Under the pieces are notes generated by a model. That model worked only from the letters and a program-made list of their open reading frames with translations, had not been told where the DNA came from and ran no database searches. Below, one piece after another: positions 1-64,000 of a stretch of DNA of 64,000 nt; position 1 is the stretch's first letter; each line of letters starts with the position of its first letter. The stretch is from the NCBI RefSeq assembly GCF_014930455.1, contig NZ_JAAIYO010000002.1, positions 62,001-126,000 on the forward strand, written 5' to 3'. This stretch comes from Corallococcus soli (lineage in GTDB: Bacteria > Myxococcota > Myxococcia > Myxococcales > Myxococcaceae). Position numbers and translations under genes: made by a program.

Positions 1-7723: not shown

Positions 7724-8808
7724 TGACGACCCCGGTGGAGGCGTCCGTGAGCACGACCGCCGCGCTGCGAGAGCGCTGGCGGGCCCTGAAGGAATCCCAG
7801 CCCCGCATGCGCATCCGCGACGCGGCGGAGCACCTGGGGGTGAGCGAGGCGGAGCTGCTCGTCACCGGCCTGGGCGGAGAGGTGGTGCGGCTGGAGCCGC
7901 GCTTCGACGTGCTCCTGCCCCGGCTGGAGTCGCTGGGCCGGGTGATGGCCCTGACGCGCAACGCGTCCGCGGTGCACGAGAAGAAGGGCGTCTACCACAA
8001 GGTGGAGGTGCACGGCGCGATGGCGCTGGTGCTGGACGAGGACATCGACCTGCGGCTGTTCCTGTCGCGCTGGTGCTTCGTGTTCGCGCTGCGCGAGGAC
8101 GTCTCTGGCGAGGTGCGCCGCAGCCTCCAGGTGTTCGACGCGGCGGGCACCGCCGTGCACAAGATCTACCTCCAGCCCGAGGCCGACGTCGCCGCCTACG
8201 AGGCGCTGGTGCGGGAGCTGACGCACGCGGACCCGTCGCCCGTGCTGAACCTGGCGCCGGTGGCCGCGCCGCCCGCGCCGCTGCCGGATTCGGAGATCGA
8301 CGCCGCGGGCCTGGTGGACGGCTGGCGCGCGCTCCAGGACACGCACGAGTTCTTCGCGCTGCTCAAGCGCTTCAAGGTGGCGCGCACGCAGGCGCTGCGG
8401 CTCGCGGGGCCGGAGCTGGCGCTGCCGGTGGCGCCGGACGCGCTGGGCTGGACGCTGGAGCGCGCCGCGTCGTCGGCGCTGCCCATCATGATCTTCGTGG
8501 GCAACCCGGGGGCCATCCAGATCCACACCGGGCCGGTGCGCACGGTGCGGCCCATGGGGCCGTGGATGAACGTGCTGGACCCGGGCTTCAACCTCCACGT
8601 CCGCGCGGATCACGTCCACTCCGCCTGGGTGGTGCGCAAGCCCACGCGCGACGGCACCGTCACCTCGCTGGAGCTGTTCGACCGGGCGGGGGAGAACATC
8701 GGGTTGCTGTTCGGCAAGCGCAAGCCGGGGGAGCTGGAGTCGCCCGCGTGGCGGGCGCTGATGGAAGAGCTGGGCCGGGCGCTGCCCGCGGTGGAGGTGG
8801 CGTCATGA
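7723..8808 (+). CDS. hmuS: HmuS/HemS-like cytoplasmic heme-handling protein
   Basis: 361 residues, translationally coupled to the previous gene. The two-lobed HemS/HmuS architecture is visible. The first half begins L-R-E-R-W-R-A-L-K-E and carries V-M-A-L-T-R-N-A-S-A-V-H-E-K-K-G-V-Y. The second half repeats the plan with D-G-W-R-A-L-Q-D-T-H-E-F-F, then F-V-G-N-P-G-A-I-Q-I-H-T-G and F-N-L-H-V-R. Members of this family accept or degrade heme in the cytoplasm. The W-R-A-L-(K/Q) repeat at both starts and the I-Q-I-H-T-G segment are characteristic. Its last bases overlap the next gene (ATGA). Confidence 0.88.
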   Translation: MTTPVEASVSTTAALRERWRALKESQPRMRIRDAAEHLGVSEAELLVTGLGGEVVRLEPRFDVLLPRLESLGRVMALTRNASAVHEKKGVYHKVEVHGAMALVLDEDIDLRLFLSRWCFVFALREDVSGEVRRSLQVFDAAGTAVHKIYLQPEADVAAYEALVRELTHADPSPVLNLAPVAAPPAPLPDSEIDAAGLVDGWRALQDTHEFFALLKRFKVARTQALRLAGPELALPVAPDALGWTLERAASSALPIMIFVGNPGAIQIHTGPVRTVRPMGPWMNVLDPGFNLHVRADHVHSAWVVRKPTRDGTVTSLELFDRAGENIGLLFGKRKPGELESPAWRALMEELGRALPAVEVAS

Positions 8809-9677
8809 GGCCGCTGGCTTCGAAGTGGGGGTTGTTCGCGGCCCTGTTCGCCCTGGCCTCGCACGCGGCTCCGCCCGCTCCGAAGGCCGCGCCGAAGCTC
8901 GTCACGGTGGGGCCGGCCGTGACGCAGACGGTGTTCGCGCTGGGCGCGGGCGACCGGGTGGTGGGCGTGGACGACTCCAGCGCGGCGCTGCCGGAGGCGG
9001 CGAAGGTGCGCACGGTGGGCTACCAGCGCGCGCTGTCGGCCGAAGGGGTGCTGTCGCTGGGGGCGGGCCTGTTGCTGGGGTCGGCGGAGGCCGGGCCTCC
9101 GGCGGTGCTGGAGCAGTTGAAGCAGACGGGCATGCGCGTGGAGACGTTCGCCAACGAGCCCACGGTGGAGGCGGCGCGCGCGCGCATCCAGGCCATCGCG
9201 GAGCGGCTGGGCACGCCCGACCAGGGGCGGGCGCTGGTGGCGAAGCTGGATGAGGACCTCGCGAAGGCGGCCGGGCGCGCGGCCTCCGTGAAGGGCACGA
9301 AGCCGCCGCGCATCCTCGCGGTGTACGCGCGGGGCGCGGGCGCGATGATGGTGGCGGGGACGGGCACCGTGGCGGACACGCTCATCCGCCTGTCGGGCGC
9401 GGTGAACGCCGTGGCGGGCCTGCAGGGCTACAAGCCGCTCAGCTCGGAGGCGGTGGTGGCGGCGGCGCCGGACTTCGTGCTGCTGCCCGCGGGCTCCGTG
9501 GCGACGGTGGGTGGCGCGGAGGGGCTGGCGAAGCAGCCCGGCCTGTCGCAGGTGAAGGGCTGGCGCCTCGTCACCGTGGACGACGTGGACTTCATGGGCC
9601 TGGGGCCGGGCCTGGGCCGGGCCGTGGGGCGCCTCCAGGACGGGGTGGCGCCGGCGGGGAAGGGCGGCGGCAAATGA
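8805..9677 (+). CDS. hmuT: heme ABC transporter substrate-binding protein
   Basis: 290 residues, starting in the ATGA overlap with the HmuS gene. Residues 1-21 are a signal peptide ending A-S-H-A-A. The mature part has the cluster A-2 binding-protein fold of BtuF/HmuT: L-V-T-V-G-P-A-V-T-Q-T-V-F-A-L-G near 35, V-V-G-V-D-D-S-S, V-R-T-V-G-Y-Q-R, a G-L-L-L-G-S segment, and a closing F-M-G-L-G-P-G-L-G-R. It should carry heme from the outer-membrane system to the permease in the periplasm. No lipobox is seen, so it is probably soluble. Position between hmuS and the permease supports the assignment. Confidence 0.9.
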   Translation: MRPLASKWGLFAALFALASHAAPPAPKAAPKLVTVGPAVTQTVFALGAGDRVVGVDDSSAALPEAAKVRTVGYQRALSAEGVLSLGAGLLLGSAEAGPPAVLEQLKQTGMRVETFANEPTVEAARARIQAIAERLGTPDQGRALVAKLDEDLAKAAGRAASVKGTKPPRILAVYARGAGAMMVAGTGTVADTLIRLSGAVNAVAGLQGYKPLSSEAVVAAAPDFVLLPAGSVATVGGAEGLAKQPGLSQVKGWRLVTVDDVDFMGLGPGLGRAVGRLQDGVAPAGKGGGK

Positions 9678-10759
9678 GCGCGTCGGAGGCCATGCGCGTG
9701 CCCGCCGCGCGTCCGGCGCCCGTGCGGCTCCCGGGCGCGGGGCCCTGGGTGACGCTGGGGCTGGTGCTGGCGCTGGCGGCGCTCGCGTCCCTGGCGATCG
9801 GCACCGTGTCGGTGCCGCCGTCCGCCATCCTCGGCAGCCTCTGGGAGGCGCTGGGGCTGGGCGAGGCCTCCCAGCGGCTGGAGCCGATGCAGCGCGCGGT
9901 GCTGCTCAACCTCCGCCTGCCGCGCGTGGTGCTGGGCGTGATGGTGGGCGCGGTGCTGGCGACGACGGGGGCCGCGCTCCAGGCGCTCTTCCGCAATCCG
10001 CTGGTGGAGCCGGGGCTGCTGGGCACCTCCAGCGGCGCGGCGCTGGGCGCGGTGCTGGCCATCGTGCTGGACGTGACGCTGGGCACGCACGCCGGGCCGC
10101 TGCGCATGCTGGTGGTGCCGGGCGCGGCCTTCCTGGGGGCGCTGGGCGCGACGCTCCTGGCCCAGCGGCTGGGCACGGGCGGAGGCCGCACGGACACGCC
10201 GCGCATGCTGCTGGCGGGCGTGGCGGTGAGCGCGGGGGCGTTCGCGGGCATGGGCCTGCTGACGCACGCGGCGTCGGACGCGCAGCTGCGCTCCATCACC
10301 TTCTGGAGCCTGGGCAGCCTGGGCGGCGCGTCGTGGGAGACGGTGGGCGTCGCGACGGTGCCGCTGCTGTTGACGCTGGGCCTGCTGCTGCGCGAGGCGC
10401 GCGCGCTCAACCTGATGCTCCTGGGCGAGCGCGAGGCGTGGCACCTGGGCGTGGACGTGGAGCGGCTCAAGCGCAGGCTCATCCTCGCCGCCGCGCTGGG
10501 CGTGGGGGCGGCGGTGTCCTTCACGGGCATGATTGGCTTCGTGGGCCTGATGGTGCCCGCGTTGCTGCGCATCGCGCTGGGGCCGGACCACCGGCGGCTG
10601 CTGGCGGCGTCCGCGCTCACGGGCGCGTCGCTGTTGCTGGTGGCGGACCTGCTCGCGCGCACCCTGACGCCTCCTTCGGAGCTGCCGATAGGGGCGCTCA
10701 CCTCCGTGCTGGGCGTGCCGGCCTTCATCGCGCTCCTGGCGCGCAAGGGGGCGGCATGA
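9674..10759 (+). CDS. hmuU: heme ABC transporter permease (FecCD family)
   Basis: 361 residues, beginning in an ATGA overlap. This is a FecCD/BtuC-type permease with about ten hydrophobic segments. Recognisable family stretches are L-R-L-P-R-V-V-L-G-V-M-V-G near residue 80, the run A-A-L-Q-A-L-F-R-N-P-L-V-E-P-G-L-L-G-T-S-S-G-A-A-L near 102, and G-M-I-G-F-V-G-L-M-V-P-A-L-L-R near 285, which faces the ATPase. The N-terminus is slightly long and basic before the first segment. It pairs with the ATPase encoded next and the upstream binding protein to import heme. Confidence 0.92.
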   Translation: MSASEAMRVPAARPAPVRLPGAGPWVTLGLVLALAALASLAIGTVSVPPSAILGSLWEALGLGEASQRLEPMQRAVLLNLRLPRVVLGVMVGAVLATTGAALQALFRNPLVEPGLLGTSSGAALGAVLAIVLDVTLGTHAGPLRMLVVPGAAFLGALGATLLAQRLGTGGGRTDTPRMLLAGVAVSAGAFAGMGLLTHAASDAQLRSITFWSLGSLGGASWETVGVATVPLLLTLGLLLREARALNLMLLGEREAWHLGVDVERLKRRLILAAALGVGAAVSFTGMIGFVGLMVPALLRIALGPDHRRLLAASALTGASLLLVADLLARTLTPPSELPIGALTSVLGVPAFIALLARKGAA

Positions 10760-11559
10760 GCCTGGAGGCGCGTGACGTGGAGGTGTGGCGAGGGCGAGGG
10801 CGCGTGGCGGGCCCGCTGTCGCTGGAGGTGCGGCCCGGCGAAGTGCTGGCCGTGGTGGGCCCCAACGGCGCGGGCAAGTCGTCGCTGGTGGCCGCGTTGT
10901 CGGGCGAGCTGCGCTGCAAGACGGGAGACGTGTTCCTGGAGGGCCGCGCGCTGCATGGGTGGCCCCTGGTGGAGCGCGCGCAGCGGCTGGGCGTGCTGCC
11001 CCAGGAGTCCTCGCTGGGCTTCGGCTTCACCGCGCTGGAGGTGGCGCTGCTGGGGCGCAGTCCGCACGCGCGGCGCGGCGGCGCGGAGTCCGACCTGGAG
11101 GTGGCCCGCGCCGCGCTGGATGCCACCGACACGCAGCACCTGGCCTCGCGCGCGTACACCACGCTGTCGGGCGGCGAGCGGCAGCGGGTGCAACTGGCGC
11201 GCGTGCTGGCCCAGCTGTGGACGCCCCCCGCGCAGGGCCACCGCTACCTGCTCCTGGATGAACCCACGGCGAGCCTGGACCTGTCCCACCAGCACCTGGT
11301 GCTGGAGCGGGCGCACGCCTTCGCGCGTGAGGGCGGCGCGGTGCTCGCGGTGTTGCACGACCTGAACCTGGCCGCGCGCTACGCGGACCGCATCGCGGTG
11401 CTGGACCAGGGCCGCTGCGTGGAGCTGGGCACCCCCACGGGCGTCCTCACCCCGGACCTCATCGCCAACACCTTCGGGTTGCGCGTGGAGGTGCTGTCGC
11501 GGCCGGACCTGCCCGGACCGCTGGTGATTCCCATGGGCCGCGCGTCGCCGCCGCCTTGA
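10756..11559 (+). CDS. hmuV: heme ABC transporter ATP-binding protein
   Basis: 267 residues, overlapping the permease gene by ATGA. All ABC motifs are intact: Walker A (G-P-N-G-A-G-K-S-S, near 34), a Q-loop in V-L-P-Q-E-S, signature L-S-G-G-E-R-Q-R near 137, Walker B R-Y-L-L-L-D-E-P-T-A-S-L-D-L near 165, and the H-loop V-L-H-D-L-N-L-A near 200. The H-D-L-N-L-A stretch and the V-L-T-P-D-L tail are typical of FecE/HmuV importers. It is the last gene of the heme operon; the next gene, 75 bases away, is on the opposite strand. I see no T-rich terminator in that gap. Confidence 0.93.
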   Translation: MSLEARDVEVWRGRGRVAGPLSLEVRPGEVLAVVGPNGAGKSSLVAALSGELRCKTGDVFLEGRALHGWPLVERAQRLGVLPQESSLGFGFTALEVALLGRSPHARRGGAESDLEVARAALDATDTQHLASRAYTTLSGGERQRVQLARVLAQLWTPPAQGHRYLLLDEPTASLDLSHQHLVLERAHAFAREGGAVLAVLHDLNLAARYADRIAVLDQGRCVELGTPTGVLTPDLIANTFGLRVEVLSRPDLPGPLVIPMGRASPPP

Positions 11560-11634
11560 AAGCCCAGGCCTTCCCGTGAACGCCCCTCCAGGGCCGCGCG
11601 TCGGACCCTCCTCGCGGCGGGTGTCGCTCCCTGC

Positions 11635-12306
11635 TCACATCCGGACCGTCCGCTCCCGAACCGCGCGTCGCACGGGGGCCGCGGCGGGTTCCGGACGCAG
11701 GTAGCCCAGCGCCAGCGCGGCGATCTCCTCCACGAAGCCCTCATCCTCCAGGTAGTCCGGTCGCTCCGTCACCGCCGTGTGGCAGAGCGCCTCCACGCTG
11801 GTCACCAGGATGAAGACCGCCATGTCCAGGTTCTGGGGACGCAGGTCCTCGAAGCGTGGCGCCAGGAAGGCGCGCACCACCCGGAACAGGCGCTGCGAGT
11901 ACACATCCGACAGGCCCCACTGGCGCATGCGCGGCATCAGCTCATGCAGCACCTGGTTCAGGCGCGGGTTCTCCCGCTTCACGGCGATGACCTGCCGGAT
12001 GAGCGCGCGCATCGCCACCGGAAGCGGCTGCCCGGCCAGCGGCACCAGCCCCGCCTCGAAGTCCGCCACGCTCCGAGCGCGGTGCTGCTCCATCAGCGCC
12101 GTCACCAGCCCCTCCTTGCTCGGGAAGTACTGGTAGAGCGAGCCGACGCTCACGCCCGCCTCCTGCGCGATGCGGTTGGTGCTCGCGGCCTCGTACCCGT
12201 CCTTGACCAGAACGCGAGCAGTCGCGGTGAGGATGGCCTCACAGGTGGCCTGCGACCGCTCCTGGCGGGGCGCCCTGCGACGGGAGGGGGGCGGACGGCG
12301 GGGCAT
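11635..12306 (-). CDS. TetR-family transcriptional repressor
   Basis: 223 residues. The ATG at 12306 has GGAGGTCCC directly upstream; the frame stays open beyond it but loses coding character. After a Pro/Arg-rich head, the TetR helix-turn-helix is clear at about 20-65 (A-I-L-T-A-T-A-R-V-L, A-S-T-N-R-I-A-Q-E-A-G-V-S-V-G-S-L-Y-Q-Y-F). The C-terminal ligand domain is of the common AcrR-like kind and gives no ligand hint. It is divergent from a short-chain dehydrogenase gene. A 24-base palindrome lies between the two starts, so the regulator very likely controls that gene and itself. Confidence 0.93.
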   Translation of the reverse strand: MPRRPPPSRRRAPRQERSQATCEAILTATARVLVKDGYEAASTNRIAQEAGVSVGSLYQYFPSKEGLVTALMEQHRARSVADFEAGLVPLAGQPLPVAMRALIRQVIAVKRENPRLNQVLHELMPRMRQWGLSDVYSQRLFRVVRAFLAPRFEDLRPQNLDMAVFILVTSVEALCHTAVTERPDYLEDEGFVEEIAALALGYLRPEPAAAPVRRAVRERTVRM

Positions 12307-12345
12307 GGGACCTCCAGAGCGGAATGTGAGCCCAACGCGAGTTGA

Positions 12346-12369
12346 GAACGTGAGCGCTCGCTCACATTC
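12346..12369. promoter_or_regulatory. TetR operator palindrome
   Basis: The sequence GAACGTGAGCG-CT-CGCTCACATTC is a 24-base inverted repeat with one mismatched pair. Its perfect core is GTGAGCG-CT-CGCTCAC (12350-12365). A further half-site-like AATGTGAGC lies nearer the regulator gene. It sits between the divergent starts at 12306 and 12377, ending eight bases before the SDR start codon, where a bound repressor would block that gene. Confidence 0.78.
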
Positions 12370-12376
12370 TAACCCC

Positions 12377-13267
12377 ATGCAAACGACTTCCGCACAGCCC
12401 ATCGCCCGCCGTCCTGCTTCCACCCCCGCGCCCCGCTCCGGAGCCTTCCCCTACGCGGGGCACCGCGCGCTCGTGACGGGCGCGTCGTCCGGGCTGGGCG
12501 AGGTGTTCGCCCGCGAGCTGGCGGCGCGGGGCATGGACCTCATCCTGGTGGCGCGCTCGGAGGACCGGCTGCGCGCGCTGGCGACGAAGCTCCAGGAGGA
12601 GCACGGCGTCCAGGCGGAGGTCATCGCGCTGGACCTGGGGCGTGACGGCGCCGGCAGGGAGCTGCACGCGCGCTGCCAGGAGAAGGGGCTGCGCGTGGAC
12701 CTGCTCATCAACAACGCGGGCTTCGGTTCGCATGGCGCGTTTGAGTCCGCGTCGTTCGCGCGGCAGCACGAGCAGGTGATGCTCAACGTCACGTCGCTGG
12801 CGGACACCTGCCACCTGTTCCTGCCGGACATGCTCGCGCGGGGCGTGGGCGGCATCGTCAACGTGGCCTCGCTCGCGGGCTTCCAGCCGGTGCCGTACAT
12901 GGCCATCTACGGGGCCACGAAGGCGTTCGTGCTGTCCTTCACGGAGGCGCTGTCGGAGGAGACGCGCGAGCGGGGCGTGCGCGTGCTCGCGCTCTGCCCG
13001 GGGCCGGTGCGGACGGCCTTCTTCGACGTGGTGGGCACCACGCAGGCCGCCGTGGGCCCGATGGCGACGGCGGAGGAGGTGGTGCTGCGCGGCCTCAAGG
13101 CCCTGGACCAGGGCCGCGCCTCGGTGGTGCCGGGGCTTCGCAACTGGCTCCAGGCCAACCTGACGCGCTTCACGCCGCGCTGGGTGGGCCTGCGCGTGGC
13201 GGCCGGGATGATGAGGCCGCCCGCGGCGTCAGGCCCGAAGGCGGACGTCGCGAGCGCCGCGCCGTAG
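12377..13267 (+). CDS. short-chain dehydrogenase/reductase (DltE-like)
   Basis: 296 residues. Classical SDR motifs are present: the NAD(P) loop T-G-A-S-S-G-L-G near 36, R-S preceded by V-A near 60 (suggesting NADP), N-N-A-G near 112, catalytic Ser in V-N-V-A-S-L-A-G near 160, and Y-G-A-T-K-A with the Tyr and Lys near 177. The P-G-P-V-R-T loop follows. The overall pattern is the DltE/YqjQ-type subgroup of uncertain substrate. It carries about 25 extra Pro/Ser/Arg residues before the Rossmann fold. Expression should depend on the divergent TetR repressor. It converges on the next gene with a five-base gap. Confidence 0.9.
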   Translation: MQTTSAQPIARRPASTPAPRSGAFPYAGHRALVTGASSGLGEVFARELAARGMDLILVARSEDRLRALATKLQEEHGVQAEVIALDLGRDGAGRELHARCQEKGLRVDLLINNAGFGSHGAFESASFARQHEQVMLNVTSLADTCHLFLPDMLARGVGGIVNVASLAGFQPVPYMAIYGATKAFVLSFTEALSEETRERGVRVLALCPGPVRTAFFDVVGTTQAAVGPMATAEEVVLRGLKALDQGRASVVPGLRNWLQANLTRFTPRWVGLRVAAGMMRPPAASGPKADVASAAP

Positions 13268-13272
13268 CGGGC

Positions 13273-13974
13273 TCAGGGGGCCGGGCGCCGGGGCACCGGC
13301 GGCGTGGGCGAATCCAGCGCGGCGGCGATCTGCTCATCGGTGAGCTGTAAGAACACGGCGCCGCGCGGGGCCCACTCGCCGGTGAAGACGAAGTTGGGGC
13401 GCGTCGTGGGGGGCGGCTGCGGCACCTTGCCGCCCTGCGAGGTGAAGGGCGGCGGACGGACGAAGCCCTCCAGCTCCGCGGGGGTGATGCCGCAGAAGGC
13501 GACCACGGCCGGGTCGATCCACTGCTCCACGTCGATGGCGCCCTCGGCGGTGGCGAACTCCAGGATGAGCCCTTCCGGGGCCTGGACGTACATCGACTTG
13601 CACATGTTGTGATTGACGGGTCCCGCGACCCAGTACCCGTGCGAGCGCAGCCGGTCGCGCAGCGCCAGCAGCTCCGCCTCCGTGGGCACGCTCAGCGCCA
13701 GGTGCTGCATCGCGCCCGGGGCCACCGAACCCGCGCTGAAGCCCGGGTGTGAGACGCCAATCACCGGCTCGATGGTCGCCATGTCCGGCGCCTGCACGAA
13801 GCTCAGGGAGCAGGAGTCCCCCAGCCGCAGGAACGCGTGCACGGTGTTCTCCACGCCGTGCATCCAGTACAGCGCCTCCAGCTCCATGCCGACGACCTGG
13901 GTGAAGAACGCGAGCTGCGCCTTCATGTCCCGAGTCGCGAGTGCCAGGTGATGCACGCCAGTGGGAAGACCCAT
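13273..13974 (-). CDS. VOC-family (glyoxalase/dioxygenase-like) protein
   Basis: 233 residues from the ATG at 13974. The N-terminal half is one VOC unit: G-V-H-H-L-A-L-A-T-R-D-M near the start (first metal His), H-A-F-L-R-L-G-D near 46, M-Q-H-L-A-L-S near 85 (second His), and L-E-F-A-T near 130 (Glu ligand). This His-His-Glu set fits a metal-dependent VOC enzyme. The last 90 residues are Pro-rich with no domain I recognise. Substrates in the superfamily range from methylglyoxal to aromatic diols, so no reaction is assigned. Confidence 0.82.
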   Translation of the reverse strand: MGLPTGVHHLALATRDMKAQLAFFTQVVGMELEALYWMHGVENTVHAFLRLGDSCSLSFVQAPDMATIEPVIGVSHPGFSAGSVAPGAMQHLALSVPTEAELLALRDRLRSHGYWVAGPVNHNMCKSMYVQAPEGLILEFATAEGAIDVEQWIDPAVVAFCGITPAELEGFVRPPPFTSQGGKVPQPPPTTRPNFVFTGEWAPRGAVFLQLTDEQIAAALDSPTPPVPRRPAP

Positions 13975-14107
13975 CGAATGCCTCCACGGTGGAGAAAGAT
14001 GCCGTCCGGGAGCGGAGCGGCAAGTCAGACTTCTATCCGTTTTCCCCTGCGCGGGCACCCGTCGCTCGCCGCCCTGCCCGCCCCGCCGTGGAGGAGGGCA
14101 GCGCTGT

Positions 14108-14947
14108 TCACCGCGTGGGCACAGGCCCCAGGTACTGGCGCAGCACCTGGGGTGACAGCGAGCGGTAGATGTTGTCGTGGCGCAGGTCCGGCCGGGGCTC
14201 ATACCGCCACTTCAATCCGGCGGGCGCGTTGGCGCGGAGGACCTCCGCCAGGCGCGCGGACTGCGGGGCGATGTTGTCCTCCTCGGCGGAGGCCACATAC
14301 AGCGTGGCGCGCAGGTCCGGCCGTGCCTGGAGGCGCTCCGCAGCCTTGCGCACCAGCTCCTCGTCGTTCCACCAGAGGCTGGGGCTCAGGGCGATGGACG
14401 TGGTGAACAGCTCCGGTTGCAGGAAGAACGTCTCCACGATGAACAGGCCCGCCAGGGACTCGCCGATGATGGCCGTCTCAGCCGTGACGCGGTACCGGCG
14501 GCGCACCTCGGGCATGAGCTCATCCCGGATGAAGGCGAGGAACGCGGCCGAGCCTCCGACGCGCGGGGCGACCTTCCGGTCCTCGTCCACCTGCGTCGGG
14601 CCGGTCATGTCGCGCCGCCGCTCCGTGTTCTCGATGCCCACCAGGATGAAGGGCCGCACCTCTCCGGCGCGGATCGCGGTGTCCAGCGTCGCGGCGACGT
14701 GCGGGAAGTCCTCCTGTTCGCCGCCGTCGGGCATGTACAGCACGGGGTAGCGCGTGGCCTCCGCCGTGTCGTAGCCCGGGGGCGTGTAGACGTTGAGCCG
14801 CCGGGTCTCCTGGAGTGCTCCGGACGCGAGCGTGAAGGACGCACGCGCGGGCCCCGCCTCCGGGGGCACGGTGTTGCCGTGACCCCTGCAAGCCGCCAGG
14901 AGCGCCACGAACAGGCACAGGCTGAGTCGCGTCATCGAGCGGTGCAT
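14108..14947 (-). CDS. esterase lipoprotein (Fes/IroE-like alpha/beta hydrolase)
   Basis: 279 residues from the ATG at 14947; another in-frame ATG is at 14935. The signal peptide ends in a lipobox (A-L-L-A-A-C). The hydrolase has R-L-N-V-Y-T-P-P-G-Y near 55, a Y-P-V-L-Y-M-P-D-G-G-E oxyanion-side loop, nucleophile elbow I-I-G-E-S-L-A-G-L (Ser near 160), and late acid and His residues, the His in D-L-R-H-D-N-I-Y. The G-E-S-L-A-G elbow and the Y-M-P-D-G-G segment match the putative esterase family that includes ferric-enterobactin esterases and esterase D. The real substrate is unknown. It starts four bases after the stop of the upstream spermidine-synthase-like gene, so the two are probably cotranscribed. 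Confidence 0.85.
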   Translation of the reverse strand: MHRSMTRLSLCLFVALLAACRGHGNTVPPEAGPARASFTLASGALQETRRLNVYTPPGYDTAEATRYPVLYMPDGGEQEDFPHVAATLDTAIRAGEVRPFILVGIENTERRRDMTGPTQVDEDRKVAPRVGGSAAFLAFIRDELMPEVRRRYRVTAETAIIGESLAGLFIVETFFLQPELFTTSIALSPSLWWNDEELVRKAAERLQARPDLRATLYVASAEEDNIAPQSARLAEVLRANAPAGLKWRYEPRPDLRHDNIYRSLSPQVLRQYLGPVPTR

Positions 14948-14951
14948 GCGC

Positions 14952-15674
14952 TCAACCCCGCCCCGGACGCTTGCCCGAGCGGGACGGGACCGAGGCTGGA
15001 CCCTTGCCGATGCGCTGCGCGAAGAAGAGCGTGTGGCGCGAGCCCTTCGTCCCATGCGCGGCGGCATGGATGAGCTGGACGGTGAAGCCCACCTCCTCCA
15101 GGCGCTTCACGAACGCGGGCGATGGGCCGGCGCTCCACACCACCAGCGTGCCCTTGGGGCGCAGGGCGCTGTAGGCGGCGGACACGCCGGCGTAGTCGTA
15201 GAGGCTCTCGTTGTCCGGGTGGGTGAGGGCGGAGGGGCCGTTGTCCACGTCGAGCAGGATGGCGTCGAACGCGCCGCTCTGCTTGCGCATCAGCCGGCCC
15301 ACGTCACCCTCCACCACGGTGACGCGCTTGTCCTCCAGCGGGGCCTTGGCCAGGGGCGCGAGGATGCCCCGGTTCCACGTCACCACCGCAGGCAGCAGCT
15401 CCGCCACGACGACGCGCGCGGAGGGCTCCATGCGGTCCAGCACCGCGCGCAGCGTGAAGCCGAAGCCCAGGCCGCCCACCAGTATCCGGGCCTTCTCCAC
15501 GCCCACCAGGTGCGCGCAGCCCGCCTCGGCCATGACCGCTTCGGAGCCGTGCTGCCGGCTGGACATCAGCGTCTGGCCGCGCACGCGCAGCACGTATTCA
15601 CTGTCACGCCGGGCAAGGACGACCTCTCCCACCTCCGGCACCTGCTCGCGCTCGACTGTCTCCCAGGGCTTCAT
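14952..15674 (-). CDS. spermidine-synthase-like class I methyltransferase-fold protein
   Basis: 240 residues from the ATG at 15674 (M-K-P-W-E-T-V). The Rossmann SAM-type fold is seen in I-L-V-G-G-L-G-F-G-F-T-L near 68, V-V-V-A-E-L-L near 92, V-E-G-D-V near 122, and a D-A-I-L-L-D-V-D-N-G-P strand near 137. This resembles polyamine-synthase-type proteins, but I see no complete aminopropyltransferase signature. The family includes many uncharacterised bacterial proteins. A Lys/Arg-rich tail ends the chain. It precedes the esterase lipoprotein gene in a two-gene operon and is divergent from the TPR gene. Confidence 0.8.
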   Translation of the reverse strand: MKPWETVEREQVPEVGEVVLARRDSEYVLRVRGQTLMSSRQHGSEAVMAEAGCAHLVGVEKARILVGGLGFGFTLRAVLDRMEPSARVVVAELLPAVVTWNRGILAPLAKAPLEDKRVTVVEGDVGRLMRKQSGAFDAILLDVDNGPSALTHPDNESLYDYAGVSAAYSALRPKGTLVVWSAGPSPAFVKRLEEVGFTVQLIHAAAHGTKGSRHTLFFAQRIGKGPASVPSRSGKRPGRG

Positions 15675-15805
15675 GTCGCGCTCTTCGCGCGACCGGGGCC
15701 GCAGGTCAAGGGGGCGCCCACCCTGCCTTGACACCCCGGGACGTGCCTGCGAAATCGCCGCGAGGCGCCCTGCGGCTCCCAGCCCCGAGGACGCGGCCCC
15801 ACCCC

Positions 15806-16522
15806 ATGGAACGCAACGGACGTCAGGCGTGGCCCCCGGAGTTGTCCGAACCGCTCCGCGAGGTGGACCGCCTGCGCCGGGGGGGCCGCTACACGTCGGC
15901 CCTGGCGCTGGCCAGGGAGCTGGCGGACGCCCACCCGGAGCAGGTGCGCGTGCTCGTGGAGGTGGGCCTGACGCTGGGCGTGTGGGGCCGGCAGCCGGAG
16001 CAGGCGCTGCCGTGGTTCGACCGCGTGCTCGCGCTGGCCCCAGGCCACGTGGCCACGCGCTACCACCGCTCGCTCGCGCTGGCGCGCCTGGGGCGTCACG
16101 CGGAGGCGGTGGAGGGCTTCACGCAGGTGGAGGCCGCGGGCTTCCGCAAGGCGCTGGTGGTGCACATGAAGCGCGCGGAGTCGCTCATCGCCCTGGGCCG
16201 TTGGACGGAGGCCGAAGCGGACTGGACGGCCGCGCTGGCGGAGGACCCCGGCAACCCGTGGCTGCTCGAACAGCGCGCCCGGACCCGGGTGCGCGCGGGG
16301 CGGACGGACGCGGCCGAGCAGGACCTCACGACCGCGCTGGATGCCCAGGTGGGCGAAGCGGTGGACCCGGAGCTGCTCCACGCGCGGGGCGTGCTGCGAC
16401 TGGCGCGGGGAGACGTGCCGGGCGCGCGCGCGGACTTCGACGCGGGGCTCGCGGCGTTGCGCGTGGGAGACCCGCCCACGCTGCTGGAGGCGCTCCGCCA
16501 GGGACTCCGGGACGCGCGCTAG
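15806..16522 (+). CDS. TPR-repeat protein
   Basis: 238 residues from the ATG at 15806. Tandem 34-residue tetratricopeptide-like units fill most of it: Y-T-S-A-L-A-L-A-R-E-L near 24, A-L-P-W-F-D-R-V-L-A-L-A-P-G near 67, A-E-A-V-E-G-F near 100, W-T-E-A-E-A-D-W near 135, A-A-E-Q-D-L near 168, and a last A-R-A-D-F unit. There is no signal peptide or membrane segment, so it is a cytoplasmic protein-interaction scaffold of unknown partner. Its TAG stop lies in the tetranucleotide CTAG, which also holds the stop of the convergent gene. Confidence 0.8.
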   Translation: MERNGRQAWPPELSEPLREVDRLRRGGRYTSALALARELADAHPEQVRVLVEVGLTLGVWGRQPEQALPWFDRVLALAPGHVATRYHRSLALARLGRHAEAVEGFTQVEAAGFRKALVVHMKRAESLIALGRWTEAEADWTAALAEDPGNPWLLEQRARTRVRAGRTDAAEQDLTTALDAQVGEAVDPELLHARGVLRLARGDVPGARADFDAGLAALRVGDPPTLLEALRQGLRDAR

Positions 16523-16986
16523 CGTTCGCGGGGGATGGGCTCGAACTCGACGGTCTTGCCCTTGGGCCGCGCGAAGTAGAGGTGGATGCGCAGGTGCGGG
16601 TACGCGGTCTGGAGCTCCTTCGCGCCGAAGTGCAGGTCCCGCATCTGCTGCTCCGCCATGATGTCCGGGCCCAGGGCGCTGTGCCGGGACTGGTAGTAAC
16701 CGCAGCCCGCATGCGCCAGCAGCAGCACGTCCTCGATGTGGTGGCCCTCGATGAGGAACTTCGCGGCGCGGGTGATGCCCTCGCTCTCCAGGTAGTCGGA
16801 CGCCCAGCGGTTGAGGAGCGCGGGGCCGCCGGGCAGCGTGAGCGTGTCGATGCGCTCATGGCCCAGGTGGTGGGCCAGGTCCTCCACGGCTTCGGTGAAG
16901 CGCCCGTCCGAGCAGTACACGGCCAGGGCCTTCGGGTGGGTGGACTCGAAGGGGACGCGGGAGACGAAGGGCGCGGGGTCGGACAT
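16519..16986 (-). CDS. beta-carbonic-anhydrase-like protein
   Basis: 155 residues. The motif V-Y-C-S-D-G-R-F near 23-30 and the later H-A-G-C-G-Y-Y near 91 match the Cys-x-Asp-x-Arg and His-x2-Cys zinc sites of beta-carbonic anhydrases. The spacing (about 67 residues) and the short length fit the small or atypical beta-CA-like group. Active-site Asp and Arg of the dyad are present. Whether it hydrates CO2 is not certain, because many such short proteins are untested. It converges on the TPR gene. Confidence 0.72.
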   Translation of the reverse strand: MSDPAPFVSRVPFESTHPKALAVYCSDGRFTEAVEDLAHHLGHERIDTLTLPGGPALLNRWASDYLESEGITRAAKFLIEGHHIEDVLLLAHAGCGYYQSRHSALGPDIMAEQQMRDLHFGAKELQTAYPHLRIHLYFARPKGKTVEFEPIPRER

Positions 16987-17056
16987 GGACCCCAGGTTAA
17001 CGGCTCCCGTCTCCCGCGAAAGTGACTTCGCGTCTTTCAGCCCCGCCGTGCGTGGG

Positions 17057-17230
17057 TCAGTTGTGCTCGGGGAACGCCGCGGGCTGGCCCGTGCCGCCGT
17101 TGCCTTCGGGCTTCGGCCCCGCGTGCTTGTCCGCTTCGGCCTCGCGACCGCCCCCCTTGTGACGGAGGTCCTCGTTCTCGCTCGCGCCCTGGTGAACGAC
17201 CTGCTTCTCCTCGGGTTTCTTCGCGGCCAT
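17057..17230 (-). CDS. small hydrophilic protein of unknown function
   Basis: 57 residues from the ATG at 17230, with AGGGGG nine bases upstream. The chain is almost entirely polar (Lys, Glu, Gln, Gly, His) with no hydrophobic core: M-A-A-K-K-P-E-E-K-Q-V-V-H-Q, then G-G-G-R-E-A-E-A-D-K-H-A-G-P-K. It is probably disordered. Codon positions are myxobacterial and the ribosome binding site is good, so I consider it a real gene. I do not recognise a family. Confidence 0.55.
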   Translation of the reverse strand: MAAKKPEEKQVVHQGASENEDLRHKGGGREAEADKHAGPKPEGNGGTGQPAAFPEHN

Positions 17231-17344
17231 GTCGTGCCCCCTGTCGTTGGAAGTGATGCCTTCCAAGATGGGGTCCGGGGTGGGGATTGTCAGCGCAGAG
17301 CGAGTCCCTGGCGCCTGCCCGGTCGCTCGCTGGACAGGGGGCGC

Positions 17345-18169
17345 TCAGGCTTCACGGAGGGCGCTGGCTTCCAGCACCGCGCGGGCCCGCTCCGCCAGGC
17401 GGAGGCTGCCTGGGAGCGCCTGGCCCAGCAGCCGGGGCACGCCCACGGCCAGCGCCACCGCGTTGCTGTAGAAGCACCCCTGGGCCCGGGAGAGGTCCGC
17501 CAGCGGTACGACGCGCTCCACCACCGGAAGTCCGTCCACGGTCCCCGCGTCCAGCAGCGCCGCGCGCGCGACGCCGGGGAGGCACGGGGCGGTGAGCGGC
17601 GGGGTGACGAGCGCGCCGTCGAGCTGGACGAAGACGTTCGCGGTGGGCAGCTCGCAGACCTCGTCCGCTTCGTTGGTGATGAGGGGCAGGCGCGGCAGGA
17701 GCGCATGCTGCCGGAACCACGCGAGCCCCTTGTGGTTCACCGTGCGCTCCGCGCGCCGGTACGCTCCGGGCTCCACGCTGTCGAGCACGCGGCCTTCGCG
17801 GTGCAGGTCGTCGAAGTCCTGGGCGAGCGCGCGGAAGGTGCAGAGCACCCGGCCATCGCTGACCGCCAGCTTCCCCACGCCGGTGAAGCGCGGGCCCAGC
17901 AGCGGATCCGCCTCCAGGCCGCGGCGAAGCGAGTCCCGCACGGCGTCCTCGTGGAGGAGTGCGGGCGCTGGGGCGCGCACGGCGACGGGGAAGGCGTCGA
18001 GGCTGGCGCGCAGGCGCGCGAGGTGCCGCGAGAGGAACAGCGGTCGGCCGGCGTCAATGCGGAACGTGGTGAAGAAGCCCGCGCCAAAGAAGAAGCCCTG
18101 GGCGAAGTCCTGGAGCCGCAGGTCCTCCCAGCGCTGGACGACGCCATCGACGCAGACGGTGGAGAACAT
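17345..18169 (-). CDS. pabC: aminotransferase class IV, 4-amino-4-deoxychorismate lyase
   Basis: 274 residues. Class IV aminotransferase features include F-A-Q-G-F-F-F-G-A-G-F-F-T-T-F near 20, the R-H-L-A-R-L segment near 48, the PLP Lys in V-N-H-K-G-L-A near 149, and E-V-C-E-L-P-T-A-N-V-F-V near 172. The E-x3-x-T/S-N signature is the usual pattern of this family. PabC splits aminodeoxychorismate into 4-aminobenzoate and pyruvate for folate synthesis. Position directly after pabB and pabA favours this over a branched-chain or D-amino-acid aminotransferase. The gap to the amidotransferase stop is 14 bases. Confidence 0.85.
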   Translation of the reverse strand: MFSTVCVDGVVQRWEDLRLQDFAQGFFFGAGFFTTFRIDAGRPLFLSRHLARLRASLDAFPVAVRAPAPALLHEDAVRDSLRRGLEADPLLGPRFTGVGKLAVSDGRVLCTFRALAQDFDDLHREGRVLDSVEPGAYRRAERTVNHKGLAWFRQHALLPRLPLITNEADEVCELPTANVFVQLDGALVTPPLTAPCLPGVARAALLDAGTVDGLPVVERVVPLADLSRAQGCFYSNAVALAVGVPRLLGQALPGSLRLAERARAVLEASALREA

Positions 18170-18183
18170 GGGGCTCGCTCGGT

Positions 18184-18747
18184 TCAGCGTTCCAGGAAGT
18201 TCGCGAGCAGGCGGGGGCCTTCGCGCGTGAGGAAGGATTCGGGGTGGAACTGCACGCCCTCCAGGCCCGGCAGCTCGCGATGGCGCAGGCCCATCACCAG
18301 GTCGCCGGACCAGGCCGTCACCTCCAGGCACGCGGGCAGGCTGTCGCGGTCCACCACCAGCGAATGGTAGCGCGCGGCGGTGAAGGGCTGGGGCAGGCCG
18401 CGAAAGACGCCCTGTCCCCGGTGTTGGACTTCGGCCGTCTTGCCGTGCACCGGCACGGGGGCGCGCACCACCTTCGCGCCGAACACCTGCCCGATGCCCT
18501 GGTGCCCCAGGCACACGCCCAGCAGGGGCACGCGGCCCGCGAAGGCGCGGATGACGTCCAGGGACACGCCGGCCGCATCGGGTGTCTTCGGCCCGGGCGA
18601 GATGACCACATGGCTGGGCCGGAGCGCCTCCGCCTGCGCGACGGTGATGGCGTCGTTGCGCACGACGTGGAGCGTGGCCCCGAGCGCACCCAGGGCCTGG
18701 ACCAGATTGAAGGTGAATGAGTCGAAGTTGTCGATGAGGAGGATCAT
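18184..18747 (-). CDS. pabA: glutamine amidotransferase subunit (PabA/TrpG type)
   Basis: 187 residues, starting in an ATGA overlap with the upstream synthase gene. The class I amidotransferase motifs are complete: [11 protein letters not shown] at the start, S-P-G-P-K-T-P near 51, the nucleophile in G-V-C-L-G-H-Q-G-I near 78, and the His/Glu pair in V-Q-F-H-P-E-S near 168. It supplies ammonia from glutamine to the chorismate-using subunit. PabA and TrpG are interchangeable in many bacteria; with pabC next door, folate synthesis is the likely main role. Confidence 0.9.
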
Positions 18748-20198
18748 CGCGGCCTCGTGCTCGCGGCCAGGGCGAGCAGCTGGGAGCGGGCCTTGTTGAG
18801 CGTCTCCTTGTATTCGCGCCGGGGCTCCGAGTCGTGGACGATGCCGCCGCCGACCTGCGCGTACGCGCGGCCGTCCTTCACCACCACGGTGCGGATGACG
18901 ATGTTCAGGTCCAGCCCGCCCGCGAAGCTGAAGTAGCCGAGCGAGCCCGTGTAGAGCCCGCGCGGGTGGGGCTCCAGCTCGGTGATGATCTCCATGGTGC
19001 GCAGCTTCGGCACGCCGGTGATGGTGCCGCCCGGGAACAGCGCCCCCACCACGTCGAGCGGCTCCACGCCGGGCGCGAGCTGCCCGACGACCTCCGACTC
19101 GATGTGGAGGACGTGCGCGTATTCGATGATCTCCATCAACCGGGTGACCTCCACGGTGCCGTACGCGCAGACGCGGCCCAGGTCGTTGCGCTCCAGGTCC
19201 ACGAGCATGGCGTGCTCGGCCTGCTCCTTCTCGCTGGTGCGCAGCTCGTGCACGAAGCGCGCGTCCTCCTCGGGCGTGCCCCGGCGGCGGGTGCCGGCGA
19301 TGGGGCGCGTGGTGGCGCGGCCGTCCTCCACGCGCACCAGCCGCTCTGGCGAAGCGCTGACGACCTGGAAGCTCTCCGCTTCGAAGTAGCTGGCGAAGTG
19401 GACGGGGCTCGTCACGGACAGCGTCTCGTAGAGGGCCAGCGGGTCGCCCGGGAAGTCCACCTCCAGGCGCTGGGAGAGGTTGACCTGATACGTGTCGCCC
19501 GCGCGGATGTACTCGCGCACGCGCTCCACCGCGAGCAGGTAGGCGTCCTGCGTGAAGTTGGAGCGCCAGGCCGGAAGCGGCAGGTCCGGAGGCGGGGGCG
19601 CGGGGGGCGGCGTGGCGACGGCGGCGCGCACCTGCGAGGCGAGGAGGTCCAGGCGGCGTGAGCAGTCCTCCCAGTCCGCTCCCGTGGCCACGGCGTGCAC
19701 GGTGTGCTCCAGGTGATCCACCACCAGGAACGTGTCCACGAAGTGCAGCGCGATGTCGGGCACGCGCAGGTCGTCGTGGGGGTGGTGGGGCAGGGCTTCG
19801 AAGAAGTGGCTGGCCTCGTAGGAGAAGAAGCCCACCGCGCCGCCACAGAACAGGGGCAGGCCCGGGAGGCGGAGGCCCTTCCACCGGCGGAGCAGGCCGC
19901 GCAGGACGGTGAGGGGCGCGCCGTCCTGGAGAACGCCGTCGACCTGGCACTGCGCGCCCCGGGCGGTGAAGCGCAGGAAGGGACAGGCGCCGAGGAGGGA
20001 GTAGCGGCCCTCGCTGCTCGTGCGGGTGCTCTCCAGGAGGAAGCGGTCGCCCGCGGGCAGGGCGCGCAGCAGGTCCACGGGCCGCGCTGCGCCCACGTCC
20101 AGGGGCCGCGCCAGGGGCACCTGGGTGTAGCCCTGGGCCACGAGCGCGTCGAAGCGGGCGCGGTCCAGCGAGGGGAGGGGGGAAGCGGGAACGGCCAT
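18744..20198 (-). CDS. pabB: chorismate-binding synthase component I (PabB-like)
   Basis: 484 residues. The C-terminal chorismate-binding domain is full length: [11 protein letters not shown] near 234, S-A-S-P-E-R near 281, P-I-A-G-T-R-R-R-G at 299-307, [10 protein letters not shown] near 334, and [14 protein letters not shown] near 386. In E. coli PabB the third residue of the P-I-x-G-T motif is a catalytic Lys; here it is Ala, as in anthranilate synthase and in some PabB proteins. Neighbouring pabA and pabC, and the absence of trpD/C/B/A, support aminodeoxychorismate synthase. An anthranilate synthase role is not fully excluded. It heads the operon. Confidence 0.84.
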
Positions 20199-20237
20199 GC
20201 GGAATCCGTTCCTAGCAGGAACCGCCCCCGTCCCGAA

Positions 20238-20993
20238 CTACAGCGCCTCGTCCTTGCAGAGCTCGTCCTGTAGCTCGGTCAGCGCCTTCCGGGCGCGCAT
20301 GGGCTGGCAGGTGTTCGCCAGGAAGTAGGAGGAAGCGCCCACGGTGGCCGCCTTGAGCTTCGGGCCCAGCGCGGCCCAGCACCCCTCGAAGGCCACCTTG
20401 CTCGCCTGGACCGCGCGAGGGTCCTCCTTGGGAAGGCCGAGCGCCGCGATGACCGCCTCGGCGAGCGCCGCGTCCTTGCAGGCGCTGACGTCCCTTCCAC
20501 CCCCCACCGCCATCGCGAAGAGCGGCATCGCCACGTAGGCGAAGTGCCCCTGCTTCACGAGGTGCGCGGCCTGGAGCGCCGCTTCGGGCCCCATGTCCGG
20601 TGTCAGCTCCAGGAAGGTGTCGATGCAGCCGCGCCGGTCGAGTCCGAGGCAGCGCTGGAGGTCCTTGCGCGCACCCTGGTCACGAGCGGTGGCGAAGCGC
20701 GGCGCCTTGGAGAGGAAGGCATACCGCTTGCCCAGCACGCGCGCCCGCTGGGAGGCGGCGAACGGCTCCTTGTCGTCAGGAGGAAGGGCCTCGACGTCGG
20801 CCGCCGCCGCGTCGGTGACCAGGGCCCGCCACGCGTCGGTGCGCTGGGGGGCGGGGAGGCCCTCCGCGCGCTCCAGCAGCTCCGCCCAGGCCTTCTGCGA
20901 AGCCAGGGTCTGGAGCTCCTCCAGCGTCACCGTCTCCCGGGCCCCCGCCTCCGCCGCGAAGAGACAGGCGGCCACCACGAGTCGGCGGATCAT
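20238..20993 (-). CDS. secreted protein of unknown function (third of three)
   Basis: 251 residues from the ATG at 20993. A signal peptide covers 1-18 (I-R-R-L-V-V-A-A-C-L-F-A-A-E-A-G-A). The mature protein is helix-rich and contains several Cys residues in C-L-G-L-D-R-R-G-C, A-C-K-D-A and E-G-C-W-A-A-L-G, and ends with a C-x-P and E-L-C-K-D-E. Spaced Cys residues suggest disulphide bonding in the periplasm. I recognise no family. It overlaps the upstream gene by ATGA and is the last of a three-gene secreted-protein operon. Confidence 0.72.
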   Translation of the reverse strand: MIRRLVVAACLFAAEAGARETVTLEELQTLASQKAWAELLERAEGLPAPQRTDAWRALVTDAAAADVEALPPDDKEPFAASQRARVLGKRYAFLSKAPRFATARDQGARKDLQRCLGLDRRGCIDTFLELTPDMGPEAALQAAHLVKQGHFAYVAMPLFAMAVGGGRDVSACKDAALAEAVIAALGLPKEDPRAVQASKVAFEGCWAALGPKLKAATVGASSYFLANTCQPMRARKALTELQDELCKDEAL

Positions 20994-21760
20994 CGGGGGA
21001 GGTTCCTGTCCAGGAACGCCGGCCCTTCGGCCGCGCCCTTCTGGGTGGTGGTGAAGGTGAGCGTGTCGCCGCCGCGCTCCAGCCCGAGCGTCGGACCGAA
21101 GCGGCAGACCAGCGCCGTGACGGTCTTCACCGAGGCGCAGCGGGCCTGGGCGCGGCTCACGAGCGGAGCACAGGCGGCCCACACGTCCAGCTCCGCCATC
21201 ACCTCGTCGCTGAAGCTCTTCCAGTCGAACGCGAAGGTGGCCGCGGTGCCGCAGGCCTTGTTCAACGCGGTGACGGCGTCGCCAGCGCGGGCCGTGTATC
21301 TCTTCTCCAGGTGGGGCCAGGCCTTCTTCTGGAAGGCGGCAATCCGTCCCGACTCCAGTTGCTGCTGGTGCGCGGCGAGCACCTCCGCGGTGGAGGCCTT
21401 GTCCGTCGCGTCCTGGTTGAACTTGACGGGGAACGCCTGCGCTCCGGGCAGGACGGCCTCGTAGCGGCCGTCGCGCTGGAAGAGGAGCACGTAGTCGCCT
21501 CCCCGGTGGCGCGTCACGTAGTCCGCGCCGCGCGAGTGCTTCTTCAGGGTGGCGCGCAGGGCGATGCCGTCCTCTTCGGCGTCGGTGCCGCGCACGCGGA
21601 TCAAGACCTCTGATGCCGTGCGCGGCTCCAACGTGACGACCTCCACGCTCTGGCCGTCGGTGCCCCGGTAGACCTTGCCCGCCACCGCTTCCAGGGAGTG
21701 CGCCGCCGTCGTCGCGAGGATCGCCGCCAGCATGAGCGCGGGTGCAAGGGGCCGGGGCAT
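20990..21760 (-). CDS. secreted protein of unknown function (second of three)
   Basis: 256 residues from the ATG at 21760. A signal peptide of about 20 residues (L-A-P-A-L-M-L-A-A-I-L-A-T-T-A-A-H-S) is followed by a beta-rich N-terminal part (K-V-Y-R-G-T-D-G-Q-S-V-E-V-V-T-L) and a helical C-terminal part with V-T-A-L-N-K-A-C-G-T-A-A-T-F-A-F-D-W-K-S-F. The segment K-x-C-G-T-x-x-x-F-x-F-D-W-x-S-F resembles D-K-C-G-T-K in the neighbouring first gene, so the two share a domain. Function is unknown. It lies two bases from the first gene. Confidence 0.75.
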   Translation of the reverse strand: MPRPLAPALMLAAILATTAAHSLEAVAGKVYRGTDGQSVEVVTLEPRTASEVLIRVRGTDAEEDGIALRATLKKHSRGADYVTRHRGGDYVLLFQRDGRYEAVLPGAQAFPVKFNQDATDKASTAEVLAAHQQQLESGRIAAFQKKAWPHLEKRYTARAGDAVTALNKACGTAATFAFDWKSFSDEVMAELDVWAACAPLVSRAQARCASVKTVTALVCRFGPTLGLERGGDTLTFTTTQKGAAEGPAFLDRNLPR

Positions 21761-21762
21761 GC

Positions 21763-22242
21763 TCAGTTGAACGCCTTCTCGAGCGTGGCCTTGGTGTTGT
21801 CGCCGAGGTTCGCGTGGTCCTTGGCGGACATGTGGTACGTGAACACGCCCTTGTCGAGCGACATGTTGCGCAGCGTCGCGTCGTTGGAGCCGTCCTTCTT
21901 CTCGGCGGGCTTCACGCCGCCGAACAGGCACGCCACGCCGGTCACCTTCTTGGCGATGGCCTTCTTGTACGCGGGGCGTTCACACATGGACTCGATGCCC
22001 TGGATGACCGACTCACAGTAGGAGCTGAAGCTCGTACCGGACCAGTCGTCGGCCTTGAAGTTCTGGAAGTCGGTCTTCACCGCGAGCTTGGTGCCGCACT
22101 TGTCGTTGGCCGCCTTCAGGGCGTCCTCGATCTCTGCCTCCAGCTTGGCCTTGGCTTCTTCCTGGGCGGGCTTGAGGTCTTCTTCGGCGAAGGCGGACGT
22201 CGACAGCAGGGTCACGATCGCGAACACATGCTTCAGGGACAT
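21763..22242 (-). CDS. secreted protein of unknown function (first of three)
   Basis: 159 residues from the ATG at 22242, chosen because GAGGAAG lies just upstream; an ATG at 22257 has none. Residues 1-18 are a signal peptide ending S-A-F-A. The mature protein begins with a charged Lys/Glu-rich helix, then N-D-K-C-G-T-K-L-A-V, Y-C-E-S-V-I-Q-G-I-E-S-M-C-E and V-T-G-V-A-C-L-F-G-G-V. Four Cys residues may form two disulphides. The C-G-T and C-L-F-G/C-R-F-G segments recur in the second gene, so the proteins are related. No known family is recognised. Confidence 0.75.
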   Translation of the reverse strand: MSLKHVFAIVTLLSTSAFAEEDLKPAQEEAKAKLEAEIEDALKAANDKCGTKLAVKTDFQNFKADDWSGTSFSSYCESVIQGIESMCERPAYKKAIAKKVTGVACLFGGVKPAEKKDGSNDATLRNMSLDKGVFTYHMSAKDHANLGDNTKATLEKAFN

Positions 22243-22389
22243 GGAGGACTTCCTCATGGAATGGACGGCAATCCCGGAGTCTCCAGGTGGGCAGCTCTTG
22301 AAGCAAGGCGGCGCGGCGTGCCGGCCTGCGTCAAACGTGCCTCCGAAATCCGCATGGGCGGTCCGTGAACCGGTTAGACCTCCGGTGCG

Positions 22390-23478
22390 ATGTCCTTTCC
22401 CACGCGCTTCCAGGGCCACTTCCGTCTCATCGTGGGCGTCGTCGTCACGGTCATCCAACTGCCCACGGTGCTCTGGCTTTGCGTCTGGACGCGCACGCCG
22501 CTCCCCGCGCTCGTCGCTCTGGGGCTCTCCTGGCCGTACCTGAAGCGGCTCACGACGCCGTGGAACACCCCCGCGCCCTCCCGGTCCACCTTCGTGGCGC
22601 TGGGATGGTGGTCCTCCTGCCTGGTGTTCGACCTGCTCATGCTCCCCGCCGTGCTGGCCATCCGGTCAGGTCTGCCGGAAGCGGCGGTGGTCGCGCTGGC
22701 GGCGGTGGTCGCGCTGGCGGTGGGGGCTGACGCGGCGCTGGCCCGGCCCAGGCTGCGCAGGCGGACGGTGCGCATCGCGGGGCTGGCGCCAGCGCTGGAC
22801 GGCTACCGCATCGGGCAGCTCTCCGACGTGCACTGCGGTCCCCAGGTGCCGGAGGCGCGCGTGGCCGCCTGGGTGAAGCGCTTCAATGGGCTCGACCTGG
22901 ACCTGATGACGGTGACGGGCGACCTCATCACCCAGGGCTCCTCCCACGTGGAGGCCATCGCGCGGGCGCTCGGGGGCCTGCGCGCGAAGGACGGCGCCTT
23001 CGTCAGCCTGGGCAACCACGACTACTACACGGACGCGGAGCACCTGGTCCGCGAGCTGGAGCGCCACGGCCTGGGCGTGCTGCGCAACCGGGGCGTGGTG
23101 GCGGAGCGGGGCGGGGCCCGCCTCTACGTCGCGGGCGTCGACGACACCTGGACGTCGCGCGCGGACCTGACGCGGGCGCTCGCGGCGCGGCCGGAGGGGG
23201 TTCCCACGGTGCTGCTCGCGCATGACCCCGACCTGTTTCCGCAGGCACGAGCGCGCGGCGTGGAGCTGACGCTCTCGGGGCACACCCACGGCGGGCAGCT
23301 TGGGGTTCCGGGCGTGCGCCGTCTGTCGCTGGCGCGGTTCCTCACGCAGTGGACCGCCGGGCTGTATCGGGAGGGCCGCTCCTGGCTGTACGTGAACCGG
23401 GGCGCTGGCACCACCGGCCCTCCCGTGCGGCTGGGCGCCCCCGCGGAGCTGGCCGTCATCACGCTGCGGCGGGAGTGA
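22390..23478 (+). CDS. membrane-anchored metallophosphoesterase (YkuE/YaeI-like)
   Basis: 362 residues. The first 125 residues hold about four hydrophobic segments. The rest is a calcineurin-like phosphoesterase with Q-L-S-D-V-H-C-G near 140, V-T-G-D-L-I near 178, G-N-H-D-Y-Y near 208, L-A-H-D-P-D near 280, and S-G-H-T-H-G-G-Q near 300. This is the complete two-metal motif set of the YkuE/YaeI branch, some members of which hydrolyse UDP-diacylglucosamine or other lipid-linked phosphates at the membrane. The precise substrate is not determined. It is divergent from the secreted-protein operon, with 147 bases of shared control region. Confidence 0.88.
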   Translation: MSFPTRFQGHFRLIVGVVVTVIQLPTVLWLCVWTRTPLPALVALGLSWPYLKRLTTPWNTPAPSRSTFVALGWWSSCLVFDLLMLPAVLAIRSGLPEAAVVALAAVVALAVGADAALARPRLRRRTVRIAGLAPALDGYRIGQLSDVHCGPQVPEARVAAWVKRFNGLDLDLMTVTGDLITQGSSHVEAIARALGGLRAKDGAFVSLGNHDYYTDAEHLVRELERHGLGVLRNRGVVAERGGARLYVAGVDDTWTSRADLTRALAARPEGVPTVLLAHDPDLFPQARARGVELTLSGHTHGGQLGVPGVRRLSLARFLTQWTAGLYREGRSWLYVNRGAGTTGPPVRLGAPAELAVITLRRE

Positions 23479-23498
23479 TTCCACGCAACCTGACGGCT

Positions 23499-25907
23499 TC
23501 AGGGGTGCCGGGGACCCTCCGCGTCTCCGGACGCTTCGGTGAGCGCGGGCAGCGTGAAGAAGAACGCCGCGCCCCGCCCCGGTGGGCTCTCCACCCAGAC
23601 GCGGCCCCCGTGCGCATCCACCACGCCCTTGACGATGGCGAGCCCCAGCCCGACGCCCGCCTTGTGCGCGTGGATCGCCTGCCAGAAGCGATCAAACACA
23701 TGGGGCAGCGCTGTCGCGTCGATGCCCGGCCCCGTGTCCTCCACGCAGAAGCACACCTGTGCCTCCCGGCGCTCCGCCTTCAGGAGGATGCGGCCCCCCG
23801 GGGGCGTGAACTTGATGGCGTTGCCCACCAGGTTCTGGAAGACGCGCAGCACCCTCGCGCGATCCGCGCACACCCGCGGCAGGTCCGGCCCGAGCGACAC
23901 CTCCAGCCGCAGGGACTTGTCCGCCGCCAGCGGCTCGTTGAAGCCCTGCACCTGCCCGAGCAGCGCGGGCACGTCCAGCGTCTCCAGGTCCAACCCTGGC
24001 TGCCCCGACTCCACCCGCGCCACCTCCAGCAGGTCGTCGATGAGCCGGTCCATGTTGCCCACCACGAGGCGCACCTTGCGCAGCGCCTCCGTGACGCCAG
24101 GGCCGTTGTCTCCGTGGGCCAGCCGCCGCTCCGCGCCATTGCACAGCAGGGAGATGGTGTTCAGCGGCGCGCGCAGGTCGTGCGAGACAATGCCCAGGGT
24201 CTCGTCGCGCGTGGTGACGGCCTGCCGCGCGGTGCGGTACAGCCGCGCGTTCTCAAGCACCAGCGCCGCCCGCCGCGCCAGCTCCTGCACCAGGGACAGG
24301 TCCTGCGCTTCGTAGCGCAGGTCCGGACGCAGGGACACCAGCACCAGCACGCCCAGGGGACGCGCCTGGGTCATCAGGGGCACGGCCACCGCGGATTGCA
24401 CGCAAGGCGCGTCCCGGGAAGGCCCATGCAGGTGCACCACCGCCTCCGTGCGCAGGGCCTCCTCCACCATCCGCCCCAGCGCGCTCGCGGATCCCGCGCG
24501 GAACACCGCGTGCAGTGCGCCCTCCAGGTAGGGCGTCACCGCGGCGACCACGGTGGAGGGCTCCTCCCCATGGGGCCCGACCGGCGTGGCGATGGCGCAG
24601 CCGTCCGCGAGCGTGGGCACCGTGAGCTTCGCCACGGAGCGCGACACGTCCCCCCAGTCCAGGGAGCTCGCGCTGGCGGCGCTCACCTCGGAGAGGAAGT
24701 GGCTCCACAGCTCGGACCTGCGCTGCTCGGTGACGTCGCGGAAGTAGACGGTGAGCCCCTCGGGTGAGGGGTACGCGACGACGCGCAGCCACCGGTCCGC
24801 CAGGGCCGACGGCTGGTCCTCCTCCACCGGGGTGCCTGCCTGCGTCGCCCGGAGCAGCAGGGACTCCATCACCGCGCCGCGGGACTCGGAGAGGACCTCC
24901 GCCGGGCGCCAGCCCAGCAGGGCCTCGCGCATCCGCCCGAAGTGCGCCTCCGCGTGCCGGTTCACGTAGGTGAACCGGCCGTCCCGGTCGAACGCGGCGA
25001 AGCCGTCGGTGATGCGCTCGAGCACCGCGTTCAGCCGCTCGCGCGCGGTCTCCGCCTGCTCGCGCGCCGCCTCCTCGCGCGCCAGTCGCCACAGGGCCTC
25101 GCCGGCTTCATGGCGCCCGGTGATGTCCTCGTGGGCCACCACCAGGCGCAGCGGACCCTGGCCGACGAAGCGGGTGACGCGCATCAGGAACCAGCGCCGC
25201 CTGCCCCCGGGCTCATGGCACGGGTACTCCTGCAGGAACGACTCCGCGCGGCCGGTGATGATGTCGCGGATGCCCGCCGCGACGAAGGCGGCCTCCTCGG
25301 AGAACGCGCCCTGCGCGGCGTCCGTCACGCCCAGGTAGTCCGCGCCCACGCCGCACGCGCCCGAGTCCTCCGGGCAGCCGTTCTCCCGCGCGAAGCGCCG
25401 CCACGCGGCGTTGACGGCGAGGATGGTGCCCTGCCCGTCGAGGATGGCGATGTGCGTGGACAGCGAGTCGAGCGTGGAGCGCAGGAACTGCTCCGACTCA
25501 TGCAGTGCCTGCTCGGCCTGCTTGCGCGCGCTGATGTCCCGGCAGAAGACGAGGAGCCCCTGCTTGGAGGGGTAGGCCCGCACGCCCACCCAGGTCTCGA
25601 GCGGCGCGTAGAACGCCTCGAACGCGACGTCGACCCGCTTCGCGAGCGCCCGCTGGTACTCCTGCTCGAACACGGTGCCGCGCGCCTGGGGAAACTCCTT
25701 CAAGACCTTGCGTCCGATGAGCTCCGAGCGCGGGCGTTTGAGCAGCCACTCGGCCCGCGTGTTGACGTAGGTGAAGCGCCAGGTGCGGTCGAACGAGAAG
25801 ACCGCATCCGAGATGTGCTCCAGGATGTCGAGGGCGTGGCTGGGCCCTTCCTCGATGGCCGCCGTCCCCCCACCCGAGATCCGTCCCTGGCCCGGTCGCA
25901 AGATCAT
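23499..25907 (-). CDS. sensor histidine kinase with three PAS domains and a GAF domain
   Basis: 802 residues from the ATG at 25907; the frame also allows a GTG at 25949. In order: PAS (about 25-135), PAS with PAC (about 140-270), PAS (about 290-400), GAF (about 420-570), HisKA and HATPase_c. The phospho-acceptor is the His of I-V-S-H-D-L-R-A-P-L-N. ATP-binding boxes follow: N in F-Q-N-L-V-G-N-A-I-K-F, G1 in V-E-D-T-G-P-G-I, F in F-D-R-F-W-Q, and G2 in G-V-G-L-G-L-A-I-V-K. There is no transmembrane segment or receiver domain, so it is a soluble sensor. The C-terminal stop lies 20 bases from the convergent phosphoesterase. No response regulator is adjacent, so its partner is unknown. Confidence 0.92.
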   Translation of the reverse strand: MILRPGQGRISGGGTAAIEEGPSHALDILEHISDAVFSFDRTWRFTYVNTRAEWLLKRPRSELIGRKVLKEFPQARGTVFEQEYQRALAKRVDVAFEAFYAPLETWVGVRAYPSKQGLLVFCRDISARKQAEQALHESEQFLRSTLDSLSTHIAILDGQGTILAVNAAWRRFARENGCPEDSGACGVGADYLGVTDAAQGAFSEEAAFVAAGIRDIITGRAESFLQEYPCHEPGGRRRWFLMRVTRFVGQGPLRLVVAHEDITGRHEAGEALWRLAREEAAREQAETARERLNAVLERITDGFAAFDRDGRFTYVNRHAEAHFGRMREALLGWRPAEVLSESRGAVMESLLLRATQAGTPVEEDQPSALADRWLRVVAYPSPEGLTVYFRDVTEQRRSELWSHFLSEVSAASASSLDWGDVSRSVAKLTVPTLADGCAIATPVGPHGEEPSTVVAAVTPYLEGALHAVFRAGSASALGRMVEEALRTEAVVHLHGPSRDAPCVQSAVAVPLMTQARPLGVLVLVSLRPDLRYEAQDLSLVQELARRAALVLENARLYRTARQAVTTRDETLGIVSHDLRAPLNTISLLCNGAERRLAHGDNGPGVTEALRKVRLVVGNMDRLIDDLLEVARVESGQPGLDLETLDVPALLGQVQGFNEPLAADKSLRLEVSLGPDLPRVCADRARVLRVFQNLVGNAIKFTPPGGRILLKAERREAQVCFCVEDTGPGIDATALPHVFDRFWQAIHAHKAGVGLGLAIVKGVVDAHGGRVWVESPPGRGAAFFFTLPALTEASGDAEGPRHP

Positions 25908-26042
25908 CCACCACCCCGCCCATCCACCACCCTGGCCGACGGCGGGCACCGTGCCCGCTTCCCCATGAGGACCTCCCGAGAGAAGACGTCCTGATGAAGT
26001 ATGCGCCCTGTGGCTTCAGTGCAGCCCCGCCTGAGCGCCCCC

Positions 26043-26068
26043 GCTGACCCCTCGCCCGGAGGGTCAGC
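26043..26068 (-). terminator. hairpin downstream of the secretion-tip operon
   Basis: On either strand GCTGACCC-C-TC pairs with GAGGGTCAGC around a five-base GCCCG loop, giving ten pairs with one bulged C. It lies about 100 bases beyond the stop of the TIGR02270 gene. No T-tract is present, so it may act in Rho-dependent termination or mRNA 3'-end protection instead. Confidence 0.35.
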
Positions 26069-26167
26069 CCGGGATGCGCCGCCACATCGCTCCGCAGGTC
26101 GTGGCTCCGGGGAACCCGGAAGGGGAGCGGGAACAGGGCTTGCGCGCGGTGGATGCTTCCGGAGGGC

Positions 26168-27466
26168 TCAGCCCCGGAGCGCTTCGGCGAACGGCCGGCT
26201 CCACGAAGCGGCCGGAGCCGCGCGGGCGGCCTTCAATGCGGCGAGCTGCTGGGGCATGAACGCGCGGGTCGGCACCTGGACCGCGCCCCGGCTGCGCAGC
26301 GCCAGCTCCAGGGCCAGCGCATGGCGTCGCCGCATGGGCGAGGTGAGGAGCGCCTCAAGCAGGGCCTGGACGGTGAAGGGCTGACCGGAGAGGTAGCGCT
26401 GCTTCGCGTCCATCCGCTTGCGTGCCTCGCTCCACCACTCCGACACCGCCTGGGGCTGGGGCAGGGGCAGGGCATCCTCGGGCTTCGACGTCAGGTCCGC
26501 GTCGAGGTCCTCCTCCTCGATGGGAGGATGCGCCGTGTCCTCTTCGTCGCGTGCGACCGCGTACTGTTCCGTGAGGCCCAGCCCCGTGATGGCGCTGAAG
26601 GCCTCGCCCGCGAGCGCCGCGACGGGCGGATGCCGCATCAACTCCACACAGGCATCGGCGGCGGCGACGCGGCCGGAGAAGCCGAGCGCCCACAGCACGT
26701 CCGGCTGGCGCTTCGTGTCGGAGAGCAACTCCAGCAGTCGCTTCGTGTCCCGCTCCTCCCCGCTCATGCCCAGGAGCAGGAGGGGCAGCCGGTCGCCGGG
26801 CGCGCGCGCGCTGGCCAGGGTCTGACAGGCGGCCCAGGCGCCGCGATGGCCTTCCATCAGCCCCGCGACGAGGGCGGCCTCCCGCAGCGCGGGCTCGCTG
26901 GAGTCGAGCGAGCGCTGGAGCACCGCGGGCTCCAGCGGCAGCCGGGCGCGGCTGGCGGCGCGCAGGGCGGCGGCGGCAACCCCAGGCTCCGGGTGCGTGA
27001 GGAACGGCGTGCACAGCGGGGCCGTGGCGAGCCCCTGGGCGCCCAGCGTGTCGAGCACCAGGGCGAGCCGTACGGGGACGGCGTCCTCCTTCAGGAGCGA
27101 AGGCAGGGCGGCGGGAATGCACGCGGCGGGGGACAGCTCCAGGGCGCGCTGGAGGGCCGCGAGCGCCGGGGGCTCCGCCGAGGACAGGGCGGCGAGCACC
27201 GCGGCGGGGCCGTCCGTCGTCTCGGCCAGGAGCAGCGCCAGGGCCGCCGCGACGATGTGCTCGTGCTCTCCGCTCAGCGCGGGCACCAGGAGGCGCGTCG
27301 CGACGGGCCCACCGCCCAGCACCAGCCCGTCGACGTGCGCGGCGACGGGCTCCTCCAGCTCCGCGACCTCCTCCAGCGTGAAGTCGGGTGCGTCGAGCGC
27401 CTTCTCCCACTGGCTCCACCGGAACGCGGCTTCGTCGAGGTGGGTCTCGTAGATGTCCCAGCGCAT
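26168..27466 (-). CDS. TIGR02270-family protein (HEAT-like helical repeats)
   Basis: 432 residues, starting four bases after the DUF6484 stop. The opening M-R-W-D-I-Y-E-T-H-L-D-E-A-A-F-R-W matches the TIGR02270 family, found in myxobacteria and other proteobacteria beside PAAR/DUF4150 genes. The remainder is a run of short helical, Ala/Leu-rich HEAT-like repeats with an acidic insert near 335 (E-E-E-D-L-D-A-D). There is no signal peptide. Context suggests an adaptor or loading factor for a type VI-like secretion tip, but no biochemistry is known to me. Family name is recalled from pattern and should be checked. Confidence 0.75.
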   Translation of the reverse strand: MRWDIYETHLDEAAFRWSQWEKALDAPDFTLEEVAELEEPVAAHVDGLVLGGGPVATRLLVPALSGEHEHIVAAALALLLAETTDGPAAVLAALSSAEPPALAALQRALELSPAACIPAALPSLLKEDAVPVRLALVLDTLGAQGLATAPLCTPFLTHPEPGVAAAALRAASRARLPLEPAVLQRSLDSSEPALREAALVAGLMEGHRGAWAACQTLASARAPGDRLPLLLLGMSGEERDTKRLLELLSDTKRQPDVLWALGFSGRVAAADACVELMRHPPVAALAGEAFSAITGLGLTEQYAVARDEEDTAHPPIEEEDLDADLTSKPEDALPLPQPQAVSEWWSEARKRMDAKQRYLSGQPFTVQALLEALLTSPMRRRHALALELALRSRGAVQVPTRAFMPQQLAALKAARAAPAASWSRPFAEALRG

Positions 27467-27470
27467 GGGT

Positions 27471-27998
27471 CTAGTTGATCTCCACGGAGCCGCCCTTGAT
27501 GCGGTGGGTGCCGGTGGCGCGGGACTCCAGGTAGGTGCCCTTCACGATGACCTTGCCGTTGCGCCGCAGGGTGATGCTGGCCTCGCCGCACTTGAGGACG
27601 ATCTCGTCCTGCCCTTCGATGACCACGCGCTTGCCGTCCACATGGGCCTCGGTGGGAACCCGGGCTGGCTCGGGAGCGGCCGGGGCCTCCAGCAGCGCAT
27701 CCAGCAGCGGCGTGGCGCTGGGCTCCTGGATGAGCCCCATGATGAAGGGCAGCCCCGGGTCGCCGTTCTCGAAGAGGAGGACGACCTTCTGCTTCCGGGC
27801 CACGGCCTCTCGCAGGGCCTGGGCGTCCACCACCACGGCGAGCCGGGCGGGCACGGGGCCGGCGGTGTTGCCCGGGAAGTCGACGAGGACGGCGCCCGAG
27901 GCCTCCAGTCCGGAGAGCTGACCCGCACGGCTGCCAAGGATGGGCGCGGGAGCGTCCCGCTCCGGGGTGAGGGGCTTCCTGTCAGGCGGTGTGCTCAT
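27471..27998 (-). CDS. DUF6484-like protein with VgrG-type C-terminal beta repeat
   Basis: 175 residues, with GGAGGCC before the ATG. The first part is unstructured and charged. The middle is an OB-like stretch (V-L-V-D-F-P-G-N, A-R-L-A-V-V-V, K-V-V-L-L-F-E-N-G-D-P). The last 50 residues run V-I-E-G-Q-D-E-I-V-L-K-C-G, S-I-T-L-R-R-N-G-K-V-I-V-K-G, R-I-K-G-G-S-V-E-I-N. That ending is the pattern seen at the tip of VgrG spikes. This fits the DUF6484 group, which is encoded beside DUF4150 and TIGR02270 genes. It is probably a spike or tip accessory for exporting effectors. Confidence 0.78.
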   Translation of the reverse strand: MSTPPDRKPLTPERDAPAPILGSRAGQLSGLEASGAVLVDFPGNTAGPVPARLAVVVDAQALREAVARKQKVVLLFENGDPGLPFIMGLIQEPSATPLLDALLEAPAAPEPARVPTEAHVDGKRVVIEGQDEIVLKCGEASITLRRNGKVIVKGTYLESRATGTHRIKGGSVEIN

Positions 27999-28019
27999 GG
28001 GGTGGCCTCCGGCGGGGGA

Positions 28020-28484
28020 CTAGATGTCGTGATCGCAGACGAGGCACTTGGGTGGGGCTTCGCTGCCCGCCATGGCCATGACGGGCCCTTGCATGACGGG
28101 GAAGGGAGGCGTGTTCTTGTCGTTGTGGAGCATGAGGTCGAAGGCGCGCGCCACGTTCTTGCCTTCGAACTTCACGTCGAAGGAGTAGTTGACGAACTCG
28201 GCCTTGCCCTTGGTCTTGTTGGAAGCCACGCCGCCGCCGGCGGTCCCTGCCTCGTCGCCGGTGCTCATCTTGAAGTTGGAGTCCTTCACGCACACGGGGT
28301 TGCCGGCCACGGACACCTTCTTGGTGCCCTTGTCGGTGTCGGAGGACTTCGCCACGTTGGGGTAGGGAATGGGCACGGGCCCGGCGGGGCTGGGCGTCTT
28401 GCACACGTCCGGGAAGGCCATGGTGACACCGCCACTGTCCTTGGTGACGACAGACATCTTGTTCACACCGGTGTTGACGGGCAT
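28020..28484 (-). CDS. PAAR-like protein (DUF4150)
   Basis: 154 residues, with GGAGGAATT before the ATG. The DUF4150 core is evident: F-P-D-V-C-K-T-P-S-P-A-G-P-V-P-I-P-Y-P-N near 24, S-V-A-G-N-P-V-C near 58, and A-G-T-A-G-G-G-V-A-S near 82. The short Cys-containing end (K-C-L-V-C-D-H) is typical too. PAAR proteins form the sharp cap of type VI secretion spikes and carry effectors. It is first of the three-gene minus-strand operon and divergent from the toxin operon, which suggests joint function. Confidence 0.88.
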   Translation of the reverse strand: MPVNTGVNKMSVVTKDSGGVTMAFPDVCKTPSPAGPVPIPYPNVAKSSDTDKGTKKVSVAGNPVCVKDSNFKMSTGDEAGTAGGGVASNKTKGKAEFVNYSFDVKFEGKNVARAFDLMLHNDKNTPPFPVMQGPVMAMAGSEAPPKCLVCDHDI

Positions 28485-28748
28485 GGCCAATTCCTCCAGG
28501 GCGCATGATAGCGCGCGGAAGGGCTGAACGCTCACGGGGCGTGGATTTTGCTGACAAGGGTGAGGTGCCCACATCCAGGGCTGGTTACATCCCACCACCC
28601 TGTGCCGTCTGAGCTGGGCTTCGAGAAGCAGGTGTCCAGGAAGGTCATGGACAGGACGCCAGAGGAGGCCCAGACTTCGCCGGGCGCCAGGGGCCTTGAA
28701 TGGGCTTCCAGGGAACGTTGAACGCGAACCGCCATGGCCTGATGAAGG
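28485..28748. other. divergent intergenic region between tip and toxin operons
   Basis: 264 bases between the start codons of the PAAR-like and KAS-like genes. Base composition is lower in G+C than in most of the window. I could not find a clear -35/-10 pair or a convincing palindrome. Short minus-strand and plus-strand frames cross it but none looks coding. Two promoters should lie here. Confidence 0.45.
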
Positions 28749-29861
28749 ATGGACGCGTTGGACCTCGTCATCACCAGCCTGGGGATGGTCTCGTCTGTGG
28801 GACGGGATGTCGTGATGGCCTGCGCGGCCATTCGTGCTGGAATTGCCTGCGCCCAACCGCTCACCTACTTCGAGGTGCTCGACGAAGCCTCACAGGAGAT
28901 GGAGCCAGTCACCGGCCATCCCATACGTGGGCTCACCGAGGGCTTCACCCTCATCGGCCGCTGGCTGCTGCTCGCCCGTGCTTGTGTGGCCGACTTATTC
29001 CATCAGGGCGCGCTTCCGGATGCCACCCATGCCTCCTTCTGGCGCGCGACGGGAATACGAGTCGTCACGCCGTACCATGGGGATGAGCGGTTTGGCGTCG
29101 AAGCAAGCGATGCTGCCCCCTCCAGGGAGCCCATCCGGAGGGCCTACCTTCAGCCGCTTCTCGAAGCACTGCGGCTGCCCATTGACGAGCGCAACGCCGA
29201 CCTCCTCTGTCAAGGCCCCTCGGGGGCAATCCAGTCCATCCATGAGGCCAGCGGATGGATGGAGGCGCGTGGGCTGGAGCGGATGCTCGTCATCGCGGCC
29301 GATTCCTATTGTGACCCACTGACGCTGGAGTGGCTCGCAGGATACCGAAGGCTCAAGACGCCGGAAAATCCTCAGGGCCTGATGCCAGGTGAGGCAGGTG
29401 CCTGCTTCCTGCTGGAATCGGCAGCGAGTGCTCGTCGGAGGAGTCCCTCAATGTGTTTTGCCATCGCCAGCGCGGCGATTCGGGTGGAACAGAATCACTT
29501 CTTCAGCCGAAAACCCAATACCGGAATCGCGCTGGCGGAGGCCCTGGAGGAGACCGTGGCTGGCGCCATGCCCAGGGCGCCTTTCGCGGGCTGCATGGTG
29601 TCAGACCTGAATGGCGAGAACTGGCGTGCGAATGAGTGGGGCTACGCCCGGATTCGGCTGGCTCAGTGGTTCGCGGAGGGACCTTCTTTGATGCTGCCAG
29701 CGGTTTCCGTGGGGGATACGGGGGCGGCCAGCGGTGCTGGCAGCGTGTGCGTGGCCGCCAGGGCCCTCGCGCGAGGATATGCGAGAGGTGCGCAGATCCT
29801 GGTGGTTTCCAGTTCGGAACGTGGGCACGTCGGCGCGATGTGCCTGTCCATGAAAGGATGA
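28749..29861 (+). CDS. degenerate beta-ketoacyl-synthase-like protein of the toxin operon
   Basis: 370 residues. The thiolase-superfamily plan is visible: V-I-T-S-L-G-M-V-S-S-V-G at the start, A-S-G-W-M-E-A-R-G-L-E-R near 166 leading to L-V-I-A-A-D-S-Y, P-G-E-A-G-A-C-F-L-L-E near 213, and a G-D-T-G-A-A-S-G-A-G loop at 322-331. None of the catalytic positions survives. The Cys site reads Q-G-P-S-G (155-159), the first His site D-L-N-G-E (286-290), and the second has Asp for His in V-G-D-T-G. It should therefore be a scaffold or chaperone. Similar proteins occur between PAAR-like and AHH toxin genes. Third-position G+C is lower than in flanking genes. Confidence 0.78.
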   Translation: MDALDLVITSLGMVSSVGRDVVMACAAIRAGIACAQPLTYFEVLDEASQEMEPVTGHPIRGLTEGFTLIGRWLLLARACVADLFHQGALPDATHASFWRATGIRVVTPYHGDERFGVEASDAAPSREPIRRAYLQPLLEALRLPIDERNADLLCQGPSGAIQSIHEASGWMEARGLERMLVIAADSYCDPLTLEWLAGYRRLKTPENPQGLMPGEAGACFLLESAASARRRSPSMCFAIASAAIRVEQNHFFSRKPNTGIALAEALEETVAGAMPRAPFAGCMVSDLNGENWRANEWGYARIRLAQWFAEGPSLMLPAVSVGDTGAASGAGSVCVAARALARGYARGAQILVVSSSERGHVGAMCLSMKG

Positions 29862-29864
29862 ACC

Positions 29865-30725
29865 GTGTCGGATCCTTCCGCGCAGCAGCATGAAGAGGAC
29901 GTAGCACACAGGATTCATGTCAGCGTCAAGAACACGACCGAAGGCGGAAGATGTCTCAACCGCCACATCGCCGCGTGGGAGCCCTTGACCTGCTCCCACC
30001 GCTGGCAGGCCTTCAAGCATGCCCTGGAGGACGCCCACCTCTACAACTGGCCGGCCTACAAGAAGCTCGCTCGGGGCAAGGAGATCCGCACAGACGCGAT
30101 GCGGAACCACACCAGCAAGAGCGGGACCCTCTACCCCATCTTCCCCGAAGGGTATCGGTTCCTGCTCAAAGCTCCGAAACAAGGTGACTGGGACGTCTCC
30201 GAGTCCGTGGCCAGCAAGAACTTCAAGTGGGACTACCGGACTCCATACATCCACAATGGCCACCATGTCGTCACCAACAGCCAACTCCGAGGTGCCGCCA
30301 ACAAGCTTGAGAAGAAGTTTCCGAACGCCACCCTCATTGTTCGTCGAGGACTGGCAAGGGCCGGCTACAATTTGAACCACAAGCTCAACATGGTCATCCT
30401 GCCAATGGACAGGAAGGTGGCGGGTGCGCTGAATCTTCCTCGTCACCTCATCACGTTCCTGTATCGGGATCACCGCTCGTACAGCGACTTCGTAGGGAAG
30501 CGCCTGGACAAGATCATGCGTTCCTACGAAGGCGAGCTGCGCAAGTATGTTCGCAAGGACAAGGAACACACGAAGCTGGCCCATGAGCTGGCCAAGGAGC
30601 AGCTTGAGATGCTCTCCGCGGAAATCTATTCGCAGATTGTCGCACGCCAGAACAAGGAGGAGCGCGAGGGAGGTACTCCAGGATATACGGGGACGCTGGA
30701 TACCCTCATCAATGGGATGCCATGA
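29865..30725 (+). CDS. AHH-family nuclease toxin
   Basis: 286 residues from a GTG start four bases after the preceding gene. The AHH signature is clear: N-G-H-H-V-V-T at 131-137, Y-N-L-N-H-K-L-N-M-V-I-L-P at 168-180, and L-P-R-H-L at 191-195 followed by D-H-R-S-Y-S-D-F-V. AHH domains are predicted His-His metal nucleases of the HNH/endonuclease VII fold, used as toxins in polymorphic and type VI effectors. The N-terminal 120 residues are charged and have no known trafficking domain. It lacks a signal peptide, so delivery probably depends on the neighbouring PAAR-like tip. The stop overlaps the Imm11 start (ATGA). Confidence 0.87.
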   Translation: MSDPSAQQHEEDVAHRIHVSVKNTTEGGRCLNRHIAAWEPLTCSHRWQAFKHALEDAHLYNWPAYKKLARGKEIRTDAMRNHTSKSGTLYPIFPEGYRFLLKAPKQGDWDVSESVASKNFKWDYRTPYIHNGHHVVTNSQLRGAANKLEKKFPNATLIVRRGLARAGYNLNHKLNMVILPMDRKVAGALNLPRHLITFLYRDHRSYSDFVGKRLDKIMRSYEGELRKYVRKDKEHTKLAHELAKEQLEMLSAEIYSQIVARQNKEEREGGTPGYTGTLDTLINGMP

Positions 30726-31309
30726 AATTCTTCGAGCTGGAGACACTGGGCGATCTCAACGACGCCGAGTTGCTGTTCTTGGACCAGGAGCCGGAGGTGA
30801 TGGGGCTGGACGGGTATTGCCTGGCTGCGGGTGAGCGTCTTGGAGACGGATATCCCGAGGAGGTGAAGCTCCAATCAGGCGAGGATCGCCCAGGTATCCA
30901 ACTCTCCTCGGTGCTGGGAAACAACTTCAACTACCTCATCGTGTGCAGCGCGATGAAGGACGTCATCGCGGCGACCTGTCCGAAGGATACCCTCGAATGC
31001 CTGCCCTTCACCCTCCTGGACCCTCGGGGGCGCGTTCGCAGTCAGGACTACTTCTTCATCAATCCGATCGGCGGCGTGGACGGCGTGGATGCCAAGGCCA
31101 GTGACATCAAGTACCACCGTAGCGGTGCCATCGTCGGCATCCGTAAGCTGGTTCTGGATCCGGAGAAACTGCGCGGCGCTCCCTCGCTCTTCCGCCTCCA
31201 GCAAGACCTGCAACTCTACGTGGTGAGTGAACCTCTGGCCCGGACGTTCCAGGAGCGGGGCTTCAGCAACGTGGTGCTGCGGGAACTGGCGGTTTCCACG
31301 ACATCCTGA
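30722..31309 (+). CDS. Imm11-family immunity protein
   Basis: 195 residues, coupled to the toxin gene by an ATGA overlap. The Imm11 (DUF1629) pattern appears in M-K-F-F-E-L at the start, P-x-x-V-x-L-Q-S-G-E near 48, D-V-I-A-A-T-C near 80, the C-L-P-F-T-L segment, D-Y-F-F-I-N-P near 109, and a closing L-Y-V-V-S-E-P-L-A-R-T-F near 164. These proteins usually sit directly after AHH or related nuclease toxins and block them by binding. Tight coupling to the upstream gene supports this pairing. Confidence 0.82.
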   Translation: MKFFELETLGDLNDAELLFLDQEPEVMGLDGYCLAAGERLGDGYPEEVKLQSGEDRPGIQLSSVLGNNFNYLIVCSAMKDVIAATCPKDTLECLPFTLLDPRGRVRSQDYFFINPIGGVDGVDAKASDIKYHRSGAIVGIRKLVLDPEKLRGAPSLFRLQQDLQLYVVSEPLARTFQERGFSNVVLRELAVSTTS

Positions 31310-32104
31310 ATGCACTGCCTGGAAGGGGATCCCGTGGCGTCGAAGTTCCTATCTGTCTTCATTGACAATGCGCTTGGCGAAAACGAAGAGCTGCTTCCGG
31401 CCTTTCTTGCTGGCAGGGGCGGAATGAAGGAGGCCCTCCGATTCAGCCAGAACTTTCGGATCGCGGGCATTGGCTCGTTATTGATGTCTGGCAGCCCTGC
31501 CCACTTTCATGAGTGTCTGCATGCCAGCGCACGTGCCTTCGCTCACTTCGCCCGTTCCTCCCCCGGGGCAAACCTGACCAGCCGTTCGCAGCCGTTCTTC
31601 GACGCGGTCGCCTGTGGAGACACCGAAGCTGCGCGTGTGATCGCACGCCTCGCTCCTCGGGCTTGCGATAGGAATCGCGAGTACGAGGAGGACTTCCTCT
31701 TCGTCCGCTTCCTCATGGACCATTGCTTCTTGGATATGGATTGGCGTGACGGGAAGGCCCAGCTTGAGCGCTACGAGGAGGTCCTTGCAGGCTCGCTGGA
31801 TGTGCGGCTCGATGTGTGTCAAGCCCTGGCGGCGGCGGCGGATGGAGCCCGTTTCGACGAAGCACTCACACGGATGATGGAGGCGCGGGAACTCCGTTTC
31901 CAGAGGCTCGGTGAGAAGGAAACGGTCGCCGAGGAGGTGCTCGCGACGGAGGGCTACGTCTCCGTGGAAGGGCTCGCGCTGGTCCGCCTTGCTGTTTCGA
32001 AGGGGCTGCATCCGCAGGAGGACTTCCTGTTCATCCCCTCTGTGGCGCTCGACGAGGTTCACCTTCGCTACCGCCCAGACTCCTGGAAGCACTTCTTTAC
32101 ATAG
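31310..32104 (+). CDS. Imm49-like immunity protein
   Basis: 264 residues, with the ATG immediately after the stop of the Imm11 gene. The pattern R-E-Y-E-E-D-F-L-F-V-R-F-L near 123, Y-V-S-V-E-G-L-A-L-V-R-L-A near 217, and the closing E-D-F-L-F-I-P-S resembles the Imm49 family, a helical immunity protein of about this length. It may protect against a second toxin that is not in the window, or complement Imm11. The Imm49 assignment comes from remembered pattern and should be verified. The gene has a lower G+C third position than most of the window. Confidence 0.68.
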   Translation: MHCLEGDPVASKFLSVFIDNALGENEELLPAFLAGRGGMKEALRFSQNFRIAGIGSLLMSGSPAHFHECLHASARAFAHFARSSPGANLTSRSQPFFDAVACGDTEAARVIARLAPRACDRNREYEEDFLFVRFLMDHCFLDMDWRDGKAQLERYEEVLAGSLDVRLDVCQALAAAADGARFDEALTRMMEARELRFQRLGEKETVAEEVLATEGYVSVEGLALVRLAVSKGLHPQEDFLFIPSVALDEVHLRYRPDSWKHFFT

Positions 32105-32232
32105 GAGATGCCGGTAGGCCGGAGTCAATGTATCCCAATGCTTGCCCCACGATGCGCAAGCGCCTCCGCGGGCACGGGGCTGTCCCCGCGCCAAGAAGGC
32201 CGCGAGAACGCTCCGTGCATGGAAGGCCCGCT

Positions 32233-35200
32233 TCAGTGGCTCTGTTCGCGTGAGCGGTGCGCGAGCTGGAGGATTTCATCCTCGGAGAGTTGATCTGTCT
32301 TGATGATGTTCCGGTCCGCCTTGAGCTGTTCCACCTGTCCGTCGCGCAGGACATGGAACTGCCCTTGCTTCTGCGCAGGGAGCTTCGCGGCGGCATCGAC
32401 GCGTGCATCCGCGAACATGGGCCGGAGCTTCCGGATGGCCGTATCTTCCTTCACCCGACCGACGCACCAGGTGCGCACGTTGTCCCTGCACTTGTAGTCC
32501 AGGTCTCCCGGGCTCTGGGTCGCGAGCATCACCCCGATGCCCGCCGAGCGGGCGCGCTTCAGCAGGTTCTCCATGGGCTGCTTGGTGGCGGGCATGCTCA
32601 TCGCGGGGAGGTACAGGTCGGCCTCGTCGAACAGGAGCACCGCCTGGAGCCGGGACGAGGGGTGCTGGCTTGCCCAGCGATTGGCTTCCACGAGCAGCTG
32701 CGACACCCAGAAGAGCGAGCCCTGCGTTCCGCCCAGGAACTTGGTGCTGATGATGCTCAGCCGGGTCCGTCCGGGAACCTTCGCGGTTCCGCGACCCAGC
32801 AGTTCTTCCATGTCCAGCTTCTCCCCCTGGGCTGCCAGCAGGTTGCGTGCGTTGAGCCGCAGCGTCGCCAGGTCCTGCGCGAGCCTGGGGAACACCCTGA
32901 GGTCCAGGCCGCTCACCTCCTGGACGAGCGTGATGTCCTGGGAGGCGATGAACTTCTGGAGCAGGTCCAGGGTCAACTCCTGCCCCAAGGGACGTTCCAC
33001 CAGGAGGCGCAATGCCTGGGCCAGCAGCGCCTTCGCCGCCTTGTCCTTGGGACTGTTCTTGTACTCCAGCATGCTCGCGATGGCCTCCGCTGCCTGCTGC
33101 ACGCTCTGGTCGCGCTCTTCGGGCGGCAGGGCCTCCAGCCCCCGCGGCACGAGCGGGATGGCCAGCGGCCGTCCGTCAGAGCGTCCCGGGGTGTAGAGCG
33201 CCACGTCCACGCGCTCGCGCAGCAGGCGACGGCGCTCGTTCAGGACGGGGTCCTTCAGCTCCTCCTCCCAGGCCTCGTCACGCGCATACGCCGCGAGGTC
33301 TCCCTTGCGGTCGACGAGCAGCGCCGGGATGCCCTGCAGGAGCAATTGCTCGATGATGTTCAGCGCGAGCGTCGTCTTGCCGCTTCCGGAGCCGCCGAGG
33401 AACGCGCTGTGCTTCGTCAACTCCTCCGCCTGGATGAAGACAGGCTGGGTGAAGACGCTCTCGGAGATGCCCAGGCGCATCGCTTCCGGCTTCGCATCCG
33501 GAGGACTGGCTTTCAGTTGTGGCACCTCGACGGGCGTCTTCGCGCGCCCAGGCGCCTTGCTCACCAGGGGCGGACCCATGGCCGTGAGTTGATGTCCGTC
33601 CAGCCTTGTCTCCGCGCGCGAGGCCTCCGTGGAGGCTTCGGACTCCCGGATCTGATCAGGCTCCTCGTCGGACCGGATGTCCAGCCGCCGCGCGCTCTCA
33701 GAGGAGGCTCCGCGAAGCTCTCCCTGGACTGGCTTCGTGACACTCGAGACGGAGGTGCCTTTGGCCGAGGAGATGGGGGGCGGTGGAGCCTGACGCGCGG
33801 GCTCAGGGGGGGGCACGCCCTTCTCCAGTGCGAGCACGTCGGTAATGGACTTCAGCCGGGTGACGGGACGGACCATTCGGCTCCACTCAACGAAGGCTGG
33901 CTCCGGCTGTTGCTGACGGAAGGCACGCAGGGCCAGGAGTTCTCGCAGGTCACTGTTCCCAAGCACTGCCCTCCGCCCGCCACGCTTCATGAGGGTCGTC
34001 GTCGACTCCTCGACGAGCGTCCCGAGCGAGCCTGGGAAGTCCGTCGTGCGAACGAGGACGGGAACGCGTCTGGCGGCGGACTTGATGGCGTCCGCCATCT
34101 GCCGTCCCAGATGACCACCCCGGGAGGACTTGTTGCAGAGCGCGACGAACATCTTCGCGTCCCCGGGCTGCATGGTGACGTTCAGGCTCTCCTCGTCTTG
34201 GGGTTCGACTTTGAAGCGAGGGGAGCCTCCCAGCTCATCGCCACCGACTTCGATGGCCCAGGCAAGCAGTTCGGCGATCTCTGAATCTTCCTCCGGGACC
34301 CGCTGCTTGAACTTCGCGCGGAAGTCGGTCCACGCCTGCTCCAGGTTGGGCCGCTGCGGACTCTCGGCTTCCTTGAGCTGTTCCTTGCCCTGCCCGTGGG
34401 AGGGCACATCGAGCGACCTCGGCAGTCTTCCGTCCTGCATGCCGCGCTCGTGGAACCGGCGACACGCGTTGAGGAGGTCGCGGGTCCGCAGCCCGCTGAA
34501 CATCTCGATTTCACCGGCGGGAATCGGATAGGTCGGGTCCTTCGGGTCGATTGAGAGGTTGTGCTGCGCGTACAGGAACTTCAGGCGCTGCACGACCATG
34601 TCCCGGGCCGTCTCCGCGGTCAGCAGTCGTTCCAGGACGACCGGCTCGGGGTCCTGCTCGATGCGGTCCAGCAGGGAGCGCGTGAGCTGTGCCTGGATCT
34701 TCTTCCAGAAGTCCGACAGGCAGCAGACGACGACGATGGCGGTGGGAACATTCCCGATGAACGCGACCAGGCTGTTCATCGCCCGGCGGAAGGACGAGTC
34801 CATTCCGGAACTGGGCTCGAAGTCGATGCTGTCTTCAATCTGGTCGACGCAGAGGATCAGCGCCTGTCCCATCACGCCCATCAGCCGGCCCAGTTGCGAC
34901 AGCATCCGCATCGGGTCCGAGTCCGCGGTGCGCGACACCATGTCGCCAATCATCCCGCGGTCCGCGGGGGCCATGTCCTCGCACCGCAGCCACTGGAGGA
35001 TGCGGTGGTGGAACCGGGCTTCCCGGCGCTGGAGATAGATGAGCGCGCGGAGCAACTGGACGTCGACGTGGCGGAAGTCCGCCTCCTCGTGCAGTTCATC
35101 CGCGAGGGAGCGGATCATGTCGTGCAGCTCGTGCTCCTCGAGGATGCTCTCCTCGGGAATCAGCGGCGCGAAGGCGCTCGTGCAGCGCTTCATGACCGCG

Positions 35201-35610
35201 TTGGACAGTCGCATCAGTCCCGAGTCTTCGCCGACCTTCAGGTCATAGGGGCGGTCAAGGGCCTCAATCAAGCTCACGAGGATGTGCCGGTCGTAGTTGG
35301 CCGCATCCACGGTCATGGGCATGTAGCCGACGTAGCCCTGCTCCTTCTGGTGGACGCCGTTGCGGAAGGCGCGGACCAGGTGGGTCTTTCCGCTGCCGGA
35401 TTCCCCCTGGAGGAGCAGGAACTTTCCCGACTCGGGAGCGGGCATCCGGTTGGCGCGCTTCACCAGTCGCTCGAAGGCGCGACGGGCGGGGGTGTTGATG
35501 GATTCCACGTCGAACGGGTCAGGCTTCCAGAAGGACTGGGCCTGCTGGATGCTGGCGAAGACTTCGGGTCCATCCGCCAGGAATGCTTCAAGACGTGCGT
35601 CGGTGGGCAT
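32233..35610 (-). CDS. two-module P-loop ATPase (AAA/ORC-like plus HerA-like) of putative defence cassette
   Basis: 1125 residues, with AGGAG upstream. Module one is AAA/ORC-like: Walker A G-E-S-G-S-G-K-T (69-76), Walker B A-L-I-L-C-V-D-Q-I-E-D (250-260) and a helical lid near 320-395. A middle part of about 430-600 contains a Rossmann-like stretch (K-M-F-V-A-L-C-N-K). A Pro/Ser-rich linker (600-710) follows. Module two is HerA/DUF87-like: H-S-A-F-L-G-G-S-G-S-G-K-T-T (Walker A near 739-747), V-D-R-K-G-D-L near 766, Walker B V-L-L-F-D-E-A-D-L-Y (991-1000), and L-A-T-Q-S-P-G-D-L near 1029. The HerA-like half suggests a ring-forming DNA or nuclease partner ATPase. It is the last gene of a three-gene operon. 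Confidence 0.82.
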   Translation of the reverse strand: MPTDARLEAFLADGPEVFASIQQAQSFWKPDPFDVESINTPARRAFERLVKRANRMPAPESGKFLLLQGESGSGKTHLVRAFRNGVHQKEQGYVGYMPMTVDAANYDRHILVSLIEALDRPYDLKVGEDSGLMRLSNAVMKRCTSAFAPLIPEESILEEHELHDMIRSLADELHEEADFRHVDVQLLRALIYLQRREARFHHRILQWLRCEDMAPADRGMIGDMVSRTADSDPMRMLSQLGRLMGVMGQALILCVDQIEDSIDFEPSSGMDSSFRRAMNSLVAFIGNVPTAIVVVCCLSDFWKKIQAQLTRSLLDRIEQDPEPVVLERLLTAETARDMVVQRLKFLYAQHNLSIDPKDPTYPIPAGEIEMFSGLRTRDLLNACRRFHERGMQDGRLPRSLDVPSHGQGKEQLKEAESPQRPNLEQAWTDFRAKFKQRVPEEDSEIAELLAWAIEVGGDELGGSPRFKVEPQDEESLNVTMQPGDAKMFVALCNKSSRGGHLGRQMADAIKSAARRVPVLVRTTDFPGSLGTLVEESTTTLMKRGGRRAVLGNSDLRELLALRAFRQQQPEPAFVEWSRMVRPVTRLKSITDVLALEKGVPPPEPARQAPPPPISSAKGTSVSSVTKPVQGELRGASSESARRLDIRSDEEPDQIRESEASTEASRAETRLDGHQLTAMGPPLVSKAPGRAKTPVEVPQLKASPPDAKPEAMRLGISESVFTQPVFIQAEELTKHSAFLGGSGSGKTTLALNIIEQLLLQGIPALLVDRKGDLAAYARDEAWEEELKDPVLNERRRLLRERVDVALYTPGRSDGRPLAIPLVPRGLEALPPEERDQSVQQAAEAIASMLEYKNSPKDKAAKALLAQALRLLVERPLGQELTLDLLQKFIASQDITLVQEVSGLDLRVFPRLAQDLATLRLNARNLLAAQGEKLDMEELLGRGTAKVPGRTRLSIISTKFLGGTQGSLFWVSQLLVEANRWASQHPSSRLQAVLLFDEADLYLPAMSMPATKQPMENLLKRARSAGIGVMLATQSPGDLDYKCRDNVRTWCVGRVKEDTAIRKLRPMFADARVDAAAKLPAQKQGQFHVLRDGQVEQLKADRNIIKTDQLSEDEILQLAHRSREQSH

Positions 35611-35632
35611 GGTGGCTCCTGGTGGTGGCGGA

Positions 35633-36655
35633 CTAGACGACGACGAAATGGAAGGTGGCGCCGTAGAAGCGCACCTCGGATTCGGCCACGTCGGCTGGAT
35701 CCATGACCGACACGAGGTCCGCGCGCGTCAACGACAGATGGCGCTTGCGGTTGGCTTCGAGCAGCGCGGTGTCGAAGGCTTCACGGCTCGCCCACTCCGG
35801 CTGCAGGGCCTTCCACACATGCGAGATGAAGACCTTGTCATCCCCGAAGCGCCCCGTGGGCAGGGCCCGAGCCACCTTCAACACCCGCTTCGCGAAGGAG
35901 GCCGCATCCGCGGGCAGCCCTTCCACGGGCGTCGCGACGCGCTCCGGTTCGGCGGGCTTCTTCGGCTCCGGCGCGTCCTCCGCCAGCACCCACTCCCGCA
36001 TCACCGCCAGCCGCACCACCTCCGCGTCCACCCGCGCCGCGCTCACGGTCCTCGCGGCCAGCTGCTCCACGCCGCGCTTCGGGTCGCTGACGTCCTGCTC
36101 CAGCAGCTGGCCCAGCAGGTGCGCCTGCACCGCGCGCAGGGAGAACTTCTCCGCCGTCTCCACGCCCAGCTGACGCCACAACAGCCGGTCCCGCACCTGC
36201 TCCAGCGTCGGCGTCTCCGGCCCCTCCACCTTGTGCGCCCGCTTGAGCAGCAACGCGCGCACACCATTCGCATCCGCCAGCCTCCCGAACACCGCCTTGG
36301 AGTTCGGCAGGCCCAGGCCCCTGGCCAGCAGGTGCTGCTGCTTCACCCGCTTCCACGTCAGCCCCTTGGGCGAATCCACCCGCAGGAACTTCAGCGCCCG
36401 CTGCCGGCCCTGGCCCGTCAGCGCCAGCGCCGTGCGCGAGCGCTTCTCCACCAGCCTTGCCTCCTGCAACCCTTCCAGCAGCGCGTCGAACCGCTCGGTC
36501 CACTGGCCTCGGCTCCAGCGGTGCTCCACGAAGGCATGCAGCGTCTTCGCCAGCTCGTTGCGCGTGCCCGGCTTCTTCTCCGAACGGGTTGCCAGCCAGG
36601 CCAGGGCCAGGCCCTGGAGTCGGGTATCAGGGGTGTCGGTGCTGTCCATGGTCAT
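35633..36655 (-). CDS. helix-rich, possible winged-helix protein of putative defence cassette
   Basis: 340 residues. The ATG at 36655 overlaps the stop of the nuclease gene (ATGA), which fixes the start. The N-terminus (T-R-N-E-L-A-K-T-L-H, L-E-G-L-Q-E-A-R-L-V, T-A-L-A-L-T-G-Q-G) reads like a winged helix. The C-terminal 75 residues (K-V-F-I-S-H-V-W-K-A-L, F-D-T-A-L-L-E-A-N-R, S-L-T-R-A-D-L-V, S-E-V-R-F-Y-G-A-T-F-H-F) look like a second one. A Pro/Glu hinge lies near 235. It could be a DNA-binding or adaptor subunit linking the nuclease and the ATPase. I know no named family. Confidence 0.65.
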   Translation of the reverse strand: MTMDSTDTPDTRLQGLALAWLATRSEKKPGTRNELAKTLHAFVEHRWSRGQWTERFDALLEGLQEARLVEKRSRTALALTGQGRQRALKFLRVDSPKGLTWKRVKQQHLLARGLGLPNSKAVFGRLADANGVRALLLKRAHKVEGPETPTLEQVRDRLLWRQLGVETAEKFSLRAVQAHLLGQLLEQDVSDPKRGVEQLAARTVSAARVDAEVVRLAVMREWVLAEDAPEPKKPAEPERVATPVEGLPADAASFAKRVLKVARALPTGRFGDDKVFISHVWKALQPEWASREAFDTALLEANRKRHLSLTRADLVSVMDPADVAESEVRFYGATFHFVVV

Positions 36656-37845
36656 GGCTCCCGCCCGGCGAGCTCTCGCCTCCGGGCTGCAATCAATGTG
36701 TCGAGGGTATGGAGGATGTGCTCCAACTGGGACAGCACGTCCGTCGCGAGCAGCCGGAACACCCAGTAGCCCGCGCGCTGGAGGTCCAGGTCCTTGCGCC
36801 GGTCGCGGCGAAACCGCTCCGGATCCTGGAAGTGGAAGTAGCCGTCGACCTCCACCGCGAGGCGCAGCTCCCGGCTCAGGAAGTCCACCTCCCAGGAGCG
36901 CTTGTCCTCGGGGTGCAGCCGGACGTTGTGTTCGAAGACCCCCGCCGTGGCCGCGTGCTCCTCCAGCCGGTCGCGCAGGTAGGCCTCCGCCTTGCTCCGG
37001 GACTTGTCCGGGGCCGGGCCCCCCGCGCCCGTGAGCACCTCCAGCGCCACCTCCGCGGCGCTCACCCGCTGCGCTTCGGGCGCCCCGGCGCGCTCCAGCT
37101 TCCGGAGCGTCTCCACCGCCCCCTCCACCCCCGCCGCCCCGGGCACCTCCAGCAGCCCCTCGCGCACCAGCGCCTTCAGCCGGGACTCCCCGCCGCGCAG
37201 GAACGCCTCCAGCGCCTCGGCCGTCACCCCGCACGCCACCGCCAGCGCCGGCACCGCGTTGCTCAGCGCCCCGGCCACCTGGAGCCCCCGGAACGACGGC
37301 GCCACGCCCGCCGGCACGCGCACCACCGGCGCGCACCCGGGCGGCACCAGTGCGTGCAGGGCCCGGAGCCCCGCGCCCACGCTCTTCGCCAGCGCCGCGC
37401 TCACCGCGTCCGGCAGCGCCCCCGGCGCCGTCGCCTCCCTGCCGACGACGAGCGCACGGCACAGCGCCCACGTCGCCTCCGGCAACCGCGCGGGCGGCGA
37501 CAGCCCGTCCAGCAGCACGCGCCGCTCGTGCGCCGTCTTGCCCGTGAACACCGGCGTGTGTCTGGGATTTGCGGCCGTCAGGCTGAACGTCGCCAGCGCC
37601 TCCGCGTCCGCCCCCAGGTCCCTGCTCGCCGCCAGCGCCCGCGCCCAGCCCAGCGCCGCCGCGTGCAGGTCCTCACCGGAGACCTCCACCACCCCCAGTC
37701 CGTGACGGGCGGCCCAGCGGGCCCAGAGCGCGCTCGCGGCGTCCGCCGGGCCCTCCAGGACGCTCAGCGTCGCGATGCCTTCCCTCCGGCGTCGGGCCTG
37801 CCGATCCAACGCATCCAGCAGCCCGACTTCTCCCGCCAATGGCAA
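36652..37845 (-). CDS. DUF559/Vsr-like endonuclease protein of putative defence cassette
   Basis: 397 residues. Residues 1-270 are an Ala/Leu-rich helical region with no named domain. The C-terminal 120 are a DUF559/Vsr-type PD-(D/E)xK nuclease: S-K-A-E-A-Y-L near 283, W-E-V-D-F-L (Asp 321), L-A-V-E-V-D-G-Y-F-H-F (Glu 332, Asp 334), and D-R-R-K-D-L-D-L-Q-R-A-G-Y-W-V-F-R near 348. All metal-binding acids are present, so it should be active. No ATG or GTG is in frame before a stop near 37873, so the start is a TTG at 37845 (or 37839), with a G-rich stretch upstream. First gene of the cassette. Confidence 0.78.
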   Translation of the reverse strand: MPLAGEVGLLDALDRQARRRREGIATLSVLEGPADAASALWARWAARHGLGVVEVSGEDLHAAALGWARALAASRDLGADAEALATFSLTAANPRHTPVFTGKTAHERRVLLDGLSPPARLPEATWALCRALVVGREATAPGALPDAVSAALAKSVGAGLRALHALVPPGCAPVVRVPAGVAPSFRGLQVAGALSNAVPALAVACGVTAEALEAFLRGGESRLKALVREGLLEVPGAAGVEGAVETLRKLERAGAPEAQRVSAAEVALEVLTGAGGPAPDKSRSKAEAYLRDRLEEHAATAGVFEHNVRLHPEDKRSWEVDFLSRELRLAVEVDGYFHFQDPERFRRDRRKDLDLQRAGYWVFRLLATDVLSQLEHILHTLDTLIAARRRELAGREP

Positions 37846-37985
37846 GCCTGCCCCCCCGGGAGTGGTATCGCTTCACCACCGCCTGTGCATGCAAAGCCTG
37901 CTCTCCCAGGTCGGGTGCTGACAAGATCCCCAAAGGAGGTATGGACTTCCGGGGAGGGATTGACCCGGGTGGGTCTGGAGACACG

Positions 37986-39221
37986 CTACCGCGACTTCTC
38001 CTCCAGTGATTCCCGACTCAAGAGCACCCCCAGCCCCGCCGCCGCGAGCGCGGAGGCCATGCCCGTCAGGAAGGGGGTCTGGGTGCCCAGTGACGCATAC
38101 ATCCAGCCGGTCGCCACCGGCCCTACCGTGCGCGCGAGCCCCCCGCACGACTGCGCCAGACCCAGCACGGCGCCCTGCTGCGTGGGCGCGGCCACCTGGG
38201 AGGCGAGGCTCGAAATCAGCGGCTGGACGAACCCCATCCCCACGCCCACCAGCACCACGGCGGCCATCATCGGCGGCGCGTGCTGGGACACCGCGAGCCC
38301 GCCCATTCCCGCCGCCAGCAGGAGCGCCCCGATGATGAGCAGCCGGAACTCACCCACCCTGCGCGCCAGGGGGCCAATCAAGCCACCCTGGATGATGAGC
38401 CCCAGTCCGCCCACCACCGCGAACGTGTAGCCCACCTCCTTGGAGCCCCAGTCCAGCCGCGCCTGCACCACCAGCGCGAACGCCACCTGGAGCGTGGTCA
38501 TGGAGAGGAACACCGCGAAGAACAACACCAGCACCATCCCCAGGGCCTTGCGCCGGGGGGAGTCCTGCAACGCCGACCAGCGCGTCTGGGATTTCGCCTG
38601 GACGCGCGCCTCGGGAGGGTGCGTCTCCGGCATGGCCACCAGCGCGCCCACGAAGCCCACCAGCGCCAGGCCTCCGGCGAGCAGCGGCGGCACCCACGGC
38701 CCCAGGCCGGAGAACACCCCGCCCAGCGTGGGCCCCAGCACCATGCCCAGTCCAATGCCCGCGCCAATGCGGCCCATGGCCTTCGCGCGCGTCTGCTTCG
38801 TCGTCACGTCCGCGATGGCCGCCTGACACGCGGAGATGTTCCCGGACGTCGCCCCCGCGAGGATGCGCGAGGCGAAGAGCAGGGGGAGCATCTTCTCGTA
38901 GCTGGCCAGCGCGAACAGCACCATCGCCACCGCGTTCGCCAGCAGGCTCAGCAGGATGACGGCGCGCCGCCCGTGCCGGTCCGAGTAGCGCCCCAACAGC
39001 GGCGTCGCCAGCAACTGCGTGAGGGAGAAGCACCCCAGCAGGATGCCCACCATCCGCGCCGAGCCGCCCATGGACTGCACGTAGAAGGGCAGCATCGGGA
39101 TGACGATGCCGAAGCCCACCAGGTCCAGGAACACGGTGAGGAACACCACCGCCTCCACCCGGCGCAGCAGGCCCGGGGAGGTTGCCTGGGGCTGACCCAC
39201 GCTCACGCTCTCCGCCACCAT
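37986..39221 (-). CDS. MFS efflux transporter (TetA-like)
   Basis: 411 residues, twelve hydrophobic segments. TetA-like features: F-L-D-L-V-G-F-G-I-V-I-P-M-L-P-F-Y near 35, loop 2-3 motif L-L-G-R-Y-S-D-R-H-G-R-R near 76, R-I-L-A-G-A-T-S-G near 119, and a central cytoplasmic loop with P-E-T-H-P-P-E near 199. It probably exports a drug-like compound by proton antiport; substrate unknown. Its start lies one base after the stop of the epimerase gene, so it ends a three-gene operon (acyltransferase, epimerase, transporter). Confidence 0.9.
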   Translation of the reverse strand: MVAESVSVGQPQATSPGLLRRVEAVVFLTVFLDLVGFGIVIPMLPFYVQSMGGSARMVGILLGCFSLTQLLATPLLGRYSDRHGRRAVILLSLLANAVAMVLFALASYEKMLPLLFASRILAGATSGNISACQAAIADVTTKQTRAKAMGRIGAGIGLGMVLGPTLGGVFSGLGPWVPPLLAGGLALVGFVGALVAMPETHPPEARVQAKSQTRWSALQDSPRRKALGMVLVLFFAVFLSMTTLQVAFALVVQARLDWGSKEVGYTFAVVGGLGLIIQGGLIGPLARRVGEFRLLIIGALLLAAGMGGLAVSQHAPPMMAAVVLVGVGMGFVQPLISSLASQVAAPTQQGAVLGLAQSCGGLARTVGPVATGWMYASLGTQTPFLTGMASALAAAGLGVLLSRESLEEKSR

Positions 39222-39222
39222 G

Positions 39223-40158
39223 TCAGTCGTGCCCCGGGCCCACCGGCAGTGAATCCGCGTAGGCCCTCAGGATGCGGCCCTCGTCGTAGGTGGCCTGGAA
39301 GCCGGTGGCCGCGAGGAAGCGCTTGTTGTCCACCACGATGGGGTACCTCAGGTGGTCCGTCGCGCCCACCGACAGCCGGGGGAAGCCCGCCCGTCCCATC
39401 AGCAACGACAGGAGCGGCGAGGGCAGCGGCACCGGCGTGCGGCCCGTGCCCTTGATGATGACCGACAGCGGCACGGGCGAAGGGCCCGCCACGTTGAAGA
39501 TGCCGCGCACGCGCTTCTCCAGCGCCAGCTGGAGCGCCGTCACCACGTCCTCCTCCTGCAGGACGTGGAAGAGCGGGTCGTAGCCCAGCACCATGGGCAC
39601 GCGCCGGCCGCGAATCAGGTTCGCGAGCGTGCCCGTCCCTGGCGTGCCCAGCGTGTACACCAGCCGCAGCACCGCGGTGGTGATGTCCGGCAGGCGCCAC
39701 AGCGCCGTCGCGGCGTACAGGTCCGCGGCCACCAGGTCCGCCAGCTCCGGGATGGCCTCCAGCGCGCGCGGCGGCTCGTCCTCGGAGTGGTACAGCGGCG
39801 AGTCCGGCGCGGCGCCGTAGAACGTGTGCCGGCCCACGAAGAGCACCTGCTTCACGCCGTGCGCGGCGCAGTGGTCGAACACCGCCTTGGTGCCGTCCAG
39901 GTTGATGCGGCCCCGCTCGCCGCCCGGCACCGTGAAGGCCGTCACCGTGGCCATGTGCACCACCGCGTCCGGCTTCCAGCGGCGGAAGACGTCCTCGGCG
40001 GCGCGCTTGCGCACGTCCACCGGGTGCACCTGGATGTCCTTGGGGCCGTCGCGCCACGGGCGGACGTCGATGCCCGCCACCTGATGCCCGCTGTCGCGCA
40101 GGCGCAGGGCCAGCCTGCGCGCGATGCCGCCGGAGATGCCCAGGATCAAGACCTTCAT
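39223..40158 (-). CDS. NAD-dependent epimerase/dehydratase-family protein
   Basis: 311 residues from the ATG at 40158, overlapping the acyltransferase stop by ATGA. Extended-SDR features: V-L-I-L-G-I-S-G-G-I-A near 3 (a modified NAD loop), D-V-R near 31, M-A-T-V-T-A-F near 70, and R-L-V-Y-T-L-G-T near 170. The usual Y-x3-K catalytic pair is not obvious (A-A-D-L-Y-A-A-T-A lacks the Lys), so activity is in doubt. It may act on a lipid or sugar linked to the acyltransferase next door. Confidence 0.8.
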   Translation of the reverse strand: MKVLILGISGGIARRLALRLRDSGHQVAGIDVRPWRDGPKDIQVHPVDVRKRAAEDVFRRWKPDAVVHMATVTAFTVPGGERGRINLDGTKAVFDHCAAHGVKQVLFVGRHTFYGAAPDSPLYHSEDEPPRALEAIPELADLVAADLYAATALWRLPDITTAVLRLVYTLGTPGTGTLANLIRGRRVPMVLGYDPLFHVLQEEDVVTALQLALEKRVRGIFNVAGPSPVPLSVIIKGTGRTPVPLPSPLLSLLMGRAGFPRLSVGATDHLRYPIVVDNKRFLAATGFQATYDEGRILRAYADSLPVGPGHD

Positions 40159-41027
40159 GGCAAAAGCCTCCGGGTGCGGCGCAGGTTGCGCTCGGCGCGG
40201 TGCTCCTCGATGAGCCGCGTGATGCTGTCCTTCACCTGATTCACGTACCCTTCGATGACGTGGTCCTCCTCGTCGCCGGTGCCTTCGAAGAGGAGCGGCT
40301 CGCCGTAGTGGATCTCCAGCCCCACTGGCAGGGGCAGGGGCAGCAGGTACGGCGTGAGCGGCACGTACGGCACGCCCAGCAGCTTGCCCAGCGCGTACGC
40401 GTTGGTCACCGTGGGGATGGCCGCGCCGCCGCCCAGGAAGGCGAAGGGGATGACGGGCGAGCGCGTCTGGAGCGCCAGCCGGATGAAGCCCGTGCCGAAG
40501 TCCACCAGCGAGTAGCGCTCCGTGTAGAGCTTCGCGGTGCCCCGGGCGCCCTCCGGGAAGATCATCAGGAGCCGGTCGTCCTCCAGCAGGCGCACGGCGT
40601 GCTCGGGCAGGCCGGTGAACTGGCCGGTGCGGCTGGCCCACAGGGAGGCCACCGGGAACTTGTGGATGAAGCGCTCCACCATGCCCTGCGCGAGCCTTGG
40701 CGGGTCCATCTCCAGCATCGTGGAGGTGAGCACCATCATCCCGTCCACCGCGACGCCGCCGGAGTGGTTGCCCACCAGCATGCCCCGGCCCTTCTTCGGG
40801 ATGTGTTGCACGCCGGTGCAGCGCACCCGGAAGTAGTTCCGGTAGAGGAAGGCGAAGAACTCCAGCGCCAGCTTCAGGTGCTTCTTGGAGATGCCGTACG
40901 GGTCGACGCCGTACTCGTTGAAGGGCAGCTCCAACCGCTCCACCCGGGCTGACAGGGACTCGCTCTGGGGCACGGGCGCACCGTAGCACCGCGCGTGCGC
41001 TTTGCACGGGGGCCCCGCGTACCCCAT
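40155..41027 (-). CDS. lysophospholipid acyltransferase-family protein (PlsC-like)
   Basis: 290 residues from the ATG at 41027; an alternative GTG is at 40973 and the first 18 residues are weakly supported. Acyltransferase boxes: [10 protein letters not shown] near 83 (the usual N/H-H-x4-D with the Asp in V-D-G-M), F-T-G-L-P-E-H near 137, and F-P-E-G-A-R-G near 157, then V-I-P-F-A-F-L. This is the PlsC type that acylates lysolipids at the inner membrane, in the subgroup related to plant-type DAGAT-like proteins. It is the first gene of the operon with the epimerase and MFS genes. Substrate unknown. Confidence 0.83.
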
Positions 41028-41080
41028 TGTGCTCCCGACAGGTGCCCCGCATGGCGGGGCGCCCCTGGGAGGCGCGCACG

Positions 41081-41707
41081 ATGGCGGGGCCGTGGACGGG
41101 AATGCTGGAGGGCGCGCTCGCGTGGGCCCGGGCGCTGCCGGAGCAGCTCTCCTCGGAGGTCGCGGTGGACGTGGCCGGCCGGCGGGTGCGGCTGTCGCAC
41201 GCGCGCGTGGAGGCGCTGTCGCGCCAGGTGCTCCAGGGCGTGAAGGGGCTGGAGCTGCGCTCCTGGGCGTCGGGCCTCGCCGTGTACGACCTGCGGCTGT
41301 CCGTGCGGGGCTGGAAGCTGCGGGTGGAGACCACCCCGGAGCGCGTGGAGCTGGCCCAGGGGCGCTACACGCTGTGGCTGGCCACGCCGGGCCGGGTGGA
41401 GCTGGAGGAGTCCCCCGGCGCGTCGTCGCTGCTGATGGGGGCGCTGCGCACGGGCGCCGGCAGGGCCGCGCTCAAGGCCCTGGCCCAGAAGCTGCTACCG
41501 CCGGAGCTGCGCTGGGACGGGCAGGTGCTCCGGGTGGAGGGCCGCCTGCCGGAGGACGGCGCGCTGGCGGCCCGGCTCTTCGAGGCGTCTTCCCTGCACC
41601 TGTCCTCGGTGCACGCCCCGGAGGGCCTGTGGCTGTCCGCCGAGGCGTGGCCGGGGCTGCTGGACCTGCTCCAGGCGGCCCTGGGCGCCCGCGCGGACGC
41701 TTCCTAG
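41081..41707 (+). CDS. protein of unknown function
   Basis: 208 residues from the ATG at 41081, chosen because GGGAGG precedes it by nine bases; another ATG lies at 41051. The chain alternates amphipathic beta-like stretches (V-A-V-D-V-A-G-R-R-V-R-L, L-A-V-Y-D-L-R-L-S-V-R-G) with helical ones (L-M-G-A-L-R-T-G-A-G-R-A-A-L). No signal peptide or membrane segment is present. The beta pattern is loosely like lipid-binding DUF2993 proteins but I cannot claim that. It shares a CTAG stop tetranucleotide with the convergent gene. Confidence 0.65.
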   Translation: MAGPWTGMLEGALAWARALPEQLSSEVAVDVAGRRVRLSHARVEALSRQVLQGVKGLELRSWASGLAVYDLRLSVRGWKLRVETTPERVELAQGRYTLWLATPGRVELEESPGASSLLMGALRTGAGRAALKALAQKLLPPELRWDGQVLRVEGRLPEDGALAARLFEASSLHLSSVHAPEGLWLSAEAWPGLLDLLQAALGARADAS

Positions 41708-42093
41708 CGGCCTTCGCCGTCCCACACGTTGGCGCGCCCCTCCAGGGGGCCGCGCTGCGGGCGGACGATGCAGAAGCGCTGTCCGGTGGGCGCCTCCATG
41801 ACCCACCAGCGCTTCACGTAGGCGACGCGCCTGGCGCCCAGCGCCTCCAGGCGCTCCAGCTCCGCGTCCAGGTCATCCGATTCGATGTCCAGGTGGATGC
41901 GGCTTTCGTGCTCCACCTGCTGGAGGAGGAGGGAGGGCTCGTCGGCCGTCGCCTCCAGCTCGCGGTAGTTGGGCGAGTCCGGATCCACCGGCTTCAGCTT
42001 CCGCCCCAGCGCCGCGCTCCAGAAGCGTGCGGACGCGTCGAAGTCGTCCCCCTTGCAGTCGATGACGAAGGTGCTGAGTCGGCTGTGATGCAT
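41704..42093 (-). CDS. VOC-family glyoxalase-like protein
   Basis: 129 residues from the ATG at 42093, with AGGAGAAG upstream. A single glyoxalase-like unit is seen: F-V-I-D-C-K near 11, F-W-S-A-A-L-G-R near 26, R-I-H-L-D-I-E-S near 67 (metal His) and L-G-A-R-R-V near 89, with a closing E-A-P-T-G-Q-R-F-C-I-V. This is the small Glyoxalase_6 kind. The catalytic role is unclear because only one clear metal His is visible. Substrate unknown. Confidence 0.8.
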   Translation of the reverse strand: MHHSRLSTFVIDCKGDDFDASARFWSAALGRKLKPVDPDSPNYRELEATADEPSLLLQQVEHESRIHLDIESDDLDAELERLEALGARRVAYVKRWWVMEAPTGQRFCIVRPQRGPLEGRANVWDGEGR

Positions 42094-42193
42094 GGCTTCT
42101 CCTGGAGTCCGCGCAGGGGTGCGCCTTGGGGGTGGGGGAGCCCGGAATACACCGAAAAGCGGGGTGTGGGGCGGCAAATTGAAGCGGGGGTGT

Positions 42194-43507
42194 CTAGGCG
42201 CAGGCCTCGCAGAGGCAATTCATGAGGGGGATGACACTGCGGGGCTCGTGGGGTTTGAGGGCCCAGAGCTCCGGCTGGCACAGCCTGCCGTCACAGACGT
42301 ACCCGGCGGGGCCCCGGCACTTGCCACACGCCAGGGACTTGAGGGCGGGGCGGTCGCAGATGGCGCACCGGCGGGCGCCCTGCGTCCCCTGGAGGCTGGA
42401 CAGCTGGGGCTTCTTCGACTCCGCCACCTCCTGTTCAAAGGCCTCCATGCCTTCGCGGACGGCGGTGACGAGGTCGTACATCCGGAGGGCTCCGCCGAAG
42501 ATGGCGGTGTCGTGGAGGATGACGGGGTTGAAGCCCTCCTGGAGCAGCAGGTAGTTCAGGAGCAGCATGGTGTTCAGGCGCCCGTTGGCGTCCGCGTAGA
42601 AGTGCCCCACGTGCAGGGCCCGGATGGCCCGCACGATGGCGCGCAGCTTCAGCTCCACCCGGGCCTTCTTCAAGGACTGCTGCTGCGCCTGGTCGCGCTC
42701 GCGGTAGTAGCGCTCGAAGAGGCCGTTGACCTTGCCCTTGACCTCGGACTGTTCGTAGGCGGTGCCCCAGAGCAGCTGGTTGCTCAGGGTGCTGGTGAGC
42801 AGGGACGTGGCCCAGTCCCGCTCCACCCAGTGGTCCAGCACGTCCTTGGGGGCGTGCAGGTTGGCCATCAGGGTCTTGTAGGTCCCGATGTCCCCGTCGT
42901 CGTTCATCTCCTTGAGGCTCTCCCAGGAGATGTCGTGTCCCGTCACCGCGATGGGGAAGTTCGTGTAGTGGCTGAGCTCGTGGGGCACCGGGATGAAGCG
43001 CCGGGTGGTGCGCTCGGAGATCTTGTCATTGAGCTTGAACACGCACTTCGTCACCGCCGCGTGCATGGCGTGGTAGCGCTTGAAGTCCACCTTGTCCGCC
43101 GGTGACGGGCGCGCGCTCAGCCACGCGTCGAACGCCTTCATCATGGCGTTGTAGAAGCCCGGGGACTGCTCCAGGTCGAAGATCATCTCCCCGTGCCTGT
43201 TGCCGCTGCCGTGGTAGCGCCCTTCGATGAAGAGCTTCCACCACCGGTCGCGCGGCAGCTGGGTGACGGGGGAGCCCCCCAGGGCCGGAGCGTGCGGCGT
43301 CAGCTTGTCCAGGACGCTGCGGACCTTGCTCGCCGCGATGGCGACGTCGAAGGTCGGCCGGGTCGCCAGCCCCTTCTCCAGGAAGAAGGTGGAGATGATC
43401 TTCAGGTCGCTGACGGCGCGCTTGGCGTGGAGCGTGTCGATCCACTGGATGAAGGCGGGGGTGTCCCCGGTGTCATGCGTCCCTCCGTCGGAGTCGTAGA
43501 CCTCCAT
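42194..43507 (-). CDS. Fic-fold protein with Cys-rich C-terminal tail
   Basis: 437 residues from the ATG at 43507, with AGGAGG upstream. A Fic core motif is visible at 302-310: H-F-Y-A-D-A-N-G-R, matching H-x-F/Y-x-D/E-A/G-N-G-R. The last Arg of the classic motif (position 313) is Asn-Thr here. Helices L-K-L-R-A-I-V-R-A-I-R-A-L-H-V and L-N-T-M-L-L-L-N-Y-L-L-L flank it. The last 57 residues hold nine Cys in C-A-I-C, C-G-K-C, C-D-G-R-L-C and C-L-C-E-A-C spacing, a likely zinc module. Fic enzymes transfer AMP or other groups to target proteins. It could be a toxin or regulator; I see no antitoxin Fic inhibitor helix motif nearby. Confidence 0.72.
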   Translation of the reverse strand: MEVYDSDGGTHDTGDTPAFIQWIDTLHAKRAVSDLKIISTFFLEKGLATRPTFDVAIAASKVRSVLDKLTPHAPALGGSPVTQLPRDRWWKLFIEGRYHGSGNRHGEMIFDLEQSPGFYNAMMKAFDAWLSARPSPADKVDFKRYHAMHAAVTKCVFKLNDKISERTTRRFIPVPHELSHYTNFPIAVTGHDISWESLKEMNDDGDIGTYKTLMANLHAPKDVLDHWVERDWATSLLTSTLSNQLLWGTAYEQSEVKGKVNGLFERYYRERDQAQQQSLKKARVELKLRAIVRAIRALHVGHFYADANGRLNTMLLLNYLLLQEGFNPVILHDTAIFGGALRMYDLVTAVREGMEAFEQEVAESKKPQLSSLQGTQGARRCAICDRPALKSLACGKCRGPAGYVCDGRLCQPELWALKPHEPRSVIPLMNCLCEACA

Positions 43508-43617
43508 GCGTGGCCTCCTGGCGCGACTGCGGCGTCGGGGGGTTCTAGCAAACCGGCCGCGGGCGCCCAACGACCTGGGGGGCCGCGAACCGCGGCCCAC
43601 CGCCCTGGGCCACCCGG

Positions 43618-43646
43618 TTGCCGTGCCCCTGCGACGCCCGTAGCTT
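43618..43646 (+). promoter_or_regulatory. candidate sigma-70-type promoter
   Basis: TTGCCG (43618-43623) and TAGCTT (43641-43646) are separated by 17 bases. A similar TAGCTT lies before the alcohol dehydrogenase gene (53208-53213). It is placed about 46 bases before the ATG of the short gene at 43693, which also has a good ribosome binding site. Confidence 0.4.
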
Positions 43647-43692
43647 GGCGTCCGGCGGTGCGGTCCGCACCGCGTCCTCCACAGGAGCGGCC

Positions 43693-43932
43693 ATGCCCAG
43701 GCGAGTCACCGTTCAGGTCATCGATGCCCACGATGATCCGGTGCCGGGCCTGCGGGTCCGCCTGGCGCAGACGGGGCAGCTCCTCCCGGACGTGGTCGCT
43801 CCGGAGACTTCGCACCGGGCGCTCCTGGAGGCGCACGGCGGAAGCCGACCGGGGCATGTGGAGGCCCCGGCTGGCTTGCCTTGCCCCTACCGACCGCTCA
43901 TCCCCGGGCCCGGCTTCCAGACCTTCACGTAG
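43693..43932 (+). CDS. short protein of unknown function, possibly a truncated gene
   Basis: 79 residues from an ATG preceded by AGGAGCGG. The first 35 residues (R-R-V-T-V-Q-V-I-D-A-H-D-D-P-V-P-G-L-R-V-R-L) look like the start of a carboxypeptidase-regulatory or Ig-like beta domain. The rest loses this pattern and overlaps the 3' end of the minus-strand glycosidase gene by 46 bases. It may be a truncated remnant whose downstream part was lost when the glycosidase gene came in. A promoter-like element lies at 43618. Confidence 0.42.
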   Translation: MPRRVTVQVIDAHDDPVPGLRVRLAQTGQLLPDVVAPETSHRALLEAHGGSRPGHVEAPAGLPCPYRPLIPGPGFQTFT

Positions 43933-45605
43933 TCGATGGAGGCGGTCCAGGCCGTGGCGTTCGTGGCGTTCGCATCGCCGTACCAGAACGCCGAGGCCGA
44001 ACCGGTGACGGCCCAGTTCGAGGCGACGAAGTTCGACATGCCCACCAGCATCCGCTTGTAGTCCGGGTTGTTGGAGAACGCGGCGGGCAGCGGGATTTCG
44101 GTGATGACATTCGTGGAGGGATTGCCAATCCACATGCGGATGTCATTGCCCACGCGCCGCGCGGTGTAGACCCACTGCTTGCCTCCCGTGCGGTCCACCG
44201 CCGGCCGGACCGACGACTGCTTGTTGTCCGGATCCCAGTGCCAGGTCGTCATGACGTCGCTGCCGTCGTTGAAGGGCAGCTCCACGAGGTCCAGCTCCGG
44301 CGGCCACGGCGTCCCGCCCCAGCTCTCCGCCACGGGCCACATCAGGAAGTACATGCCCGTGCCCATGCCGGGAGGCAGGTCCCCCTTGAACGACACCTGG
44401 TAGTCCGCGTACCCGGGATGCGCGGGCTTGTTGGCGTTGGCGTCCCACCACGTGCCCTGGTCCAGGTAGCAGCCGTCCCAGACGCCCGAGCCGTCATTGC
44501 GCTTGCGCGCGCGCATCTCCAGGTAGCCATTGACCGGCACGCAGTGGCTCCGCGTGTTCATGTACATGACGGTGTGGTACAGCGGCACGTTGGTCTGCTG
44601 CTGCTTCCACTTGTTCCCGTCGAGCGAGTTGAAGTCGTCCTGCATGTCGAGCACCCAGCCGGACGGCGGGGTGGGGATGCCGCCCGTGCCCGGGACGGTG
44701 CTCGAGCGCAGGGTCCAGCCAATGGTGGCGGACGCGCCGCCCGTGGCCTCGTAGTACTCGACCTTCACGCGGTGCACGCCGGCCGTGAGGGTGACGTCAC
44801 CCGTCAACGTCGTCGCGCCGTGGTCGCTCCAGTGGTCGACGACGAGGTCGCCGTCGACGTAGATGCGGCTGCCGTCGTCGGACGTCGTGGAGAACCGGTA
44901 GGTGCCCGTGCTGGCGAAGTTCCAGTCGCCCTCCCAGCGGACGCTGAAGTTGTCGACGCCCACGCCCGTGCCGGGGCTGCCCGTGCCCCAGTTGAACTGG
45001 ATGGCGGCGTCCCGGCGCTGGAACGCCTGCAGCGTCAGGTTCTTGTCGCTGAAGTACGTGCCGCGGAAGGCCCCTGTCGGGATGCCCAGGCCACTACCGG
45101 CGGCGTCGCCACGCAGGTCGAGCTCCTGCACCCACGAGCCCCCCGTGTGGGTGCGGTAGCGGACGTAGACGAAGCGCGCGTTGGTGTCCGGGATGTCGCA
45201 GCCTTGCCACGTGAGGCTGCCGCCATCGAGCGTGCACTCATGCCAGCCCGTCTGGGACCAGTTGGCGTCGAACAGCTGCACGGCGAAGCCATGCGCCTGG
45301 ACGCCGTAGCTGCGCACCTCCTGGACCTGCTTCAGCGCCCCCAGGTCGTAGCCGACGTAGGCGAGATCGCCCGCACCCCATGCGCCGGAGGCGTCGTCGT
45401 CGTCGTTGACCTGCCAGTCGTAGTTGAAGCCTCCCGAGTCGATCAGCTCCGCCGCCAACGAGGCGGTGAGCGCGCCCTTCGCGACGCCGACCCGCGGCAC
45501 TTCGGTCCCGGTTTCGCGGACCTCACACGCCAGCGTGAGGAGGGTGGGAATGACAAGACACGTTCGGGCGAACGCGCGGCAACGGGCACGAGCGAGGTGG
45601 AACAT
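43887..45605 (-). CDS. secreted GH16 glycosidase lipoprotein with PA14 domain
   Basis: 572 residues from the ATG at 45605, which has GGAGACAG just upstream; in-frame ATGs also lie at 45617 and 45629. The signal peptide ends with a lipobox (L-T-L-A-C). Next is a discoidin-like beta region (about 45-175, with W-x-x-N-D-D-D-D and V-R-Y-R-T-H-T), then a PA14 domain (about 180-310, R-F-S-T-T-S-D-D-G-S-R-I-Y-V-D). The GH16 domain follows, with catalytic E-L-D-L-V-E in P-P-E-L-D-L-V-E-L-P-F. GH16 enzymes cleave beta-1,3/1,4 glucans or galactans. Lipoprotein sorting implies surface or periplasmic attack on polysaccharide; prey or plant glucan is plausible. Confidence 0.87.
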   Translation of the reverse strand: MFHLARARCRAFARTCLVIPTLLTLACEVRETGTEVPRVGVAKGALTASLAAELIDSGGFNYDWQVNDDDDASGAWGAGDLAYVGYDLGALKQVQEVRSYGVQAHGFAVQLFDANWSQTGWHECTLDGGSLTWQGCDIPDTNARFVYVRYRTHTGGSWVQELDLRGDAAGSGLGIPTGAFRGTYFSDKNLTLQAFQRRDAAIQFNWGTGSPGTGVGVDNFSVRWEGDWNFASTGTYRFSTTSDDGSRIYVDGDLVVDHWSDHGATTLTGDVTLTAGVHRVKVEYYEATGGASATIGWTLRSSTVPGTGGIPTPPSGWVLDMQDDFNSLDGNKWKQQQTNVPLYHTVMYMNTRSHCVPVNGYLEMRARKRNDGSGVWDGCYLDQGTWWDANANKPAHPGYADYQVSFKGDLPPGMGTGMYFLMWPVAESWGGTPWPPELDLVELPFNDGSDVMTTWHWDPDNKQSSVRPAVDRTGGKQWVYTARRVGNDIRMWIGNPSTNVITEIPLPAAFSNNPDYKRMLVGMSNFVASNWAVTGSASAFWYGDANATNATAWTASIDYVKVWKPGPGMSGR

Positions 45606-45897
45606 CGCTGTCTCCATGGGGTGAAACATCGGGGGCCTGGAGGCTCGCCCGAACTCTCCAAGCTTAAAAGTATTTCTGCTATTGCGCGTTTCAGGTTCAA
45701 CAGGGACGCGATGCCCTCCGTGCCCGCTCCGACACGGGCTCGTGCGCGGAGAGCCGCGGGTGCTGGCGGGCCTGCTCGAACACCTGCGACAGGGATTGTT
45801 GGGGAGACCTGGGCGACGACCGCGAAGTCTCCGGTTCGCGCGGCATGGCCATCAAGGAGCGCTGGCGCACGCAGGGCGGGCGCCGCTCCTGGTGTGC
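45606..45897. other. intergenic region upstream of the GH16 gene
   Basis: 292 bases between the GH16 start and the DUF3703 stop, both minus strand. A conspicuous A+T-rich patch lies at about 45660-45700. On the minus strand TTGAAC (45695-45700) is 17 bases from AGAAAT (45672-45677), a weak promoter candidate for the glycosidase. Nothing else is recognised. Confidence 0.4.
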
Positions 45898-46248
45898 TCA
45901 CCCCTGGCGCAGGAGGCGTTGGAGGTCGTCGGGGATGGGCATCGGGGTGAAGATGCCCACGTCCGCGCCGCCCGTGTTGCCCCGGGGCGCGCGCCCCAGG
46001 AGCGAACCCGGGCCCGCGAGCAGGAGCCGGGGCACCTGTCCCAGCAGCTCGCGCCAGTCCCGGGCCCGCCCGGCGAAGGAGAACATCGCTCCGTGGACCC
46101 GCAGGTGGGGCAGGGCATGGGCCTGACTGAGGATGTGGGCCCGCTCCAGGTGGTCCCAGGCGGCGTCCGGCGCTCCTCGCGCCTCGGCTTCACGGGCGTG
46201 GAGCAGCTCCTGCTCGAACGCTCCACGGAGGTGGGGACTCATGGCCAT
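45898..46248 (-). CDS. DUF3703-family protein
   Basis: 116 residues from the ATG at 46248, with AGGAG upstream. The pattern F-E-Q-E-L-L-H-A-R-E-A-E-A-R-G near 11, W-D-H-L-E-R-A-H-I-L-S-Q near 34, H-L-R-V-H-G-A-M near 52, and G-N-T-G-G-A-D-V-G-I near 95 is characteristic of DUF3703. The family has several conserved His residues, often sits near metal or drug genes, and has no known function. The longer frame upstream is arginine-rich and not coding-like. Confidence 0.85.
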   Translation of the reverse strand: MAMSPHLRGAFEQELLHAREAEARGAPDAAWDHLERAHILSQAHALPHLRVHGAMFSFAGRARDWRELLGQVPRLLLAGPGSLLGRAPRGNTGGADVGIFTPMPIPDDLQRLLRQG

Positions 46249-46366
46249 GCGCGTGGCTCCTGGACCGGCGGGGGCCCGTGGCGGTTGCGACGGAAGGGAC
46301 GTCCGCGCCCGCCGGAATCTACACCGGGGCTTCCGGACGGGAGCCGGGAACAGGCCCTTCGCGAGG

Positions 46367-47170
46367 CTACGGCTTGCGCGGCGTGCCCGCGTCCTTCGAC
46401 AGGGAGCGGACGAACACGGAGTCAATGCCGTGGATGCGCAGCTGCATCAGGTCCTCCGCGGTGGCGTTCGTGTAGCCCAGGCCGCGCATCTCCCGGATGA
46501 AGTCCGGCGTCACGCCGTGGATGCTCATGGACAGCAGCGAATCCAGGGCCAGCCCCTTGATGCCCACGGCGGCCAGGGCCTGGATGCGCTCGGGCGTCAC
46601 GCCGTGGATGCGGCACTGGATGAGCTCCTCCAGCGACAGCTTGGGGTAGCCCGCGGCGGCGAGCGCCCGCACGTACTCCGGGGTGACGTTGAAGATGCCG
46701 ACCTGGAGCAGGTCCTCCACCGTGCCCACGCGATGGCCCGCGGCGGCCAGCGCCTTGACGCGCGCGGGCCCCACGCCGACCACGGCCAGCGTGAGCTGCT
46801 CGTGGGCCTCCGGGGCGGGGATGCCCAGGTCCGCCAGGGCCTTCACGTAGGCGGCGTCGGGGGTGAAGCGCCAGGTGCCCGTGCCCTGCTGGGCCGTGAA
46901 GCGGCCCTCGAAGGCGAAGGTGCCTGCTTCGCGCACCAGCTTGAACGGGGCGCTGCTTGCTTCCTTCGTGGACAGCCCCTGGAAGGCGGTGAGCGGGGTG
47001 GAGAACCCGTGCTGGGACTCCGGACGGTCCTTCGGGTGCAGGGACAGGTGCAGCTCCTGCTCCCGCACCGTGCCCACCCAGGCGCCGGAATCCCAGGCAC
47101 CTGCGGCGAGGACGGGGAGGGCGAAGAGCACCACGAACACGGTGAGCCACGGCGACAGGCGCGACGTCAT
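46367..47170 (-). CDS. secreted protein with helical repeats shared with the BlaR1 tail
   Basis: 267 residues, AAAGGAG upstream. A signal peptide covers 1-23 (V-F-V-V-L-F-A-L-P-V-L-A-A-G-A). A short beta region (W-V-G-T-V-R-E-Q-E-L-H-L-S-L near 31) is followed by about five tandem units of 27-29 residues over 103-260, with the consensus D-L-L-x-x-x-I-x-G-V-T-P-x-x-I-x-x-L-x-x-x-G. Examples are F-N-V-T-P-E-Y-V-R-A-L (160-170), I-H-G-V-T-P-E-R-I-Q-A-L and I-H-G-V-T-P-D-F-I-R-E-M. The same repeat forms the end of the BlaR1-like protein encoded just upstream, so the two proteins may interact or form a shared sensor. Confidence 0.78.
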   Translation of the reverse strand: MTSRLSPWLTVFVVLFALPVLAAGAWDSGAWVGTVREQELHLSLHPKDRPESQHGFSTPLTAFQGLSTKEASSAPFKLVREAGTFAFEGRFTAQQGTGTWRFTPDAAYVKALADLGIPAPEAHEQLTLAVVGVGPARVKALAAAGHRVGTVEDLLQVGIFNVTPEYVRALAAAGYPKLSLEELIQCRIHGVTPERIQALAAVGIKGLALDSLLSMSIHGVTPDFIREMRGLGYTNATAEDLMQLRIHGIDSVFVRSLSKDAGTPRKP

Positions 47171-47262
47171 GACGGCGACTCCTTTCGGGCAAGGCGCGGC
47201 CCGCCAACGCGCTCCGGATGGGAGCGCGCGGGTGGGCCGCGCGGTGAAGAGGGGAGAAGGGG

Positions 47263-49107
47263 TTACTTCCGGGGCTGCTGCATGCGGCGGATGAAGTCCG
47301 CGTCGACGCCGCCCGTGCGCAGGCGGCGCAGCTCGTCCACGGTGGCGGGCTTCAGGCCCGCCGCTTCCAGCTCACGGACGTACTGGGAGGTGACGCCCAG
47401 GGCGCGCAGCTCCACGGCGGTGTCCAGGTCCAGGCCGCCGAAGCCAGCGGACTTCAGGTCGTTCAGCCAGGCCGCGTCGATGCCCAGCGCCTTCGCCGCG
47501 AGCAGCTGCTCGGGGTCCGTCTTCGCGAAGCCCAGGCCCGCCATCTGCTCCAGCCACTCCGGCGTGACGCCCAGGTGCTTCATGCCCACCAGCAGCTCGG
47601 ACGGGAGGGGCTTGCCGAAGCGGGCCGCCATGTCCTTCGCGTACTCCGGCGTGATGCCCGCGTGGCCGAACTGGACCAGCGTCTGCACCGTGGGCGCGTA
47701 GCCCATGGCCTTGACCTGGGCGACGACGTCCGGGGTGACGCCGGCGATCTTCAGCGAGACGAGCTGATCCACCGTGAGGGGGCCTTCGCCCACGCGGGTG
47801 GTGGCGTCATCCACCTCCGGGGCATCCTTCCTTCCGGCACCCGGCGCTTTCGGGGCGGAGGGGAGCGCGGGCGGAGCCGCCGCGACGAGGACCGGGTGGG
47901 GCAGCGCCGGGGGAGCGCCCAGGGCCGGCAGTGGCGCCACGACCGGGGCGGGGATGGGCGGAACGACCGGAGCGGCGCCAGTGAACGGGAGCGGTGCGCT
48001 CATCGGGGTGGGGATGGCTGGCGCGGCCTTCACATCCGACACCTTCACCGGCTGCACGGCGAGCGCGGTGAGGGGCACCGCCACCGCGAGGCTGCTGGCC
48101 AGGGTGACGATGGAGACGCCCGCCGCCAGCCGAGAGGAGCACCGCGACGCGGGCGCCACCACCAGCCGCCGCACGCGGTCCTTCAACGAACCGCCCAGCG
48201 CGGACAGCGCGGGACCGCCCGCGTCCATGCCCTGCAAGCGCAGCGCTTCCAGCGCGGTGAGCGCCCGGGCGTAGGGCAGGGCGCCGGAGCCGTGCCGCAC
48301 GGCGAGGTCGTCACAGCAGTTCTCCCGCTCCACGCGGATGACCCGGGACGTCCACCACACGGCCGGATGGTAGAAGAGCAGCGTCTCCACCAGCGTCTGC
48401 GCCACGTTCACCACGAAGTCGTGCCGGCGGATGTGGGCCAGCTCATGGGCCAGCACCAGCTCCAGCTCCCGCACGGAGAGCCCCGTGAGCGTGGCGGCGG
48501 GCACCAGCACCACGGGCTTCAACCAGCCCAGCGTGGACGGCACCTCCAGCTTCGCCGACACCAGCAGGCGCACCGGCCGCGAGAGCTTCAGCCGCCGGGC
48601 CATGGCCTCCATTCGCTCCTGCCATTCACGCGAAGCCTGCACCGCTTCGTCCACCTGCCGCCGCAGCGCCAGCCAGCCCTTGAACAGCCGCAGCGATGAG
48701 GCCGCCACCCCCATCCCCCACACCAGCACCAGCCAGGGCAGGCGCTCGTCCACGCTCCGCACGGCCTGTTCCAGCGGCGGCAGGGACGCGGCCCCGGACG
48801 TGGCACCCACCGGCGCGGCCTGCGTGCGCGGGAGCGTCCTCGTGGCCATGAACGGGGACGCGAAGGCGGTGCGCTCCAGGGTCAGCGTCCTCGCCGCGCG
48901 CGCCTCCAGGGTGCGGACGGCGTGCCGCCACGCGGTGGCCACCGGCAGTACGAGCAGGATGCCCAGCGCGCCACACGCCAGCGCGTAGCGCAGGTTCGCG
49001 GACCGCACCCACCGCAGCGCCAGCGCCAGCGCCACCGCGACGAGCGTGCCCTGCCACAGCAGGTGCAGCAGCGCCCAGCCCACCGACTCCAGGATGAGAC
49101 CGTTCAT
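47263..49107 (-). CDS. BlaR1-type M56 peptidase sensor with C-terminal repeats
   Basis: 614 residues, overlapping the BlaI-like gene by ATGA. Membrane segments lie near 13-60 and 125-145. The zinc-peptidase motif is H-E-L-A-H-I-R-R-H-D (221-230) with the third ligand Glu in R-E-N-C-C-D-D (Glu 262), and another hydrophobic segment near 331-350. A Pro/Ala-rich stretch (354-430) replaces the beta-lactam sensor domain. The C-terminus (about 444-614) is six repeats of about 28 residues of the G-V-T-P-x-x-V/L type, likely on the periplasmic side. Signal-induced cleavage by BlaR1-type proteins inactivates the BlaI repressor; here the signal should be whatever the repeats bind, not a penicillin. Confidence 0.86.
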   Translation of the reverse strand: MNGLILESVGWALLHLLWQGTLVAVALALALRWVRSANLRYALACGALGILLVLPVATAWRHAVRTLEARAARTLTLERTAFASPFMATRTLPRTQAAPVGATSGAASLPPLEQAVRSVDERLPWLVLVWGMGVAASSLRLFKGWLALRRQVDEAVQASREWQERMEAMARRLKLSRPVRLLVSAKLEVPSTLGWLKPVVLVPAATLTGLSVRELELVLAHELAHIRRHDFVVNVAQTLVETLLFYHPAVWWTSRVIRVERENCCDDLAVRHGSGALPYARALTALEALRLQGMDAGGPALSALGGSLKDRVRRLVVAPASRCSSRLAAGVSIVTLASSLAVAVPLTALAVQPVKVSDVKAAPAIPTPMSAPLPFTGAAPVVPPIPAPVVAPLPALGAPPALPHPVLVAAAPPALPSAPKAPGAGRKDAPEVDDATTRVGEGPLTVDQLVSLKIAGVTPDVVAQVKAMGYAPTVQTLVQFGHAGITPEYAKDMAARFGKPLPSELLVGMKHLGVTPEWLEQMAGLGFAKTDPEQLLAAKALGIDAAWLNDLKSAGFGGLDLDTAVELRALGVTSQYVRELEAAGLKPATVDELRRLRTGGVDADFIRRMQQPRK

Positions 49108-49490
49108 GACTCCGCCTCCTTCTCCAGCGAGTCCAGCAACTGGCGCAGCTCCGCCAGCTCCTCCGGGGACGTCTTCTTGGTGGACAGGGCCTGCAACGCG
49201 AGCCGCGCCGGGGACCCATCGAACACGCGGTCCACCAGGTCGGTGACCAACTGCCGCTGGGTGTTCTCCCGGGGAACGCGGGCGCTGTAGACGTGCGCGC
49301 GCTGCGCCTCGTCACGCATGACGAGCCCCTTCTCCGTCATGATCTGCATCGTCTTCAGCACCGTGGTGTAGCCGCTCCCATCCTGGAGCGTCTCGTGCAC
49401 CTCGCGCACCGTGCTGGCGCCCCGGTCCCACAGCACCCGCAGGATGGCCAGCTCCGCATCCGTGGGGCGTGGCAGCTTGGTTCGGCTCAT
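49104..49490 (-). CDS. BlaI/MecI-family transcriptional repressor
   Basis: 128 residues. The winged-helix of the BlaI/MecI/CopY family is clear: P-T-D-A-E-L-A-I-L-R-V-L-W near 9, T-V-R-E-V-H-E-T-L near 27, G-Y-T-T-V-L-K-T-M-Q-I-M near 40, K-G-L-V near 54, and a helical dimerisation tail with E-L-A-E-L-R-Q-L-L. It should bind the two palindromes upstream as a dimer and be inactivated by the M56 peptidase encoded next. Promoter and operators overlap, so it represses its own operon. Confidence 0.92.
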   Translation of the reverse strand: MSRTKLPRPTDAELAILRVLWDRGASTVREVHETLQDGSGYTTVLKTMQIMTEKGLVMRDEAQRAHVYSARVPRENTQRQLVTDLVDRVFDGSPARLALQALSTKKTSPEELAELRQLLDSLEKEAES

Positions 49491-49521
49491 GGCTCCCTCA
49501 CTCCTCCATCGATACCGGGTA

Positions 49522-49563
49522 GATATACGAACGACTTCGTAGATGTCAACGAAGGTCTTCGTA
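49522..49563 (-). promoter_or_regulatory. BlaI-type promoter with two operator palindromes
   Basis: On the minus strand TTGACA (49544-49549) and TATATC (49522-49527) are 16 bases apart. Two copies of ACGAA-N4-TTCGT lie here, at 49527-49540 and 49549-49562, with centres 22 bases apart, about two helical turns. The first lies across the spacer, so a bound repressor would cover the promoter. The first also has matching outer T/A bases. They sit 32-73 bases upstream of the BlaI-like start codon. Confidence 0.75.
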
Positions 49564-49707
49564 GTTCAAGGGGAGGCGGGAGAGGGGGGCGCTCGCAAGC
49601 GGCTCCGGGTCCGGGGCTTCTGTCGGGCGCGCGGGTGCCCTCCGGGAGCGGTGGCTTGAAAGGCCCCGGGCGCTGCACACCCTGTCTGGTAGGGCGGAGG
49701 TCACGGG

Positions 49708-50595
49708 ATGATTGAAGCGGTGAAGCTCTGGAACGAGCCGAACAACAAGTCCCACTGGGACTTTGAAATCGACAAGGACTGGCTCATCTATTCGCGGATG
49801 GTGCGCCTGGCGGGGCAGGCGGTGCGCTCCGAGCACCGCTCGCTTCCCCGGGTGCTCGGGGGCATGTCGCCCATCGACACGTCGTTCCTGGAGCGGATGG
49901 AGCGGCAGGGCGCGCTGGACGAGGTGGACGTGGTGGCGGTGCACGGCTTCCCGCTCGACTGGAACCCCTGGCAGATTGACGAATGGCCCCAGCGCGTCGC
50001 GGAGGTGCGCGCCGCGACCCGCCACCCCGTGTGGGTGACGGAGGCGGGCGTCTCCTCCTTCGGCGCGGAGGAGGTGCAGGAGTTCGGCCTGCGGCGCACG
50101 GCGGAGCTGCTGCTGGGCCGGGTGGACCGCGTGCACTGGTACAGCCTCTATGATCTGCCCAAGGCGTGGCCCGCCACCACGCGCCATCGCGAAGCGGAGG
50201 GCTCCTCGTACTACCGGCACTTCTACATGGGGCTGCTGCGCGAGGACGGGACGCCCAAGCGCGCGCTGCGCCACTTCGCGGACTACACGCCCGAGCTGGG
50301 CATCTGCCAGTGGTTCCACTTCGAGGACCCCCGGCTGGAGGACGCGGTGGCGTGGCTGAAGAAGCTGGGGGTGCGCCGGCTGCGCACGGGCCTGAGCTGG
50401 GCGGACAGCCTCAGGCCCGGCGCGGAGGCGTGGTTCGACCGGCAGATGCACGCGCTGGAGGACTTCGACGTGACGCTCACCTGCTGCTTCACCCCGGAGT
50501 CGTGCGGCGTCAGCCCGCATCACACCAGCCCGCCCCACCGCGTGGAGGAGTTCGCCGACTTCTGCGCGCGCATGACCCGCCGCTACGCCAGGTAG
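49708..50595 (+). CDS. glycosidase-like protein, apparently circularly permuted TIM barrel
   Basis: 295 residues, with GGAGGTCACGGG before the ATG. The chain opens with V-K-L-W-N-E-P-N-N (acid/base Glu 10), then V-V-A-V-H-G-F near 75, V-W-V-T-E-A-G-V-S-S (nucleophile Glu 112), and V-H-W-Y-S-L-Y-D near 142. In most TIM-barrel glycosidases these are strands 4 to 8. The rest, L-G-I-C-Q-W-F near 197, L-G-V-R-R-L-R-T-G-L-S-W near 220 and V-T-L-T-C-C-F-T-P near 255, ending in F-A-D-F-C-A-R-M-T-R-R-Y-A, looks like strands 1 to 3, which normally lie before W-N-E-P-N. So the barrel seems to start in the middle. No signal peptide. Probably a cytoplasmic sugar enzyme of the downstream locus; substrate unknown. 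Confidence 0.68.
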   Translation: MIEAVKLWNEPNNKSHWDFEIDKDWLIYSRMVRLAGQAVRSEHRSLPRVLGGMSPIDTSFLERMERQGALDEVDVVAVHGFPLDWNPWQIDEWPQRVAEVRAATRHPVWVTEAGVSSFGAEEVQEFGLRRTAELLLGRVDRVHWYSLYDLPKAWPATTRHREAEGSSYYRHFYMGLLREDGTPKRALRHFADYTPELGICQWFHFEDPRLEDAVAWLKKLGVRRLRTGLSWADSLRPGAEAWFDRQMHALEDFDVTLTCCFTPESCGVSPHHTSPPHRVEEFADFCARMTRRYAR

Positions 50596-50650
50596 TCACG
50601 CCAGGGCGGAGGCGCTGGCGCCGCGGGGGGCACGGCCGCCTCGCGGTGCC

Positions 50651-51208
50651 TCACGCCCCGGTCGTGGCCTCCGCGTCCGCGCGCAGGTGGCGGTAGGCGA
50701 TGGCGGCGAGCGCGTCGAACGCGGGCACGTCCCAGGACACGGGCTGCCTCGCGTGCACCGCCTCCGTGTACGCGATGAAGGCCCCCAGCTGCTCCGGGCT
50801 GGGCGACACGCGGGGCCTGCGCGTCTTGGCCAGCTCCAGCGCGGCGAGGGGCTCCAGGCCCTGGTCCACCAGGACGCACAGGGCCAGCAGCGCGCTGCGC
50901 CCGATGCCGTGCTCGCAGTGGATGAGGACCTTCTGGCTCCGCGCCAGCCGCTCGCGCACCCACGCCACCCCGTCGTGGATCATCCGCAGCTGGATGGCGC
51001 GCATGTCCACGGTGGGCAGGTGCAGGAAGGTGATGCCGTGTGCGTGCAGCACGCGCTCATCGTCCTGGCATTCCACGCGGACATCCACCACGTGACGGAC
51101 TCCCAGCTTCCGGGCCAGGTGCGCGGCGGCGTCCATGGGATAGCTTCCTCCCACCGCCAGCGTGGGCGTCACCCAGTCGAGGTTGAGGTCCCGCTGCTTC
51201 GCGCGCAT
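50651..51208 (-). CDS. dual-specificity/tyrosine-type protein phosphatase
   Basis: 185 residues. The phosphatase loop I-H-C-E-H-G-I-G-R-S-A-L-L (Cys-x5-Arg) lies near 96-107 with the preceding general-acid region V-D-M-R-A near 67. The N-terminus carries V-R-H-V-V-D-V-R near 37 and L-H-L-P-T-V-D near 62, typical of small DSP-like proteins. No signal peptide, so it acts in the cytoplasm. The family removes phosphate from Tyr/Ser/Thr or from lipids and sugars. It is encoded against the sugar genes on both sides and may be unrelated to them. Confidence 0.86.
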   Translation of the reverse strand: MRAKQRDLNLDWVTPTLAVGGSYPMDAAAHLARKLGVRHVVDVRVECQDDERVLHAHGITFLHLPTVDMRAIQLRMIHDGVAWVRERLARSQKVLIHCEHGIGRSALLALCVLVDQGLEPLAALELAKTRRPRVSPSPEQLGAFIAYTEAVHARQPVSWDVPAFDALAAIAYRHLRADAEATTGA

Positions 51209-51350
51209 GTGCTCTCCTCCCCGCGGGGGCTCCCCGGCGTGGGGGGAAGATGGGGGCGCGCCGCGAAGAACACCGGGGGGCCAGGGCGGGACTCCGGGCG
51301 CTCGGCCCGCTGAGCGCTACCGCCGCCGGGCACCCGGCCCAGGAGGATCC

Positions 51351-53048
51351 ATGTCGCCTCGCAGGGATGGCTGGCGGGTGTCGCTGCTGGTGGTGGTGGC
51401 CCTGCTGGGATGCGCGTCGTCCCGCCCGCTGCCTTCCGCCGGGCCCGTGCTCCAGGAGGTGGAGCGCTTCGCGCGCTTCGAGTCCGACTTCGACGTGCCG
51501 GGCCTCACGCGCGCGCCAGACGACGTCGCGGTGCACGCGCGCTTCGTCGCGCCGTCGGGCCGGGAGGTGGTCGTGGGTGGCTTTCCCGTGGAGGGGGGCG
51601 GCTTCCGCGTGCGCTTCACCCCCCAGGAGGTGGGCGAGTACGGCTACCGCATCCACGCGGACGGGGGGCAGGGGGCCCGCGAGGTCGCCTCGGGCCGGTT
51701 CGTGTCCCGGCCGTCCACGCGCCGGGGCTTCGTGCGCCGGAGCACCGTGTCCGCGCACCACCTGGCGTGGGAGGACGGCACGCCGTTCCTGCCGCTGGGG
51801 GAGAACCGCTTCAACGTCTACGACCCGACCTGGAACCACGGCCAGCAGTCCGCGCCGGACTACATCGCCGGCATGGCGGCGCGCGGGATGAACACCCTGC
51901 GCATCTTCATCTTCACCGACTGCGAGCGCGAGGAGCCCGCGCCCGGCCCGCAGCCAGGGTGCCTGGAGCCGCGCCCCGGCGTCTTCGATGCCCAGGTCGC
52001 CGCCCGCTACGACGCCATCTTCGCCGCGGCCGAACAACACGGCCTCCAGGTGGTCCTCACGCTCTTCGCGGTGGGCTTCACGCCAGGGGAGACGTGGAAG
52101 AGCTGGGAGGACAACCCCTACAGCACCGCGCGCGGGGGGCCTGCCGCCATGCCCGACGACTTCTTCGACCGCCCGGAGCTGGCGGAGCGGCGGCTGCGCT
52201 ACGTGCTCGCGCGCTACGGCGCCTCCCCGAGCCTGCTCGCCGTGGACCTGCTCAACGAGCCGGAGTGGGACGGCAACGTGGGCGAGGCGACGTGGAGGCC
52301 CTGGGCGGAGCGGCTCGCGACGACGTGGCACGCGGAAGACCCCTACGGGCACCTCGTCACGGTGGGCTCGGTGGGGCTGCACTGGAACGTCGATGGGGAC
52401 GAGCGCCCCTGGTACGCGAGCCCTCGCAACGACCTGCTGCAGTGGCACCTCTACGGCGAGGACTTCTACCAGGTGCATGCGCTGGCGGCGGAGCTGACGC
52501 GCAAGGTGGCGGAGACGTGGGGCTACGACAAGCCCATCCTCTGCGGGGAGTTTGGCTACGGCGGCGAGGACCGCGCGACGTTCGACCACACCCACGTGGG
52601 CATCTGGGTCACCACGTTCTCCGGCGCGGGGGGGCTCGCGCACAGCGCCCCGCCCTTCACGGAGGACTCCGACGTGCCGATGACGCCGGAGCGCGGCCGC
52701 CACTTCCGCGTGCTGGCGGACTTCCTCGCGCGCCTGCCTCCGGGGCCGCCGCTGCTGCCCCTGGCCGCGCCGGGAGCCTCCCCCGGAGGCACGCGCGCGT
52801 GGGCGCTGGGCCGCCCGGGCCTCCAGGCGCTGTGGGTGATGGGCGCGAAGGAGGGCTACGGCCAACCCGTGAGCGACGCCCGGGTGCTCGTGCGGCTTGA
52901 GCCCGGACGCTACCGCGTCACCTGGTGGGACGACGTGACGGGGGCGGTGCTGGGCCGCGAGGAGCGGACCATGTCGGGCCCGGAGACGTCGCTGGGCGTG
53001 CCCGCGTTCACGCGCCACGCGGCCGGCATGCTGGAAGCGATGCGCTGA
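51351..53048 (+). CDS. DUF5060/DUF4038-type glycosidase lipoprotein
   Basis: 565 residues; the ATG has AGGAGGATCC directly upstream. The signal peptide ends in a lipobox (A-L-L-G-C). An N-terminal beta domain (about 35-115, with F-T-P-Q-E-V-G-E-Y-G-Y) is DUF5060-like. It is followed by a GH5-like TIM barrel: F-L-P-L-G-E-N-R-F near 145, G-M-N-T-L-R-I-F-I-F near 177, acid/base in L-L-N-E-P-E-W-D near 302, and nucleophile in I-L-C-G-E-F-G-Y near 395. A short beta tail ends the chain. It is an exported glycan hydrolase and may trim the product of the following sugar genes or degrade prey glycan. Confidence 0.82.
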   Translation: MSPRRDGWRVSLLVVVALLGCASSRPLPSAGPVLQEVERFARFESDFDVPGLTRAPDDVAVHARFVAPSGREVVVGGFPVEGGGFRVRFTPQEVGEYGYRIHADGGQGAREVASGRFVSRPSTRRGFVRRSTVSAHHLAWEDGTPFLPLGENRFNVYDPTWNHGQQSAPDYIAGMAARGMNTLRIFIFTDCEREEPAPGPQPGCLEPRPGVFDAQVAARYDAIFAAAEQHGLQVVLTLFAVGFTPGETWKSWEDNPYSTARGGPAAMPDDFFDRPELAERRLRYVLARYGASPSLLAVDLLNEPEWDGNVGEATWRPWAERLATTWHAEDPYGHLVTVGSVGLHWNVDGDERPWYASPRNDLLQWHLYGEDFYQVHALAAELTRKVAETWGYDKPILCGEFGYGGEDRATFDHTHVGIWVTTFSGAGGLAHSAPPFTEDSDVPMTPERGRHFRVLADFLARLPPGPPLLPLAAPGASPGGTRAWALGRPGLQALWVMGAKEGYGQPVSDARVLVRLEPGRYRVTWWDDVTGAVLGREERTMSGPETSLGVPAFTRHAAGMLEAMR

Positions 53049-53241
53049 AAGCGGCGTCCAGTTCCATCACGCCCCGCCCGCGTCGTCCCCGGGTCCAGGC
53101 CGTGCGTCCGACAGGGAAGCGCGGCGCCGTCCAGCGCCCCCGGGGAGGTCACGAGGCCACACGAAAGGGGCCCCGCCGCACCGGGTCCCTCCGCGCGCCG
53201 GCCACCGTAGCTTGAGGCGACTCCACCTGCGGAGGCGGCAC

Positions 53242-54216
53242 ATGGACGCGGCGGCGAACACGATGCGGGCAGCGGTGTTGGGCGGCCCCCGGGGCACCCG
53301 GGTGGAGCGCGTGGCGCGGCCGGAGCCTGGGCCCGGCGCGGTGCGGGTGAAGATGGAGGGCTGCGGGCTGTGTGGCTCCAACCTCCCCGTGTGGGAAGGG
53401 CGCGACTGGTTCCGCTACCCGCTGTCGCCCGGGGCTCCGGGGCATGAGGGGTGGGGCGTGGTGGATGCGCTGGGCCCGGGCGTCTCCGGCCTGAAGCCCG
53501 GGGACCGCGTGGCCACGCTGTCGTCGGCCGCCCTCGCCGAATACGAAGTGGTGGACGCGGCGTCCGCGGTGGTGCTGCCGCGAGCGCTCGACGGCAAGCC
53601 CTTCCCCGGCGAACCGCTGGGCTGCGCGATGAACATCTTCCGGCGCGCGGACATCCAGCCGGGGCAGACGGTGGCCATCCTCGGCATCGGCTTCCTGGGC
53701 GCGGTGGTGACGCGGCTGGCGACGAACGCCGGAGCGCGCGTCATCGCCATCACGCGCAGGCCCTGGGCGCTGGAGCTGGCGCGCGGGTACGGCGCCGCCG
53801 AATGCATCCCCATGGACGACCACCACCGCATCGTCGAGCGCGTGAAGGACCTGACCCACGGCACCTTCTGCGACCGGGTCATCGAGGTCGTCGGAGAGCA
53901 GTGGCCCCTGGACCTCGCGGGGGAGCTGACGCGCGAGCGGGGACGGCTGATCATCGCGGGCTATCACCAGGACGGCCCCCGCCAGGTGAACATGCAGCTG
54001 TGGAACTGGCGCGGACTGGACGTCATCAACGCCCACGAGCGCGACCCCCGCGTCTACGTGGAGGGCATCCGCCTGGCAGTGGACGCGGTCGCCTCCGGCC
54101 GGTTGGATCCCTTCCCGCTCTTCACCCACACCTACGGGATGGAGGACCTGGACCAGGCCTTCCACGCGATGCGCACGCGCCCGGATGGCTTCCTCAAGGC
54201 GCTCGTCACCGTATGA
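53242..54216 (+). CDS. zinc-type alcohol dehydrogenase family protein
   Basis: 324 residues, GGAGG before the ATG. MDR-family features: E-G-C-G-L-C-G-S-N near 36 (the usual catalytic Cys environment), G-H-E-G-W-G near 64, V-A-I-L-G-I-G-F-L-G-A near 141 for NAD binding, and a nucleotide-binding T-R-R near 165. The four-Cys structural zinc loop is absent, as in several sugar- or polyol-type members. Overlap with the next gene (ATGA) indicates cotranscription with the Gfo/Idh/MocA gene, which suggests both act on one sugar intermediate. Confidence 0.85.
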   Translation: MDAAANTMRAAVLGGPRGTRVERVARPEPGPGAVRVKMEGCGLCGSNLPVWEGRDWFRYPLSPGAPGHEGWGVVDALGPGVSGLKPGDRVATLSSAALAEYEVVDAASAVVLPRALDGKPFPGEPLGCAMNIFRRADIQPGQTVAILGIGFLGAVVTRLATNAGARVIAITRRPWALELARGYGAAECIPMDDHHRIVERVKDLTHGTFCDRVIEVVGEQWPLDLAGELTRERGRLIIAGYHQDGPRQVNMQLWNWRGLDVINAHERDPRVYVEGIRLAVDAVASGRLDPFPLFTHTYGMEDLDQAFHAMRTRPDGFLKALVTV

Positions 54217-55220
54217 GCGCCGCCATGCGAGGACAGGGGACGCGGCCCCGGGTGGGCTTCCTGGGCGTGGGCTGGATTGGACGCAACCGCCTGGAGGCAC
54301 TCGTGCGCTCCGAGCAGGTCCAGGTGGTGGGCATCTCCGACCCGTCACCCGACGCGGCCCGCGAGGCCCTGGCGCTCGTCCCGGGCGCCGCGTGCGTGGC
54401 GTCGCTGGAGGCCTTGCTCGAGCTGGGGCTCGACGGGCTGGTCATCGCCACGCCCAGCGCGGTGCACGCGGAGCAGTCGCTGCGTGCGTTGGAGCGGGGC
54501 GTGGCCGTCTTCTGCCAGAAGCCGCTGGGCCGCACGGCCGGGGAGGTGCGGCGCGTGGTGGACGCCGCCCGCGCCGCGGATCGCCTCCTGGGCGTGGACC
54601 TGAGCTACCGCTTCACCACCGGCATGCAGCGGATCCGCGAGCGCCTCCAGGCAGGCGCGCTGGGGCACGTCTACGCGGTGAGCCTGGTGTTCCACAACGC
54701 CTACGGCCCGGACAAGCCGTGGTTCTACGACCCCAGGCTGGCGGGCGGCGGGTGCGTGATGGACCTGGGCATCCACCTGGTCGACCTGGCCCTGTGGGGG
54801 CTGGGCTTTCCGGACGTGAAGTCGGTGACCTGCCAGCGCTTCTCGCAGGGACGGCCGCTGGGCTCGCGCGAGGAGGCGGTGGAGGACTACGCCGCCGCGC
54901 AGCTCGCGCTGGGAACGGGCACCGCCGTGCAGCTCGCCTGCTCATGGAAGCTGCCCGCCGGGTGCGACGCGGTCATCGAAGCCGCGTTCTACGGGACGCA
55001 GGGCGGCGCCGCGCTCCGCAACGTCCAGGGCTCCTTCTACGACTTCACCGCGGACGTCTTCCAGGGCACCCGGCGTGAGCGGTTGAGCGAGCCACCGGAT
55101 GCCTGGGGCGGGCGGGCCGCCGTGGCATGGGCCACCCGGCTGGCGCGGGGCGAGCGCTTCGACGCGGAGGCGGAGCAGCTGGTGGAGGTGGCCGCCACGC
55201 TGGACCGCCTCTACGGCTGA
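54213..55220 (+). CDS. Gfo/Idh/MocA-family oxidoreductase
   Basis: 335 residues. N-terminal Rossmann loop V-G-F-L-G-V-G-W-I-G-R near 14, then I-S-D-P near 41, V-I-A-T-P-S-A-V-H near 75, and the key E/C-Q-K-P-L-G near 102 (Lys of the C-x-K-P motif). A C-terminal substrate domain has Y-R-F-T-T-G near 131, G-G-C-V-M-D-L-G-I-H-L-V-D near 182. The G-I-H-x-x-D motif carries the catalytic His. These enzymes oxidise or epimerise sugars and nucleotide sugars with NAD. It follows the alcohol dehydrogenase in the operon. Confidence 0.9.
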   Translation: MSAAMRGQGTRPRVGFLGVGWIGRNRLEALVRSEQVQVVGISDPSPDAAREALALVPGAACVASLEALLELGLDGLVIATPSAVHAEQSLRALERGVAVFCQKPLGRTAGEVRRVVDAARAADRLLGVDLSYRFTTGMQRIRERLQAGALGHVYAVSLVFHNAYGPDKPWFYDPRLAGGGCVMDLGIHLVDLALWGLGFPDVKSVTCQRFSQGRPLGSREEAVEDYAAAQLALGTGTAVQLACSWKLPAGCDAVIEAAFYGTQGGAALRNVQGSFYDFTADVFQGTRRERLSEPPDAWGGRAAVAWATRLARGERFDAEAEQLVEVAATLDRLYG

Positions 55221-55270
55221 GCGCTGCACCGCCGTCCTCCCTCCTGCGGGCGGGCTGGCGCGGAAGGGGA

Positions 55271-57103
55271 ATGCGCGGCGGGACGTTCCCGGCGCGCATG
55301 CCCAATCCCCCCGTCCCCTCCGCCTCGTTGTGGCGCGCGATGGCGTACCTGCGGCCCCACCGTGGCGCGGTCGCCTTCATCCTGCTGCTGGTGCTGACGT
55401 CCGCCTCGCTGAGCGCCCTGGAGCCGCTGGTGCTCAAGTACATCTTCGATCAGCTGGGCGACCAGGGCGCCGTCCGGGCGGTGCTCCTGGGCGTGGGAGG
55501 CCTGGTGCTGCTGGGGCTCGTGCGCGAGGTGCTCGCCTCCACGTCGAACTGGCTCACCTGGCGCACGCGCATCCACGTCCACTATTCGCTCAACGAGGCC
55601 ACCGTCACGCGCCTGCACCGGCTGCCCCTGAGCTTCCACCGCGAGGAGGGCGTGGGCGCCATCATGACCCGGCTGGACCGGGGCATGCAGGGCTTCGTGG
55701 GGGCCATCACGGAGCTGACATTCAACGTGGTGCCCGCGGCGGCGTACCTGCTGCTCTCCGTCATCATCATGTTCCGGCTGGACTGGCGGCTGGCGCTCGT
55801 GGCGCTCGCGTTCGCGCCCATCCCGGTGCTCATCGCCCGGAAGGCCGCGCCCGTGCAGACGCGGCGCGAGCAGACGCTGATGGACCGCTGGGCGAAGATC
55901 TATGCCCGCTTCAACGAGGTGCTCTCCGGCATCGTCACGGTGAAGAGCTTCGCCATGGAGGAGCGCGAGAAGCAGCGCTTCCTGCACGACGTGCGCGAGG
56001 CGAACGCCGTCGTCACCCGGGGCGTGGGCTACGACGCCGTGGTGGGCGCGGGACAGAACGTGACGGTGCTGGTGGCGCGCGTGGCGTCCATCGGCATGGG
56101 CGGCCTGCTCGTCCTCAAGGGCGACATCACCACCGGCACGCTGGTGGCGTTCCTGGGCTACATCGGCGGGCTCTTCGGGCCGGTGCAGGGCCTGAGCGGT
56201 GTGTACCGGACGCTGCGGACCGCGTCCGTGGCCATGCGCCAGGTGTTCTCCATCCTGGATGCGCAGGACCACCTGGGCGATGCGCCGGACGCGCGCGAGG
56301 TCACCGGCCTGCGCGGGGAGGTGGAGTTCGCGGACATCCACTTCGCCTACCCCGCCGCCGCGGGGGAGCACCGGCCGCTGCTGCGAGGCATCAACCTGAA
56401 GGTGAACGCGGGAGAGACCATCGCGCTCGTGGGACCCAGCGGGGCGGGCAAGACGACCCTGATGAGCCTGCTGTGCCGCTTCTACGACCCCGTCCAGGGC
56501 GTGGTGCGCATCGACGGGCAGGACGTCCGCTCCCTCAAGCAGATGTCGCTTCGCCACCACATCGGCGTGGTGCTCCAGGACAGCCTGCTCTTCAACGAGA
56601 GCGTGCGCGCGAACATCGCCTACGGGCGGCCCGACGCCACCCAGGCGCAGATTGAAGCCGCCGCGCGCGCCGCGCACGCGGACGTCTTCATCGACCGGTT
56701 GCCGCAGGGCTACGACACGGTGGTGGGCGAGAAGGGCAGCCGCCTGTCCGCGGGCGAGCGCCAGCGCATCGCCATCGCGCGCTCGCTGCTCAAGGATCCG
56801 CCCATCCTCGTGCTGGACGAGCCCACCAGCGCGCTGGACGCGGAGAGCGAGGCCCTGGTGCAGGAGGCGCTGGGCCGGTTGATGAAGGGCCGCACCACCT
56901 TCGCCATCGCGCACCGGCTGTCCACCGTCGTGGACGCGGATCGCATCCTGGTGCTCCAGGACGGCCGCATCGTGGAGCAGGGCCCGCACGCCGAGCTGAT
57001 GCGCCGTGACGGTTACTATGCGTCACTCGTGCGCCGCCAGACGCGCGGGCTGCTGCCTGAGCGGCCCCCGCTCCCGGAGCCCCCCACGCCCGTCGCGGCG
57101 TGA
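55271..57103 (+). CDS. ABC exporter, fused membrane and ATPase domains
   Basis: 610 residues from the ATG at 55271; an ATG at 55298 is an alternative and neither has ideal spacing. Residues about 15-320 carry a six-segment exporter membrane domain (A-F-I-L-L-L-V-L-T-S-A-S-L near 35). The ATPase has Walker A V-G-P-S-G-A-G-K-T-T near 390, Q-loop V-L-Q-D-S-L, signature L-S-A-G-E-R-Q-R near 492, Walker B I-L-V-L-D-E-P-T-S-A-L-D near 513, and H-loop A-H-R-L-S near 548. This is the MsbA/lipid-exporter type. A Pro-rich tail ends the chain. In context it may flip a lipid-linked sugar or export the product. Confidence 0.9.
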   Translation: MRGGTFPARMPNPPVPSASLWRAMAYLRPHRGAVAFILLLVLTSASLSALEPLVLKYIFDQLGDQGAVRAVLLGVGGLVLLGLVREVLASTSNWLTWRTRIHVHYSLNEATVTRLHRLPLSFHREEGVGAIMTRLDRGMQGFVGAITELTFNVVPAAAYLLLSVIIMFRLDWRLALVALAFAPIPVLIARKAAPVQTRREQTLMDRWAKIYARFNEVLSGIVTVKSFAMEEREKQRFLHDVREANAVVTRGVGYDAVVGAGQNVTVLVARVASIGMGGLLVLKGDITTGTLVAFLGYIGGLFGPVQGLSGVYRTLRTASVAMRQVFSILDAQDHLGDAPDAREVTGLRGEVEFADIHFAYPAAAGEHRPLLRGINLKVNAGETIALVGPSGAGKTTLMSLLCRFYDPVQGVVRIDGQDVRSLKQMSLRHHIGVVLQDSLLFNESVRANIAYGRPDATQAQIEAAARAAHADVFIDRLPQGYDTVVGEKGSRLSAGERQRIAIARSLLKDPPILVLDEPTSALDAESEALVQEALGRLMKGRTTFAIAHRLSTVVDADRILVLQDGRIVEQGPHAELMRRDGYYASLVRRQTRGLLPERPPLPEPPTPVAA

Positions 57104-57165
57104 CGGCGTTGAACCCAGGTCCCATGCGGACAGGGGTTTCCCGACGCGGAAGGGGCGCTCACCCA

Positions 57166-57190
57166 AGCGAGCCACCCGGACGGGCTCGCT
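57166..57190 (+). terminator. hairpin after the ABC exporter gene
   Basis: AGCGAGCC (57166-57173) pairs perfectly with GGCTCGCT (57183-57190) around nine bases. It lies about 60 bases after the exporter stop and 77 before the next start. No T-tract follows, so I rate it as a weak terminator or mRNA-end structure. Confidence 0.35.
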
Positions 57191-57266
57191 CCCAGGAGGG
57201 CGGTGTTTAGAGTTGCTGGGGCAGGCAACGACCGCTGACGTAGAGGCGGCGGGGGAGGTAGGGCTC

Positions 57267-58384
<1,118 letters not shown>

Positions 58385-58388
<4 letters not shown>

Positions 58389-59500
58389 GGCCCGCGAGCG
58401 AGGGCCCTGGCAACGGCGGGGCGAGGCACGTCGTCATCTTCGGGGGCGCCGGCTTCATCGGCTCCAACGTGGCGGACCACTACCTGAGCGAGGGGCGCCC
58501 GGTGCGCGTCTTCGACAACGTGTCGCGCCCGGGCGTGGAGCGCAACCTGCGCTGGCTGCGGGAGCGGCATGGCGCGCTCCTGAGCATTGAAGTGGGGGAC
58601 ACCCGCGACCTGCGCGCGGTGCGCCGGGCCGTGCGTGACGCCCGCGAGGTGTTCCACTTCGCGGCCCAGGTGGCGGTCACCCACAGCCTGGAGTCGCCCC
58701 TGCACGACTTCGAGGTCAACGCGCGCGGCACCCTCCATGTCCTGGAGGCCCTGCGGGAGCTGGAGACGCCCGCGCCGCTCGTCTTCACCTCCACCAACAA
58801 GGTCTACGGCGGATTGAAGGGCCTGGCGCTGTCGCCCCGGGCACAGCGCTACGCGCCGGGCGACGACGCCACGCGCGCCCACGGCATCAGCGAGCAGTGC
58901 CCGCTCGACTTCGAGAGCCCCTATGGCTGCTCCAAGGGGGCCGCGGACCAGTACGTGCTCGACTATGCGCGCTCCTACGGCCTGCCGGCGGTGGTGTTCC
59001 GGATGAGCTGCATCTACGGGCCCCGGCAGTACGGCACGGAGGACCAGGGCTGGGTGGCGCACTTCCTGCTGCGCGCGCTGGACGGAGCGCCCCTCACCCT
59101 CTACGGCGACGGCATGCAGGTGCGCGACATCCTCTTCGTGGAGGACCTGGTGCGCGCCTTCCGGCTGGCCCAGCAGGCCATGCCCCGCATCCAGGGACGG
59201 GCCTTCAACATCGGCGGTGGGCCGGGACAGACGGTGAGCCTGCTGGAGCTGCTGGAGCTCATCGAGCGGCGCACCGGCCACCGCCCCCGCGTCACCTTCG
59301 AGGACTGGCGCACGGGGGACCAGCGCTACTACGTCTCCGACACGCGCGCCTTCATGCGGGAGACCGGGTGGATGCCGCGCGTGGGGGTGCGGGAGGGCGT
59401 GTCGAGGCTCTCAGCCTGGCTGGAGGAGCTGAGGGGCGAGCGGACGCGGGCGTCCATGGCGCGGGGGGAGTCGCTTGAAGCCGTCGCCAGCCAGCCGTGA
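58385..59500 (+). CDS. CDP-paratose 2-epimerase-like NAD-dependent epimerase
   Basis: 371 residues, starting in an ATGA overlap. Motifs: V-V-I-F-G-G-A-G-F-I-G-S-N near 16, D-N-V-S-R-P-G-V-E-R-N-L near 44 (characteristic of CDP-paratose/tyvelose epimerases), F-H-F-A-A-Q-V-A-V near 95, T-S-T-N-K-V-Y-G-G near 136, catalytic Y-G-C-S-K near 180, and Y-G-P-R-Q-Y-G near 214. The S-R-P-G-V-E-x-N-L segment and long insert after T-N-K-V-Y-G support this branch over GalE. It probably makes an unusual deoxysugar nucleotide. Confidence 0.87.

Positions 59501-64000: not shown

Follow-up and report, generated by a model that had tools for sequence, protein, structure and literature searches.

How does a nuclease coupled to a HerA-type translocase tell foreign DNA from self when no modification enzyme accompanies it? 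HerA-coupled nucleases of this kind pose the question in general, and a compact cassette in the Corallococcus soli window (the whole stretch of DNA analysed, 64,000 nucleotides) raises it anew. Three minus-strand open reading frames, referred to here as NUC, MID and ATP, span 37845-32233. NUC (37845-36652, 397 aa) uses a TTG start, and its first residues, LPLAGEV, line up with those of orthologues opening MPLAGEV; MID (36655-35633) has 340 aa and ATP (35610-32233) 1125 aa. ORF coordinates agree with the tight operon put forward in the preliminary description, with an ATGA overlap at the NUC/MID junction and 22 bases between MID and ATP. Related loci mostly space MID and ATP by 17-37 bases, with NUC either overlapping MID or ending directly at it. 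The features are as follows:

37021..37845, minus strand: NUC N-terminal domain, aa 1-275; no family match in Pfam or PDB
36652..37020, minus strand: NUC DUF559 / Vsr-fold PD-(D/E)XK nuclease domain, aa 276-397; Pfam PF04480 3.1e-7, PDB 3hrl 6.4e-9
36883-36885, 36850-36852 and 36844-36846, minus strand: NUC catalytic acids D321, E332 and D334, from an alignment of 17 homologues
35633..36655, minus strand: MID, predicted N- and C-terminal winged-helix domains flanking a helical middle; weak HTH similarity, low-confidence model
34411..35610, minus strand: ATP module 1, Orc/CDC6-STAND-type AAA+ ATPase, aa 1-400; Pfam AAA_22 6.3e-11, Foldseek
35380-35406, minus strand: ATP Walker A1, GESGSGKTH
33811..34323, minus strand: ATP middle domain, aa 430-600, candidate inactive REase (iREase) with a helical segment after it; alignments, low-confidence secondary structure
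33541..33810, minus strand: ATP low-complexity linker, aa 601-690; 38% mean identity, dN/dS 0.72
32233..33540, minus strand: ATP module 2, HerA/DUF87 DNA-translocase domain, aa 691-1125 with stop codon; Pfam and PDB matches
33370-33396, minus strand: ATP Walker A2, GGSGSGKTT
32620-32628, minus strand: ATP Walker B2, DEA

NUC had been proposed to be a DUF559/Vsr-type nuclease with intact catalytic acids, and both points are borne out: the DUF559 match lies above the Pfam cut-off, the nuclease domain matches a PDB structure, and D321, E332 and D334 are invariant, together with H338, D348, R349 and D352, across 17 NUC homologues from three phyla. MID matches no family by Pfam, PADLOC or NCBIfam profiles. 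Weak similarity to DtxR/IdeR-type HTH domains and a low-confidence model (pLDDT 54) with two HTH-like regions in an HHH-EE-H pattern make MID, tentatively, a probable winged-helix protein.

The two P-loop modules claimed for the 1125-residue protein correspond in Pfam to an AAA+ half (AAA_22 and AAA_16) and a HerA half (HerA_C, 5.5e-10; DUF87, 4.5e-9), the latter also matching HerA structures in the PDB down to 3.7e-13. The best Foldseek matches of the AAA module are RdrA, ORC, Cdc6 and NLR resistosomes, obtained with a low-confidence model of the N-terminal half (pLDDT 50). Both Walker A/B pairs had been described as intact. Across 22 ATP homologues, this holds for Walker A1 (G72, G74, K75 and T76 invariant), Walker A2 (G742-T746) and Walker B2 (D995 and E996), but Walker B1 reads VDQIED, D-Q rather than D-E, with D256 invariant and Q257 nearly so. 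The D-Q form of Walker B is normal among STAND NTPases. Between the two modules, alignments and a low-confidence secondary structure give aa 430-600 an alpha-beta-beta-beta-alpha-beta pattern from which catalytic acids are absent; a profile search of this region against Pfam and PDB gave no match, and we tentatively regard it as a possible iREase. The linker that follows is the fastest-evolving part of the protein.

Are the three genes a unit? In six Myxococcaceae genera, all 49 genomes sampled show the order NUC-MID-ATP; every sampled genome of the family that has MID (49) also carries ATP and an adjacent NUC. Identical gene order is found in Tsukamurella, Nonomuraea and Methylobacterium, and the cassette spans three bacterial phyla. 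Because this order is kept among homologues down to about 20-26% identity, it is not due to chance, and the proposed co-conservation of the three genes stands. Five copies of MID and ATP (L049, L053, L070, L056 and L057) lack NUC and show that the pair is able to persist without a linked DUF559 nuclease. Second copies occur in some genomes. Distant ATP matches in G118, G023, G069 and other genomes cover the HerA part only, occur without MID and were not retained as cassettes.

The setting in variable islands that had been expected was not found in this lineage. In Corallococcus and Myxococcus, the cassette occupies an orthologous site, with LPLAT/NAD-epimerase genes on one side and trpE-like genes on the other, and is a fixed core locus; beyond the six genera, the cassette is absent in the other sampled Myxococcaceae genera and in sister families such as f2. 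For a defence system it is unusual to occupy one fixed site in every genome sampled from six genera; this speaks against such a role, as do the NUC-less copies and the lack of a known defence gene beside the core locus among the genes scanned.

Mobile counterparts are scarce. No INPHARED phage matches the cassette, and a viral origin was rejected after two IMG/VR matches proved to be unrelated stand-alone HerA proteins and a second scan came back empty. In PLSDB, ATP matches four records, two of them chromosome-like, and MID matches none; across INPHARED, IMG/VR and PLSDB, we found no phage- or plasmid-borne counterpart beyond three replicons. This near absence is a further observation that weighs against defence.

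In Corallococcus, alleles are swapped at this fixed position. Between two Corallococcus loci, L041 and L051, the only pair compared base by base, the flanks are 92-97% identical and the block formed by the nuclease domain, MID and ATP 62-82%. In this pair, the NUC N-terminal domain is kept while the remainder of the cassette is swapped. Fourfold-site divergence is 0.49 in ATP versus 0.06-0.10 in the flanks. An exchange breakpoint falls within NUC, and homologous replacement therefore explains movement at the locus. Furthermore, a clade of four loci (L050, L051, L100 and L101) has support of 95-100 in the nuclease domain, MID, AAA and HerA parts, whereas the flanks reject it (AU p=2e-8). The data show that Corallococcus strains exchange nuclease domain, MID and ATP as one block; the case for co-adaptation of these parts comes from a single genus and a single allele system with two classes. 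Cassette dS is well above that of neighbouring genes, and dN/dS outside the linker is 0.20-0.46, indicating purifying selection.

What lies next to the cassette? The flanking genes scanned with Pfam are MFS, immunity, toxin, PAAR-like and kinase genes; no methyltransferase was seen among them. The toxin-immunity module noted as a neighbour does adjoin the cassette, but AHH/Imm11/Imm49 genes are found only beside the cassettes of the closest relatives. The same locus lacks them in L033-L036, L039-L041, L050 and L051, and we rejected the module as a cassette part in favour of an unrelated insertion. Elsewhere, defence genes do accompany the cassette: Septu genes lie beside it in L054 (PtuA/PtuB) and L055 (PtuA), in L058 an Orc-AAA-PtuA fusion follows ATP after 47 bases, and a CBASS cyclase with E1-E2 adjoins the NUC-less copy in L049.

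The cassette had been said to have no described match, which is correct in that neither PADLOC nor NCBIfam holds a model for it and no named system combining DUF559 and DUF87 was found in the literature searched. The statement goes too far at the level of domains, which fit a counter-invader 'HerA/FtsK capture' class predicted computationally by Rakesh, Aravind & Krishnan 2024 (PMC10853773). As set out in the main text of that study, the class joins an Orc/CDC6 AAA+ ATPase, a HerA/FtsK translocase (HerA clades 2, 4 or 5 of six), an active REase that belongs to either of two named families, and a wHTH protein that evolves rapidly; one polypeptide or several may carry these parts, and no modification enzyme is required. 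An inactive REase sits after the AAA+ core and ahead of a C-terminal wHTH, a subset of systems has a further gene with 2-4 wHTH domains, and interception of DNA is proposed at transfer and segregation steps (PMC10853773). The cassette shares with this class the Orc/CDC6-type AAA+ module and the HerA domain of ATP. Its intact PD-(D/E)XK domain, of family DUF559, may correspond to the active REase, the candidate iREase at the expected place (no profile match, low pLDDT) to the inactive one, and the two HTH-like regions of the low-confidence MID model to the wHTH protein. By this domain set, the cassette is probably a further form of the predicted kind. The main text of PMC10853773 names neither DUF559 nor myxobacteria, nor did we see in it a description of this nuclease family, a fixed core locus, allelic block exchange or NUC-less copies.

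Named systems share individual parts. DndFGH/DptFGH likewise restricts DNA with three genes and no modification enzyme of its own, combining a HerA protein (DndH), a multi-wHTH protein (DndG) and a nuclease. However, DndH (~1700 aa) has SNF2-like, TRD, inactive methylase and REase domains ahead of HerA, whereas ATP has an AAA+ module there, its only Pfam matches before HerA being AAA-type, and the nuclease has a gene to itself; the PADLOC DndH profile matches the HerA end only. The best PADLOC match of ATP is mad8 of MADS (1.7e-25), covering aa 732-1095 of the HerA half only; besides an isolated weak mad3 P-loop match, the multi-gene mad operon with its methyltransferase is missing. SIR2-HerA, DUF4297-HerA and NurA-HerA also couple a HerA ring to an effector nuclease or NADase, but there HerA is a separate protein of ~570-620 aa with one effector partner, whereas the cassette has HerA as the C-terminal part of an Orc/STAND-HerA fusion and adds a wHTH protein to the DUF559 nuclease. 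The NCBIfam model of these systems, NF042943, scores 18 bits against a cut-off of 800, and Pfam and PADLOC show no SIR2 or DUF4297 domain. An Orc/STAND-type AAA+ module is shared with BREX (BrxC, BrxD; a BrxD profile matches at 3.8e-4 in L057) and with RdrA of RADAR, the best Foldseek match. These systems differ in that PglZ, PglX, BrxL and RdrB are absent from the cassette and flanking genes scanned; the BREX core PglZ and BrxC gave no match in the three proteins (PADLOC) or their neighbours (Pfam).

From sequence, we infer a defence role and put the probability at about 0.6 that the cassette is one anti-invader DNA-restriction machine without a methyltransferase. This reading is favoured because the genes are co-conserved, active sites are invariant, alleles are exchanged as a block, selection outside the linker is purifying, defence genes occur as neighbours and the AAA fold recalls RdrA, ORC, Cdc6 and NLRs; the counter-invader prediction for a class with the same domain set (PMC10853773) was counted in its favour. 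In such a machine, foreign DNA would carry a feature that MID, with its winged helices, and the Orc/STAND-type ATPase, with a middle domain resembling an REase, recognise or use for loading. This feature may be a structure, an end or a replication/transfer intermediate, and not the lack of a methyl mark. HerA, which probably forms a hexameric ring, would then pump DNA past or towards the PD-(D/E)XK domain of NUC, which would cut it; self-protection would lie in the trigger and not in modification.

We may also hypothesize that Myxococcaceae use the cassette as core machinery for repair, recombination or chromosome segregation. Such roles are known for HerA and Orc-like ATPases, and presence in 49 of 49 genomes, an orthologous site in Corallococcus and Myxococcus and purifying selection would all suit a housekeeping function. 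Such a function is nevertheless unlikely given absence from the remaining sampled genera and sister families, allelic block swaps with dS well above neighbouring genes, second and NUC-less copies, sporadic occurrence in distant phyla, and linkage to Septu, CBASS and PtuA.

The anti-phage or anti-plasmid action suggested earlier survives as anti-invader action, the best inference, without the choice between targets. That the machine excludes plasmids or conjugative elements, intercepting DNA as it is transferred or as plasmids replicate and hardly affecting phages, seems rather improbable: transfer and segregation are steps in which HerA/FtsK domains act and at which the capture model proposes interception (PMC10853773), but the neighbouring PtuA and CBASS are anti-phage systems and sequence gives nothing to tell plasmid from phage targets. 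Least credible by far is a domesticated or resident Tn7-like element whose nuclease and AAA regulator serve its own movement. A PD-(D/E)XK nuclease with an Orc-type AAA protein recalls TnsA/TnsC, and the Tsukamurella cassette is located within a gene insertion inside a ribosomal-protein operon; however, the cassette encodes no integrase or recombinase, its position is unchanged across Corallococcus and Myxococcus, and with a breakpoint within NUC homologous replacement explains movement at this locus.

An anti-invader machine of three genes, conserved in the culturable and genetically tractable Corallococcus and Myxococcus, would make a purely computational defence class testable. Natural allele classes exist at one locus, and block swaps between strains would map specificity determinants. 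In Myxococcaceae, the machine may have turned into a core immune locus with specificity parts renewed through allelic replacement. A fuller version of this picture, which we hold only tentatively and at somewhat less than even odds, is that of an unnamed DUF559 / wHTH / Orc-STAND-HerA machine without a self-methylation mark, a permanent myxobacterial core immune locus with old cross-species allele classes and a co-adapted specificity block swapped whole. The cassette would then show that defence genes can be core and be renewed via allele exchange instead of island turnover.

The three-gene operon lies on the reverse strand of the window, and the coordinates, gaps and residue numbers given for it in the preliminary description proved correct on re-reading.

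37845-32233, minus strand: NUC, MID and ATP, three genes in a row

NUC, a DUF559/Vsr-fold nuclease (397 aa, TTG start), overlaps by ATGA with MID (340 aa), and ATP (1125 aa) begins 22 bases after MID. The DUF559 domain occupies the C-terminal end of NUC (Pfam, 3.1e-7); the solved structure closest to it is 3hrl, and NUC is the sole DUF559 match in this 9.4-Mb genome. The NUC N-domain (aa 1-275, window 37021-37845) starts with a beta-strand and a GPPGxAxxLW-type loop resembling a degenerate P-loop, and could be an inactive STAND-like domain. Searches including Pfam, PADLOC and NCBIfam gave no family match for MID, which has a recognisable winged-helix stretch and, in a low-confidence model, a second HTH-like end. 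Pfam divides ATP into an AAA_22/AAA_16 and a HerA/DUF87 module. The Walker B of the first module is D-Q, not D-E; D-Q is a normal form in STAND NTPases, and nSTAND1 matches this module weakly in Pfam (8.8e-6, just under its cut-off). A model of ATP 1-620, poor overall (pLDDT 50) with a better AAA core (about 60-88), had RdrA, ORC subunits, NLR resistosomes and Cdc6 as top Foldseek matches, and the first module is thus a predicted Orc/STAND-clade ATPase. Judged from alignments and a low-confidence model, the middle domain of ATP runs alpha-beta-beta-beta-alpha-beta and has none of the acids that an active REase needs; profile searches (Pfam, PDB) did not confirm an inactive REase there, an identity that we infer.

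Neither PADLOC nor NCBIfam contains a model for the cassette, and the best PADLOC match, mad8, covers the HerA half of ATP only. The earlier claim of no described match is nevertheless too strong, as the composition fits well the predicted 'HerA/FtsK capture' systems of Rakesh, Aravind and Krishnan (PMC10853773), which combine an Orc/CDC6 AAA+, an inactive REase, an active REase, HerA and a wHTH, some having a multi-wHTH protein. The cassette's inactive-REase and multi-wHTH counterparts are putative, as is the REase family match; given the good fit to the systems as described there, we read the cassette as a variant of this predicted class. A 2026 paper (PMC12839542) adds to the class a set of BREX-related capture systems that have PglZ; the cassette is not one of these.

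MID was found in 52 of 146 genomes sampled from the phylum. In the window's family it is present in 49/49 genomes of six genera, all with ATP and an adjoining NUC, and none was found in the remaining sampled genera. Gene spacing is kept among related loci, and the same gene order recurs outside the phylum:

2244-3281, 3278-3949, 3946-7212: Tsukamurella tyrosinosolvens (locus L079)
4207-5307, 5311-6018, about 6015-9341: Nonomuraea gerenzanensis (L080)
7210-8271, 8288-8968, 8965-12219: Methylobacterium aquaticum megaplasmid (L078)

The nuclease acids are invariant in 17/17 NUC sequences, as are the P-loop residues of both ATPase modules and Walker B2 in 22 ATP sequences of 22-72% identity. A unit conserved at such distance with its catalytic residues kept is therefore a functional one, not a chance neighbourhood, and the invariant residues show that its nuclease and ATPase chemistry is under selection. 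The original observation of a three-gene cassette is confirmed and strengthened. In L079 (1492-10530; plasmid by label, chromosomal in appearance), an inserted block holding the cassette together with a VapBC pair and a DEAD/DEAH helicase interrupts the ribosomal-protein operon between rpsQ and rplN.

The cassette had been expected in a variable island; instead, it occupies a fixed locus. Wherever contigs reach in Corallococcus, the genes run LPLAT - NAD-epimerase - MFS - NUC - MID - ATP. In a Myxococcus-like genus the cassette is found downstream of the LPLAT and NAD-epimerase genes, where the compared sequence extends to them, and adjoins a trpE-like gene. Genus names follow those of named relatives and are otherwise presumed. 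In the window the trpE-like ORF is at 18744-20198, with insertions between it and the cassette. The adjacent AHH nuclease, Imm11, Imm49 and PAAR-like genes belong to a separate polymorphic-toxin module, restricted among the compared loci to the closest relatives:

28020-28856, minus strand: Tox-PAAR-like protein
28749-29861, plus strand: ORF of no clear family
29865-30725, plus strand: AHH nuclease toxin
30722-31309, plus strand: Imm11
31310-32104, plus strand: Imm49

Downstream of the cassette, a PAS/GAF histidine kinase (23499-25949, minus strand) has an unusually high mean dN/dS of 0.60 in Corallococcus-type genomes.

In a comparison of seven Corallococcus-type genomes, the upstream neighbours have a dS of 0.15-0.21; it rises to 0.31 in NUC, 0.46 in MID and 0.60 in ATP, and is back at 0.26 downstream. 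The cassette domains have dN/dS values of 0.20-0.46. Between genomes G071 (locus L041) and G077 (L051), divergence at fourfold sites is 0.06-0.10 in flanking genes, 0.49 in ATP and 0.33 in MID. Their DNA is 92-97% identical on either side and drops to 62-82% between mid-NUC and the end of ATP, with the upper breakpoint close to where the N-domain (93-96% identical) gives way to the nuclease domain. Trees of the nuclease domain, MID, ATP-AAA and ATP-HerA all recover the clade {L050, L051, L100, L101} (support 95-100), which the flanks reject (AU p=2e-8); since the ATP data had defined the group, the test on the flanks does not depend on how its members were picked. The N-domain tree does not recover the clade, nor can the test reject it (p=0.31). 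The excess of cassette over flank divergence is smaller in the Myxococcus-like genus, where close strains share an allele. The findings are most simply explained by the block (nuclease domain, MID and ATP) having been exchanged, through homologous replacement, between two old classes of allele.

G112 (L049), G083 (L053) and G141 (L070) carry paralogous MID+ATP pairs that have no nuclease linked to them, and such pairs are also found in more distant Myxococcota (L056, L057). The first three belong to one genus and share, by eye, a place beside trypsin-like protease and FHA-domain genes; a nuclease-free function is possible for them. The L056 copy (8424-17461), whose ATP frame has an N-terminal extension, adjoins a possible PilZ-like gene, a GreA-like one and an FtsZ/tubulin-like one, again read by eye. 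A CBASS cyclase with E1-E2 adjoins the L049 copy, Septu PtuA/PtuB lie near cassette genes in L054 and PtuA in L055 (2.2e-167), and in L058 the gene 47 bases after ATP encodes a fusion of an Orc-type AAA with a PtuA (Septu) ATPase (4.7e-90). These four defence-linked contexts among non-core copies are suggestive of defence. The L058 stretch (286-5593) reads as ATP followed by a hybrid of two defence ATPases, inside which the contig stops.

A housekeeping role is unlikely: the allelic block exchange, the patchy deep distribution, the extra and NUC-less copies and the links to Septu and CBASS all speak against it, and for these reasons we favour defence, at a probability of about 0.62. In such a defence system, MID and the Orc/STAND module would recognise DNA or load onto it, HerA would pump the DNA and NUC would cut it; this order of steps, like the trigger and target, is one that we infer.
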